DNA of 64,000 nt from Membranipora membranacea (Eukaryota > Bryozoa > Gymnolaemata > Cheilostomatida > Membraniporidae): contig OU612075.1 of the NCBI GenBank assembly GCA_914767715.1, positions 1,424,001 through 1,488,000 of the forward strand, given 5' to 3'. The notes beneath the pieces were generated by a model. It had not been told where the DNA came from, made no database searches, and was given only the letters and a program-made list of their open reading frames with translations. Positions 1 through 64,000 of the stretch are shown here, piece after piece (position 1 is the stretch's first letter; every line of letters starts with the position of its first letter). The position numbers and the translations under genes were made by a program.

Positions 1-647
1 CTCATCATCTCACCAGTCTGAGTGTTGAGTCTGTGATGTAGCTGAGATAAAGGAAGGACTAGTAATATGAGCCACACACCTGTATAGAGATGGTATCTTG
101 TCAGTAAAGTCTCTAGTACCAGAGTGTGTCTCTCAACTCTCAGGTGTGGAAGGTAACTTCCTGTTAGTGTAGTGTGATCAGAGAAGTATGTCACTTTAGG
201 TGTCTAACTTCATTGCGCAGATAAACCTAAAAAAATTGGCAATTACGCAATATGCTTATATCATAAACATATTAATATGTTTATGGTTTGTATAATATAG
301 TAGATGATTTGGGGTAGTTATCAACTCCAAATCAACACACCACAAAACAATGCAGAGACCACTTATCCAGCCTAGTATCAAAACATTACCAAGTATGGAA
401 AAAGACCTCTCTTTTATATCCAATGAACACAGTTTATATACCCTAGGGGATTTAAGCTCGTGATTTAATGCTGAGTTAATCTTAGCTAGCACCGTATGTT
501 CAGCACATACGGTGGGAGCTTCTATCAAGTTAAAAAGGTGAGTGAATCTTAGCTAGCAAAGGTCTCAACATATGAAACATGTTTGTAACATTTTTCCCTG
601 CAGATGCTTTACTACTCAAGGCTATTAGGTTCTCCAGAACACTGGTA

Positions 648-649
<2 letters not shown>

Positions 650-678
<29 letters not shown>
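650..678. repeat. (TA)n microsatellite
   Basis: About 14 TA units after GGTACAC. Confidence 0.9.
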
Positions 679-682
<4 letters not shown>

Positions 683-2267
683 ATGTAACTATGATTTCGC
701 TAAGACAGGTTTCTAAATTAGATTTTCATCCCATAGTGTAGATCCAGGAATTATTTACATCGATCATGCATACATGATGTTAACAGATTATTACTCATAC
801 ATCCATATTATCTCCCCTCCCTCACAGACAGCAGACAACTCCCGATCTGAAGGTGTTAATATATATCTTGGTCCTGATCACATCATCGGTCAGCTATAAG
901 TTAAAGTAGAGGGTCATGACATTCTACCTTGAGGGTACCCAAATTACAGAGAAATACAGCAGCCTGGACAGGTGAGCCAATCGATTATAACATAACTACT
1001 AGACACTCCATCAAACTTTGGTATTATTGATCCTTTGGTGTCATTGAGGTTGTAGAGTTGTCTGACACATGAACACTTTTGTAACAACTTTTGCTGCAAA
1101 ATAGAATGGTTGTTTGGTGGTATCATGATTTTTGAGTTTTCATGTTTTCGCGTGTGGTACTTGATTTTCTCATGTATAATTCGAATCACATCAGTCAGTC
1201 CAACAGTTTAATATGACTCGACTCATACACCAGCCAATCAGCTTCATTACTCCAACTAAAAAACATAAGTTCACCACACCACAAGACAAGCAGACTATTC
1301 GGTCTGATATACCTAACCAGATAACAACAATGAGGTGTCAGACAACTCCGAATAAGCAGCCAACATCAAATACTGACAACTAATCAAGTACAGTATTTAA
1401 ATGTTACAAGGAATTTTACAATGAAACCCCGGCTACTATCTAAGGGAAACAAAAGTATTACATTGTTGTAGGCTAATTTCTTAATCAAAAATTTGTGAAC
1501 ATATATATTTGATACCTGAAGTTGGTGAGTATGTACAAAATATCAAAGTATCACTTTATTTTCTCGCATACTCATGACGTGATGTGGGCAGCTTACCTGG
1601 TAACCGTATACTGTTTACCCGCGGACAGCAGACTACTCCTGGTATGAGTCTACTATCTTCTGTGTGCTGTTTACACCACAGCTCTACTAAAGTAATAATA
1701 TATCATCAATAAAGTAAATAAGATGTTACAAGATACAACCTTCACCTTCATACTGATACAGATGGAGTTATGGTTGGATCAGCAGCAGATTATCTTAGAG
1801 AAGTTGCATATAAATGTTTGAAGCTCTCAAGGCAGCTTATCTTAACTAATTCAACTTTCAACAGTAAATGTTAAACCTCAGTAACAATTGAAACTTATGA
1901 AGGTTAGGCGTCACGGTTGCAGTTTACAAATCAACTTAGCTGATCAAGTTCAATCATAGGTGAATGAAAAAAATCAGCGGTTGTGGGACACTGTGGGAGA
2001 GGATACGGATATTATACTCAACCTCTTTACTCACTGTTTCAAACCAGTGTTCTCTTCTCACACTCTCGGACTACAGTATAAGTGTAACCATCTACATAAT
2101 ATACATAATAGGTTATTTTTGTTGCTGCAATCAAGAGCGGAAGTGAATCTATTTACTGCAACTCGTAGCATCATATTAGAAGATATCGTATGTAACATAA
2201 GTGAAGCCCTTTACAAAAGAGAGCTGCACTGTATCAATAGACACAAACATAGCAGGGGCGCTGAATT

Positions 2268-2384
2268 ATAATTCACCATTTTACAAACTTTCCTAAAATA
2301 TTCAGTATTATCTACCAATTAAAATAAGTGAAAACTATTTTCGATTTGTTCAGTTTTCGAAAGGTTGTAAAATGGTGAATTATT
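2268..2384. repeat. 117-bp hairpin element (left copy)
   Basis: ATAATTCACCATTTTACAA pairs with TTGTAAAATGGTGAATTAT. The right copy at about 56309-56425 keeps the terminal stem while its loop has diverged. Probable MITE. Confidence 0.65.
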
Positions 2385-3684
2385 ATACAAAACACCTGTT
2401 AGGTTTTGTGACTTGGACTCATTTGCCTGCTGCGCCAAGATTCTGTTGTATTGAGACAGATATCAGAAAAAAGAAGAGAAAAACTGGGCTACTGTTGAGT
2501 TTTCAGCCTCATCATCGAGAAGAATTTGGTGCCCTAAGCTTCTCAATTATTCAGCACTCATGAAGTCATGACTTTACATAATAAACTAACATAACAATAC
2601 TCCCCGTTATACCCACCACAACATCCGTCACATCGCTAACATGTGTGGCATTCTATACTTCCATCTACATACCTAGTACATCTTTGGGATGTCTTCAGCT
2701 GATCGTGAGCTTATTCCCTCCCTCTCCAGTATCACATGGGAGCTCACTCCATATCATTCACCATGTGACAATACCTGTTATACATATGAAATGGTCGGAA
2801 ATAAATATGAGATCAGACAAAAAATTCAACAATGACCAAAGTAACTGACTGTCAAACAGCTTCAGCTAGTTTAGACAACTTTCCTCGTCATATGTTCAAT
2901 TACTGAGCATCCTGATCCAGTTTATGTATTGAGAGTTAAGGAGTAAGGTCTTTTCATATATCTGACAATAGGCCTACCTGTTATAGTTCAGAAGTGGTCA
3001 GATATAAATATGAGATCAGACACAAATCATAAATCTAACATAAATACACCTCTACCAGACAACTTCAGTAAGTTGAGTCAGCTAGTCTTCTCAGTCATAT
3101 ATCTACTTGACCCGTAACAGTTGATTATCCTCATCCTGTCCGTGTGCTGAGAGATCGTATAAATAATAGTACTACTATCATAACTTAATATAATGGTGAT
3201 ATTCGCACTGTTTGCGTATTACAAAGAATGGAGTTGCGATCTCATTTACCTCAGACGGGGGAAGCTATAATGTCCGTCTAGAATCGTATACCGGAGAGCT
3301 GTATCGTCCACCGGTCTTCAGGCATCTGATCATCTCACACTACATCTTACTATCCTGTATAAATTCCTCAGCTTCAATCTGTCAATTTATGAAAATATTT
3401 TGTGGCTGCATAACGTCACAGTCCGACCAATATCCTATATATGGTCAGCTATCACATAGAGTGTAACCAGGGTGTAATGTGCTGTGAATCTTTATCGTTA
3501 TGGTAAAAGTCTTAAAAAATAAATATTTGCTGAATAGGTTCAGATAATATTACATGATTATATAAAGATATCGTTTTCACTTCCGCTGCATCACTTCATT
3601 TATAAGTGTAAATCAAGTCCAATCTATACATCTTCAGAAAGCCTGTGGTGACGATTCATGTGTGTGTGTGTGTCAGTGGGTATA

Positions 3685-3708
3685 CATAGAGTATATAATA
3701 ACTCTATG
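3685..3708. repeat. 24-bp palindrome equal to the hAT-like element end
   Basis: On the minus strand it reads CATAGAGTTATTATATAC then TCTATG; the first 22 bases equal the terminus of the element at 38761. Copied at 57547-57570. Similar hairpins lie at about 54177-54203 and 37797-37829. Confidence 0.6.
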
Positions 3709-3775
3709 GACATATATTAGCAATCACGGACCAGGATATCCAAAATCAAAATCCGTGTTTAAAGTAGGTAAGCCA

Positions 3776-3848
3776 GCCTGAATAGCTCAGTGTGTAGAGC
3801 GTCTGCCTGTGGATCAAGAAAGTTGTGGGTCGAATCCCAACGATGTCA
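3776..3848 (+). repeat. tRNA-like SINE head (left copy)
   Basis: TAGCTCAGTGTGTAGAGC resembles a D-arm and A box, CTGTGGA an anticodon loop (GTG, His-like), and GGGTCGAATCCC a B box lacking one T. The acceptor ends (GCCTGAA, GATGTCA) do not pair and the anticodon stem is poor, so it is not a functional tRNA. A T-run and the LINE fragment follow. Confidence 0.6.
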
Positions 3849-3935
3849 TTTTTTTTTCAAATGGGTGCTTTATAACTGGAGCATTTTTACTTTTCCCAAG
3901 GTGGGTGTCTTATAGGTGAGGAAATACGGTACATA

Positions 3936-4652
3936 CAGAATTTAGATTTTTCAAAGGCCTTTGACAAGGTGTCCCACAAGAAACTTCTGTATAAGTTATG
4001 TTTTTACGGCATTGACAACTTCTCAATGAGCTGGATTAAGGGATTTTTGAATGGTAGAACCCAAGAGGTAGTTGTTGATAACAAGTCATCATCTCCATCC
4101 AAGGTCACATCTGGCGTTCCCCAGGGAAGCGTCCTTGGTCCGCTCTTGTTTTTGTTGTATATTAACGATTTACCTTCTTATGTTATAAATGGTTCTCAAA
4201 TACGACTCTTTGCTGATGATTGCATAATATATCGTGAAATTAAATCTCCGGTTGATTGTCAACATCTACAGGAGGACCTGAATAGTTTGCTTGACTGGGA
4301 ACAAGATTGGTCATTGGAATTCCACCCTAAGAAATGTGAAGTACTAACAACAAGTTTAAAAAGAAAGCAAACGCAGGCATCGTATAAATGGCAATCACTA
4401 GAAAAGCGAAAAGCAGTTATCTGTTTAGTAATCTTTTACAAAACACACTATAATCTGATTGATATATCTTCCTCTCTGCTTGTTCCATCCTTTAGTCATA
4501 GTCAAAGTTATTTAATTCCACAATCGAGGACATAGCTTTTTCAAACAACTTTTTTTCCAAATACCATCCGCCTCTGGAATTCGTTGTCACCGAGTGTTGT
4601 CAAGGCCAAATCCCTCAACTCTTTTAAGTCTCAAATGTCAACAAGTTATTAG
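3936..4652 (+). pseudogene. Internally deleted LINE reverse transcriptase (left copy)
   Basis: One frame reads LDFSKAFDKV, GVPQGSVLGPLLFLLYINDL and FADDCIIYREI, then jumps to the LINE C-terminus (LIPQSRT, stop TAG at 4533, FFPNTIRLWNSL, stop at 4650). The 5' part is missing and the thumb region is deleted. It is a different family from the LINE at 5616. The fragment follows a tRNA-like sequence and a T-run by about 90 bp. The apparent start at 3969 is a GTG inside the RT, not a real start. Confidence 0.8.
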
Positions 4653-5258
4653 TTCCAGAATTATATTTTAGAAACACACTGCACCAAACGCACCACAACA
4701 TATTATATTTATTGCACCTGCACCTTTTAAACTGTGCGAAATACTCACCCGAGTCATGCACAATAATGGCATACTACTACTATACAGAGTTTGACTTTTG
4801 ACCTTGAGCTGGCAAAGCCAATCAAAAGCCCGGTGTATTGACACACACCCACACCCTCCCGCCACGCCTACGGCATGTGGATAGGGCTGCGCCCGATCAT
4901 TATGCTCATCTCTAAAAAGTCAGCGAGTGAATTTTTGTAGAATATACGTCCCTGGTGTGTGTGTATACATAGTTATGGCCTATCATGTTCATCCCTAATA
5001 CTTCATGTGTTATAATCAATAACCTTGTGATCCTCTGCTGCTATTCTGATAATCTCACAGACAGCTGTATCTGGTGATCTGATTCTCTTCAAGGTTAACC
5101 AAGGAGTAACTCCTTGGTTAAATATCTCCGTCATCCAGCTTGTACTTATAATAATAAACTGTAACAGATGACCGCACATAAATACCTAGTCTGATATAAG
5201 GCAAGATATTAAATCCCTTCCCCTCCCTTCCCCACCCCTCACCACTAGCCAGTGGCCA

Positions 5259-5303
5259 GGCAGTCGCAGGCTGTTACCCCCGACAGCCTGCGACTGCCTG
5301 CCC
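5259..5303. repeat. 16-bp GC-rich hairpin
   Basis: GGCAGTCGCAGGCTGT and its inverse flank TACCCCCG. Conserved at about 59111-59155. A second perfect palindrome, ACCAAGGAG/CTCCTTGGT, lies at about 5098-5119 (58958-58976 on the right). Confidence 0.7.
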
Positions 5304-5617
5304 AGGCTACCTTACCACTCTGTTTTAGATATCTCAGGGATATAGAAATTACTTGGGAATTGATCCCTCTGAACAGGACAATTACAATGTCAGCTGTGTA
5401 CTGTAAGAATGCTCCCAGCAACAGATTAGGTATTTTGGCCTCATACCAGGTATATTTTTAAATTTTACTTTGCAAATGAATGCTTACTGAGGTCTGAGTA
5501 AGCAGTCATTTGAAAAACGAAATGTTGTGTTACAATACTAATGTATGTCAAAGAATGTGTAACAAAAAATGGATTGAATAATAATAATAACTTACACACA
5601 CTGATTTGAACCAATAG

Positions 5618-6131
5618 CGTCTTGATGAAAGGGCAAAACAGGATTCTCTCACCAGAGAGAAACTAGAGCGCAAACAATCAGCTATATTGCAAATATAAGG
5701 ATGTATGTAAGGATGTATGTAATCTATTGAATTATCTCCAATTTCACCCTAATTCCACCACTAGGATCTCGAGGCTTGGTTCGCTGAAACAAAATGAGGG
5801 CCAATCAAAATCCAGACCAGTCAAGATTCAATTTCACACTGAGGTTATGAAAATAGATTTCCTTCGTAAGTTTAATAGTCTGAATTCGCCACACAAAGAA
5901 GGAATGTTTGCCACGCTGGACCTCACCAAAGACGAACAAGAGAAAGAGTTCATCATGAGGCGTGCAAGAAGGTCACTAGCTGAAAAGTTTCCAGATAATA
6001 AATATAGAGTTCGTAGTGGTGATCTACAACGTCGCACCAGTGATAACCAAACTTGGTGCAATATTGATAATAATGGTGAACCAATAACTACAGCTGCAAA
6101 GAATGCCACCGTTCAAAGTGAATCATCCTAA
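5618..6131 (+). pseudogene. LINE ORF1, 3' fragment
   Basis: The C-terminal part of an ORF1 protein is open from 5727 to 6131 (RPVKIQFH, LTKDEQEKEFIMRRARRSL), the RNA-binding C-terminal pattern of CR1/Jockey ORF1s. Just upstream a coiled-coil-like stretch (DERAKQDSLTREKLERK) is open in another frame from 5618 to about 5695. It ends near a short tandem duplication (GGATGTATGTAA twice). ORF1 is therefore 5'-truncated at the insertion junction and also frameshifted. It precedes ORF2 by 53 bp. Confidence 0.65.
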
Positions 6132-6184
6132 TAACTAATATAAATACATATTTTCTGACTACATAGGTTGGAAGAAGGCAGATA

Positions 6185-8932
6185 ATGAATAACAAGCACT
6201 CAATTAAAATAATGAACTGGAATTGCAATGGTATCAGTGGAAAGAGTCACCAACTGGAAGTTGCCCTAAACCAGCACAAACCTGATATCTTTGCACTAAC
6301 TGAAACCAAATTGATCCCATGTATTACTGATAAAGAAATATGTATAAATTACACTCTCTATAGGTTAGACCGCACAGGTTCTGTAGGACGTGGAGGTGGT
6401 GTGCTAATTGGCGTTCTTGACTCCTCAAACATTGTTGTCACCCAAGTCTTACCTGCAGAAACAGGTGAATTGTTATCAATTGTTGCTAGTGTTGGCGGCT
6501 TTTCATTCGATCTTACGGTATACTACCATAGGCCTTCAGTTAGGAATGTTGATGACTTCATCACATGGTGCAAAAATGAATCATCGTGCAGACAAGTCAT
6601 TGTTGGCGATTTCAACTTACCTGATATAGATTGGACTACATGTAATTTAAAAAAAAGGCAAGACATCCATATGCATGAATCATTTCTGACCTTCATAGAT
6701 TCCACTGACTTACAGCAGCATGTCAAATTCCCAACACATCGGCATGGCAATACTCTCGATCTTGTCCTTTCAAACCTTGACCTCTCCACTCCAACGAGCC
6801 AACCAAGTTGTTCTGACCACGATATAATACTTTTTGATCTTTTCTCAGAAGACCCTGTTTCCCATACAAATGAGAATAATAACACCACCCCATTTTATAT
6901 ATTCAAAAAAGCAAATATCCCAGACATCATGGTAGACTGCTTTGATCTTGAGAAAGATGTATGCCAACTTATTGAAAACAAAGCCCCAGTGAACAGGGTA
7001 TGGGAAACTTTTAAAAATTGTATCCACCGCACCGCTAGTGCAAATATTCCTAGTCGTACTAGGAAAACCAACTCAGGCCCTTGGCTATCGATGGCAACGA
7101 AGAGAGAGATTGCCCGTCGAAAAAGGTGGCATAAAACTAGCATCATCTATAACACCAAAGAAAACAGGGACAAACCAGCTGCTCAATCCAAATTGTGCAA
7201 TACTCTCATGAATAGAGACTACAACTTATTCTTAAATAGACACATTTGTGATAGGCTAGAAAATGGCGATACAAAACCTCTTTTCAAATTTATAGCAAAT
7301 CGCCGTGGTAATAACAATACTATTAAAAAACTTGATGGCTGTAGTGAAAACTCACCAGCAGAGCTTGCCGAATGTTTTGCCTCCTCATTTAGTTCAGTAT
7401 TCACGGTCGATGATGGTAGATGCCCACCAACTATTGACAACATCGCAAAACAGACTACTAAAATTACCATTGAACCAAGAGGGGTACTAAGACAACTTGA
7501 AACCCTAGACAGGACCAAAGGCGCTGGGCCTGATGGCCTCTCCTCTGCACTCTTAAAATTCCTAGCAAATTATATTTATAAATCTTTAGCAATGATATTT
7601 CAATACTCGTTTGATTCGGGTCTGGTTCCAGATGACTGGAGACGGGCTAACGTAATACCTATTCACAAAAAGGATTCCAGAACAGCACCTCTCAATTACC
7701 GCCCAATATCCATGACTTGTATTGCATCTAAGGTATTAGAACATATAATTTGCCATGACATCAACAACTTTTTGGACACCAACCACTTGCTTTCAGACTG
7801 CCAGCACGGCTTCAGAAAAAGGCACGGTTGCGACACTCAACTTTTAACAACAATCTCAGAACTTGTGGACTCATATGATCTAAATGTCCCTACCGACCTT
7901 GCTGTACTTGATTTTTCTAAAGCTTTTGATGTTGTCTCGCACAGGAAGCTAGCTTTAAAGCTCAAGGCGATAGGTGTGCATCCTATAACATGTGACTGGA
8001 TATCAGGCTGGTTGTCCAAACGTACACTCTCTGTGACTGTGAATGGTGCAAAATCCTCACATCACAATGTAACCTCAGGAGTGCCCCAGGGTAGTGTACT
8101 TGGACCTCTTCTTTTCCTCATTTTTATCAATGATATGCCGTCCTGCATTAATAACTCCACCTTAAGACTTTTTGCTGATGACTCTCTGGTATATCATCGA
8201 ATCAAATCACAAGCGGATGAAATCGACTTACAGTCTGATCTAGATAACCTTGCAAAATGGGCCAACACCTGGCAGATGTGCTTTAACGTCTCAAAGTGTG
8301 AATTTATGAGAGTCGAGAGGCAGGCACAGGCCAGCATCAACAATCCTTCCCAAACCTACAACTTAAATGCTACCCAATTATCACACGTCTCTTCTGTAAA
8401 ATACCTAGGTGTGCACATAGATGCACACCTCTCTTTTGACAAGCACATCAGAGAGATTTGCAAGAAAGCCACAAGAACGCTTCATATGCTTATGCGTAAC
8501 TTAAAAAAAGCTAAAACTAAGACTAAAACAGTATCATTTAAAACTATTTGCAGACCAATCTTAGAGTATGCCTCTCATGGTTGGTCTCCTCATTTGGGTA
8601 AGCATATAGATGTCATGGAGGCCATAAACAGAAAAGCCTTTAGGTGGGCATATCAAAAAAGACGTAGTGACCATATCAGTGCCCATATGGCTGAAGTCGG
8701 ATGGCAAACATTGTTTGAAAGAAGGAAGGGTGCTGACTTAAAGTTATATTTTAAAATCATCACCGGTACAGCTGCAGTTAATGAGGAAATGGTCACTGTG
8801 TCACATTCCCACCATCACACAAGGATAGGCGCCATCAAAGGCACTATCAACACTGATGTCAAACGCTATTCTTTCAAACAGCGTGTTTATAAGTATATGA
8901 ACCCAACTTTAAATAGGCTGAATAGTACATAG
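6185..8932 (+). CDS. LINE ORF2: apurinic endonuclease + reverse transcriptase
   Basis: 915 residues, uninterrupted. The N-terminal exonuclease/endonuclease/phosphatase domain shows MNWNCNGISG, LTETKL (about 40), GDFNLPDIDW (about 141) and SDHDI (about 211). The reverse transcriptase shows KGAGPDGLS, LDFSKAFD (about 574), GVPQGSVLGPLLF (about 632) and the catalytic FADD (about 662). A thumb and C-terminal region follow; no RNase H or zinc knuckle is seen. The length is normal for CR1/Jockey ORF2. The protein would nick target DNA and prime reverse transcription of its own RNA. ATG at 6185 is the first in frame and precedes the endonuclease motif. Antisense ORFs over this span are shadows. Confidence 0.92.
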   Translation: MNNKHSIKIMNWNCNGISGKSHQLEVALNQHKPDIFALTETKLIPCITDKEICINYTLYRLDRTGSVGRGGGVLIGVLDSSNIVVTQVLPAETGELLSIVASVGGFSFDLTVYYHRPSVRNVDDFITWCKNESSCRQVIVGDFNLPDIDWTTCNLKKRQDIHMHESFLTFIDSTDLQQHVKFPTHRHGNTLDLVLSNLDLSTPTSQPSCSDHDIILFDLFSEDPVSHTNENNNTTPFYIFKKANIPDIMVDCFDLEKDVCQLIENKAPVNRVWETFKNCIHRTASANIPSRTRKTNSGPWLSMATKREIARRKRWHKTSIIYNTKENRDKPAAQSKLCNTLMNRDYNLFLNRHICDRLENGDTKPLFKFIANRRGNNNTIKKLDGCSENSPAELAECFASSFSSVFTVDDGRCPPTIDNIAKQTTKITIEPRGVLRQLETLDRTKGAGPDGLSSALLKFLANYIYKSLAMIFQYSFDSGLVPDDWRRANVIPIHKKDSRTAPLNYRPISMTCIASKVLEHIICHDINNFLDTNHLLSDCQHGFRKRHGCDTQLLTTISELVDSYDLNVPTDLAVLDFSKAFDVVSHRKLALKLKAIGVHPITCDWISGWLSKRTLSVTVNGAKSSHHNVTSGVPQGSVLGPLLFLIFINDMPSCINNSTLRLFADDSLVYHRIKSQADEIDLQSDLDNLAKWANTWQMCFNVSKCEFMRVERQAQASINNPSQTYNLNATQLSHVSSVKYLGVHIDAHLSFDKHIREICKKATRTLHMLMRNLKKAKTKTKTVSFKTICRPILEYASHGWSPHLGKHIDVMEAINRKAFRWAYQKRRSDHISAHMAEVGWQTLFERRKGADLKLYFKIITGTAAVNEEMVTVSHSHHHTRIGAIKGTINTDVKRYSFKQRVYKYMNPTLNRLNST

Positions 8933-9400
8933 CAAAATGGCAATAAAATGCGACCAATGACAGTGTAGTTTCTTTCTCTTCTCTTTTTTTTTTCTGCTTG
9001 GTCGAACCGGTCTGGAGGTGAAATGAAACCTACAAATATATCTAGGAATCACTGAATCTACTTTGACTTCACTGTACCAGACAGACCTCTCTTTTACACT
9101 TGGTTTATACAAGTGTGCCTCCTTTACTTCTTTCCTTAGATTATGTACCCACTCTGAGGTGATGCTCAGTAGTAACATAAACAGCCCCCCTTTTTCTTTT
9201 TTACTCATAATAACAATTCAATGCTGTTAAAACATGAAACCCCCATTAAAAATGATGACAACTAAATAATGGACTTTCTGATCATTACTGACATATTTCC
9301 AATTAACTGTGCTACAGTCAATCAAGTAAACACTAAATATCGCCAATTAACGGAGCCCAAGCTCAGACGGCGATCAAACCATCGGATGAATCGGATGAAT

Positions 9401-10683
9401 TGAGTAGTTCTTATTGTGAACCTATCTATATAGGCTATCATCACCTAGATAATAGATCAAAATATGCTCAGAAGATACGATAAAACTTTTTAGATACCTT
9501 TGTATTTATACTAAGTGCAAAGTAGTATTACTAGAAGCAAGGAGGACTGTCCTTGCTATAAGTAGTAGATCTGTTTTGTCATATTAATGTATTGAAATGA
9601 TCTGAGTGGACTCACTGTCCTCAGAAAAAAAATATATTATTGGTCAAAATATTGTGTTTTCAACTATGATTGGCTCATATTGAAAAGTATGAAACACACA
9701 AGCACCCACACCAAGCCCTTGTCCATGAACATACCCTGGTTTGACTATACCGCTTTGTACTTGCTTGCTGCCCAATTACTAACAATACTATAACATAGTT
9801 TTACGCTAATTAACTCCATCCTATATTGTCACTAGCTAGTGCGTCAACGGATCCATGTAGCTTGTTGTGCTCATGATCTTCCTTTGGCCGAAACAGCAAT
9901 TTAATCCTGACTCATGTCTCATTATACTGTACAACATAAACATTCAGCTAACTGATGTATACTTCAACTTAAGCTTCTCGATAAAGGAGCAATGAAACTC
10001 CGAGGGAGAATTCTCAGATGAGAGATGAGAGATATTTACTGGATTACGTGATTACGCTAATTTAGCGAACTTTTGCGGTATCTGTTATACTATTTTGAGA
10101 AGGAAATAGAAGTGTTTCTTTGTCAGCCCACTCATCTTTGCCTCATTGGCTTTTATTCACAACCAAGTGAGATGCCTTATAAAACTAACATTGGTGTATT
10201 TTGCATGATGATTAATTGGATCCTTCGGAAGCTTAATCATTCAATATAATATGATTTAGTAGACCACATCTTTTCAAAGTAACTGAGTCTTGGGATAGCT
10301 ATACCACAAGTTGATCACCAGTTAATATTAATAGCACATCACTATAATAGAGGACATTTATTAATTATACATTTATTTGTACAGGATTCTGATGCCGAAA
10401 AGCTTCTGAATTGATATAAATATACATAATGTAAGGTTAGAAAAAATGCAATGAAATAATTTGCACTCTTCGACCCTTACTGTGTGAAACCTTAAATATA
10501 AGTACGAGCAGTCATTTACTGCAACTCAAATAATATAATACAACATTCCCCAACACTTTTATACAATAAATAGTACAGTGTCTCTGTATATGAATGTAAA
10601 ATAAATCATTGACTAAAATCATATTTCTTTCCACCTCAAAGTGGTAGCTAACAAATTTAACAGTGCCGTTACATGAAGCTCTC
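9401..10683. other. Gene-free 3' flank of the Roco-caspase gene
   Basis: No convincing ORF. It is the 3' flank of the minus-strand gene and is shared with 59471-60852. On the minus strand AATAAA occurs at 10377-10372 and 10362-10357, more than 300 bp past the stop, as possible polyadenylation signals. Confidence 0.5.
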
Positions 10684-10889
10684 TCATGGAGCTTGAGCAG
10701 CCGGTGTAGCTGGGGCAGCCGGAGTAGCTGTAGCAGCCAGAGTAGCTAGAGCAGCCGGAGTAGCTGGAGCAGCCGGAGTAGCTGGAGCAGCTGGAGTAGC
10801 TGGCACTCTTCTCCTCTTCAGAATATTCCATCTGATATAAGTGTAAGTTCTAGATTGGGGATTATTCATGTCTTCGTCGGCCATACGAT
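10684..10889 (-). CDS. Terminal exon of the Roco-caspase gene with Ala/Thr/Pro repeat tail
   Basis: The exon enters at phase 1 after ATTACAG. It encodes DRMADEDMNN, a YIRW motif, a basic KRRR patch and then repeats of PATPAA until TGA at 10684. The DNA repeat is an 18-nt minisatellite (GCTACTCCGGCTGCTCCA type). The paralogue at 60853-61067 is 9 nt longer. A second minus frame is also open through the repeat and reads Ser/Tyr/Cys-rich, but the splice phase and stop position favour the Ala/Pro frame. Confidence 0.8.
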
Positions 10890-13800
10890 CTGTAATGTGA
10901 CAATAGCAGTAGCTAACTATGATATCTTAGTCCGGCTCCATTTTATTAAAATTAGAGTGAGTTAATCCATATAACCTATAACAAATATAATATTAATTAA
11001 TCACTGCACTCAAAAAGTCAAAAGTGTACATGTAGAGGGGGTAGGCTAGTTCTTGATGCAAAAAAATTGATCCAGATCTTGAATAAGTTCTACTTGAAAT
11101 AATGAGCCACGAAACCTTTGAATAAATTTTGTTAGATTACCTGACATAAGGTCTGATATCTAACCACAGCAAGCAGCTATTCATCTGGACCCTGACTATC
11201 ATCGGTACCTAAATATTTCAATGATAGGACAGCAGTACACTACTCACCTGGTAACCATTCTAGAGTAGTATCTGTATTACCATCAGGATATCTGGGATCT
11301 GTCAGAGATTGTGGATGTTCTCCAGCTCTTCTCATATTAACTCCAGGTCTGAGGTATAACTTTCTCATATCAGTCAGCGTCGATACAGCCTTTGGCATCT
11401 GAGGTACATTTTCAGTAACTGCTTCTTTTATCTGTGTAATATAGAGTGTGGTGTATTCATTAGTTTTTGTGGGCTCAATTCAATTTACGGAATTGAGGAA
11501 AATTATAAAAGACTGAAGTGATCAACTTTTACTGACCAAACAGGTCTTAAGAAGTGATCAGTCCAGTCTATAATCAGAGAAGGGAGTGAAGAATACATGA
11601 TGGACAGACTTCTAGAGACAACAGTAGATAAAATACGTATTGTTTTTATTTCTGAGTGTGAAGGTATTTTATTGTGTCTCTCAGCATGAGTCAGAGAGCA
11701 AGGAGGATTGTGGGCAGTAACAGGTAACAGTACAAAATTAATAGTATGAGTTATCCTCTTATGAAAGTGAGTACACAACTCCAGAATGATCCTACAAAAC
11801 TACAATATATTCAACAGGTATAGCAAAGGAACTGACAGACAACCTGTAATATTTATGTAGATTTAGGCATTCCTCATGTTCTATTTGTAGCCTTGTTAAG
11901 ATGCAACAAAAGATGGCCGCGTGACAAGGCTATTATACATTTGTTTCGTTATTACAAATAAGGCCAGTCTGTCTGAAACAAATTTATACATATCAAATCC
12001 GACTCCAAGCTAACAATCTAAGTAAAAGCACACTAGACATTAGTATTTTATTACACTTGCCACTCTGCCAACCTTCAGTATCAGTATTTTAAATGACATG
12101 CAATTATTGTGCACCTAATATAATAATATGCTTACCATTTCGGCCAAGGTGGCGACATCATATTTTCCAGCAAACTTGTAGAATGTTACGACAAGAGCTC
12201 TGATGAAAGGTGATCCTGTAGCAGCTGATCTCAGGGAAGCAAAAGCTGGAAAAAAGAGGACTGAGATAAACGGCAAGCTATTGTTATGGAAGCTTTTGTT
12301 TGTAACTTAAAGTCTGACTTAAAGGTATGGGGACACTATCTCTTGTGGATTGTCTTAAACTAAAAAACATATAGGATGAGCGAGACCAAAAAGATTATTC
12401 AAGATTGTTAATTTCATTATCAGCGCCTTACAAGTCTCAAGTTTTCAGCTAGAGTGCTATGTTGCTACTAATAGGCTTATCAAAGATTCAGACTTAAATC
12501 AGCTATGGTTGGTCAGTCGCTCTAAAACAAGTCATTCGTAGGATATTTTACGTAAATCGCTCGGAATGTTACAGGTCACAGTTTTTTTTACACTTACTAT
12601 CAAAGCTAGATTGCATGATGAGTAAATCGGCTATGGATATCTTTTTGTTGAGACTGTCTAACTGGAATAACTCATCTGTGACCTCACTTCCTCTCCGGCG
12701 CACTTCTACTATTCTAGGTTCTGATGTTGTGATTGGTTGAGGTGCTGCTGCATTCTCTGAACTCGGCAGAGATTGATTTGCGGAATCTAACAGCATCTCT
12801 CTGCGCCCTGAAATGACAAACAAATTAAATATTATAACATCCCTACACAAATAAATATACTATAACTTAATACTTATTACAATTCACAACACAGACGAAA
12901 ATGTGAAGGGACAGGAGTCGTCTGTTCAATCTGAGTGGCTTGATACTGAATTGTTGGGTTATGTGCAGCGAAATCTCCTGGAAAAGATATCTAAATCATG
13001 TACGCACCTCCAGCACAGGCTTGTATTATAATGAGCTTTGGTTTTCCCTGCATGGCTGGGAAGTTACGAGGTGACAACAGGTTGTATATGTCTGTCAGTT
13101 TTACAAGTTTACCATCAACACCTGCTACACAGTTCTCAGCACCATGACTTGTGATCACCAGTACAAACACTCCAAGGTTCTTATATACAGATTCTCCTGT
13201 TTCATCCACTAGCTGGGTTTCCTTGTGGATAGCTTCTACAATCCCCTGTAATGATTTTTATAGACTAAGACATTATGTTCAGCATAACGCTAATATCCAA
13301 AAGTAATATGGTGTCTGTAAGCTCTCAGAGTACAAAAGCAGCTTCATTTGACTTTTAAATTAGTCTGCGTCCCCCTCAGACTCTTAACCCTGTGCGCCCC
13401 CTCACTCATATAATATAAGGGATTACACATTTTAGCCATTTTTAGTATGTGAAGATCAGTAATGAGAAACTCTGTCAACTTTTGAGAGTAGATCTACTCT
13501 TTTTCCAATTCTAATTTCTACATTTCTGATTTTCTCATAAAGCATGGTAATCTACACTTTCTTTTATTTTGAACTCATGCCTACGTTTTTGTAATCACTA
13601 TCCCAATTCAGTACCTTTACACAATCATGCTTCATGCTTATTTGGCTCATGCGCTCCTCCCGGACCCTCCCCACACACTATGGGCCTGCGGCCGTCAATA
13701 GCCACTAAGCTATCTTGATCCCCGTAAAATCAACATTTTTTTCAACAGAGATAGTTTGCAACTTTGACACTTTATCAACATTGCTTTGTACTATGCTACA

Positions 13801-16800
13801 AATGAGTTGCATTTTGCCATCGATATGATTGAATTGATATTTACCTTTGCTGTGTAGTTCTGATGACCACCTGCAACAACAAACCCGAGCTTCACCATAA
13901 GAGCTCTCATATTTCTGTAGTCATGTTCTGAACCATTCCTGTATGAGCCGTCAGGTAGCTTGTACTCATTAGATATTAGGAGTGCTCTCCCTCGTGTCTC
14001 AGTCATTGTATACTGGAAGAAAAGGGCAACTATATAAGTATCAACAATATCAGTATTATAGTTATATCTGATATCATATTATTGGGGCTGTGATATGTCA
14101 GCTGTAGTCATCAATTTCATCTACATCATTTTTATGATGACAAAGTAAAACAAATTAACAGAAGATAGTGTAACTCATAGAAAGGAATGTCTGCATGTAA
14201 TTTTCCGCATTTGAGAGGATCAAAATTAACTTTCTAAGTTCAAAAAAATTATAATTATAATGTTTTCATAAGAAAAAGACATAAAGATATACAGCTGGAG
14301 TCAGTGTAACCTGATTGGCTGAGAGTCCGACAGTATTTATCCGAGGGCCCTGAATTATAAAAGCTGGTTTCTCTCTCATCTCCTTCATTATCTCCTCAAT
14401 CATTGCTCTGTCTACGGCTGCAGCTTCTAGAAAAGAGAAAAAAAACAGGTCACTTAGTGATCTTTTTAATCAGATAGAGAAAATTAAGTGAATAACAAGC
14501 TTCTCCATTCCCAGAATATCTAACACCTCACATGTCACCTGACACCATCATCACAAAGACTGTTTAAAAGCTTTAACCTACCATTAGGTACTGCTGGTAC
14601 AGCTGGAAGACGGATCAGGTAGTCTTTGATTTGACTCTTCTCGGCAGCTGTCAACTCAAAACCTGTCAAATGGGAGGAATTTATAATTATACAATGGCTC
14701 AGAGCATGACATGTATACAGTAGATCCGGTAATTTGTCAATAATTCAATACTATTCATAAAGGTTACTCACACGGATATCTGAGTGGTGAGGGCACTGTG
14801 GGAGGTCCTCCCTCAGAGCTGTCGTTACCACATGGTACTGGATCGATTCCTGTGAAGTTATCCAACCGCTGGCTGAAGGGCTGGTCTGTCTCAGGATCCT
14901 CTGGTGGTCTGTACCAGTCAGGATCTCTCAACACGTCAGGTTCTAACTCTTCAGAGCGGAGGCAGTGAGCGCAGTAGAATGTACACACAGGATGAGCAGC
15001 TACCCACACCGATTTCAATTTGTTGAGAATTGTTTCTAATACTTCAAAGACTCTCTTCCAGGCTGCATCAAGCTGTTCTACTGGTGTGTCAGTGTAGAGT
15101 AAGATCTCATGCCTGATGTGATTGTGAAGGAGAGTTGTTACGTTCTGACCATGAGTAACAGATGATCCATTCTTTGCAGCTTTGATCTGATAACGATGAT
15201 CAGTGAAAAGGTTCAAAAAGGAAACTACAAGCAGGTGGTAGACGTAAGATGGTGGAGGTAAACTGTCAAACCTCACAGCCATTTTTATTCTCAAAAGACT
15301 GGCAGAAGGAGAACGGAGCACGATGAGATCTGGTGAGAGGTAGGGGATGATGTACTCCTTTCCATGATTTCTCTGGATGGGTCCACAAAGAAGATAGAAA
15401 GTTTTCAGAAGACAGATGGCCCTGTCTTCAGGAACAGACAGACTCTCAAATAGACCTGTAAGCAGACGCTCGTCAAGGACACCACAACCCTTGAAGGTAT
15501 CAACAAGCTCGCTGTACTTCTCGGCAGTAACTCTACGCCTATCGAAGTAGAAGGGCCTGAAAGTAGCCACTCTTTTGTCCCACATTTCACCACGACGGTG
15601 ATCAAACAGCGTAAGTATCACCTTTGTGATTTCGGAGATATTGTGGAAGACAACATCGCTCAGCATACTTTCGTTCTCAAACCACATCAACCTGCCTTCA
15701 TTATGCATATATCTGATTACAATCAGAGGGCCTTGTGTGGGAAAAGATTTCAATATATCCTCAACTCGAATGAAGGGCTCAAGCTGGTCATCGATAAAAC
15801 GTGCTATTTTCTCCCAAATAAAGGGAATTTTGGTCGAGTGCCTGTTACATCTCAGAATCAATGCGTCGAGTAGAGAAAGGATATTGTCCACCTCATCCAA
15901 ATTTTTGCCAAATTCAAATATGTCCTGCAGACTGAATATCTTCACACCTCTTGCTGAGAAGTGATCAATCGTTGTTATCATCTTTCTATCCTGTAACTTT
16001 TCCTTCCTTTGTTTTTCCTGCAGGATGACTGCCTCTTCTGCAAGCATCTCATTCCGAAGTTTCTCAACAGCATCAAGCAGCTCAGCTCTCCTTTCATCAA
16101 AGAGTTCAGGAGACAGTTTGTCTTTATGAGTTAGGACGAGAAATGGAGGACCCAACTTGGGACAGGGCAGGTACAAATGCGCGAGATATTCAACACACAG
16201 CTGTTTAGTGGCCTCTTCAATGTTCTCTGACCTGACTAGCTGATCAAACTGCTCCATGTTTATAACCACAATTGGGATATAATTTGGCCTTATAAGCATC
16301 TGGTATGATATGCGATAAACTTGGTCACCACCAAAGTCAAACATTCTCAGCATATTCTCACCCATGGATACCTCATTGACTTCAAACACTCTTGTAGTCT
16401 CATCGTCCTCAGCAGACTCATCTCTATGTGTGAGCTCTCGTGTCCGACTCTTCAGACTTCTTATCAGACTAGTTTTTCCTGCCATTCTGTTCCCGATGAC
16501 TGCTGCAGAAATGATCGGTCGCTTGACACCAGATTTCTCAGCTAGATCTGTGTAGTATTTCCTGATTGCAGCTAATCCTTGATCACAGACTGCATATGGA
16601 GGAGATCTGAGATTAAAGCATTCACCACAGTCCAGCTTTATCAGGTTTGGTAAGTCTATCACTGCTGGATGAAGCTCCTCTAGAGATCTTATGTAAGTCA
16701 GTTTCAGATGTGTGAGAGACTTCAGTCTGGTCACAACAGCAGGCAGAGACCTGAAGACGTTGTGTCTGAGATCTAACTTCTCTAGCCGGGTCAGACTATC

Positions 16801-19800
16801 CAGCCTATAAGAATAAGAATAGATGAAATGAAGGTGATGTCAATGAAGCAATTAGAGATAAACCAATAATCTGTATAATAATGTAGGTGACACTAATGTG
16901 GGGACTGACAGACTTACACATTTGATGTAAATAACCAATGCTAAAATGTCAGACATAACTACCTATCCATCGGCCATATTTTCTTTCTGCATTTAAACTT
17001 TTTTGATGGTCTACCCTTCAAACTATCCACTAATATATTTCATACGCCATGAGACCTTTGATCAATATCTTTGTAGGGATATCGGGGTGTTTAATTACAA
17101 AAGGTTGCAAATATTTGGTTACTTTTTTGCAGACACAGACTGCCAAATCTGTAAAAACTATGTCAACTGGTGGTGATCGTTTTATATGTTGTAATTTAGA
17201 ATTAGAAGTTTTGATAATATTAAATTCCTTTAAAGATAGTTGGGTGATTTGTATCATAGCAGGATGCGCTTGAATTTCATCATAAGTAACTTTTAGGATA
17301 AAGCTAAAGTGACCTGTCTTAAAAATTAAGTTGAATAGGGTTGTGTTAGGAGTATTTTCCTCAAATTAACAGATGAGACCATGAATATGCAATTTATTAT
17401 TTATGTTATCATTGGAGCAAAGTGCACATTTTTGGCTGATGGCCAGGGAAATTAGGATAGAATCTAAATGCAAAGATATTATATATGCATCTTATGCTCA
17501 ACTACTTAATTGAACCAGAATTTAATTTAATTTAATATGATAACGACTATATCATTTATTATGATAAGTATTATTCAAAGACAAGCCAGCTTTGAATTTA
17601 GTTCACATACTACATAGGTATTAGGTCATGCCTAAAATGATTTTTTGAAAGAAAAACTTTGCATTTTAAGTTCATAATAATCCAAAACAATCCTCCATTT
17701 GAATCAATACACCTGGAACTTTTCTGTAAGAAAAATTCCCCATATCCTCCTACACTGAGCTTCAAGGCGTTTGATGAGGTATTTATATTTTAACATATAT
17801 TTCATATTTCATTTGAATCGTTATAAAAATACAGAACTTCAAAGACCTATTTTTAAAATAATATAGGGCAATTCGTTGGTTATCCTAAAATATGAGGAAA
17901 AACGCGGTAAGCTAAAACTCCAGCAAAAATTGTATTCTGCTCCTTCAATGGTCAACATTAATTTTTGCAGGACTTTGATGTCATCTGATTATCAAGGGAC
18001 ATAACGTCAACAAGCACAACAAGCTGAACTATAGGAAAGTTAACTATTGAAAAATAGGAATCAGAAGTGGTGTAAAGGTGAAGACTTCTAACTTGAATAC
18101 AACACACCTCGCATGCAGTAAAAAGATCCCCTCTGCCTCTTCAATATTCTTTTACTTTACTCATATTTATTTTTGTTATCCCCTGTCTATACAACAGTTC
18201 AAACACCCACATCTCTCAGCATATTCAATGTTTGTGACAAAATAAACCATCAAACCAATGAATTACCAGATCTTTGGCGGGCAAGGGTATGGAGAGCGGT
18301 TTGAGTACCATACCAAACTTTATTGTTGACTTCGCTATATATTTTGCATGTTGATGACTGGTTAATTGGTAAAAGAAATGCATCTATTAATTTACTGACT
18401 CCGCCCATGATAGCCTGTCAGTAATATTATGTAAAATCAAGATGTAAAATGTTCAAGTTTCCTGACACATCTTATATTATAATTTCAAACATCAAATTAC
18501 ATTAAAAAATTAGAAACTTCAATTTTACTCAATAAAATCATAATATGTTTGATTGATATTTGTATCAATCACAGGACCAGGTTGAGACTTCATTGGTCAA
18601 CTTTTTTAGGACCAACAAATTTTCCTAATCTAATTTGAATGCCCCTGCAAACCGCTGACAGTGTAGTGAACAATTTGTATCCCTTTCTGTCTGATATGAA
18701 CATCATTATGATCAGAACTGGTCCTATAAGAGCCTCATGAGTCAAAAATTGAAGCTGATCAAATTTGAAGTTTTAAAATTGTTGATAATCTATTGCTCTG
18801 GAACCCGCCTATTTGAAAATTCAATTAGTGGTTTTTTTAGCACAGACCAAGATGAAGCTGCACTGATTTTCTTGTCTCGAATAATTCAGCTAAAATAAAC
18901 TGCTGTCAAATTGTACCAAATTGATACGTCCTTATGTTTTATGACAAATTAATACAAACAGAACTGACACTAGATGACAAGAGAGCTACTTTATTAGTCT
19001 AGTTCTGTTCCATCATCCCCCTCCCAAATTTTACATATATCTTAAGTATGCACAATTGGTGAGCACAAAAATAGGAATGTGGAATAAATAATTTTGGTCA
19101 AGCTGGTGAAAATTGAAGTTTTAAAGTTGTTGATATTTTGACTTTTCTGGAACGCAACTATTTTTTGTCACAGCTACTTTATTAGGCTAGTTATGATCCA
19201 TCATCTTCCCAAATTTTAGCTTTACCAGAATGCAAAATGGAATTTGTGATGACAGAAATAGAAATCGGGAATAAATAAATTTGGTGATGCTGATAGAATG
19301 TGAAGTTTAAAAATTGTGGATAATATATTCTTCTGGAACCCTCCTATCTTTTTATACAGCAGACCACCCACTGAGAAGTTATTATGTCCTATATGCAGCC
19401 CCTCCAGCTGACTAAGCTCAGATAGTCTGTCAAATATGTACAAAATGTTATATGCAATCAAGACGTACAAGATGAAAGATTCCTGATTAAATTATATCCT
19501 ATAATATTAACACGCGTAACAAAATAGCGTTATATCTTTACCAATTTAAATCATATATAAAATGGATACAATTTAAAAATTCAATTAGTGGTTATTTTAG
19601 CACAGACCGAGATGAGGCTACACTGATTTTCTTGTCTCAAATAATTCAGCTAAAATAAACTGCTGTCAAATTGTACCAAATTGATACCTCCTTATGTTTT
19701 ATGATAAATTAATACAAACAGAACTGACACTAGATGAGATTGGACAAGAGAGCTACTTTATTAGTCTAGTTCTGATCCATCATCCCCCCCTCCCAAATTT

Positions 19801-22800
19801 TACATATATCTTAAGTATGCACAATTGGTGAGCACAAAAATAGGAATGTGGAATAAATAATTTTGGTCAAGCTGGTGAAAATTGAAGTTTAAAAGTTGTT
19901 GATATTTTGACTTTTTTGGAACACAACTATTTTTTGCCACAGCTGCTTTATTAGGCTAGCTATGATCCATCATCTTCCCAAATTTTAGCTTTACCAGAAT
20001 GCAAAATGGAATTTGTGATGACAAAAATAGGAATCGGGAATAAATAATTTTGGTGAAGCTGATAGAATGTGAAGTTATAAAATTGTGGATAATATATTCT
20101 TCTGGAACCCTCCTATCTTTTTATACAGCCTCGTGAGTCAAAAATTCAACTTCAGATAATCATGGAGGGAAAAAGCATTCAAGCTTATCTGAAGTTCTTA
20201 TCTAATGAGATACACACACACCAGACTCACCTGTCATCTAGAGATGATAGCAGACATTCAGACAGATCCAGCACTCGGAGGGAGGTAAGACTGTATATAA
20301 CAGGAGGCAGACCACCCACTGAGAAGTTATTATATCCTATACGCAGCTCCTCCAGCTGACTAAGCTCAGATAGTCTGTCAAATATGTACAAAATAATGTT
20401 ATATGTAATCAAGACGTACAAGATGAAAGATCCCTGATTAAATTATATCCTATAATATTAACACGTGTCACAAAATAGCATTATATCTTTACCAATTTAA
20501 ATCATATATAAAATGGATACAACTTGAAAACTCAATTAGTTGTTATTTTAGCACAGACCGAGATGAGGCTACACTGATTTTCTTGTCTCAAATAATTCAG
20601 CTAAAATAAACTGCTGTCAAATTTACCAAATTGATACCTCCTTCTGTTTTATGATAAATTTATACAAACAGGACAGACACTAGATGAGATTAGACAAGAG
20701 AGCTACTTTATTAGTCTAGTTCTGATCCATCATCCCCCCTCCCAAATTTTACATATATCTTAAGTATGCACAATTGGTGAGCACAAAAATAGGAATGTGG
20801 AATAAATAATTTTGGTCAAGCTGGTGAACATTGAAGTTTTAAAGTTGTTGATATTTTGACTTTTCTGGAATGCAACTATTTTTCGTCACATCTACTTTAT
20901 TAGGCTAGTTATGATCCATCATCTTCCCAAATTTTATTTTTACCAGAATGCAAAATGAAATTTATGATGACAAAAATAGGAATTGAGAATAAATAAATTA
21001 GGTGAAGCTGATAGAATGTGAAGTTTTAAAATTGTGGATAATATATTCTTCCGGAACCCTCCTATCCTTTTATACAGCCTCGTGAGTCAAAAATTCAACT
21101 TCAGATAATCATGGAGGGAAAAAGCATTCAAACTTATCTGTAGCTCTTATCTAATGAGATACACACACCAGACTCACCTGTCATCTAGAGATGATAGATT
21201 ACAGTAAGACAGTCTCAGCACTCTGAGGGAGGTAAGACTGGGTATAACAGGAGGCAGACCACCCACTGAGAAGTTATTAACTATTATCCACAGCTCCTCC
21301 AGCTGATTAAGCTCAGACAGTCTGTCAAATATGTACAAAATAATGTTATATGCAATCAATCAGTACAGGATACAAGATTTCAGATATTTCTCATAATGTA
21401 TCATCAAATATCATATTATATTACACAGTTACTCCATCTAACTTAGTCTATCAAATATAATTAGCCAGTAATTGATTTTTCTATGTCCCATTGCTATCAT
21501 AATATACTAATCAAATAATTTGGACATATTATGTCTAAATTATCTATATTTGATTATAAGAATATCATATATCATGTTATCTCTTTTACAGTTAGGTAAT
21601 TTGAAAACAAGACTTTGTTGAAATGATAAACCAGGAAGGCGTGTTATCGTGGATACCAGGCTGGGTTGAGGTGAGATCATTTGACAATTTGTTCCCAGTC
21701 GGGACAAGTTTAATATTTTGCACACAAAACTGGTGCGCCAGTTTAGGTAAAGTTCATGTATTGCCAAATACCCAAAATATTGCATTCACAACTGATGAAT
21801 GAATTAGAAATAATCATAACAATGATTACAATTTCCATCTAATTCTACTCACCCTGTAAGTGATCCAATGGTCTTAATCAGATAGAGATGTGTAAGATGA
21901 GGAGCTATAGACCTCAGACTATCAGGTACCTCACTGTCATATATAAACATGTGAGTAATAGAGTGAGATCCTACTCTACTCTTTATCTCACTGATAGTCT
22001 GAGGCCGGGCAGTAACTCTGATCTCATCAGCCTCACCTCTACGTCTTATATCCATATTACCAAATCCTATTGTTGATACACTCTCTATCTCTGCCTCTCC
22101 GCTGTGTCTGTACCAGACTCTATATTCTATAATATAATAATATTAATCATATATAATCAGTGATGTCATCCTAATAAGGTCATGTTAATGTGTAATCTGG
22201 TATTTATCTGATTATACTGATAATCATCTTGTCCCTTGTGATGTGATATGATTATGGGCTATTAGCATCTTATGATGTATGAGATCAAAACTCCTAACAT
22301 TATATTAAGGTTTTTCTGGACAGCCTGACACTTCCAATCGCTGTGGTGATGGTCATACCAGGACGTTGATAGGTTATAAAATAATTTATTGGCTTCTGTA
22401 TAGAAATAACTAACATACAATTTGACTGTCTGTTTTCTGTACTGAAAATATAATTGCGTGCAAATGACTAAATAATCTTGCGAGATGGGAGCATACCCTA
22501 TTGATTTACAAGCTCAAGATTTGGAATCATCATATCTTGTCGAGAACGAAATGGAAATTTTAATGTCATCTGTCTACTTAGCTCCAAAATGAGATCTGCC
22601 TTTGATTGCCCCAAACCTAGTGAGAGTCCCCTGAGTAAAGTACAGGGGGTCATAATAGTGAAGAGGTTTTTTTTGTCGTTATGAAGCTTGTATGAGCGGG
22701 GGGGGGGGGGGAACTAAGCTGGTATTAGCAAAAAATTTGTGGTTACTTACCCGGTTCCTCATCCCTGTCCTCATCCTCACTCTCAATCTCACTCTTATTC

Positions 22801-22889
22801 TCATCCTCATCAACACCATCACTCTCACTCTTATTTTTTTTCTCACTTTTACTCTTCCTCTTGAAAAACCGTTTCACTGCACCGAGCAT
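10684..22889 (-). CDS. Roco-caspase fusion protein (LRR-Roc-COR-caspase), 13 exons
   Basis: Predicted role: a GTPase-regulated cysteine protease, probably cytosolic, in cell death or innate immunity (inferred from domains). Exons joined by hand, 5' to 3': 22889-22751, 22126-21853, 21321-21178, 20374-20231, 16804-14772, 14662-14582, 14426-14311, 14012-13845, 13245-13008, 12807-12598, 12245-12136, 11431-11248, 10889-10684. All phases agree; the 4047 nt encode about 1348 residues plus stop. Seen in order: basic then acidic N-terminus without signal peptide; LRRs to about residue 310; Roc domain with P-loop GNRMAGKTS (about 338), DFGG (about 390) and THKD (about 459); COR from about 557; caspase p20 with SHG (His about 1067) and QACAG (Cys about 1110); p10 with GSPFIRAL; Ala/Pro repeat tail. 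No kinase domain. The start is the first ATG of the first exon; it follows a TTTCAG, so a 5' UTR intron is possible. A split into two genes is less likely because the frame is continuous from COR into caspase. Confidence 0.85.
11248..14012 (-). CDS. Caspase p20/p10 exons of the Roco-caspase gene
   Basis: Five exons (14012-13845, 13245-13008, 12807-12598, 12245-12136, 11431-11248) encode a full peptidase C14 fold. p20 opens with RGRALLIS and NGSEHDYRNMRAL, the usual caspase alpha1 region. The catalytic histidine lies in VLVITSHG and the cysteine in LIIIQACAG. The linker is about 50 residues with RRRGSEV, a possible processing region (inference). p10 follows with ATGSPFIRAL and ends in QMPKAVSTLTDMRKLYL, which matches the last strand of caspases. 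The common QACRG has become QACAG. Both catalytic residues are present, so the domain may be active. Confidence 0.88.
14772..16804 (-). CDS. Large exon of the Roco-caspase gene: last LRRs, Roc GTPase, COR
   Basis: A single 2033-nt exon enters at phase 2 after TTCTTATAG and leaves at phase 1 before GTGAGT. Its first 80 or so residues continue the LRR pattern (LEKLDLRHNVF, LTHLKL). The Roc domain follows: P-loop GNRMAGKTS, switch-like DFGG and THKD in place of the classic NKxD. A charged, helical stretch (AEEAVILQEKQRKEKLQ) sits between G4 and the end of Roc. COR begins near IPFIWEKIARF and includes a winged-helix-like part (MHNEGRLMWF). The Roc-COR tandem is diagnostic of Roco proteins (LRRK2, MFHAS1 and the Dictyostelium Roco family). 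The antisense ORFs at 15598-15964 and 16321-16555 are shadows. Confidence 0.9.
17030..17280 (-). other. Coding-like stretch inside the large Roco-caspase intron
   Basis: The minus frame reads TQLSLKEFNIIKTSNSKLQ, PPVDIVFTDLAVCVCKKV and LQPFVIKHPDIPTKILI without stop for about 80 codons. It has no splice phase fit with the gene and no recognised domain. A degraded transposon fragment is the likeliest explanation. Confidence 0.25.
19361..19426 (-). pseudogene. Dead third LRR exon in the Roco-caspase intron
   Basis: The 5' half of the same LRR exon is recognisable (LSELSQLEGL, NNFSVGGL) with an intact acceptor. A deletion has joined TATACAGC directly to AGACCACCC and removed the second LRR, the CAG|GTGAGT donor and about 190 bp of flank. 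Without a donor the exon cannot be spliced in. Skipping it keeps the neighbouring exons in frame (phase 2 to phase 2). Confidence 0.75.
20231..21321 (-). CDS. Two tandem 144-nt LRR exons of the Roco-caspase gene
   Basis: Exons 21321-21178 and 20374-20231 are each exactly 144 nt (48 codons) and phase 2 at both ends. Both have TTGACAG acceptors and CAG|GTGAGT donors. Each encodes two LRRs of about 24 residues (LSELxQLEEL, then LTSLRVLxLSxCxLSSLDD). Being phase-symmetric, units can be gained or lost without a frameshift. They sit inside 950-bp tandem repeats that also include intron sequence. Confidence 0.85.
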
Positions 22890-23975
22890 CTTAGCTGAAA
22901 GCAGATAGTATATGTAATACAGTCTCCAGTGAGAGATAAAACGGGACTTGGATAGCACGAGTCAGAGACGATGACTGATTAGCTCGAGTTTTATTCATTA
23001 GTCTGTATTTTTACTGGAGGGGGAGCAACTCCAAAAGCTGGCAGATGGACCACAATGTACCTATACCTCCCAATATATGCCAATTTATGGAGAACATCAG
23101 TCTGAACTAAGTTTTAAACTCACATATAGATTTTGTTCCATCCTTGAAATTGGAGAAGTAGGTGCAATTTTTCAATAACAAAACACACGCCATATTTCCT
23201 AATGGTAAGACAATATAATATGCAATCAATGCACAAATATTTCAAACAAATGTATCATCAATTTGAAAAGTTCTTTGAAACATCTTTCTAATGCATTAAA
23301 ATTTACTAGATCCTACACCAGTTTCCACTTACTAGCTAGAAATACTAAACTTAGAAACAAGAGTTAGAAAAGATACTAGTGGATTATGTTATACAGTCTA
23401 TCTGTCTACTGTCCAGACAATGATCTACGATGTACAGATAAATGGAAGAGTCTGTGCCACAATGTTTAGGACGGGAACACAAAAGGAGGGCTAGATTTAT
23501 TCAAAAAAGCTCAATGCTGCAGAACCATTATCTTTGGTCATTCAACTTTTTAATACAAATAGGTGCAGGGCCTGAATCTCAAGCACTCTTCACTAACCTC
23601 TATCGTAGAGTAGAGATCAGAATACTGATAGAGAGGTTCACCACTAGGACTGCTCTGTGCTGAGTATATCTGAAGTCACCATGTGTAGTGATTTATCAAT
23701 GACGAGATCAGATCACAATGTCCTGTAAGAAATGCGGGTATAAAATCATCAGATGTCTGAGGGGGAATATGGACCGAGCCTGATACTGGGTAAAATATTT
23801 AATCACAGTTTGAAAAATTAATGCAATTTATTAATTAACTATTGATGCAACAGCATAGAGTTTGGTTTCAGTAATGAAAATAATCTGCCCCTCAGTCCAA
23901 AGTTCATCTTCTGTGAGATGTATCCATAAATGCTACATGAAGCATACTAAATCTGAAAATTGGTTCTAGAACTAA
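22890..23975. other. 5' flank of the Roco-caspase gene
   Basis: Expected to hold the promoter or a 5' UTR exon. A TTTCAG just before the ATG could be an acceptor. I see no TATA box or motif that I can defend, and the plus ORF at 23442-23663 is not supported. Confidence 0.35.
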
Positions 23976-24383
23976 GGCTTGGTTCACATCGTCCCAGATG
24001 ACACTAGGATGCTATCCCAGATGCTTATCCCAGATGGTCCCAGTCACATTATAAAATTTATCCCAGATAGCCATCCCAGATAGCCATCCCAGTCAATGTG
24101 AATCAGAAAATGACACAATCCCAAACTGTCTGGGTCCGTCTGGGATAGCATCGGGAAAGTTCATAAGCGTCAAACTTTCCCGATGCTATCCCAGACGGAC
24201 CCAGACAGTCTGGGATAGTGTCATTTTCTGGTTCACATTGACTGGGATGGCTATCTGGGATGGGTATCTGGGATGGCTATCTGGGATGACTATCTGGGAT
24301 GAATTTTATAATGTGACTGAGACCATCTGGGATAAGCATCTGGGATGGCATCCTAGTGTCATCTGGGACAATGTGAACAAGCC
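23976..24383. mobile_element. Fold-back element built of TCCCAGAT motifs
   Basis: A near-perfect inverted repeat of about 200 bp per arm begins GGCTTGGTTCACAT and ends with its complement (ATGTGAACAAGCC, one base missing). Each arm carries many TCCCAGAT units (ATCTGGGA on the other side). The loop is about 10 bp, near 24155-24165, between CATCGGGAAAGTT and its complement. No coding capacity; target duplication unclear. Confidence 0.75.
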
Positions 24384-24411
24384 ATAAGACACATTTCGTT
24401 TGACTGTTACA

Positions 24412-27400
24412 TCAAGGTGGATCTGGACTTGTGTTCTGTAATCTACAATGGTTATCAATCTTCTAACACTCACTGGAATGTTAGGGAGGCTTCGTGCTTT
24501 TCTGAAGGTATCAGTGACCAGTTGGGGTTGATGATATCACAGCTTTGATGATCTCCTAAGTCAATCTTCTCACTATGAGATTTGGTTTAGTAGTAAGATC
24601 TGCTCACATTAACTGTAATTTAATAATTGAGTATCTGATTATGGGCAGAACTGGATGTATATGACAGTGGTCCGGTTAATGCTAACAAATCACAACCTCA
24701 TGACCTGATCACTAGATGGACTTTATACAAGGAAGTTCTGTCATTGACATATTGCAAAAACACCGACCCGACTCGGCTCATTAGGTCATGAGATTAAAAT
24801 CTAGTTGTTTAATTCATCAATCAATCCTGTTTGTGGGGTTTAAATTTAACATTTGTTTATTGGATCGAGTATCACCAAAGCACACCAATGACTTTGATTC
24901 AAAGTCGTTACATCCAGTTTTGCTATAAAACAACTTTCTTGAGAATGCATTTTGTTTCACAATAAATCATTAGATCATTAGGTCAAAAGATTAAAATCTA
25001 GAATGTGCTTTAGCTCAAATCTTGCTTTGTATGCATGTGAAGATCTCATTTCACACAAATACTTAGCTGGTTGAATGAAGTCAATCTAATTTGACAACTT
25101 CAAAAGAAACTTGGCAGCTTATCAAAGATCAGAGAATCATAAGACTAAAACTTGACAACTAGGTCAAATACAGCTAGCTAGCTAGTCATGAAGAAAGTAT
25201 ATCAGTGATATAAATATTAGTCTAGGAACCCAGACCCTGCTGCACACGGTGATTATGGCACTTTATCCGATCCACCCTAAAGTCTGGGAAGACTGATGAG
25301 GCTACAAGTGTGACTGTGATTTGTTTACATAAATGCTAAATGCCACAGACTAAAATTTAGCGATGGTTCTTAAACTAAGAGGAAAAAATCTTTTGGTTGG
25401 TACTTCCTGTTTATCTTAGCAAAGACCACAATGGAGGGGCTTAATCATGAAATGAGCCTGTGCTGCGATTTTAGCCGTTTTCATATAAAGGCTGCATAAC
25501 GGCTTCATATATGAAGAAGGGGAAGACAACTCATAGCATTCACACCAGTTTTCAGAGATAATATAATTGTGTGGTTGATGGCGCCGCACCATTTGGTGTT
25601 GAGTATATCAGGTCTGAGCCTTAGGTGGCATATGTTGTGTATGATTGGCTGCCCTTATAAGACAAACCTACATGAGCTCTTAATTTTCTGATACTCACTG
25701 ATATGTTAGATAGGTTCTGTGCTGAGATTTCATGCAAAGAAATTAACAATGAATTCAATTTGAAGCTTTCTGTTGCTAAGCTCGGTCTACACAGTGATTG
25801 GAGCCAATGTAAGCTGTAAATGAAACAGACAAGATTAGAAAATCACTGGGCTCTATGGTTGGTGGGACTCCCTGGTCGAATCCTGCAAGAGCATGACTCA
25901 GATGCGTCAGAAAATATCTTTAGCTATAATTCCCAATATAAGTCCATTTGTAAGTTTCACTTCATAGAATCTCCATCTCAGGGTCAAATGCCTAACACTG
26001 AATATTAGAGTTTAAATTATTTTTAATGACAGCTGACTGATTGATGACATTCCTACAAGGAAATTCCCCTTATATAACAAGTTACTTCAAAACATTGAAG
26101 TAATATTAGAATATCTTTACTGCTTTCTGTGGTTGAAGATAATGACAGCTAGAAATGTTAATATCATTATCTATTGAATCAACATCCCACTCTTCTGTGG
26201 TACTCACCAAATATAACAGATTAGATGATTACTGAACAGTCTGTGGAGACAGTGGTTGATCTTCTCGGAATGTTACGTTAGGAATGTTACGAATGTTATG
26301 AACAGCCTTCTAAATGTTATTGAGCCTAGTGTGGTCTACAATAAATTACAAAACAAGAATACATCATTGTGATTTGTACAACCGAGTGAATATGAAGTAA
26401 TATAAAAAACCTTTTAAGACCATACAGTAGTGGTATGTTTATCAAATTCATAGACATTCAAATCTAAGACCTGCTCATATTCATTGTGAGTGATAAGTAT
26501 GGGTGAAGGTAAGGGAAGGTTTAAGTTTCTAAACTCGGAAACAAAATCTGAAAATGTCAGCTATCTAAAAGTTAGCCTCATTCATCGAATGGTGCATAGA
26601 AATAGAATAATCATTATCGGCTTCACCACTACTAAACATCACAGATCAGTTCCAAAATATTATAAGCAAGAAATCATTGTCTTTGAATGGCTATAACACA
26701 TTATATCCCTTACCTCGATCACTGACCAGTGACTTGTTACCAGTACCTAGTGACCAGTGTCCAGTGACCAGTACCCAGCAATCAGTGATCAGTTTCTCTG
26801 TAGATGGTCTTCTCAGTATAGGATTTGGTTCATTAGCAGGACCTGCTCGACTCACTGTAATATATCATATCAGAAAATTGAATTTGCCTGCGGTAAATTT
26901 CAATCACGCAGACATGGCACTGATTGAAAATCACAACCATGACAGCCTGATAGATAGATGAGCTTTATACAAGGAAGTTCTGTCAGTGTCGCAATAAAAA
27001 CAAAGTGAATGTCGTAACTGCTCAATATGTCAACATAATAATATGCATGCAAAGCTCTCGTTTCACACAAAAAACCATCCGATTGAACAAAGGTGCAGAA
27101 ATTTATAAGGTCAATATTATTTTATTTTATGATACATCTTGAAATGCCGAGGACATTAAAGAGAGTTTCCAGACATTGAAAACTAAGTTGTTTTAAACGA
27201 CCAGTACCAACTTCTGTTTTACTCACCAATCAGAACAGTTACATCGAATTCTGTGAATTTATTAGACAGCTTCTGATAGCGTGGCTTTTATAGGTTGACG
27301 ATAGATGTACAGACTGCAAAAGATAATAACCAAATAATCATGATTTTTAGAGTGGATAAGTAATCATGCTCAAAGGCCGCCCAAAGTTGTTAACTAGTAT

Positions 27401-27715
27401 TGATGGCATATTTCGTTTGACAACAGAGAGAATACCATATCATAAGATAGAATCACTGATTATCCTTGCACAGAGAAAAGAGTTAGGTAACTTGACTTTA
27501 TTTTGTTGGGTATAACAAAGTGGTGGTTAGATGCCCACTTATCGATTATTTTGATCATAGATTCTTTATACTAGTTTTACTGTATCATATCTCCGGAAGA
27601 TGTGGAGGCTGTTCTGCCGAGTGATTGGGCTGAAGCGCTCACAAATATTAAAATCAGCATGTGAATTAATTAAAATATAAATTGAAATATTATTCCACTT
27701 ACGTTCAATATTGGC
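24412..27715. repeat. 3.3-kb tandem repeat, unit 1
   Basis: Direct repeat of 27716-30960 (CAAGGTGGATC then TGTAATCTACAATGG in both, offset 3304). It includes minus-strand exon-like blocks with GTGAGT donors at about 24474 (block reading EKIDLGDHQSCDIINPNW), 25693, 26204 and 27223, and a plus-strand stretch of ACCAGTGAC-type short repeats at 26720-26795. The ORF at 26677-26961 is read through that repeat and is not convincing. Confidence 0.75.
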
Positions 27716-30700
27716 CTCAAGGTGGATCAGGTTTGTGTTCTGTAATCTACAATGGTTATCAATCTTCTTACACTCACTGGTATGTTAGGGAGGCTTCGTG
27801 CTGAGTTTTCTGAAGGTATCAGTGACCAGTTACGGTCGATGACATCACAGCTTGGATAATCTCCAAAGTCGATCTTCTCACTATGAGGTTTGGTTCAGTA
27901 GTAAGATCTCCTCACATTAACTGTAATTTAATAATTGAGTATCTGATTATGGGCAGAACTGGATTTATATAACAGTGGTCTGGTTAATGCTAACAAATCA
28001 CAACCTCATAACCTGATCACTAGATGAACTCTATACAAGGAAGTTCTGTCATTGATGCAATGCAAAAACACCCTACTCAGCTGATTAGGTCATGTGATTA
28101 AAATCTAGTTTTTTTGATTCATCAATCAATCCTGTTTGTGGGGTTTACATTTAACATTTGTTTATTGGATCAAGTATCACCAAAGCACACCAATGACTTT
28201 GATTCAAAGTCGTTACATCCAGTTTTGCTATAAAAGACTCGATCATTAGGTCAAAAGATTAAAATCTAGATTGTGCTTTAGCTAAAATCTCGCTTTGTAT
28301 GCATGTGGAGATCTCATTTCACACAAATACTTAGCTGGTTGAATGAAGTCAATCCAATTTGACAACTTCAAAAGAAACTTGGCAGCGTATCAAAGATAAG
28401 AGAGTCATGAGACTAAAACTTGACAACTAGGTCATAAACAGCTAGCTAGCTAGTCATGAAGAAAGTATATCAGTGATATATGAATCAGTCTAGGAACCCA
28501 CACCCTGTTGCACGCAGTGATTATGGCACTTTATCTGATCCACCCTAAAGTCTGGGAAGACTGATGAGGCTACAAGTGTGACTGTGATTTGTATACATAA
28601 ATGCTAAATGCCACAGACTTAATCTTAGCGATGGTTCTAAAACCTAGAGGAAAAAATCTTTTGGCTGGTACTTCCTGTTTATCTTAGCAAAGACCACAAT
28701 GGAGGGGCTTAATCATGAAATGAGCTTGTGCTGCGATTTTAACCGTTTTCATATAAAGGCTGCATAACGGTTCCATATATGAAGAAGGGGAAGACAACTC
28801 ATAGCATTCACACCAGTTATTAGAGATAATATAGTTGTGTGGTTGATGGCGCCGCACCATTTGGCGTTGAGTGTATCAGGTCTGAGCCTTAGGTGGCATA
28901 TGCTGTGTATGCTTGGCTGCCCTTATAAGACAAACCTTCATGAGCTCTTAATTTTCTGATACTTACTGATATGTTAGATAGGTTCTGTGCTGAGATTTCA
29001 TTCAAAGAAATTAACAATCAATCTAATTTGGAGTTTTCTGTTGCTAAGCTCGGTCTACACAGTGAATGGAGCCAATGTAAGCTGTAAAAGAAACAGACAA
29101 GATTAGAAAATCACTTATCTCTATGGTTGGTGAGACTCCCTGGTCGAAACCTGCAAGAGCATGACTCAGATGCGTCAGGAAATTTCTTTAGCCATGATTC
29201 CAAATATAAGTCCATTTGTAAGTTTCACTTCATAGAATCTACCTCTCAGGGTCAAATGCCTAACACTGAATGTTAGGGTTTAAAATTTTAAAGTTTTTGA
29301 TGACAGCTGAATGATTGATGACATTCCTATAAGGAAATTCCCCTTATATCAAGCTGCTTCAAATACCATGATATCATTGTGTCAAAAAATTGAAGTAATA
29401 TTAGAATATCTTTACTGTTTTCTGTGGTTGAAGATAATGACAGCTAGGAATGTTAATATCATTATCTATTGAATCAACATCCCACTCTTCTGTGGTACTC
29501 ACCAAGTATAACAGATTTGATAATTACTGACGGATTGGAATTACTGTGCACACAGTGGTTGAGTTTCTCGGAATGTTAGGTTATGTGAACAGACTTCTAA
29601 ATGGTCTACAATAAACTACAAAACAACAATAAATCATTGTGATTTGTACAACCTAGTGAATATGAAGTAATGTAAAAAACCTTTTAAGACCATACGGTAT
29701 CAGTATGTTTATCAAATTCATAAACATTCAAATCTAAGGTCTGCTCACATTCACTGTGAGTGGTAAATATGAGTACCGGTACGGGAAGGTTTAAGTCTTT
29801 AAACTCGGAAATAGATCAGAAAGTGTCACCTATCTTGAAGTTTGCCTCAATGACTGGATTGTGCTTAGAACCGGGATAATAATTATCGGCTTCACCATAC
29901 CTAAACATCACAGATCATTTCCGAAATATTATAACGAAGAAATTATTTTCTATGAATAGCTATAACACATTATATCCCTTACCTCGATCAGTGACCAGTG
30001 ACTTGTTACCAGTACCTAGTGACCAGTGTCCAGTGACCAGTACCCAGCAATCAGTGATCAGTGTCTCTGGTAATTTTCTTCTCAGTATAGGATTTGGTTC
30101 ATTAGCAGGACCTGCTCGACTCACTGTAATATACCAAAAGATTGAATTTGGCTGCGGTAAATTTCAATCACAGCAGACATGGCACTGATTAAAATTGACA
30201 ACCATGAGAGCCTGATAGAGAGATGAGCTTTATACAAGGAAGTTCTGTCAGTGTCGCAATAAAAACAAAGTGAATGTCGTAACTGCTCAATATGTCAAAA
30301 GGTTAACATTTAGTTTGAGCATGCTAACATAATATATGCATGCAAAGCTCTCGTTTCACACAAAACGCATCTGATTGAACAAAGGTGCAGTATTTTATTA
30401 GGTCAATATTATTTTATACCAGTATTCATTTCAGACGACCAGTACCAACTTTGGTTCTACTCACCAATCAGAACAGCTCCATCGATTTCTGGGTATTAAT
30501 GAAATAGGTTCTGAGAGTGGTGGTTTATGTAGGTGGAAAATAGATGTACAGACTGCAAAACATATTAACCAAAATTTTAGAGTGGATAAGTAATCACGCT
30601 CCAAGGCCGCCCAAAGTTGTTAACTAGTTTTGATGGTTTATTGAATTACGTTGCATTTGACAACAGAGAATGCCATATCATAAGATTGAATCACTGACCG

Positions 30701-30960
30701 ATCTTGTACAAAGGAAAGAGTTGGGTTACTTGATTACTGTTACTCCATTTTTTTTGGGGATAATATAGCTGTGGTTAGATTCCCAATTCATTTATCGATT
30801 ATTTTATCATAGAGCCTTTATACTATTTTTTTGGTATCATGTCTCTGGAAGATGTGGAGGCTGTTCTGCCACGTGATTCGGCTGAAGTGCTCACAACGAT
30901 TAAAAACAGGGCATGAGTATTAATGAAAATATGAAATGTAATATTATTCCACTTACCCTC
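27716..30960. repeat. 3.3-kb tandem repeat, unit 2
   Basis: Second unit. The exon-like block near 27840 reads EKIDFGDYPSCDVIDRNW and continues in frame to SARSLPNIP before GTGAGT; the unit-1 counterpart lacks 4 nt there and changes frame. The block near 30470 carries a TAA that unit 1 (27223) lacks. The set therefore looks like decaying exons rather than an intact gene. Confidence 0.7.
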
Positions 30961-32254
30961 AATAAGCAGTGATCAGTGAAAGTGTGCCGTGAAAAGTGAG
31001 TAGTGGGCAGAGTCTAGGGAGTCGATTCCTTCATTTCATAAAATACTCTCAAAACTGATCTTCCAAATATGAGATTTTGTTAAGTGATAAGATCTGCTCA
31101 CGTTCACTCCAATGTAGTATTAGATGTATGTATACAGATTGACTATGAGCAGCTGTAACAGTATCACTGTCTATGTATCACAAAGCATAGTTAATGGAGC
31201 CAGGGAGAATGATTGTAAAATCACAACCTCACTGTTGGCAAGATAGATGAGCTTTATACAAGGAAGTTCACTCATGTATGTTATTGTCTCAGTAAAACCT
31301 GATGATATCATGTGATATCATTGTAGGTTGAAGTTTATAAGGGCAAAGGGTCAATAGGTTAAGATTTAGTTTATGCCATGATCATGCCATATTTGCAAGG
31401 AAAGATGTTGCTGTGCAAAAGATACGGCTGGCTGGGTGAACCGAATATAGATGAGGAATTCATACAAATGTGTCAGCGTGACTGTAACTAGAAACATAGT
31501 CACATATTTTTGGTATTCTGCTTCAAATGAACATTCAAACTGAGAAGTAAAAATAAATGTTCAAATGGAACTGAATAAAAGTAGGGGTTAGCCGATAGTC
31601 TGTGACTAGAGTGGCTGCCTCCCTCCAACTTATTACAAAAACACCACACAAACATCATGAAGAGCCCAGACAAAACATGCCCACCTTACCAGTTACGCAA
31701 CACACAGACCGATACGCCCCACAAGTCAACCGTAAGAGACACCCAGGCCCCTTCCAAACTCCCAGAAGGTACTTGTTGAACAAGGTTATGCCATTGGGCA
31801 ACAAGGACCTCTCTCTTCGCTTTTAGTTCGTTTGTTGGATCGAGTGTTGTATACAAGGTTTGTTTTCACATTTAAAATATCTTGACTTGAGTATGATTTT
31901 AATTATTTTCTTGATGCTGCGTCTAAGATTATACACTATCTAGTGAAAAACCACAAGACAAATCCCTCTGACACCTTAATTACATTTTTTAGATGCTATC
32001 CCAATCTCCAAAGAATTTGGTGTCCACAGTGGAGGACGACATCACTTCGACCTTGTATGTATGACGATGCTGCATTGTGTCATAGATAGATAAACTAAAC
32101 TGTATAATATGGAATGTATTATTATTGTATTAGAGACTGTTTACCTATGCAGACTGACCTTGGACAATTAAAATCACTCACTGACACAAAAATGTCATAA
32201 ATCTGAATTGGTATAGTTGATATAAAAAACAATTCGCTATCTATTCCTCCCCTT
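30961..32254. other. Gene-free stretch
   Basis: No recognisable domain, repeat boundary or convincing exon. The plus ORF at 31602-31826 is rich in His/Pro/Thr and lacks family features. Confidence 0.35.
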
Positions 32255-32409
32255 CATAAGGCTACTAACAGATAATTCAGACAAAGTATCGCTGACTCTG
32301 CTGTAGTGATTTAGTACTGCTGAATGGAGGGCCAATAATAGTCAGAGTATTTAGTAACAGTTACAGATAGAGTTATATTATAGAGGCAGCGTATCCAAGT
32401 ATATCTCGA

Positions 32410-32550
32410 TTGTCACATGAGTGTTGTGTAGTGTCGTGTAGTATACTGTCGTGTTGTGTAGTGTAGTGTCGTGTTGTGTAGCGTAGTGTCGTGTAATGTC
32501 GTGTAGTATACTGTCGTGTTGTGTAGCGTAGTGTGGTGTAATGTCATGTA
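32410..32550. repeat. GTGTAGTGTC-type minisatellite
   Basis: Irregular tandem units of GTGTAGTGTC, GTGTTGTGTA and GTGTAGTATACTGTC. The unit-B copy at 34375-34450 is much shorter, so it has expanded or contracted since duplication. The minus ORFs rich in Thr/His/Tyr here are artefacts of the repeat. Confidence 0.85.
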
Positions 32551-33667
32551 GATGATAATGTAATGCCACTTACTCGCATTACGGCCTTCTTGGCTGCTAG
32601 ACAAGGCTCTAAAATAAGACAATCCCAAAGTCAGTCCTGGACTACTTCAGCATACACCGGCTCGATGAAAGATGTTTGTCTCAGGTTTCACTGGCAAGAT
32701 GAACCTATCACATATTACACAGAAAGAAAACAATAAAGGTGTAAAACTAACAGGGAATAGTGAGTGAGGACAGAGTGAAAAGAAGGCAAGGCGAGGCAGG
32801 CTGTAGTTGGATCAGAATAAAAAGCAGGCAACAGAATCCCTCCAGTATAATTAAGTTAAAAGAAACCCAAAACACCAAATGGTTCTCATTATCGCAAGTC
32901 TATCATGATATCTCCGCCTCTATATAATTCATCACTCCGAGTTGTAACATGGCTGAATTATGCATCACGCTATGTAACAGTGTTATCTGTCAGTTTCATA
33001 AAGATAACTATGCCAGGCTGGGGAACTTTGAGTATTCAATGTTCAACCAGCAGAATATTAACAAGTTTTGGCAAGTAACAGTGTTATGTGTCAGGTTCAT
33101 AAGCCAAAATTGCGACACCTTGTTGTCAAGGAAAAAACCATCCCAGGGATCTTTAAATATTCAATGTGCATTCAGCGTAAACAAGTTTTGGCGAGCTTTA
33201 GTAATAATTAATCACTATTCTATAATACTGATGTCAAAGCAATCACAACAATGTAAGCCTGTTGTTTTGGACTCTCCCTTTGCACAACACTGCTCTAATT
33301 TACATGGCCTGTCCAATCTACTCAGCATTGTATATTTATGAGCATTATGGCAGGGTAGCTAGAGTTGTCTCCAGTACATCGATAAGTGTGTCACCAAACT
33401 TGGAACTCGACCGCATGAATCGTGAAGCATAACGTTGATGGGATAATTTTAAATTGGAGTGATATAGTGCGCTAATTAACTAGCTGCTGTTCACTACCCA
33501 GCCTCCTAATCTATCATATTGAAAAGAAAACGCCTTGTTTAGATATTGACAAGTGATAGATTTCCGATGTCAATGAGTCAATAAAATATAAAGGGATATT
33601 AACTTTAGACCTACAGATGAATAAAGATACAAGCTCTGATCCCAGGTTATCAGCTATTCACTTCGTA

Positions 33668-34032
33668 TTAGCCGTCCTCGCCCTCATCAGGTAAAGCGTT
33701 TCCTTTATGGGTCATGTTGGCGCTGACACGGCATCCAATCAGCTTATCCTGAGCAGCTGGTCCATCTCCTTGGAGTCCCATAACATAGAAGTTAGTAGTG
33801 GTAGGATTTTCCAGTCTATCTACTCAGTCTAGAAAAAAGATGATCATCTACTTCAGCATAATATGATGAGTGGAGAAAGGGGAAAAATTTATTATGGTTT
33901 GAAGTTAACTTGTACCAATACTTCTCTACTTATACCGTTAGAAAGAAAGACCTGAAACAGAGGAAGCCAGAGACTTTCCTCATTACCTTCACAAACATAA
34001 ACAACTAATCGGCCTGGTGTACAGCTTGTCAA
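33668..34032 (-). CDS. Duplicate terminal exon pair of the unrecognised gene (copy A)
   Basis: Exons 34032-33987 (LTSCTPGRLVVYVCE) and 33819-33668 (RLENPTTTNFYVMGLQ to LPDEGEDG, stop) repeat the 3' exons of copy B with the same 152-nt length and phases. Replacements are few (ILE/PHE, LYS/ARG, ALA/THR). The large upstream exon is not duplicated, so this pair could act as an alternative 3' end for transcripts from about 36482, or be unused. Confidence 0.45.
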
Positions 34033-34230
34033 CTGACCAGTACTACGATGCAGATCATAATTGGAGTATGAAACATCGCTTTACAACATGTTTTAACTGA
34101 ATTGATCTTTGAGCTATTAATCAGACTAAGGAAACTAAACGGACCTTGTGTGAACCTTACCTGCTATAAATTTAAGAGTTATACGAATTCAGAAATTTTG
34201 GGCTGACCATGGGGCATTCTAAGGGTTTTT

Positions 34231-36135
34231 CTCCCCTGCAGAAAAGGGAAGAAATAGCAGATAATTCAGACAAACTATTGCTGACTCTGCTGTAGTGATT
34301 TTGTACTGCTGAATGGATGGCCAATAATATAGAGGCAGCGGATCAAAGTATATCTCGATTATCACATGAGTGGCGTGTAGTGTAGTGTCGTGTAGTGACA
34401 TGTAGTGTAGTGTCTTGTTGTGTAGCGTAGTGTCGTGTAATGTCATGTAGATGATAATGTAATGCTACTTACTCGCATTACGGCCTTCTTGGCTGCTAGA
34501 CAAGGCTCTAAAAGAAAACAGTCCCAAAGTCAGTCCTGGACTACTTCAGTATACACCGGCTCGATGAGAGATGTTTGTCTCAGGTTTCACTGGCAAGATG
34601 AACCTATCACATATTACACAGAAAGAAAACAATAAAGGTGTAAAACTAACAGGGAATAGTGAGTGAGGACAGAGTGAAAAGAAGGCAAGGCGAGGCAGGC
34701 TGTAGTTGGATCAGAATAAAAAGCAGGCAACAGAATCCCTCCAGTATATTTAAGTTAAAAGAAACCCAAAACACCAAATGGTTCACATTATCGCAAGTCT
34801 ATCATGATATCTCCGCCTCTATATAATTCATCACTCCGAGTTGTAACATGGCTGAATTATGCATCACGCTATGTAACAGTGTTATCTGTCAGTTTCATAA
34901 AGATAACTATGCCAGGCTGGGGAACTTTGAGTATTCAATGTTCAACCAGCAGAATATTAACAAGTTTTGGCAAGTAACAGTGTTATGTGTCAGTTTCATA
35001 AGCCAAAATTGCGACACCTTGTTGTCAAGGAAAAAACCATCCCAGGGATCTTTAAATATTCAATGTGCATTCAGCGTAAACAAGTTTTGGCAAGCTTTAG
35101 TAATAATTAATCACTATTCTATAATACTGATGTCAAAGCAATCACAACAATGTAAGCCTGTTGTTTTGAACTCTCCCTTTGCACAACACTGCTCTAATTT
35201 ACATGGCCTGTCCAATCTACTCAGCATTGTATATTTATGAGCATTATGGCAGGGTAGCTAGAGTTGTCTCCAGTACATCAACAAGTGTGTCACCAAACTT
35301 GGAACTCGACCGCATGAATCCTGAAGCATAACGTTGATGGGGTAATTTTAAATTGGAGTGATATAGTGTGCCAATTAACTAGCTGCTGTTCACTACCCAG
35401 CCTCCTAATCTATCATATTGAAAAGAAAACGCCTTGTTTAGATATTGACAAGTGATAGATTTCCAATGTCAATGAGTCAATAAAATATAAAGGGATATTA
35501 ACTTTAGACCTACAGATGAGTGAAGATACAAGCTCTGATCCCAGGTTATCAGCTATTCACTTCGTATTAGCCGTCCTCGCCTTCATCAGGTAAAGTGTTT
35601 CCTCTATGTGTCATGTTGGCACTGACACGGCAGCCAAACAGCTTATCCTGAGCAGCTGGTCCATCTCCTTGGAGTCCCATAACATAGAAGTTAGTAGTGG
35701 TAGGATTTTCCAGTCTATCTACTCAGTCTAGAAAAATGATGATCATCTACTTGAGCATAATATGATGAGTGGAAAAGGGGGAAAATTTATTACGGTTTGA
35801 AGTTAACTCGTACCAACACTTCTCTACTTATACCGTTAGAAAGAAAGACCTGAAACAGAGGAAGCCAGAGACTTTCCTCATTACATTCACAAACATAAAC
35901 AACTAATCGGCCTGGTGTACAGCCTGTCTACTGACCAGTACTACGATGCAGATCATAATTGGAGTATGAAACATCGCTTTACAACATGTTTTAACTGAAT
36001 TGATCTTTGAGCTTTTAATCAGACTAAGGAAACTAAACGGACCTTGTGTGAACCTAACCTGCTATATATTTAAGAGTTATACGAATTCAGAAATTTTGGG
36101 CTGACCATGGGGAATTCTAAGGGTTTATCTCCCCT
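34231..36135. repeat. 1.9-kb tandem repeat, unit B
   Basis: Second unit, with a shorter minisatellite (about 34375-34450), the matching 130-codon ORF (34848-35240) and terminal exons at 35567-35927. Confidence 0.85.
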
Positions 36136-36482
36136 GCAGAAAGAGGAAGAGAAAGCAGTGGAGAAAATTGGTATATGGCATGCGCAACAAAACAAAGAGA
36201 TGATCTGAGATCAACAATTCATGACAAGATCATTAAATTTTAGACCGTGAATATTTTCATCCCGTGGGGCAGCATATCTATTTGATGTAAATTGTAATAC
36301 AAACCATCTGGCGGCTCTGAAGATGTCCAGACTTTGACAGTAACCTGTGTGTCTTTGTTGAAAAACCACTTAGTAGGATCAAAGCCGAGTAACATTAGAG
36401 AGAAGCTTGAGAGCCTTTGTTAGTTGAGGAGGTGAAATCTGCTCCCTGAAGTTTGTCTGGACCATTCGTCTAACTGCTGCCT
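35567..36482 (-). CDS. Unrecognised minus-strand gene, last three exons (copy B)
   Basis: Exons proposed: 36482-36249, 35927-35885, 35718-35567. The first follows TTTCATATAG and reads VRRMVQTNFREQI, LTKALKLLSN, then in a second frame GFDPTKWFFNKDTQVTVKVW and PDGLYYNLHQIDMLPHG. A one-base shift near 36385 separates the frames (mutation or sequencing error). The weak donor is ACG|GTCTAA. The short middle exon reads CTPGRLVVYVCE. The terminal exon reads RLENPTTTNFYVMGLQGDG and ends LPDEGEDG, stop. Phases 0, 1 and stop agree. I do not recognise the family; it looks like a globular, Cys-poor protein without membrane segments. Upstream exons were not found. Confidence 0.5.
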
Positions 36483-36499
36483 CTATATGAAACCCTCAT

Positions 36500-38429
36500 G
36501 ATGATGTAACTACAATAAACAATCAAGTCATCAGAAATATCATCATGTGGAGGAGAGGAGAGGTGTATGATTACACAAGGCTGCCATTTTCTGAGAGGAA
36601 GTTGCATTTCTGTAAATGATATTATATTGAGCAAAGGCATTAAAGCCAAAACACAGGCTGGACATCAATATTTAAATTGATATGATATAATATGTATAGG
36701 TATGACTGGATCTCCAGATGAATTTATGGATTATGATCTTGACTCCCTAGTTGACAATCACACTAAGAATCGAGTAATGCAGCTATACACAGACAATGAA
36801 CATTTTATACAGGATTACCTAGAACAATGCCCTCAGGTCGGCTCAGACACCCTAAACACCGCACAGCCTCGGGAAAAGACTGTTTTTTGAGACACATGTG
36901 CATCTATATTCATAAAACTATGTTTTAAACCTTATTTTTGCCAAGGCAACTTCACCATTTTTTACAAACAGAGTGTACCAGCAACATAATACAATCAATC
37001 AACCAACCTGGCACCACCGTAGATGCAGGATATTCCTACTCATCGAATATTGCGAACCACTGAGTAAAATCATTTGATACAAGCTTGCATAAAATGAAAC
37101 ATTTATAATACTCTCTACTTGTGGAAAAGTTTCACCAAGCTGGAACCCTGCACTCTCTACATACCTCAAAATTCAACATCTAATTGTAGTAGCAGTAATG
37201 ACACATTGATAGGGATGTACGTCTCAATCACTCTTATAGGACAGGTCTGCAGAGTTCACCTGATGTCACCATTTGTAGTGATTTATCTGTGATCAGATCA
37301 GCTCACCATCTACAGAAATTGATGTAGATATGTACAATTATCTGAAAAATATAGTTGAAGTCTGATACAGGTTGAAAGTTGCACAGGTATTTAGTATATT
37401 GGTGAAACAATATTAGTTTGGGTTTAATATAGTTTGCCCTAAAGCCTGGTGTTGCCTGTCCATCATAAAACTCCCACAATTTAATTAATACAGTCAGTAT
37501 ATGTGGTAACCTAAATCTGCTAAAATCTTGAAAACCTCAAAATCTTTCAACTTCCTCAACATATAAATAGAATGTCTTTGAGAGTGTATCAATAGCTGTG
37601 AAAACCTGCAATACATCTCCTAATATTATCATATTGGCTGAGATACTAAATAAATTTCACCTTATCCTGCCCTGCAGTTGCCAGTATTTGGTGTTGCTCT
37701 CCTCTACCCAACAATAAGTTGTGTGCAAGTCACCACAAAGACAGATCAACTCGATTGATTTGATTTACCCTGATCTAACCCTACTCTATCCTACACATAG
37801 ACATAATAATCAAAAAATAAGTCTATGATCCTACCCTATGCTACCCAGTCATATTTGGTATATAATATCACTGCTGGATGGGTGGATCACCCTACCCTAC
37901 CACACTTGGTAAAATTTCACTGCTAGATATGAGAGTATGAAATGAGTGAAATATCAACAGGAATTTTCATGCAATCGAGTTAAGCTGAAACTTGCAGCAC
38001 ACTCTACTCACCCTGTTCCTTGTCATCCAATCAGAGAGAGGAGAAGAGAGCACTGATACAATCTTACAGGTAAGTTCTGTAGAGTGGACTTGATATGCAG
38101 CAGTTTTTCAATAAGATCTATCACCTACTGTAAGTAGTAAATGTGTATAATTAAGATATGACTTGTGAGGCAATACAGTTGAATATTCTGGTACACTGAA
38201 TTGAATTTATTTATTTTGGTAATTGTGTTAGAAACACATTACAATTTAGGCATGAACCACATCTCTCTCAGTTGTTTAGCAGACGAATACTAAAAGGCAC
38301 AAAGCTGCACAAAAATCTCGATGTTCTAGCTTTAAGCATGATAAAATATTAACGATTACTTTTATAACAATTGCGTAAAATGTGTCTGTCATCAGCGATA
38401 AAATGTTGAGCTAAATTAAAAATACTCCG
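36500..38429. other. Gene-free stretch apart from a small ORF
   Basis: Contains the ORF at 36702 and a 33-bp hairpin (CATAGACATAAT to ATAAGTCTATG, about 37797). A plus-strand donor-like CTTACAG|GTAAGT lies at about 38069 with no exon that I can defend. Confidence 0.35.
36702..36890 (+). CDS. Small ORF of coding-like composition, unassigned
   Basis: 62 codons after TATGTATAG, reading PDEFMDYDLDSLVDNH, HFIQDYLEQCPQ, acidic and non-repetitive. A CAG|GTCGGC donor-like site lies inside. It could be an exon or a transposon remnant; no duplicate copy is available for comparison. Confidence 0.25.
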   Translation: MTGSPDEFMDYDLDSLVDNHTKNRVMQLYTDNEHFIQDYLEQCPQVGSDTLNTAQPREKTVF

Positions 38430-38760
38430 GGTTTAAAATAGGCAAAGCAAATGGTCTCATTGTCTGAGTAGAACCATTGGAAAAGGATTATACCACACAA
38501 TTACTGGTGAATAGAGATACAAGCTCTGATAACAGGTGATACAGTAGAGGCATAAATACATTCAATCTGTAGTTTCCTTTCATAAGACTGTTTTACTGTG
38601 TAAAACTGAGCTCTCTAGGTAATATCATCCCGTTTTTTATCGTTTCCACTGATGGATTCGATCTGCAAATACAGAACGTTCAGTAAAACATGTGTCACCG
38701 GTTTGTGCAAATCATAGATATACACACATTCTACCAAGCAAATAAACACTGAGTTTAGGC

Positions 38761-40136
38761 CATAGAGTTATTATATACTCTAGAGTGGGCAATGTGTACA
38801 AAAATAGCATCAGTTTTTGTCCTACTTAATTATTGCGAAATCCATGACCCGACGCAATCTGGTTGTGCATGGCTAGTGCCTTTATCATATAACTTATCAT
38901 TGAGAATATACGTATTGAGTATGGAAATTTAGATTTTTAGAGTGCTTAGAGCCATTTTTCTGAAATCTTTTTATGTGACACTATGTGGATCACTTGCAGG
39001 TATTCTCACTTTCAATTCTATGACGCGACAAAATCTGGTTGTGCGTGGATAGTGCATGAATCATTGACTTTATCATTGAAAATATTAGATTTTGGCATAC
39101 AAATTTCGTTTATGGAACACTTATAGCCATTTTTTTCAGAGAATCTCAAATGTAACATCATTTACATCACCTGCAGGTATTTTCTCTTCCAGTCAGTATA
39201 AAAAAATTTCTTATTCTCCCATTAAAATAAGCCAAATATAAACCGCAAACACATAAGCTTAAGTCGCAATGACAGGGCTAGCTGTTTTCTGCCAGTTGCC
39301 AGGCATTTAACTTTGTCTCTCTGACCTAAATGTTACACATTTACACATTTTATCTGTCTGCTATTATGACTTCCAATTATACAAGGTGTACAAGTAACCC
39401 GTGGTTAAATGATTCTCAGCTTGAAGATCTCGGGTTTTGGTTTGGCTATGTCATTTAAAGCTCCTAATTCCCTCTTCGGGGTGGCCACTTTTTTTTGCCA
39501 AAACTATTCAAGCCAACACAGCAGTTTAAATCAATAAATACATAAGCTCTTCTGCTGAGTCGCTGAGTATCAAGAAAAATTCGAATTGACAACTCAAGAT
39601 ACATGCTTGTCAAGATTGACTCGTGGCAGCCCTGTCATGGCAATTTAAGCTCATGTGTTTGCGGTTTATATTTGGCTTATTTTAATGGGAGAATAAGAAA
39701 ATTTTTTATACTGACTTTAAGAGAAAATACATGCAAGTGATGTAAATGATGTTACATGTGAGATTCTCTGAAAAAAATGGCTATAAGTGCTCCATAAACT
39801 AAATTTGTATGTCAAATTCTAATATTTTCAATGATAAAGTCAATGATTCATGCACTATCCACGCACAACCAGATTTTGTTGCGTCATAGAATTGAAAGTG
39901 AGAATACCTGCAAGTGATCAACGTAGTGTCACATAAAAAAATTTCCGAAAAAATGGCTCTAAGCGCTCTAAAAATCTAAATTTCCATACTCAATACGTAT
40001 ATTCACAATGATAAGTTATATGATACAGGCACTAGCCATGCACAACCAGATTGCGTTGTGTCATGGATTTCGCAATAATTAAGTAGGACGTTTTTAGCAC
40101 TGCATTGTCCACTCTAGAGTATATAATAACTCTATG
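38761..40136. mobile_element. hAT-like non-autonomous fold-back element (1.38 kb)
   Basis: Flanked by an exact 8-bp duplication GTTTAGGC (38753-38760 and 40137-40144), the target-site length of hAT transposons. The ends are inverted repeats starting CATAGAGTTATTATATAC. The arms are about 510 bp each (38761-39275, 39627-40136) around a loop of about 350 bp. Each arm contains two diverged units of about 200 bp (CGACGCAATCTGGTTGTGC and CGACAAAATCTGGTTGTGC). No transposase is encoded. The related repeat at 41650 lacks the element. Confidence 0.8.
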
Positions 40137-41394
40137 GTTTAGGCTTTTAAATATTGTAAACATTTCCGATCGTCTCCACCTGCAAAAAAGTGTCATCTTC
40201 AACGTGACACAGTGTGTGTTATATAGACATGGTAAATGAGTATCCCACAATACAATTCTCTCAATATTTCCAGTGAGATCAGGTCAATGATATCATATAT
40301 GTGAACGATCTCCTTCGGAATTCAAGGTTACATAATGTACTGTTTAGAGTATACAAATTGGTATTCCAGTAAAAAAACTTTAAATCCTATGAACTTTAGA
40401 ATATTTCTAAAATACTGGATTTCATTTGTGATTCTCTCTGAATGTCAGAAAACAACGACAGTCCCAATATTTTAAACATAAAAGGTTGATCTGAAAGGAC
40501 ACATGTTCTGTTTTAGATGTTGTAAACCATGGCCTATATATATGCTAGAAGAGTGTAGTTGGTGTTAGTGTAGTCATGATAGTCAAAATCCTTTATGGGT
40601 GATATTCTTTGGAAACTAGACATCCCTTTACAGTTTAGATAATATCAGTCATGTTGTAAGAAAAGTAGCCGTCAGACTATTCATGAAACAGCTCTCAGCC
40701 TATAGAGGGTAATAATTAAACAATGACAGTGCGCTGACTGCTTTACTTTATGACGTTATTATGTAATGATCACATGACAGGCCTTCATACCTTGCAGTGC
40801 TTTCTCTGTAATGTACTGTGTACATACTGAGGGGGTGAGCCAGGGGTGAGCGAGCAGAGAGAGGATCTGGGTGTCTAACTGATTCCTAACAGACTTCCCC
40901 AGACAGCTTGTGACTATCTACAGAATATAGATCAGATATATTATCATAACTTGCCTGTTTTTCTAATATTGCTCATAGCGCAATAAGGAAGTTGAGATAA
41001 AGAAACTGATGACTAATATTGAGAGTTATTCGAGTCATCTCCCCCGTGTATCACACTTCCCTGTTGTCACAATACCCATAGTTAATGATCATTTTAGGAC
41101 CCAGTTAGAGGTTGGTCAGTCAGACAATATTACAAAGCCAGAGTTTCAATAAAGGAGTCACTATGATCAGCGAAGGATGTTTGTTTGCCTGAGAGGAATA
41201 GATCTAGGATGGTGGGTGTTGGAGGCTGGAGCCAAGAATCAAAATATTCCCTCAGATCAGACTCCTGTTACACCCAAGCCCTGGCGGGGAATAGCAAGTG
41301 AGTTACCTCACCTCACAGCGCTGGGTTTAAAATAGGCAAAGCAAATGGTCTCATTGTCTGAGTAGAACCATTGGAGAAGGATTATACCGCACAA

Positions 41395-41556
41395 TTACTG
41401 GTGAATAGAGATACAAGCTCTGATAACAGGTGATACAGTAGAGGCATAAATACATTCAATCTGTAGTTTCCTTTCATAAGAATGTTTTACTGCGTAAAAC
41501 TGAGCTCTCAATGTAATATCATCCCTTTTTTTATCGTTTCCACTGATGGATTCCAT
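41395..41556 (-). pseudogene. Orphan terminal exon related to genes A and B
   Basis: After TTTGCAG the exon reads MESISGNDKKRDDITLRAQF, then HSYERKLQIECIYAS, and stops at 41395. The start matches the terminal exons at 42915 and 47534 (MESTREF, IESTREF) and a shorter one near 38665 (IESISGNDKKRDDIT, stop). No matching upstream exons were found next to it. Confidence 0.4.
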
Positions 41557-42867
41557 CTGCAAAAACAGAACTTTCAGTAAAACATGTGTCACCGGTGTGC
41601 ACAAATCATAGACATACACACGGTCTACCAGGCAAATAAACACTGAGTATATTGTAAACATTTCTGATCGTCTTCACCTGCAAAAAAGTGTCATCTTCAA
41701 CATGACACAGTGTGTGTTGCATAAACCTTGTAAATGAGTATCCCACAATGCAATTCTCTCAATATTTCCAGTGAGATCAGGTCAATGATATCATATATGT
41801 GAATGATCTCCTTCGGAATTCAAGGTTACATTATGTACTATTTAGAGTATACAAGTTGGTATTCCAGTAAAAAAACTTTAAATCCTATGAACTTTAGAAT
41901 ATTTTAAAATAATGGATTTCATTTGTGATTCTCTCTGATTGTCAGAAAAATTTATTTTTGATGTTCAATTCATTTTTATTCTCAATGGGTGACCGCAGAA
42001 ACTGAGACTAAGTGGTCTGCAATTTTGCCATTTTTTTATTCAATTTTCGAACAAAAGAATTTGCCGAGTAATATAGGAGCTTTTCCTGAGATGCAGGAAA
42101 AACACCTAAGTTTTCACCCAAATGCTCAACTCGAGCTAAAATACTATTGTGCATTTGAATACGACAGACCTGTGACTGTGTTATGTTATGACGTAATGAC
42201 AGGACTACATACGAGGAGATATAGTGATATTTCTTCCAGTGACTTCTCCGTATTGTACTGTATACATACTGAGAGGAGTAAGCAGTCACTGGGGCAGCCC
42301 CCCTGATTCCTAACAGACTTCTCCAGTCAGCTTATATGTCACCATCTACAGAATGAAGACCAGATAAATTATCATAACTTTTACTAGCCAAAAGCTAAAT
42401 AAGAGTTATGGCAGTTGTCTCCCCTGTGAATTGGCCAGTATGCGTTGTGCTACAGCCTGATATAACATGGAGCTACAGTGAGTATTAGAATATACTACTT
42501 TACAGCCTAGATCTAATTATTCACCTTCCATCAGCTGTACCCAGTATTTCCTCATACTCCTGCTCATAGAACAAAGACAGGCTACAGAGATCCTGAGTCG
42601 AGGTAACTCTGAGAGGTCAAGAGGTCATCCTACCGGGTTTTGTGAGGATCTTTCTTATGAAGACAACTATTTACGTGTGAGAGGCACAGAGTCAAGAGTG
42701 ACTCAGTAGAATGATCTAAGAGGGATTATACCTCACACTTAATGGTGAATAACTCTGATATCAAGTGATCCAGTAGAGGCTAATATACATTTTCTCTGTG
42801 ATATCCTTTCATCAGAATATCTTCTCTGTGTGTTGAGCCGACACAACTCCTGAGTATAACTTGGCTC

Positions 42868-45532
42868 TCAATGTAGAATTATCACAATTTTATAGAATTC
42901 TCTGGTGGACTCCATCTGCAAAGGCCACATTCAGCATAAAATGGAATGTGTGCTACTAGGGAATTCTAGGATAAATTTTATTTGCATTGTGGGATTGATG
43001 TTAACATGTCATATTGATCAATGAACAACGTGGAAAAAAACAACCATTCAACTGTATCCCAAAGACTTGCCTTCAGCTTTTTTTCTGTCCCATCATCAGA
43101 AAATATCCACATTAACAATATTTATTGTGATTTTACATTAGGCAATTGTTTAAATAATTTATGTTTTAAAGTCACATAACTTGTATTGACAAGCCTTGTT
43201 TGTGGTAGAGGCAAGGGGTCTCATCTCCCACAAGGCTTATCAGTATATGTTGATAGCTGATATGTGACAAGTGCTTACAAACCTTTCTGTTGGCCTTAGT
43301 GAAGACCACAGCAGTCCTTGTACCATATAAATGATTTCTGTGTGATGTCCATATATGACAGCTTCATCACTCAAGGTCATATATCTACAGTGTACTATAC
43401 AGGTATCTAAAATTAAAGAAATAATGTGGTAATTAATGATAATAGTTGTGTAATTCTCAATATTACTATACTCTACTATATATTGACTAGACATGTGGTC
43501 TTCATGTAGGCATGAACAGGCTTAGAGGGACATCAGTATATAAATAAGTAACGATGTATGGGATCTACACAACGAGTTCCTAGAACAGTTGGCATATCTT
43601 AAAGTGTAACTGATTTATTAAGCTTGGTCAGGTTGCCAGGCAACTCATGAAGTTTATAACTTGTGTAAATCAGCCTTCAATAATATGGAGTTGTTATCTC
43701 TCTGAACTTCTACTTCAGAGAGTAAATAACTCTCATTTGTAGTAATATTGTGTAATAATATTTAATATTCTATTAACAACCAAATTGCACCACATGTATA
43801 CTACAAAGTATAACCTATTATGATAGATTACCTTTTGACTCTCTGCTGATATTCTTATAAGCTCTGACACAGCCAGCTGTGTCTGGTGATTTGGATTTCA
43901 TGAACTCCACACAAACTTCATCATCATTATACTATTAGCTGTAATATAAAGTGAAACGTATAAGCTCTGACATCAGAATTAATGACCGGGTTTTCATAAT
44001 TTTTATGTTTATTTGTATTTCATATTGTTTATGAGAACAACTTGCTGTGTGTTTTAGTTGACAGATTTAATGATGTATGAGACGAGCCAAATCAAGTCAT
44101 CCCATACACAAGTAAATCAGTCAATAAACAATTAAAAATATAAGTAAAAGCACATGCTGACAAAAGAAAATCACACAACAGCGAATGTCAGAGAACTCCA
44201 GATAAACGTACAGCAAAAAAACTGACAACTTATCCTGTCATGTATGACATCATTACTTGGAAGGTGAGGAAGTGCTCACTTTCCACATAAAAAAGATACC
44301 ATAAGGATATTGTGCAAATCCAGTGATCCAAAGCTACTGTATATACACTCCTAGGGTTCGGTCAGTGAGGTGGCTAGCCTCAATACTGTGGGATTATCAT
44401 CACATAGGATATATCTAAGACCAAGTTATATCTGGTCGTCCTGTATTCAGCATTGCTCTCCTCCACTGATAAGCTTCAGAACTCCTGATTGCGGCTTATC
44501 AGTGGAGGGGAGCAACCCCAAATACGGGTCAACTGTTATCTTGGCTAATTTGAGCTTTAACTACTGCTGCCACTCAGGGAAATACGTGCTTATCGCATTC
44601 TGTATAGCTCAAGACTAACAAAATGAGCAGTTTCACCCACTGGGCAAATAATTTGCACAAACTGACTGTCAAAATCAGGATATACAATTAATGATCTAGC
44701 AGAAATAGTGAAATAATTACCGCCTTGCTAGTTGGGTTTGATGACAGCAACATAGAGTGCATTGATTTCATACTCTGATTTTGACATCAGTTTGTGCAAA
44801 TCATCAATTGTCGTTGACCTACACAGAGTCCACATAGCACATATTTCCCTGGGTGGCAGCAGTATTTTAAGTATACTTGATCTAGGTATCGCTTACTTGG
44901 TTCTTACATGTCATGACAATGACAGCGTTTCATTGTATGATTCAGAATATCTCTTTTTCATACAAACTACAGACAACTCCTGATCTGAGCATCTCAATCC
45001 ATCTCTGGTCTGTGTGCTGACCACATCATTCATCAGCTAGAATTTACAGAAAATGAGCAACAAATTAGAGTATAGCTCATGATAATTGGTCTCATGTCAT
45101 ATTTAGTCGAATGATCATGATAACATATCACAAGTTTGCAAAAAAGGTGAATTATATTTGTAACCTCTTGGAGAATAGGACTGGAGGCTTACCTGTCCAG
45201 TATAGACAATATGTACAGGTGAGCGGAGTGATAAAACATAACTGACTGACTTAATACAGTATTCATGCTGTTACTCTTTTTTTCACGCGATTTCAGGTCT
45301 TGTTTACATTGATAAGCTTTTGGTCGCCTTAAGATATCACTGAATGGTGGTTAAGTGACCTCATCATCTCATGAGTCTGAGTGTCAAGTCTGTAATGTAG
45401 CTGAGATGAAGGAAGGACTAGTAATATAAGTCACACACCTGTATAGAGATGGTGACTTGTCAGTAAAGTCTCTAGTATAAGAGTGTCTCTCTCAACTCTC
45501 TGGTGTGTGAGGTAACTTCCTGTTAGTGTAGC
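42868..45532 (-). CDS. Unrecognised multi-exon gene A of a tandem pair
   Basis: Short exons with agreeing phases: 45532-45439 (LTGSYLTHQRVERDTLILETLL), 45245-45193 (SVMFYHSAHLYILSILD), 43931-43832 (NDDEVCVEFMKSKSPDTAG), 43406-43279 (CRYMTLSDEAVIYGHHTE, LLWSSLRP) and terminal 42915-42868 (ESTREFYKIVIILH, stop). The junctions AAAG|AT and TTT|ATG keep frame across the last three exons. A 17-nt microexon between the first two has lost its donor here (ATGAGA; GTGAGA in other copies). Exons between 45193 and 43931 are uncertain, because phase 2 must become phase 0 and an inverted-repeat element lies there. No start codon was identified. Family unknown. Confidence 0.45.
44453..44515. repeat. 22-bp-stem hairpin (gene A unit)
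   Basis: TTGCTCTCCTCCACTGATAA pairs with its inverse TTATCAGTGGAGGGGAGCAA around a loop of about 20 bp. The copy at 49070-49132 keeps the stem with one change. Confidence 0.7.
44561..44864. mobile_element. Small inverted-repeat element (MITE-like), copy in gene A
   Basis: CTGCTGCCACTCAGGGAAAT on the left is inverted on the right (ATTTCCCTGGGTGGCAGCAG), and CAAACTGACTGTCAAAATCA pairs with GATTTTGACATCAGTTTG further in. It predates the unit duplication, since a copy occupies 49178-49491. Confidence 0.6.
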
Positions 45533-45811
45533 CTGAGATCTACAATATGGGTGCATAGCCTGACATCGCATCGAAACAGGCCTCAATCACACAGCGGATA
45601 TATATGATATACAACTAAAAAGATATCCTCACATATAAAACTCAGATATAACATCAAATATTGAATCTTATTGAAGATATAATGCTCAAACTCCCTCCCT
45701 ACCTCAAAGTCAGTCAGTATTAATAAGTGAAGTATGTCTCAGACGTCACCGTGCAGATAAACCTGGGAAAAGAAACACAGATAGTTATAACTATTCTAAT
45801 TGGTTGCTAAC

Positions 45812-46312
45812 TTGAAAATCCTCATCTACAAGACTGCTATACGGCCAGCTCTGACATATGGGAATGAGACCTGACCCGTAACAGGAACCCTTATAGACAG
45901 GGTTAGCTCTTGTGAAATGCGAATGCCATGGTACTGCATGGGGATAAGCTTAGAGGAACATCGAAGGAATGAACAGATAACAGCCGAAACAAATATAATG
46001 CCAATCAGGAATGTCATGAGGAAAAAGAGGCTAGAATGGTATGGTCATGTTTGTCGACGTGAGAGTAATGAAGATATCAGGAGAGTGTGCGAGATGAGGG
46101 TAGAGGGAAGCAGAGGGCGTGGACGGCCAAAACAGCGCTGGAGTGACACAATCAATGCCGACCTTCGCTGGCTAGATCTAGAACGAGGTGATACAAGTGA
46201 CCGAATAAGGTGGAGAAGTTTGGTGGAAATAGGAGTCAAAAACCTGCCACCCGATCAGGACATGGCGGTGAAAGGTGAACAATTGGTTCCATGTAAATCT
46301 TACCGTTATTAA
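45812..46312 (+). pseudogene. RTE-like LINE fragment, C-terminal end of the polyprotein
   Basis: The frame reads IYKTAIRPALTYGNET, then TGA at 45872 where TGG (Trp) is usual, then EEHRRNEQI, KRLEWYGHVCRR, GRGRPKQRWSD and DRIRWRSLVE up to a stop at 46310. This is the C-terminal signature found after the RT domain in RTE and related non-LTR elements. The catalytic RT is absent. The fragment lies between two diverged repeat units (ending about 45700 and starting about 46600). Confidence 0.8.
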
Positions 46313-47486
46313 AGCAGCCTATTTTTGGACCGCAGTTACAAGGGTAGATAAATATTTGTATGTTTTTCATGAATTCTAAACTTAACTTCAGGCAGTTATA
46401 TATTCACTCAGTGTACTTTGAGTCTCAAGGCATATATTATTTCATGCTGCAACATCGAGGACGGTTGTTTTAAGGGTAAGAAATCACCTCATTTTACCAT
46501 TTCTTTTACTGTCAGACCAGACCATGGGCTTGGTAATCAGGCGGGATATCTCAGCCACAAGTGACAGATTGAAATAAGGAACTCTATGTTATGATGTCAT
46601 GTTTGAAGCATTTGTACGCAGTGAGTGACCACAAAAATTGAGGTTTTATGGTCTGCAATTTGGCCGTTTTTTATACAATTCTCAAACTAAAATAATTATC
46701 AAGTCATAAAGCACCTCTTGCAGAGACGAAGGAAAAACACCTAATTTTTCACCCAAATGCTCAACTCGAGCTAAATTGAATACGACAGACCGGTGACTGC
46801 GTTATGTAAAGACGTTATGACAGGACTACATACCTGGAGGTGTAGTGATATTTGTTCCGGTGACTTCTCTGTATTGTACTGTATACATACTGAGAGGAGT
46901 AAGCGGACACTGGAGCAGCTCTCCTGATTCCTAACAAACTTCTCCAGTCAGCTTATATGTCACTATCTACAGAATAAAGACCAGATAAATTATAATAACT
47001 TTTACTAGCGCAAAGCTAAATAGGAGTTATGGTAGTTGTCTCCCCTGTGAACTGGCCAGTATGCGTTGCGCTAAAGCCTGATATAACATGGAGCTACAGT
47101 GAGTATTAAAATATACTACCTTACAGCCTAGATATAATTATTCACCTTCCATCAGCTGTATCAGTAGTTTATCATACGATACACATGAAACAAAGACAGA
47201 CTTTGACGGTGCTGAGTCTGGGTAACTCTGAGAGGTCAAGGGGTCATCCTACCAGGTTCTGTGAGGATCTTCTTTATGAGAAATGCTTTTTATGTTTGAG
47301 AGTAACAAAGTCAAGAGTGACTCAGTAGAATAACCTAAGAGGGATTATACCTGACACTTACTGGTGAATAGCTCTGATATCAGGTGATCCAGTAGAGGCT
47401 AATATACATTCTCTCTGTGATATCCTTTCTTCAGAATATCTTCTCTGTGTGTCATGTCGACACAAATCCTGAGTATAACTTGGCTC

Positions 47487-50150
47487 TCAATGTAGAATTA
47501 TCACAATTTTATAGAATTCTCTGGTGGACTCTATCTGCAAATGCCACATTCAGCATAAAATGGAATGTGTGCTACTATGGAATTCAAGGTTAAATTTTAT
47601 ATGCATTGTGGGATTGATGTTAACATGCCATATTGATCAATGTTCAACTTGGAAAAAACAACCATTCAACTGTATCCCAAAGACTTGCTTTCAGCTTTTG
47701 TTCTGTCCCATCATCAGAAAATATCCACATTAACAATATTTATTGCGATTATACATTAGGCAATTGTTTAAATAATTTATGTTTCACAGTCACATAGCTT
47801 ATATCGACAAGCCTTGTTTGTGGTAGAGGGAAGGGGTCTCATCTCCCACAAGGCTTGTCAGTATAATGTTGATAGCTGATAATTGAGAAGTGCTTACAAA
47901 TTTTTCTGTTGGCCTCAATGAAGACCACAGCAGTCCTAGTACCATATTAATGATTTCTGTGTGATGTCCATATATGACAGCTTCATCACTCAAGGTCATA
48001 TATCTACAGTGTACTAAACAGGCATCTAAAATTAAAGAAATAATGTGGTAATTAAGGATCATAGTCAAGTGTAATTCTCAATATTACTATGACGTACTAT
48101 ATATTAAGGATGTGGTCTTCATGTAGGTATGAACAGGCTTGGAGGGACATCAGTTTATAAATAAGTCACAATGTATGGGATCTACACAGCAAGTTCCTAG
48201 AGCAGTTGGCGTATCTTAACATGTAACTGATTTATTGAGCTCGGTCAGGTTGCCAGACAACTCATGACGTTTATAACTTGTGTAAATCAGCCTTCAATAA
48301 TATGGAGTTGCTATCTCTCTGAACTTCTAGTTCAGAGAGTAAATAACTCCCATTTGTAGTAATATTGTGTAATAAGATTTAATATTCTATTAACAACCAA
48401 ATTGCACCACATGTATACTACAAAGTATAACCAGTTATGATAGAATACCTTTTGACTCTCTGCTGATATTCTTATGAGCTCTGACACAGCCAGCTGTGTC
48501 TGGTGATTTGGATTTCATGAACTCCACACAAACTTCATCATCATTATACAATTAGCTGTAATATAAAGTGAAACATGTAAGCTCTGACATCAGAATTAAT
48601 GATCGGGTTTTCATAATTTTTATGTTTATTTGTATTTCATATTGTTTATGAGAACAAATTGCTGTGTGTTGTAGTTGACAGATTTAGTGATGTATGAGAC
48701 GAGCCAAATCAAGTCATCCCATACACCAGTAAATCAGTCAATAAACAATTAAAAATATAAGTAAAAGCACATGCTGACAGAAGAAAATCACACAACGGCG
48801 AATGTCAGAGAACTCCAGATAAACACACAGCAAAAAAACTGACAACTTATCCTGTCAAGTATGACATCATTCCTTAGAAGGTGAGGAAGTGCTCACTATC
48901 CACATAAAATAGATACTATAAGGATATTGTGTAAATCTAGTGATCCAAAGCTACTGTATATACACTCCTAGGGGTCGGTCAGTGAGGTGGCTAGCCTCAA
49001 TACTGTGGGATTATCATCACATAGGATATATCTAAGACCAAGTTATATCTAGTCATCCTGTATTCAGCATTGCTCTCCTCCACTGATAAGCTTCAGACCT
49101 CCTGATTGCGGCTTATCAGTGGAAGGGAGCAACCCCAAATATGGGCCATCTGTTATCTTGGCTAACTTGAGCTTTAACTACTGCTGCCACTCAGGGAAAT
49201 ACGTGCTTATCGCATTCTGAATAGCTCAAAACTAAGAAAATGAGCAGTTTCACCAACTGGGCAAATAATTTGCACAAACTGACTGTCAAAATCAGGATAT
49301 ACAATTAATGATCTAGCAGAAATAGTGAAATAATTACCGCCTTGCTAGTTGGGTTTGATGACAGCAACACCTAGTCCTAGTACATTGATTTCATACTCTG
49401 ATTTTGACATCAGTTTGTGCAAATCATCAATTAGTTGTCTTTGACCTACACAGAGTTCACATAGCACATATTTACCTGGGTGGCAGCAGTATTTTAAGTA
49501 TACTTGATCTAGGTATCACTTACTTGGTTCTTACATGTCATGATAATGACAGCGTTTCATTGTATGATTCAGAATATCCCTTTTTCATACAACGAGACAA
49601 CTGCTGATCTGAGCATCTCAATGCATCTCTGGTCTGTGTGCTGACCAAATCATTCATCAGCTAGAAGTTACAGAAAATGAGCAACAAATTAGAGTATAGC
49701 TCATGATAATTGGTATTGTGTCATCTTTAGTCGAATCATCATGATAACATATCTCAAGTGTGCAAAAAAGGTGAATTAGTAACCTCTTGGAGAATAGGAC
49801 TGGAGGCTTACCTGTCCAGTATAGACAATATGTACAGGTGAGCGGAGTGATAAAACATAAATGACTGACTTAATACAGTATTTATGTTGTTACTCTTTTT
49901 ATCACGCGATTTCAGGTCTGTTTACATTGATAAGCTTTAGGTCGCCTTAAGATATCACCGAATGGTGGCTAAGTGTCCTCATCATCTCACCAGTCTGAGT
50001 GTTGAGTCTGTAATGTAGCTGAGATAAAGGAAGGACTAGTAATATAAGTCACACACCTGTATAGAGATGGTGACTTGTTAGTAAAGTCTCTAGTATCAGA
50101 GTGTCTCTCTCAACTCTCTCGTGTGTGAGGTAACTTCCTGTTAGTGTAGC
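47487..50150 (-). CDS. Unrecognised multi-exon gene B of a tandem pair
   Basis: Same exon set as gene A, offset about 4618: 50150-50057, a 17-nt microexon near 50000 with intact GTGAGA donor, about 49864-49812, 48548-48449, 48025-47898 and terminal 47534-47487. Lengths 94, 100, 128 and 48 nt equal those of gene A. The 48548 exon has lost the AG acceptor seen in gene A (TAATTG for TAATAG), so gene B may be degrading while gene A has lost the microexon donor. Confidence 0.42.
49178..49491. mobile_element. Small inverted-repeat element (MITE-like), copy in gene B
   Basis: Same element as 44561-44864 in the downstream unit, with an 8-10-bp length difference in its middle. Confidence 0.6.
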
Positions 50151-51133
50151 CTGAGATCTATAATATGGTTGCATAGCCTGACATCACATCTCCCTTCTTC
50201 AATATTTGAGCTCTGCTGCTGTCTTCTTAGCTCAAAGAAACTTTCAATATCAACCTACAATCAGTGTGTCAAAACACTGGTGACCAACATGAGTAACATA
50301 CAGTATGACTTAGCATCAAGCTTCCATACACTTAGCTTGGTAATAGAAATATGTCACCTTGATGTGCTGATCAGGTACTTATTTCTATATTATCTACTCT
50401 TAATCTTTTAATCGGACAAAAGTATCGTGCAAATACAAATATGCCCATACATGTAGTACATGCTCTGGTGTGCTGACCAGATAGTCCCTTCTAAATTAGT
50501 GATTTAGCTGAATTTGAGATTAGCTAAATATATCTATCACCATAATTTCTTTAGGTGTTTGGTGAGTTTGTGCACTTGGTAAACCTACCTAACTTTACCT
50601 TCGGTAGGTGCCAATAAAGCCGTCTTATGAAATAAAGCGACTCAATCGACATTGCAAAAATTAAAGCTAACATCAGCTATGTCAGCAAGCTTTTATAAAG
50701 TAAAGCAGTTGAGTAAATATTCAGCTAGTTATAAATTTCACTACTTCAATCATGTATGAAAAGGAAATTGTCTCCTCTTTTGAATACTTCAATCTTCTAG
50801 GTCTAGGGTATCACAACATGATAAGACAGTATAGGTACAACAGACCACCTATATCTATATACTACGTAACTGTGATCAATTAATTACCTTGTGATCCTCT
50901 GCTGATATTCTGATAATCTCAGACACAGCAGTATCTGGTGATCTGAATCTCCTTGACTTCTAAGAAACAGGCCTCAATCACACAGCGGGTATATATGATA
51001 TACAGCTAAAACAGATATCCTCACATATAAAACTCAGATTTAAGATCAAATATTGAATCTTATTAAAGATATAAAGCCCAAACCCCCTCCCTACCACTCT
51101 GTCATACCCAAACCTCACCTTTCACAGTCAGTC

Positions 51134-51234
51134 ACTCCAAAATCTGGGACTTTGGCAATGTTTGACTGCCCCTCTTGGGGGGGGGGGGGGGGGAGGGGGG
51201 ACTCAAACATTGCCAAAGCCCCAGGTTTTGGAGT
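51134..51234. repeat. Hairpin with a C/G homopolymer loop
   Basis: ACTCCAAAATCTGGG and CCCAGGTTTTGGAGT form the outer stem, and TTTGGCAATGTTTGA with TCAAACATTGCCAAA the inner stem. The loop holds a run of about 17 G plus GAGGGGGG. The plus ORF across it is an artefact. Confidence 0.65.
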
Positions 51235-52109
51235 AGACCTGTGGTTATTATGCTAACTCACTGAACCAATTGACAAGTTTCCCTATTGCATACCTTATCT
51301 ATATAGGATATAACTACCTAGACAATGAAAGGAAATCTGCCCATAATAAATAAGACCAAGTCACAAAGTGGTCAATTAATAGATAGTCTTGGTACTAAGT
51401 AGAGTAGTATTACTAGAAGCAAAGGAGTCCTTGCTATAAGTAGTAGTTTATCATGAGCTACTAACTTCTTAGCTAGACCGGTTGAATGGTCAAAGCATAT
51501 CTAAAACCAAGAAGGAATTCTCCTTGCTAATATCCTTGACAGGTTTTTTTTACAATAACCCTTGTTTTTTTTATCTGATTTGTCCAGGTTTTGTGAATAA
51601 TCTAAGTGGACTAGCTGTCCACAGGAAACAATGTGTAATTGGTCAAAATATTGAATTTTCAACAATGATTGGCTCATTGAAATGCATGAACAGCCTGGTA
51701 TCAAAAATCATATGACTGAGAGTATGTGCACACAACTCCCTCTTCATATTAGACAAGACTTGACACAAAAACATACATGATACAAATAAGCAAGTAACAC
51801 CTTGATGTCAGACATTTGTGGTATCCATTGAGGCCAGTCAGTGTAAATCGTAGAGAATAAAAACACTCATATGAAGCAGTAGTGATGTCTTAATGTATTT
51901 CTGTTAGGTTTTTAAACGTTATCATCAAATTAAAAGTGAAAAACCATTATACAACCTTTTCTTGCAAAGGCGAAAAATAAAGCAAATCTACTAGAAAACT
52001 TGAGATTCGTGTATTTTATTCAACTGCTTTGCTTGGATTAAATTAAAAGATTTGGGTTAGAAATGTGATTAAAATATAGCAAGTATATCTCTGTCCGATA
52101 ACTGAGGAA

Positions 52110-52200
52110 TAAAGGGCGCGGCCGCCATATTCGGCGCCATGTTGCTCTCAGTTTGCAAGCAGGTCGGAGCACACCCGGGGCGTCAATTGAGCCTAGTGAT
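52110..52200. promoter_or_regulatory. CpG-rich patch, possible promoter
   Basis: GGGCGCGGCCGCCATATTCG and GGCGCCATGTTGCTC are the only dense CpG cluster in several kilobases and contain two CCAT cores of YY1-like type. Three copies of TATACAAGAG-TTTGTTC follow at 52205-52282. No gene was linked to it; the call is speculative. Confidence 0.25.
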
Positions 52201-53271
52201 TTATATTATACAAGAGCTTTGTTCACTCTTGTTATACACGGGAGTTTGTTCATACTCTAATATACAAGAGTTTTGTTCTCATCGACCCTAAGTCTGCAAA
52301 CCTTTGACTTGTGTTTTCTGCAGGAGTTTATTTATGCCAGGTACCTATATAGCTGACATAACCTCTGCCAGCTTAACCCCAAAATTAGAGAGTTAGAGAC
52401 TATAATTATGCATGAGTCGAACAACGATCAAAATTGACTATTCAGACGATATTGTAGTTGTCTTTGTATATCTTGAGGGAGGATAATGCTTCCAAACTCA
52501 CAACATCGTTAAACTCGAAAAATTAATGTATTAATCATTCTAAATGAATTTATTACATAAAAACCAAGTAGACCTTCGCCTGTCGACTCATGAAATCACT
52601 TATCTGAAATAATTAGAGTAAAAAAAAGGTTAAATCACTTTATTTAATGATAACCAAATGTCTAGATGCTAATTTGCATAATCATTGCCAATATACAATG
52701 AACAATAATTATCAATTCAATGTTTCAATACACTTAATCATATTTAAAAAGTGGAATAAAATGACTAGTAAAAATTATCATAGGTCATTCGAAACAGGTA
52801 ACCTAGTACAGCATACAGGGAGGCAAATGCAGCATATGATTAATTATGTTACACACTATTCAGATCAAAACCGCCATGCGTTGTACAATATGTTGAGCTG
52901 TAGACCTATGAAAACTACAGTAAATCACACAGCAGTAGGATTGCATAATAGGATAACTGCTGCCTAAAGTATATCTATATCAGCTGCCTCCACATATATA
53001 ATAATATCATAGTAAATAATGTATCATAGATAATTAAAACAATATACAAATATAAGTTTTCTCACCACCATGAAAGGTTTACTACATCATGACTGACGGT
53101 GATTGAGGTTAACGCAATAGCAGCATAGAGAGGATTAATGGAATATACACGCTACACAAAACTCCCTCAGTTAGAATCCGTAATATATTATGATAAGTGG
53201 CTAGAATTACTCGAGACTCTCTCATCATATAGTTTACAGATAAATAAATAAATGTATCAGGTATGCCCTGT

Positions 53272-53459
53272 TCATGGGCTTGGAGCCGGGCCTGCTCTCG
53301 GCCTAGGAGTAGGCCCTGTTATCGGTCTAGGAACAGGCGTTATTCTTGGTCTAGGAGTAGGTCTTGGTCTTACCATGGGTGCTGCTGTCCTGATTCTCCA
53401 TCGTATGTAATTCTGTACTTGAGGCTGAGCGTTTCCAACCGCCTCGGTGGTTTTCAAAT
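53272..53459 (-). pseudogene. Orphan terminal exon of a third Roco-caspase copy
   Basis: The exon follows a good acceptor (GGTTTCATTATAG) and enters at phase 1 with the same G|AT (Asp) junction as the two other terminal exons. It keeps the YIRW motif at the same place and ends in a low-complexity Pro/Arg tail (RPRPTPRPRITP) before TGA. The low-complexity repeat has diverged from PATPAA to PRP types. No caspase exons lie upstream on the minus strand; the sequence there is the diverged repeat unit of 53500-54075. It is therefore a remnant, unless it has been adopted by another transcript. The opposite strand is also open but Ser/Arg/Cys-rich by repeat effect. Confidence 0.6.
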
Positions 53460-53840
53460 CTATAATGAAACCAAAAAGATTACTTTTCAAAAATCATCTC
53501 TGGTCGAATCATCATGATAACAAGTCCCAAGTTTGCAAAACGGTAACTGGTAAATTATATTTGTAACCTCTTGGAGAAGAGGACTGGAGGCTTACCTGTC
53601 CAGTAAAGACAATATATACAGGTGAGCGGGGTGATAACACATAACTGACTGACTCAATACAGTATTTATATTGTTACTATTTTTATCACGCGATATCAGG
53701 TCTGTTTACATTGATAAGCTTCAGGTCATGTTAAGATATCAACAAATGGTGGATAAGTGTCCTCATAATCTCACCAGTCTGAGTGTTGAGTCTGTGATGT
53801 AGCTAAGATAAAGGAAGGAATAGTAATATAAGTCACACGC

Positions 53841-53934
53841 CTGTATAGAGATGGTGAATTGTCAGTAAAGTCTCTAGTATCAGAGTGTCTCTCTCAACTC
53901 TCTGGTGTGGGAGGTAAGTTCCTGTAAGTGTAGA
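53841..53934 (-). other. Copy of the 94-nt first exon of genes A/B (right duplicate)
   Basis: Same length and frame as 45532-45439, with AG acceptor and GTGTGA donor. A copy of the SVM-type exon (SVMCYHPAHLYILSLLD) lies just downstream on the minus strand near 53650-53598, also with a GTAAGC donor. A fourth copy at 80-173 has lost the AG acceptor. Confidence 0.4.
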
Positions 53935-54609
53935 CTGATTATAGAAGTATGTCACTTAAGGTGTCTCAGACTTCACTGCGCAGATAAACCTGACAAAATT
54001 GGCAATTACGCAACATGTATATATCATGAACATATTAATATGTTTATGGTTAATATACATAGTAGATGATTTCCATGTAAGTGGCAGTGCCCTGATGTGC
54101 TGACCAGTTTCAACCTTTGAGATTGCTGGTAACATTATAAATAAATCATATAAAGGCGCCCTTGAGTAGTCAAGTCATAGAGTTATAGATAATAACTCTA
54201 ATCAGTCAAGTATTCACAGGAGGGAAAGTTCCCATTTTGGACAGACTTGAAATAGCTGAATTTGAGACTAGCTAATACTTACTTATCTTCTTTATTTTAT
54301 ACGAACTACCACCTCCAAAATTTAGCTAGCTAACATTTAAATCAACCTGAAAACTGACTTATACTAAGTTTACTCCCTGAGGTACTAAACATCTAACTGT
54401 AACCGTAAAAAGCGGGATATTTAGATTCTTTTTATCACTATAATTACCTCCGGTGTAAGGTGAGATTGTATCCTTTGCAAACGCATCTAACTTTACCTTT
54501 AGTGCCAAAAAACCCGCTATAAAATAGAACGTCACGATTATCCGTCAACTAAACATCAAAATGGGAAGGCAGACAAGGTTATGTACTTGGTAATGTTTTA
54601 TTAGGAGTT

Positions 54610-54880
54610 GTTAGGAGTAGGAGGTGGCCCAGTGGTTAGAGCGCCGGTCCTTCCCCGTGCAAGTGTTAAAGGTCGTGGGTTCGTATCCCACTGCAGTCCA
54701 CTGACTACTGGGAGTTGTTGGACCACCGGGTGTCCTCCGACCTGCCTACAAACTGAGAGCAAATTGGTGCAACCTTTGCAGCCTCGCCCTTGAGGCACAC
54801 ACTATTTCACCACCACAATGTTGTGAGTGACTAACCCTTGCAATTTCAACCAACATTTATTCTGGACTGGATAAGTTATC
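54610..54880 (+). mobile_element. tRNA-derived SINE
   Basis: The head has an A box TGGCCCAGTGG (54624-54634) and a B box GGTTCGTATCC (54678-54688) at tRNA-like spacing, with GTTAGAGCGCCGG between them. An unrelated body of about 180 bp follows. It is absent from the matching left-copy region. The 60-odd-codon ORFs on both strands here are by-products of the SINE. Confidence 0.7.
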
Positions 54881-54889
54881 AGCTTTTGT

Positions 54890-56867
54890 TGGCCTGTGCC
54901 TATCATCATTACAGCAATGTCTTGGAACCTCCCCTTAACTGAAGTGTTACCCAGCTTAGAGTCAGCAACTACTTTGAGTTTTGCATCGTGTAATGCACAA
55001 AGCTGATGCTGTCCGGCACATTATTTACTACCCATTGCTGCGAAACCTTGATTGCCCTTAAAGTAGAGGGTCATGACCTTTGACCTTGAGGTTACCCAAA
55101 TTACAGACAGATACAGAGAACTGGACAGGTGAGTAGAACGGAAAAAATAATGTATTACATCATTGTAGGCAAATTCTTTAAAGGGCAACCAAGGTTTCAA
55201 ACAACTTCTCATTGATTAATAGCAGATTGCACCTTCTGCATGGGGAAAAAGACAAAATATAATTCGGATGATTATTCAGCCAGAATTCTTGTGAAACATT
55301 TCTTCCATCGGGCACTCAAACTCAGCTAAAAGAGAATACCACAAAGCAGTTTCCTGTTCCTGTTATTATTTAGCCTGTGCTCTATAATTATTACAGCAAA
55401 GTCTTGGAACCTCCCATCGCATTGCGTAATGCACAAAGCTGATGCTGCCCAGCACATTATTTCCTACCCATCAATGCATTGCTGCGAAACCTTGGTTGCC
55501 CTTTAATCAATAACATATTTATATATTCGATACCCTAAAATCGGTGAATAAGACCAAAAATATCCAGGTATCACTTTACTTGTTGTTTCCTCATGACGTG
55601 ATGTGGAAAGCTTACCTGATAACTATATCCTGTCTACCAGCAGAAAGCAGATAACTCCTGGTCTGAGTCTACTATCTTCTGTGTGCTGTTTACACCACAG
55701 CTCAGCCAAAGTAATAATATATTATTAATATAGTGTAGTAATGGTCACAGGACATGACCTTTACCTTCATTTCACATAGATAGAGCTATGGTTGGATCAG
55801 CAGCAGATAATCTGAGAGAAGCTGCAAGTTTGAAACCCTAAAGGCAGCTTCTCTAAACTAAATCAACTTTCCGCAGTCAATGTGAAACTTCAGTAACAAT
55901 TAAAACTTTTATAGGTTAGGTTTCGCAATTGGAGTTTACAAATCATACCAAGGATGACCAAGTTCAGTCTAGGGTGATTGAATGGAGTCAGCAGTTGTGA
56001 AAACTTGGGACGAAACTCATCCTCTTTACTCACTGTTTCAAACTGAAGTTGAATGTAGCTGAATGTATAGTTACAGAGCTGAGGGATCCAGTCAATGTTC
56101 TCTTCTCACTGTTTCAGACTACAGTATAAGTGTTACCATCTACAGAATAAACATGATATTTGTTTTGCTGAAATCGAGAGCAGAGGTGACCTATCACTGC
56201 AACTTGAAGCTTCATATTAGAAGATATTGTATGTAACATTAAGTGAAGCCCTTTACAAAAGAGATCTGCACTGTATCATTAGACACAAACATAGCAGGGT
56301 GTGCTGAATTATAATTCACCATTTTACAAAGTTTCCTAAAATTTTCAGTATTATCTTCCAAATGAAATAAGGGATATTTTCCATTTTTTCCAGTTTTGGA
56401 AAGGTTGTAAAATGGTGAATTATTATACAGCACACCTGTGAGGTTTTTGTGACCTGACTCATTTGCCTGTTGGGAAAGAATGCGCCAAAATTTAGTTGTA
56501 TTTAGACAGATATCAGACAAAAGAAGAGAGAAACTGAGCTACTGTTGATTTTTCAGCCTCATCAACTGAAATCGAGAAATACTTTGTAACTTTATCTTCC
56601 GGATTATTCAGCACTCAGTGAAGACATAACCTCACATTAAAGAACTAACACATCTAAATGCCTTATTTTACCCACCACGTCATTTGTCACATCACTGATA
56701 TTGACAAGTGTGACATTCTATACTTCTTCGACATACCTGGTACATCTTTGGGATGTCTTCAGCTGATCGTGAGATTATCGCCTCCTTCTTAAGTATCACA
56801 TGGGAGCTCACTCTGTATCATTCACCATGTGAGGATACCTGTTATAAATATGAAATGATCAGATATA
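54890..56867. other. Diverged part of the right duplicate
   Basis: Collinear with about 900-3000 but with many differences. Exon-like fragments persist, for example 1692-1606 (LWCKQHTEDSRLIPGVVCC before GTAAGC), whose counterpart near 55692-55606 is open less clearly. Confidence 0.4.
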
Positions 56868-57637
56868 AATATGAGATCAGACACAAATCATAAATCTAAC
56901 ATAAATACACCTCTACCAGACAACTTCAGTTAGTTGAGTCAGCTAGTCTTCTCAGTCATATATCTACTTGACACGTAACAGTTGATTATCCTCATCCTGT
57001 CCGTGTGCTGAGAGATCGTATAACTAAGAGTACTACTATCATAACTTAATATAATGATGATATTCGCACTGTTTGCGTATTACAAAGAATGGAGTTGTGA
57101 TCTCATTTACCTCAGACAGAGGGAAGCTATAATGTCCGTCTAGAATCGTATACCGGAGAGCTGTATCGTCTACCGGTCTTCAGGCATCTGATCATCTCAC
57201 ACTACATCTTACTATCCTGTATAAATTCCTCAGCTTCAATCTGTCAATTTATGAAAATATTTTGTGGCTGCATAACGTCACAGTCCGACCAATATCCTAT
57301 ATATGGTCAGCTATCACATAGAGTGTAACCAGGGTGTAATGTGCTGTGAATCTTTATCGTTATGGTAAAAGTCTTAAAAAATAAATATTTGCTGAATAGG
57401 TTCAGATAATATTATATAATTATATAAAGATATCGTTTTCACTTCCGCTACATCACTTCATTTATAAGTGTAAATCAAGTCCAATCTATACATCTTCAGA
57501 AAGCCTGTGGTGACGATTCATGTGTGTGTGTGTGTCAGTGGGTATACATAGAGTATATAATAACTCTATGGACATATATTAGCAATCACGGACCAGGATA
57601 TCCAAAATCAAAATCCGTGTTTAAAGTAGGTAAGCCA

Positions 57638-57710
57638 GCCTGAATAGCTCAGTGTGTAGAGCGTCTGCCTGTGGATCAAGAAAGTTGTGGGTCGAATCCC
57701 AACGATGTCA
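57638..57710 (+). repeat. tRNA-like SINE head (right copy)
   Basis: Same sequence as 3776-3848 within the right duplicate, with the same missing T in the B box and unpaired acceptor ends. Confidence 0.6.
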
Positions 57711-57797
57711 TTTTTTTTTCAAATGGGTGCTTTATAACTGGAGCATTTTTACTTTTCCCAAGGTGGGTGTCTTATAGGTGAGGAAATACGGTACATA

Positions 57798-58504
57798 CAG
57801 AATTTAGATTTTTCAAAGGCCTTTGACAAGGTGTCCCACAAGAAACTTCTGTATAAGTTAGGTTTTTACGGCATTGACAACTTCTCAATGAGCTGGATTA
57901 AGGGATTTTTGAATGGTAGAACCCAAGAGGTAGTTGTTGATAACAAGTCATCATCTCCATCCAAGGTCACATCTGGCGTTCCCCAGGGAAGCGTCCTTGG
58001 TCCGCTCTTGTTTTTGTTGTATATTAACGATTTACCTTCTTATGTTATAAATGGTTCTCAAATACGACTCTTTGCTGATGATTGCACAATATATCGTGAA
58101 ATTAAATCTCCGGTTGATTGTCAACATCTACAGGAGGACCTGAATAGTTTGCTTGACTGGGAACAAGATTGGTCATTGGAATTCCACCCTTAGAAATGTG
58201 AAGTACTAACAACAAGTTTAAAAAGAAAGCAAACGCAGGCATCGTATAAATGGCAATCACTAGAAAAGCGAAAAGCAGTTATCTGTTTAGTAATCTTTTA
58301 CAAAACACACTATAATCTGATTGATATATCTTCCTCTCTGCTTGTTCCATCCTTTAGTCATAGTCAAAGTTATTTAATTCCACAATCGAGGACATAGCTT
58401 TTTCAAACAACTTTTTTTCCAAATACCATCCGCCTCTGGAATTCGTTGTCACCGAGGCCAAATCCCTCAACTCTTTTAAGTCTCAAATGTCAACAAGTTA
58501 TTAG
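57798..58504 (+). pseudogene. Internally deleted LINE reverse transcriptase (right copy)
   Basis: Duplicate of 3936-4652. It has gained an in-frame TAG at 58191 (AAG in the left copy) and a 10-bp deletion near 58455 that shifts the C-terminal tail. It was therefore already dead when the block was duplicated and has decayed further since. Confidence 0.8.
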
Positions 58505-60852
58505 TTCCAGAATTATATTTTAGAAACACACTGCACCAAACGCACCACAACATATTATATTTATTGCACCTGCACCTTTTAAACTGTGCGAAATACTCAC
58601 CCGAGTCATGCACAATAATGGCATACTACTACTATACAGAGTTTGACTTTTGACCTTGAGCTGGACAAGCCAATCAAAAGCCCGGTGTATTGACACACAC
58701 CCACACCCTCCCCGCCACGCCTACGGCATGTGGATAGGGCTGCGCCCGATCATTATGCTCATCTCTAAAAAGTCAGCGAGTGAATTTTTTTAGAATATAC
58801 GTCCCTGGTGTGTGTGTATACATAGTTATGGCCTATCATGTTCATCCCTAATACTTCATGTGTTATAATTAATAACCTTGTGATCCTCTGCTGCTATTCT
58901 GATAATCTCACAGACAGCTGTATCTGGTGATCTGATTCTCTTCAAGGTAAACCAAGGAGTAACTCCTTGGTTAAACATCTCCGTCATCCAGCTTGTACTT
59001 ATAATAATAAACTGTAACAGATGACCGCACATAAATACCTAGTCTGATATAAGGCAAGATATTAAATCCCTTCCCCTCCCTTCCCCACCCCTCACCACTA
59101 GCCAGTGGGCAGGCAGTCGCAGGCTGTTACCCCCGACAGCCTGCGACTGCCTGCCCAGGCTACCTTACCACTCTGTTTTAGATATCTCAGGGATATAGAA
59201 ATTACTTGGGAATTGATCCCTCTGAACAGGACAATTACAATGTCAGCTGTGTACTGTAAGAATGCTCCCAGCAACAGATTAGGTATTTTGGCCTCATACC
59301 AGGTATATTTTTAAATTTTACTTTGCAAATGAATGCTTACTGAGGTCTGAGTAAGCAGTCATTTGAAAAACAAAATGTAGTGTTATAATAATAATGTATG
59401 TCAAAGAATGTGTAACAAAAAATGGATTGAATAATAATAATAACTTACACACACTGATTTGAACCAATGCAATTGAGTAGTTCTTATTGTGAACCTATCT
59501 ATATAAGCTATCATCATCTAGATAATAGATCAAAATATGCTCAGAAGATACGATAAAACTTTTTAGATACCTTTGTATTTGTACTAAGTGCAAAGTAGTA
59601 TTTCTAGAAGCAAGGAGGACTGTCCTTGCTATAAGTAGTAGATCTGTTTTGTCATATTAATGTATTGAAATGATCTGAGTGGACTCACTGTCCTCAGAAA
59701 AAAAATATATAATTGGTCAAAATATTGTGTTTTCAACTATGATTGGCTCATATTGAAAAGTATGAAACACACAAGCACCCACACCAAGCCCTTGTCCATG
59801 AACACACAATGCAGAGTATGGGCACACAACTTCCTTCAATAATTTTGACCATGCATGAATAGCCCTGGTTTGACTATACCGCTTTGTACTTGCTTGCTGC
59901 CCAATTACTATACTAACAATACTATAACATAGTTTTACGCTAATTAACTCCATCCTATATTGTCACTAGCTAGTGCGTCAACGGATCCATGTAGCTTGTT
60001 GTGCTCATGATCTTCCTTTGGCCGAAACAGCAATTTAATCCTGACTCATGTCTCATTATACTGTACAACATAAACATTCAGCTAACTGATGTATACTTCA
60101 ACTTTAGCTTCTCGATAAAGGAGCAATGATACTCCGAGGGAGAATTCTCAGATGAGAGATGAGAGATATTTACTGGATTACGTGATTACGCTAATTTAGC
60201 GAACATTTGCGGTATCTGTTATACTATTTTGAGAAGGAAATAGAAGTGTTTCTTTGTCAGCCCACTCATCTTTGCCTCATTGGCTTTTATTCACAACCAA
60301 GTGAGATGCTCGAGTGTAGGGTCATGACACAAGTTTTACAAAGCCTTATAAAACTAACATTGGTGTATTTTGCATGATGATTAATTGGATCCTTCGGAAG
60401 CTTAATCATTCAATATAATATGATTTAGTAGACCACATCTTTTCAAAGTTACTGAGTCTTGGGATAGCTATACCACAAGTTGACCACCAGTTAATATTAA
60501 TAGCGCATCACTATAATAGAGGACATTTATTAATTATACATTTATTTGTACAGGATTCTGATGCCGAAAAGCTTCTGAATTGATATAAATATACATAATG
60601 TAAGGTTAGAAAAAATGCAATGAAATAATTTGCACTCTTCGACCCTTACTGTGTGAAACCTTAAATATAAGTACGAGCAGTCATTTACTGCAACTCAAAT
60701 AATATAATACAACATTCCCCAACACTTTTATACAATAAATAGTACAGTGTCTCTGTATATGAATGTAAAATAAATCATTGATTAAAATCATATTTCTTTC
60801 CACCTCAAAGTAGTAGCTAACTAATTTAACAGTGTCGTTACATGAAGCTCTC

Positions 60853-63438
60853 TCATGGAGCTTGAGCAGCAGGTGTAGCTGGGGCAGCCGGAGTAGCTGT
60901 AGCAGCCGGAGTAGCTAGAGCAGCCGGAGTAGCTGGAGCAGCCGGAGTAGCAGGAGTAGCTGGAGCAGCTGGAGTAGCTGGCACTCTTCTCCTCTTCAGA
61001 ATATTCCATCTGATATAAGTGTAAGTTCTAGATTGGGGATTATTCATGTCTTCGTCGGCCATACGATCTGTAATGTGACAATAGCAGTAGCTAACTATGA
61101 TATTTTAGTCCGGCTCCATTTTATTAAAATTAGAGTGAGTTAATCCATATAACCTATATCAAATGTAATATTAATTAATCACTGCACTCAAAAAGTCAAA
61201 AGTGTACATGTAGAGGGGGTAGGCTAGTTCTTGATGCAAAAAAATTGATCCAGATCTTGAAAAAGTTCTACTTGAAATAATGAGCCACGAAACCTTTGAA
61301 TAAATTTTGTTAGATTACCTGACATAAGGTCTGATATCTAACCACAGCAAGCAGCTATTCATCTGGACCCTGACTATCATCGGTACCTAAATATTTCAAT
61401 GATAGGACAGCAGTACACTACTCACCTGGTAACCATTCTAGAGTAGTATCAGTATTACCATCAGGATATCTGGGATCTGTCAGAGATTGTGGATGTTCTC
61501 CAGCCTTTCTCATATTAACTCCAGGTCTGAGGTATAACTTTCTCATATCAGTCAGCGTCGATACAGTCTTTGGCATCTGAGGTACATTTTCAGTAACTGC
61601 TTCTCTTATCTGTGTAATATAGAGTGTGGTGTATTCATTAGTTTTTGTGGGCTCAATTCAATTTACGGAATTGAGGAAAAATTATAAAAGACTGAAGTGA
61701 TCGACTTTTACTGACCAAACAGGTCTTACGAAGTGATCAGTCCAGTCTATAATCAGAGAAGGGAGTGAAGAATACATGATGGACAGACTTCTAGAGACAA
61801 CAGTAGATAAAATAGATATTGTTTTTATTTCTGAGTGTGAAGGTATTTTATTGTGTCTCTCAGCATGAGTCAGAGAGCAAGGAGGATTGTGGGCAGTAAC
61901 AGGTAACAGTACAAAATTATTAGTATGAGTTATCCTCTTATGAAAATGAGTACACAACTCCAGAATGATCCTACAAAACTACAACATATTCAACAGGTAT
62001 AGCAAAGGAACTGACAGACAACACGTAATATTTATGGAGATTGAGGCATTCCTCATGTTCTATTTGTAGCCTTGTCAAGATGCCACAAAAGATGGCCGCG
62101 TGACAAGGCTATTATACTTATGTTTCGTTATTACAAATAAGGTCAGTTTAAATTTAAAGGCCAGTCTGTCTGAAACAAATTTATACATATCAAATGCGAC
62201 TCCAAGCTTACAATCTAAGTAAAAGCACACTAGACATTAGTATTTTATTACACTTGCCACTCTGCCAACCTTAGCCTTAATATAAATTATCAGTATTTTA
62301 AATGACATGCAATTATTGTGCACCTAATATAATAATATGCTTACCATTTCGGCCAAGGTGGCGACATCATATTTTCCAGCAAACTTGTAGAATGTTACGA
62401 CAAGAGCTCTGATGAAAGGTGATCCTGTAGCAGCTGATCTCAGGGAAGCAAAAGCTGGAAAAAAGAGGACTGAGATAAATGGCAAGCTATTGTTATGGAA
62501 GCTTTTGTTTGTAACTTAAAGTCTGACACTATCTCTTGTGGATTGTCTTAAACTAAAAAACATATAGGATGAGCGAGACCAAAAAGATTATTCAAGATTG
62601 TTAATTTCATTATCAGCGCCTTACAAGTCTCAAGTTTTCAGCTAGAATGCTATGTTGCTACTAATAGGCTTATCAAAGATTCAGACTTAAATCAGCTATG
62701 GTTGGTCAGTCGCTCTAAAACAAGTCATTCGTAGGATATTTTACGTAAATCGCTCGGAATGTTACAGGTCACAGTTTTTTGTACACTTACTATCAAAGCT
62801 AGATTGCATGATGAGTAAATCGGCTATGGATATCTTTTTGTTGAGACTGTCTAACTGGAATAACTCATCTGTGACCTCACTTCCTCTCCGGCGCACTTCT
62901 ACTATTCTAGGTTCTAATGTTGTGATTGGTTGAGGTGCTGCTGCATTCTCTGGACTCGGCAGAGATTGATTTGCGGAATCTAACAGCATCTCTCTGCGCC
63001 CTGAAATGACAAACAAATAAAATATTATAACATCCCTACACAAGTAAATATACTATAACTTAATACTTATTACAATTCACAACACAGGAGAAAATGTGAA
63101 GGGACAGGAGTCGTCTGTTCAATCTGAGTGGCTTGATACTGAATTGTTGGGTTATGTGCAGCGAAATTTCCTGGAAAAGATATCTAAATCATGTACCCAC
63201 CTCCAGCACAGGCTTGTATTATAATGAGCTTTGGTTTTCCCTGCATGGCTGGGAAGTTACGAGGTGACAACAGGTTGTATATGTCTGTCAGTTTTACAAG
63301 TTTACCATCAACACCTGCTACACAGTTCTCAGCACCATGACTTGTGATCACCAGCACGAACACTCCAAGGTTCTTATATACAGATTCTCCGGTTTCACCC
63401 ACTAGCTGGGTTTCCTTGTGGATAGCTTCTACCATCCC
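60853..63438 (-). CDS. Second Roco-caspase gene, 3' part only (runs off the window)
   Basis: Five exons are collinear with the first gene: 63438-63201 (p20 with SHG and QACAG), 63000-62791, 62454-62345 and 61609-61426 (p10), and 61067-60853 (Ala/Pro tail). Lengths and phases equal those of the left copy except for 9 extra nt in the tail. All are open with canonical splice sites. Visible replacements include ILE to MET at the start of the p20 exon, ASP to GLY in LV(D/G)ETGES, ALA to THR in K(A/T)VSTL and ARG to LYS in R(R/K)AGEH. The upstream caspase exon and the Roc-COR part lie beyond 64000, so intactness of the whole gene cannot be judged. Confidence 0.85.
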
Positions 63439-64000
63439 CTGAAATGATTTTTATAGACTAAGACATTATGTTCAGCATAACGCTAATATCCAAAAGTAAT
63501 ATGGTGTCTGTAAGCTCTCAGAGTACAAAATCAGCTTCATTTGACTTTTAAATTAGTCTGCGTCCGACTTTTGACCCTGTGCGCCCCCTCACTCATATAA
63601 TATAAGGGATTACACATTTTAGCCATTTTTAGTATGTGAAGATCAGTAATGAGAAACTCTGTCAACTTTTGAGAGTAGATCTACTCTTTTTCCAATTCTA
63701 ATTTCTACACTTCTGATTTTCTCATAAAGCATGGTAATCTACAATTTTTTTTATTTTGAACTCATGCCTACGTTTTTGTAATCACTATACTAATTCAGTA
63801 CCTTTACAAAATCATGCTTCAAGCTTATTTGGCTCATGCGCTCCTCCCGGACCCTCCCCACACACTATGGGCCTGCGGCCGTCAATAACCACCAAGCTAT
63901 CTTGATCCCCGTAAAATCAACTTTATTTTCAACAGAGATATTTGGCAACTTTGACACTTTATCAACAATACTTTGTACTATGCTACAAATGAGTTGCATT

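Follow-up and report, generated by a model that had tools for sequence, protein, structure and literature searches.

A Roco GTPase and a caspase in one reading frame: a many-locus gene family in the bryozoan Membranipora membranacea

Bacterial conflict proteins of the type LRR-AP-GTPase(Roc)-COR-effector carry at least 24 different C-terminal effectors, among which is a caspase, as described in the available part of Kaur et al. 2021 (PMC8195603). The animal protein MFHAS1/MASL1, a group 1 Roco, shares LRR-Roc-COR with the bryozoan protein described here; according to the accessible text of PMC6337361 it consists of LRR and RocCOR only, whereas the bryozoan protein adds a caspase after COR and falls outside this class. 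LRRK1 and LRRK2 have the same LRR-Roc-COR core and are the top fold matches, but continue after COR with a kinase and WD40 (same excerpt of PMC6337361), where the bryozoan protein has its caspase. The original prediction knew of no well-studied protein with the order LRR-Roc-COR-caspase. This does not hold for bacteria, in which the order is published (PMC8195603, part available); for animals a literature search listed no report. The search also found none of bryozoan caspase or Roco gene families, judged from titles and the openings of abstracts.

The gene lies on the minus strand of the window, a 64,000-nucleotide stretch of contig OU612075.1 of Membranipora membranacea. Its coordinates, 22889-10684, run precisely from start codon to stop codon, and the predicted 13-exon model in one frame is confirmed: the in-phase frame of 4,047 nt encodes 1,348 amino acids uninterrupted by a stop codon, and each of the 12 introns has GT-AG ends. 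The chain consists, in this order, of an N-terminal region, LRRs, Roc, COR, a linker, a whole caspase p20/p10 and a proline-alanine tail. Exon 1 (22751..22889) holds the start codon and encodes amino acids 1-46, basic and then acidic; its counterpart in a second copy of the gene (copy 2) is 145 nt long. Exon 2 (21853..22126, amino acids 47-137) encodes a conserved N-terminal region (RVWYRHxGEAE...), 76 of whose 91 residues align with protein P0001 of the bryozoan Watersipora subatra, with 32 identities. Exons 3 (21178..21321) and 4 (20231..20374) are phase-2 LRR cassettes of 144 nt each; a third, truncated cassette (19360..19425, also minus strand), which continues into intron-like sequence, is excluded from the model. 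Two AATAAA signals (10357..10377, minus strand) are found about 300 nt 3' of the stop codon.

Exon 5 (14772..16804, amino acids 234-911) encodes the last LRRs, the Roc GTPase and COR, and contains the predicted Roc motifs GNRMAGKTS, DFGG and THKD (G1, G3 and G4). When the joined model is compared with Pfam, LRR_4 matches at 4.9e-16 and Roc at 6.4e-06, with 26.8 bits, slightly below the 27-bit cut-off (27.9 bits when exon 5 is scanned alone), while COR-A scores only 0.16. In the Roc-COR alignment, 8 of 15 sequences match COR-A at E<=0.01, but the window's exon 5 does not. The hhalign comparison with four bacterial Rocos gives a probability of 100 at 12% identity, extending only to COR-A. The AlphaFold2 model of the Roc-COR exon (pLDDT 86.5, pTM 0.86) matches CtRoco, the Roco of C. 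tepidum, and LRRK2 in fold across the exon. Weak in sequence alone, a COR domain immediately after Roc is thus supported by the predicted fold. The Roc domain is presumed to bind GTP.

The linker between COR and the caspase is encoded by exons 6 (14582..14662) and 7 (14311..14426, also present in copy 2). The first half of p20, with the Asp-pocket Arg (SYRNG), is in exon 8 (13845..14012), and the second half, with the catalytic His (TSHG) and Cys (QACAG), in exon 9 (13008..13245). Exon 10 (12598..12807) encodes the inter-subunit linker with Asp sites MLLD/S, EVTD/E and FQLD/S, and the beginning of p10, which continues in exon 11 (12136..12245) with the second pocket Arg (SLRSAATGS) and ends in exon 12 (11248..11431), followed by a C-terminal extension. 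Exon 13 (10684..10889), also found in copy 2, encodes the Pro/Ala/Thr repeat tail and the stop. The Peptidase_C14 match of the joined model (1.2e-28) covers positions 1-230 of 233, p10 subunit included. Alignment to CED-3 shows that both catalytic residues are retained; the pocket motifs SYRNG, QAC and SLRSAATGS align with CED-3 and with Watersipora P0001. The Asp (S1) pocket, made up of Arg, Gln and Arg and not known from metacaspases, is retained. The Arg of the QACRG motif is replaced by Ala in the window's gene. Across the Membranipora genome the catalytic His is present in 13 of 13 aligned loci, and the Cys in all 12 that reach that site. The caspase part may be an Asp-specific protease. 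At E<=1, Pfam finds neither a CARD, DED or death domain nor a NACHT or NB-ARC in the 1,348 residues of the model, which places the protein outside both the initiator caspases with a CARD/DED prodomain and the NLR/STAND class.

Both linkers, p20-p10 and COR-caspase, contain Asp residues, and non-lethal roles of caspases are well established. It could be, although we consider it unlikely, that the caspase is a regulator rather than an executioner, whose limited self-cleavage frees LRR-Roc-COR or a p20/p10 heterodimer and gives a signal without death. The caspase has the catalytic and Asp-pocket residues of a CED-3-type protease; these data do not separate lethal from limited cleavage.

The order LRR-Roc-COR-caspase in a single frame proved right. 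Watersipora P0001 (1,386 aa) is collinear along its full length, with identical catalytic residues (BLASTP E=0.0, 618 bits, 31.5% identity over positions 49-1253 of the model); it differs by having more LRRs and another linker, and by the absence of the Pro/Ala tail. It is named 'MFHAS1-like', with no caspase in the visible part of the name. Another Watersipora protein, P0016, is an LRR-Roc protein with no caspase domain. When aligned with Watersipora, the exon 5/6 junction has 10 identical residues in 24 columns, which indirectly argues against transcripts that end after COR. Junctions 2/3, 6/7, 7/8, 8/9 and 11/12 show only 4-6 identities per 24 columns, and junction 12/13 has no counterpart in the Watersipora protein; the support for these six comes from their splice sites, the reading phase and copy 2.

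Two adjoining genes, with the Roco ending after COR and the caspase transcribed from a promoter of its own and starting in exon 8, would account for the stop met on read-through just within intron 5, at the exon 5 donor (ORF 14764-16839, ending in RYPCE), for the ATG at the very beginning of the caspase domain in exon 8, and for the AATAAA motifs at 13568, 12052, 11673, 11650 and 10947, all within introns of the caspase part, and at 15289 in exon 5. We regard this arrangement as extremely improbable. P0001 is a single protein through all domains, unbroken after COR. The exon 8 ATG is only 6 nt past the splice acceptor, and the stretch before it shows coding conservation: the Tyr two codons upstream is present in 11 of the 11 rows that reach that site. 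At one locus (L022) the Met itself is replaced by Leu. These observations speak, indirectly, against a separate caspase start. Moreover, the linker exons 6-7 are unchanged in length and phase between the two complete genes, the interval from exon 5 to exon 8 contains, for AATAAA/ATTAAA, only one ATTAAA (14470), and the Roc-COR/caspase pairs listed in the genome are identical in order and strand at each locus. The collinear Watersipora protein, the second 13-exon gene 50 kb away and the genome-wide exon pairing thus exclude a chance fusion. An assembly join was also considered as the source of the fusion and rejected, since the same fusion is found in an independent genome, that of Watersipora.

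The gene so defined is not an isolated oddity but one of at least 66 such loci. Of the 66 listed Roc-COR exons, 57 are followed within 8 kb, on the same strand, by a listed caspase match, and none has one upstream or on the opposite strand. Three of the remaining nine loci were read and all contain a caspase, which gives 60 of 66; six further loci carry both domains. Sensor, switch and protease are one chain, and the switch-protease pair is present at no fewer than 66 loci of one genome. A caspase was found at 10 of the 10 loci fetched to look for one beside Roc-COR. The query was the Roc-COR exon of the window's own gene, which bears a caspase, and the best 66 of 259 candidates were scored; Rocos that end in other domains may therefore have escaped the search. 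One of the 66 exons is partial, and 65 have no stop. The genome contains at least 145 PF00656 matches (140 of 515 candidates scored) and at least 150 exon-9-like active-site exons (150 of 204 scored), stop-free in all 150 listed; the matches to the exon 4 cassette are also a lower bound (150 of 471 scored). A pseudogene was rejected, as copy 2 is open across 13 exons and the listed Roc-COR and exon-9-like exons are mostly stop-free. In 8 of 20 caspase regions, hand-picked rather than drawn at random from the PF00656 matches, there is no Roc-COR match within 9.9 kb, and many caspases of this genome are therefore probably unfused. Another caspase region, L025, has only a partial Roc-COR match in a stretch that contains 2,139 N. 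At L017 the caspase, a row of 67 residues only, and the Roc-COR take different positions in their respective trees; L028 was excluded from the distance test because the fetched stretch stops within its caspase. These loci are best read as an expanded family of receptors to which a caspase is covalently attached.

Copy 2 is a complete 13-exon gene 50 kb from the first and open throughout; its exons 9-13 are at 60853..63438 on the minus strand, and exons 1-8 lie past the window end, to window coordinate 71563. The two copies differ by 1.7% of amino acids in Roc-COR-caspase and by 18.7% in the N-terminal/LRR part: the LRR part is variable and Roc-COR constrained. In the N-terminal/LRR part dS is raised too (0.143), and gene conversion or cassette exchange may therefore account for some of the variability; intron 1 diverges by 8.2% (intron 4 being left out of the comparison). 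In the 3' halves, exons (1.48%) and introns (2.36%) do not differ significantly in divergence (p=0.13), and dN/dS of the caspase part alone (0.42) is not significant (p=0.17). The COR-caspase linker shows four non-synonymous and no synonymous changes. The genes have 1-5 LRR cassettes, and diversification is focused on ligand-facing LRR positions, the six of which were picked after inspection of the first cassette pair. Bryozoan polypides degenerate cyclically, and the abundance of caspases and active-site exons counted above might suggest that the family serves normal tissue turnover of this kind and not non-self recognition. This seems highly unlikely: diversified ligand-facing LRRs and a varying number of cassettes are expected of recognition rather than of housekeeping death. 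These data suggest that bryozoans have a large, fast-changing receptor family.

We favour, with some reserve, the view that each gene encodes a single-chain cytoplasmic receptor with an LRR sensor, a Roc-COR switch and a caspase effector activated by proximity. The N-terminal region and the LRRs would bind a ligand, and Roc-COR would be a GTP-dependent dimerisation switch. Ligand or nucleotide change would shift Roc-COR dimers or oligomers so that two caspase domains meet, dimerise and cut themselves at the Asp sites of the p20-p10 linker; the activated caspase would then cut cell proteins. A Roc dimer would in this way drive the activation of a protease. Cell location, expression, activation by induced proximity, cleavage and an immune role are all presumed. 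The switch could run either way, since in the working model of a Roco review, as given in its accessible part, GTP-bound Rocos are monomers and GDP-bound ones dimers. A protein that combines a variable sensor, GTPase and caspase resembles an animal receptor for immunity or for self/non-self discrimination that bears its own death enzyme. Animal caspases are normally assembled via adaptors and NLR-type platforms. Tentatively, the family may be a colonial animal's somatic self/non-self system, a counterpart of the NLR family built from Rocos, in which genes in tandem, their LRR cassettes exchangeable and diversifying ahead of a near-constant GTPase-caspase, serve allorecognition between colonies or pathogen sensing and dispense with a separate adaptor and procaspase. 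A Roco-caspase would also offer a simple protease read-out for whether the Roco GTPase cycle gates an enzyme via dimerisation, which is relevant to LRRK2.

Searches for relatives elsewhere gave no hit among 7,992 scored protein candidates at E<=1e-5 (query, model residues 234-1280) and none among 600 IMG/VR stretches. The plasmid search returned two records, both cyanobacterial COR proteins with no caspase match. Two relatives were found in 36 GTDB stretches, both Spirosoma Rocos with a TIR_2 match C-terminal to LRR-Roc-COR (3.1e-06 and 1e-05, the latter below the Pfam cut-off).

The bryozoan caspase resembles CED-3, caspase-2 and caspase-9 in its p20/p10 and, by alignment to CED-3, in its catalytic and pocket residues; it differs in that Pfam finds no CARD, DED or death domain in the model. 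Invertebrate Rocos of sea anemones (PMC5094078) and Aplysia (PMC9334734) also join the LRR-Roc-COR core to an innate-immunity domain; in the available parts of these papers this is a TIR or death adaptor domain, whereas the bryozoan protein has a protease. The brown algal ROCO genes, proposed to be immune receptors, likewise have shuffled phase-2 LRR exons (PMC11378527, excerpt), but of 72 bp, against 144 bp (2 x 72) in the bryozoan. The domain order is that of the bacterial LRR-Roc-COR-effector proteins, from which the bryozoan gene differs by its animal-type caspase and its introns. In the bacterial proteins the effector varies among paralogues (PMC8195603, as far as available), whereas in the bryozoan family it is the sensor that varies.

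The original prediction that a Roco GTPase is fused to a caspase within one gene of 13 exons, on the minus strand (22889 to 10684), holds: the joined exons form an in-frame sequence of 4,047 nt with zero internal stops, and every intron is GT-AG. Based on Pfam and on the alignment with a Watersipora subatra protein (P0001), we divided the model into a conserved N-terminal region (residues 47-137), LRRs (138-306), Roc (307-500), COR (501-865), a COR-caspase linker (866-977) and a caspase (978-1255), followed at the C-terminus by a Pro/Ala/Thr tail. In the Pfam scan of the joined model, the Peptidase_C14 match (1.2e-28) covers 230 of the 233 profile positions; LRR_4 and Roc are matched at 4.9e-16 and 6.4e-06, and COR-A at only 0.16.

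Among PDB sequences, the caspase part matches CED-3 best (3.5e-18), with caspase-2 and caspase-9 next. In the alignment with CED-3, SYRNG and SLRSAATGS fall on the two pocket Arg residues, TSHG on the catalytic His and QACAG on the Gln and the catalytic Cys; the two Arg and the Gln are the residues expected to form the Asp pocket. The Arg of QACRG is replaced by Ala in this gene (copy 1); at the other loci read, the position is occupied by Ala or Ser, by Gly in two (L036 and L037) and by Gln in the diverged L039 and L042. The p20-p10 linker holds Asp residues (MLLD|S, EVTD|E, FQLD|S), which could be processing sites.

The last five exons recur at 63438-60853, and the remainder of this second gene (copy 2) lies past the window end. 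Its 13 exons have the splice phases of copy 1, are separated by GT-AG introns and encode 1,352 aa without interruption. Over Roc-COR-caspase (949 codons) the two copies differ at 1.7% of residues (dS 0.022, dN 0.008, p=0.0045), whereas over residues 1-306 (305 codons compared) they differ at 18.7% (dS 0.143, dN 0.121, p=0.47). Among introns 1-3, introns 2 and 3, which are flanked by variable exons, diverge by just 4.2% and 3.4%, and intron 1 by 8.2%.

An exon-13-like remnant at 53460-53278 (minus strand) has the D...QxYIRWxI motif, a Pro-rich tail and a matching acceptor phase, with a tblastn E of only 0.06; no caspase exon was found around it, and it may be what is left of a third gene. A LINE-like element with endonuclease and reverse transcriptase domains occupies 5616-9394 (plus strand; RT frame 6167-8932). 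Since the block that bears it is absent from the corresponding site of the duplicate (59467), it was probably inserted after the duplication. The plus strand also carries two near-identical 137-aa ORFs separated by 1.9 kb (32928-33341 and 34827-35240), the first of which was scanned and has no Pfam match, and a 145-aa frame (45875-46312) that presumably resembles the polymerase C-terminus of retroelements and for which the Pfam scan gave no convincing match.

The Watersipora protein (1,386 aa, named 'MFHAS1-like') was retrieved with the caspase part as query (8.2e-29). It aligns collinearly with model residues 49-1253 (31.5% identity, 618 bits) and ends just past p10. Identity over aligned residues is 40% in Roc, 32% in COR, 25% in the linker, and 42% in both p20 and p10. 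Membranipora and Watersipora are both cheilostome bryozoans, and thus the fusion probably predates the split of their lineages and has been retained in both. The Watersipora protein starts with MGAKSSK, which we take to resemble an N-myristoylation signal, unlike the basic stretch of residues 1-12 in Membranipora; membrane attachment by differing means is possible.

In the Membranipora assembly (339.3 Mb, the window being C11:1424001-1488000), the Roc-COR exon matches at least 66 genomic exons (best 66 of 259 candidates), 65 without a stop and one partial. These were compared with at least 145 PF00656 matches and at least 150 exon-9-like exons, numbers that count exons and not genes; this caspase set is very large for a single animal. 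On the same strand, 57 of the 66 listed Roc-COR exons are followed by a caspase match within 8 kb, and 58 within 13 kb; none has one upstream or on the opposite strand in this pairing test. The first pairing left 24 loci unpaired; ten were fetched, and in all ten a caspase sequence is present in the orientation of the Roc-COR exon. At three of these loci the caspase belongs to a diverged subtype, with PF00656 matches of 0.037 to 6.1e-06 in single exons; the three are among the nine still unpaired, so that a caspase is verified at 60/66. The three loci (L039, L041 and L042, on contigs C3 and C5) have SHG (L039) or THG (L041, L042), IVQACQ (L039, L042), and a single long exon that encodes the beginning of p20.

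Starting from caspases, 20 regions were fetched. In 11 of them a complete Roc-COR exon precedes the caspase in the same orientation; a Roc-COR match is absent in eight and partial, within an N-rich stretch, in one. Six of the 11 (L017, L018, L020, L027, L028, L029) are outside the listed 66, and therefore at least 66 loci have the pair. Paired loci are spread over contigs C1, C2, C3, C5, C8, C9, C10 and C11. Roc-COR and caspase distances correlate (Mantel r 0.50, p 0.0006, 13 sequences); the groups copy 1-copy 2-L026 and L018-L020-L027 are common to both trees, and L017 and Watersipora are placed differently between them.

Twelve metagenome proteins (P0004-P0015) are single-exon ORFs that terminate just past COR, eight of them with C or S after the last conserved Pro, then E or K. 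The ends of these eight appear consistent with read-through of a conserved phase-1 splice donor (GTGAG/GTAAG).

The LRR exons are phase-2 cassettes of 144 nt, two in each of copies 1 and 2 and four in a third copy (within the 5 kb fetched; Roc-COR identity 96%). In the C11 gene cluster, 35 cassettes of at least 77% identity (among the best 150 of 471 candidates) are located no more than 15 kb upstream of one of the 11 listed Roc-COR exons, each of which has 1-5. Exons 3 and 4 of copy 1 diverge by 13.2%, and the co-duplicated introns by 7.0% (p=0.018). In eight cassettes from three genes, six positions on two LRR strands, which we assume from the general LRR pattern to face the ligand and which were picked once the first cassette pair had been examined, have a mean of 4.2 residue types compared to 1.4 elsewhere (permutation p 5e-05) and a pN/pS of 3.23 compared to 0.70. 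Such variability is typical of a recognition protein. Because dS is raised as well, paralogues may also have exchanged cassettes, which would add to it.

Initiator caspases are activated by dimerisation. Roco proteins, according to part of the text of a review (PMC6337361), undergo a nucleotide-dependent monomer-dimer cycle in which COR is an important dimer contact. This cycle would bring together, or hold apart, a caspase sited C-terminal to COR; from these two properties we propose a ligand- or nucleotide-driven activation of the caspase. A ligand or a nucleotide change at LRR-Roc-COR would trigger dimerisation or oligomerisation, the assembled chains would form a caspase dimer, and self-cleavage of this dimer would lead to death or signalling. 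Beyond the domain anatomy we infer every step, and the switch may run in either direction.

No report of an animal LRR-Roc-COR-caspase was found in the titles and abstract starts among the matches listed, subscription journals being mostly outside the coverage. The words 'caspase' and 'immune' are absent from the main text of the Flustra genome paper, which reports many species-specific duplications. Excerpts of studies on sea anemones (PMC5094078) and Aplysia (PMC9334734) describe Roco proteins that carry a TIR or a death domain, and a section of a brown algal study (PMC11378527) describes ROCO genes with shuffled phase-2 LRR exons. Two bacterial proteins retrieved in this analysis are LRR-Roc-COR-TIR. 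In bacteria, LRR-AP-GTPase-COR proteins carry at least 24 C-terminal domains, caspase included, according to part of the article by Kaur et al. 2021 (PMC8195603).
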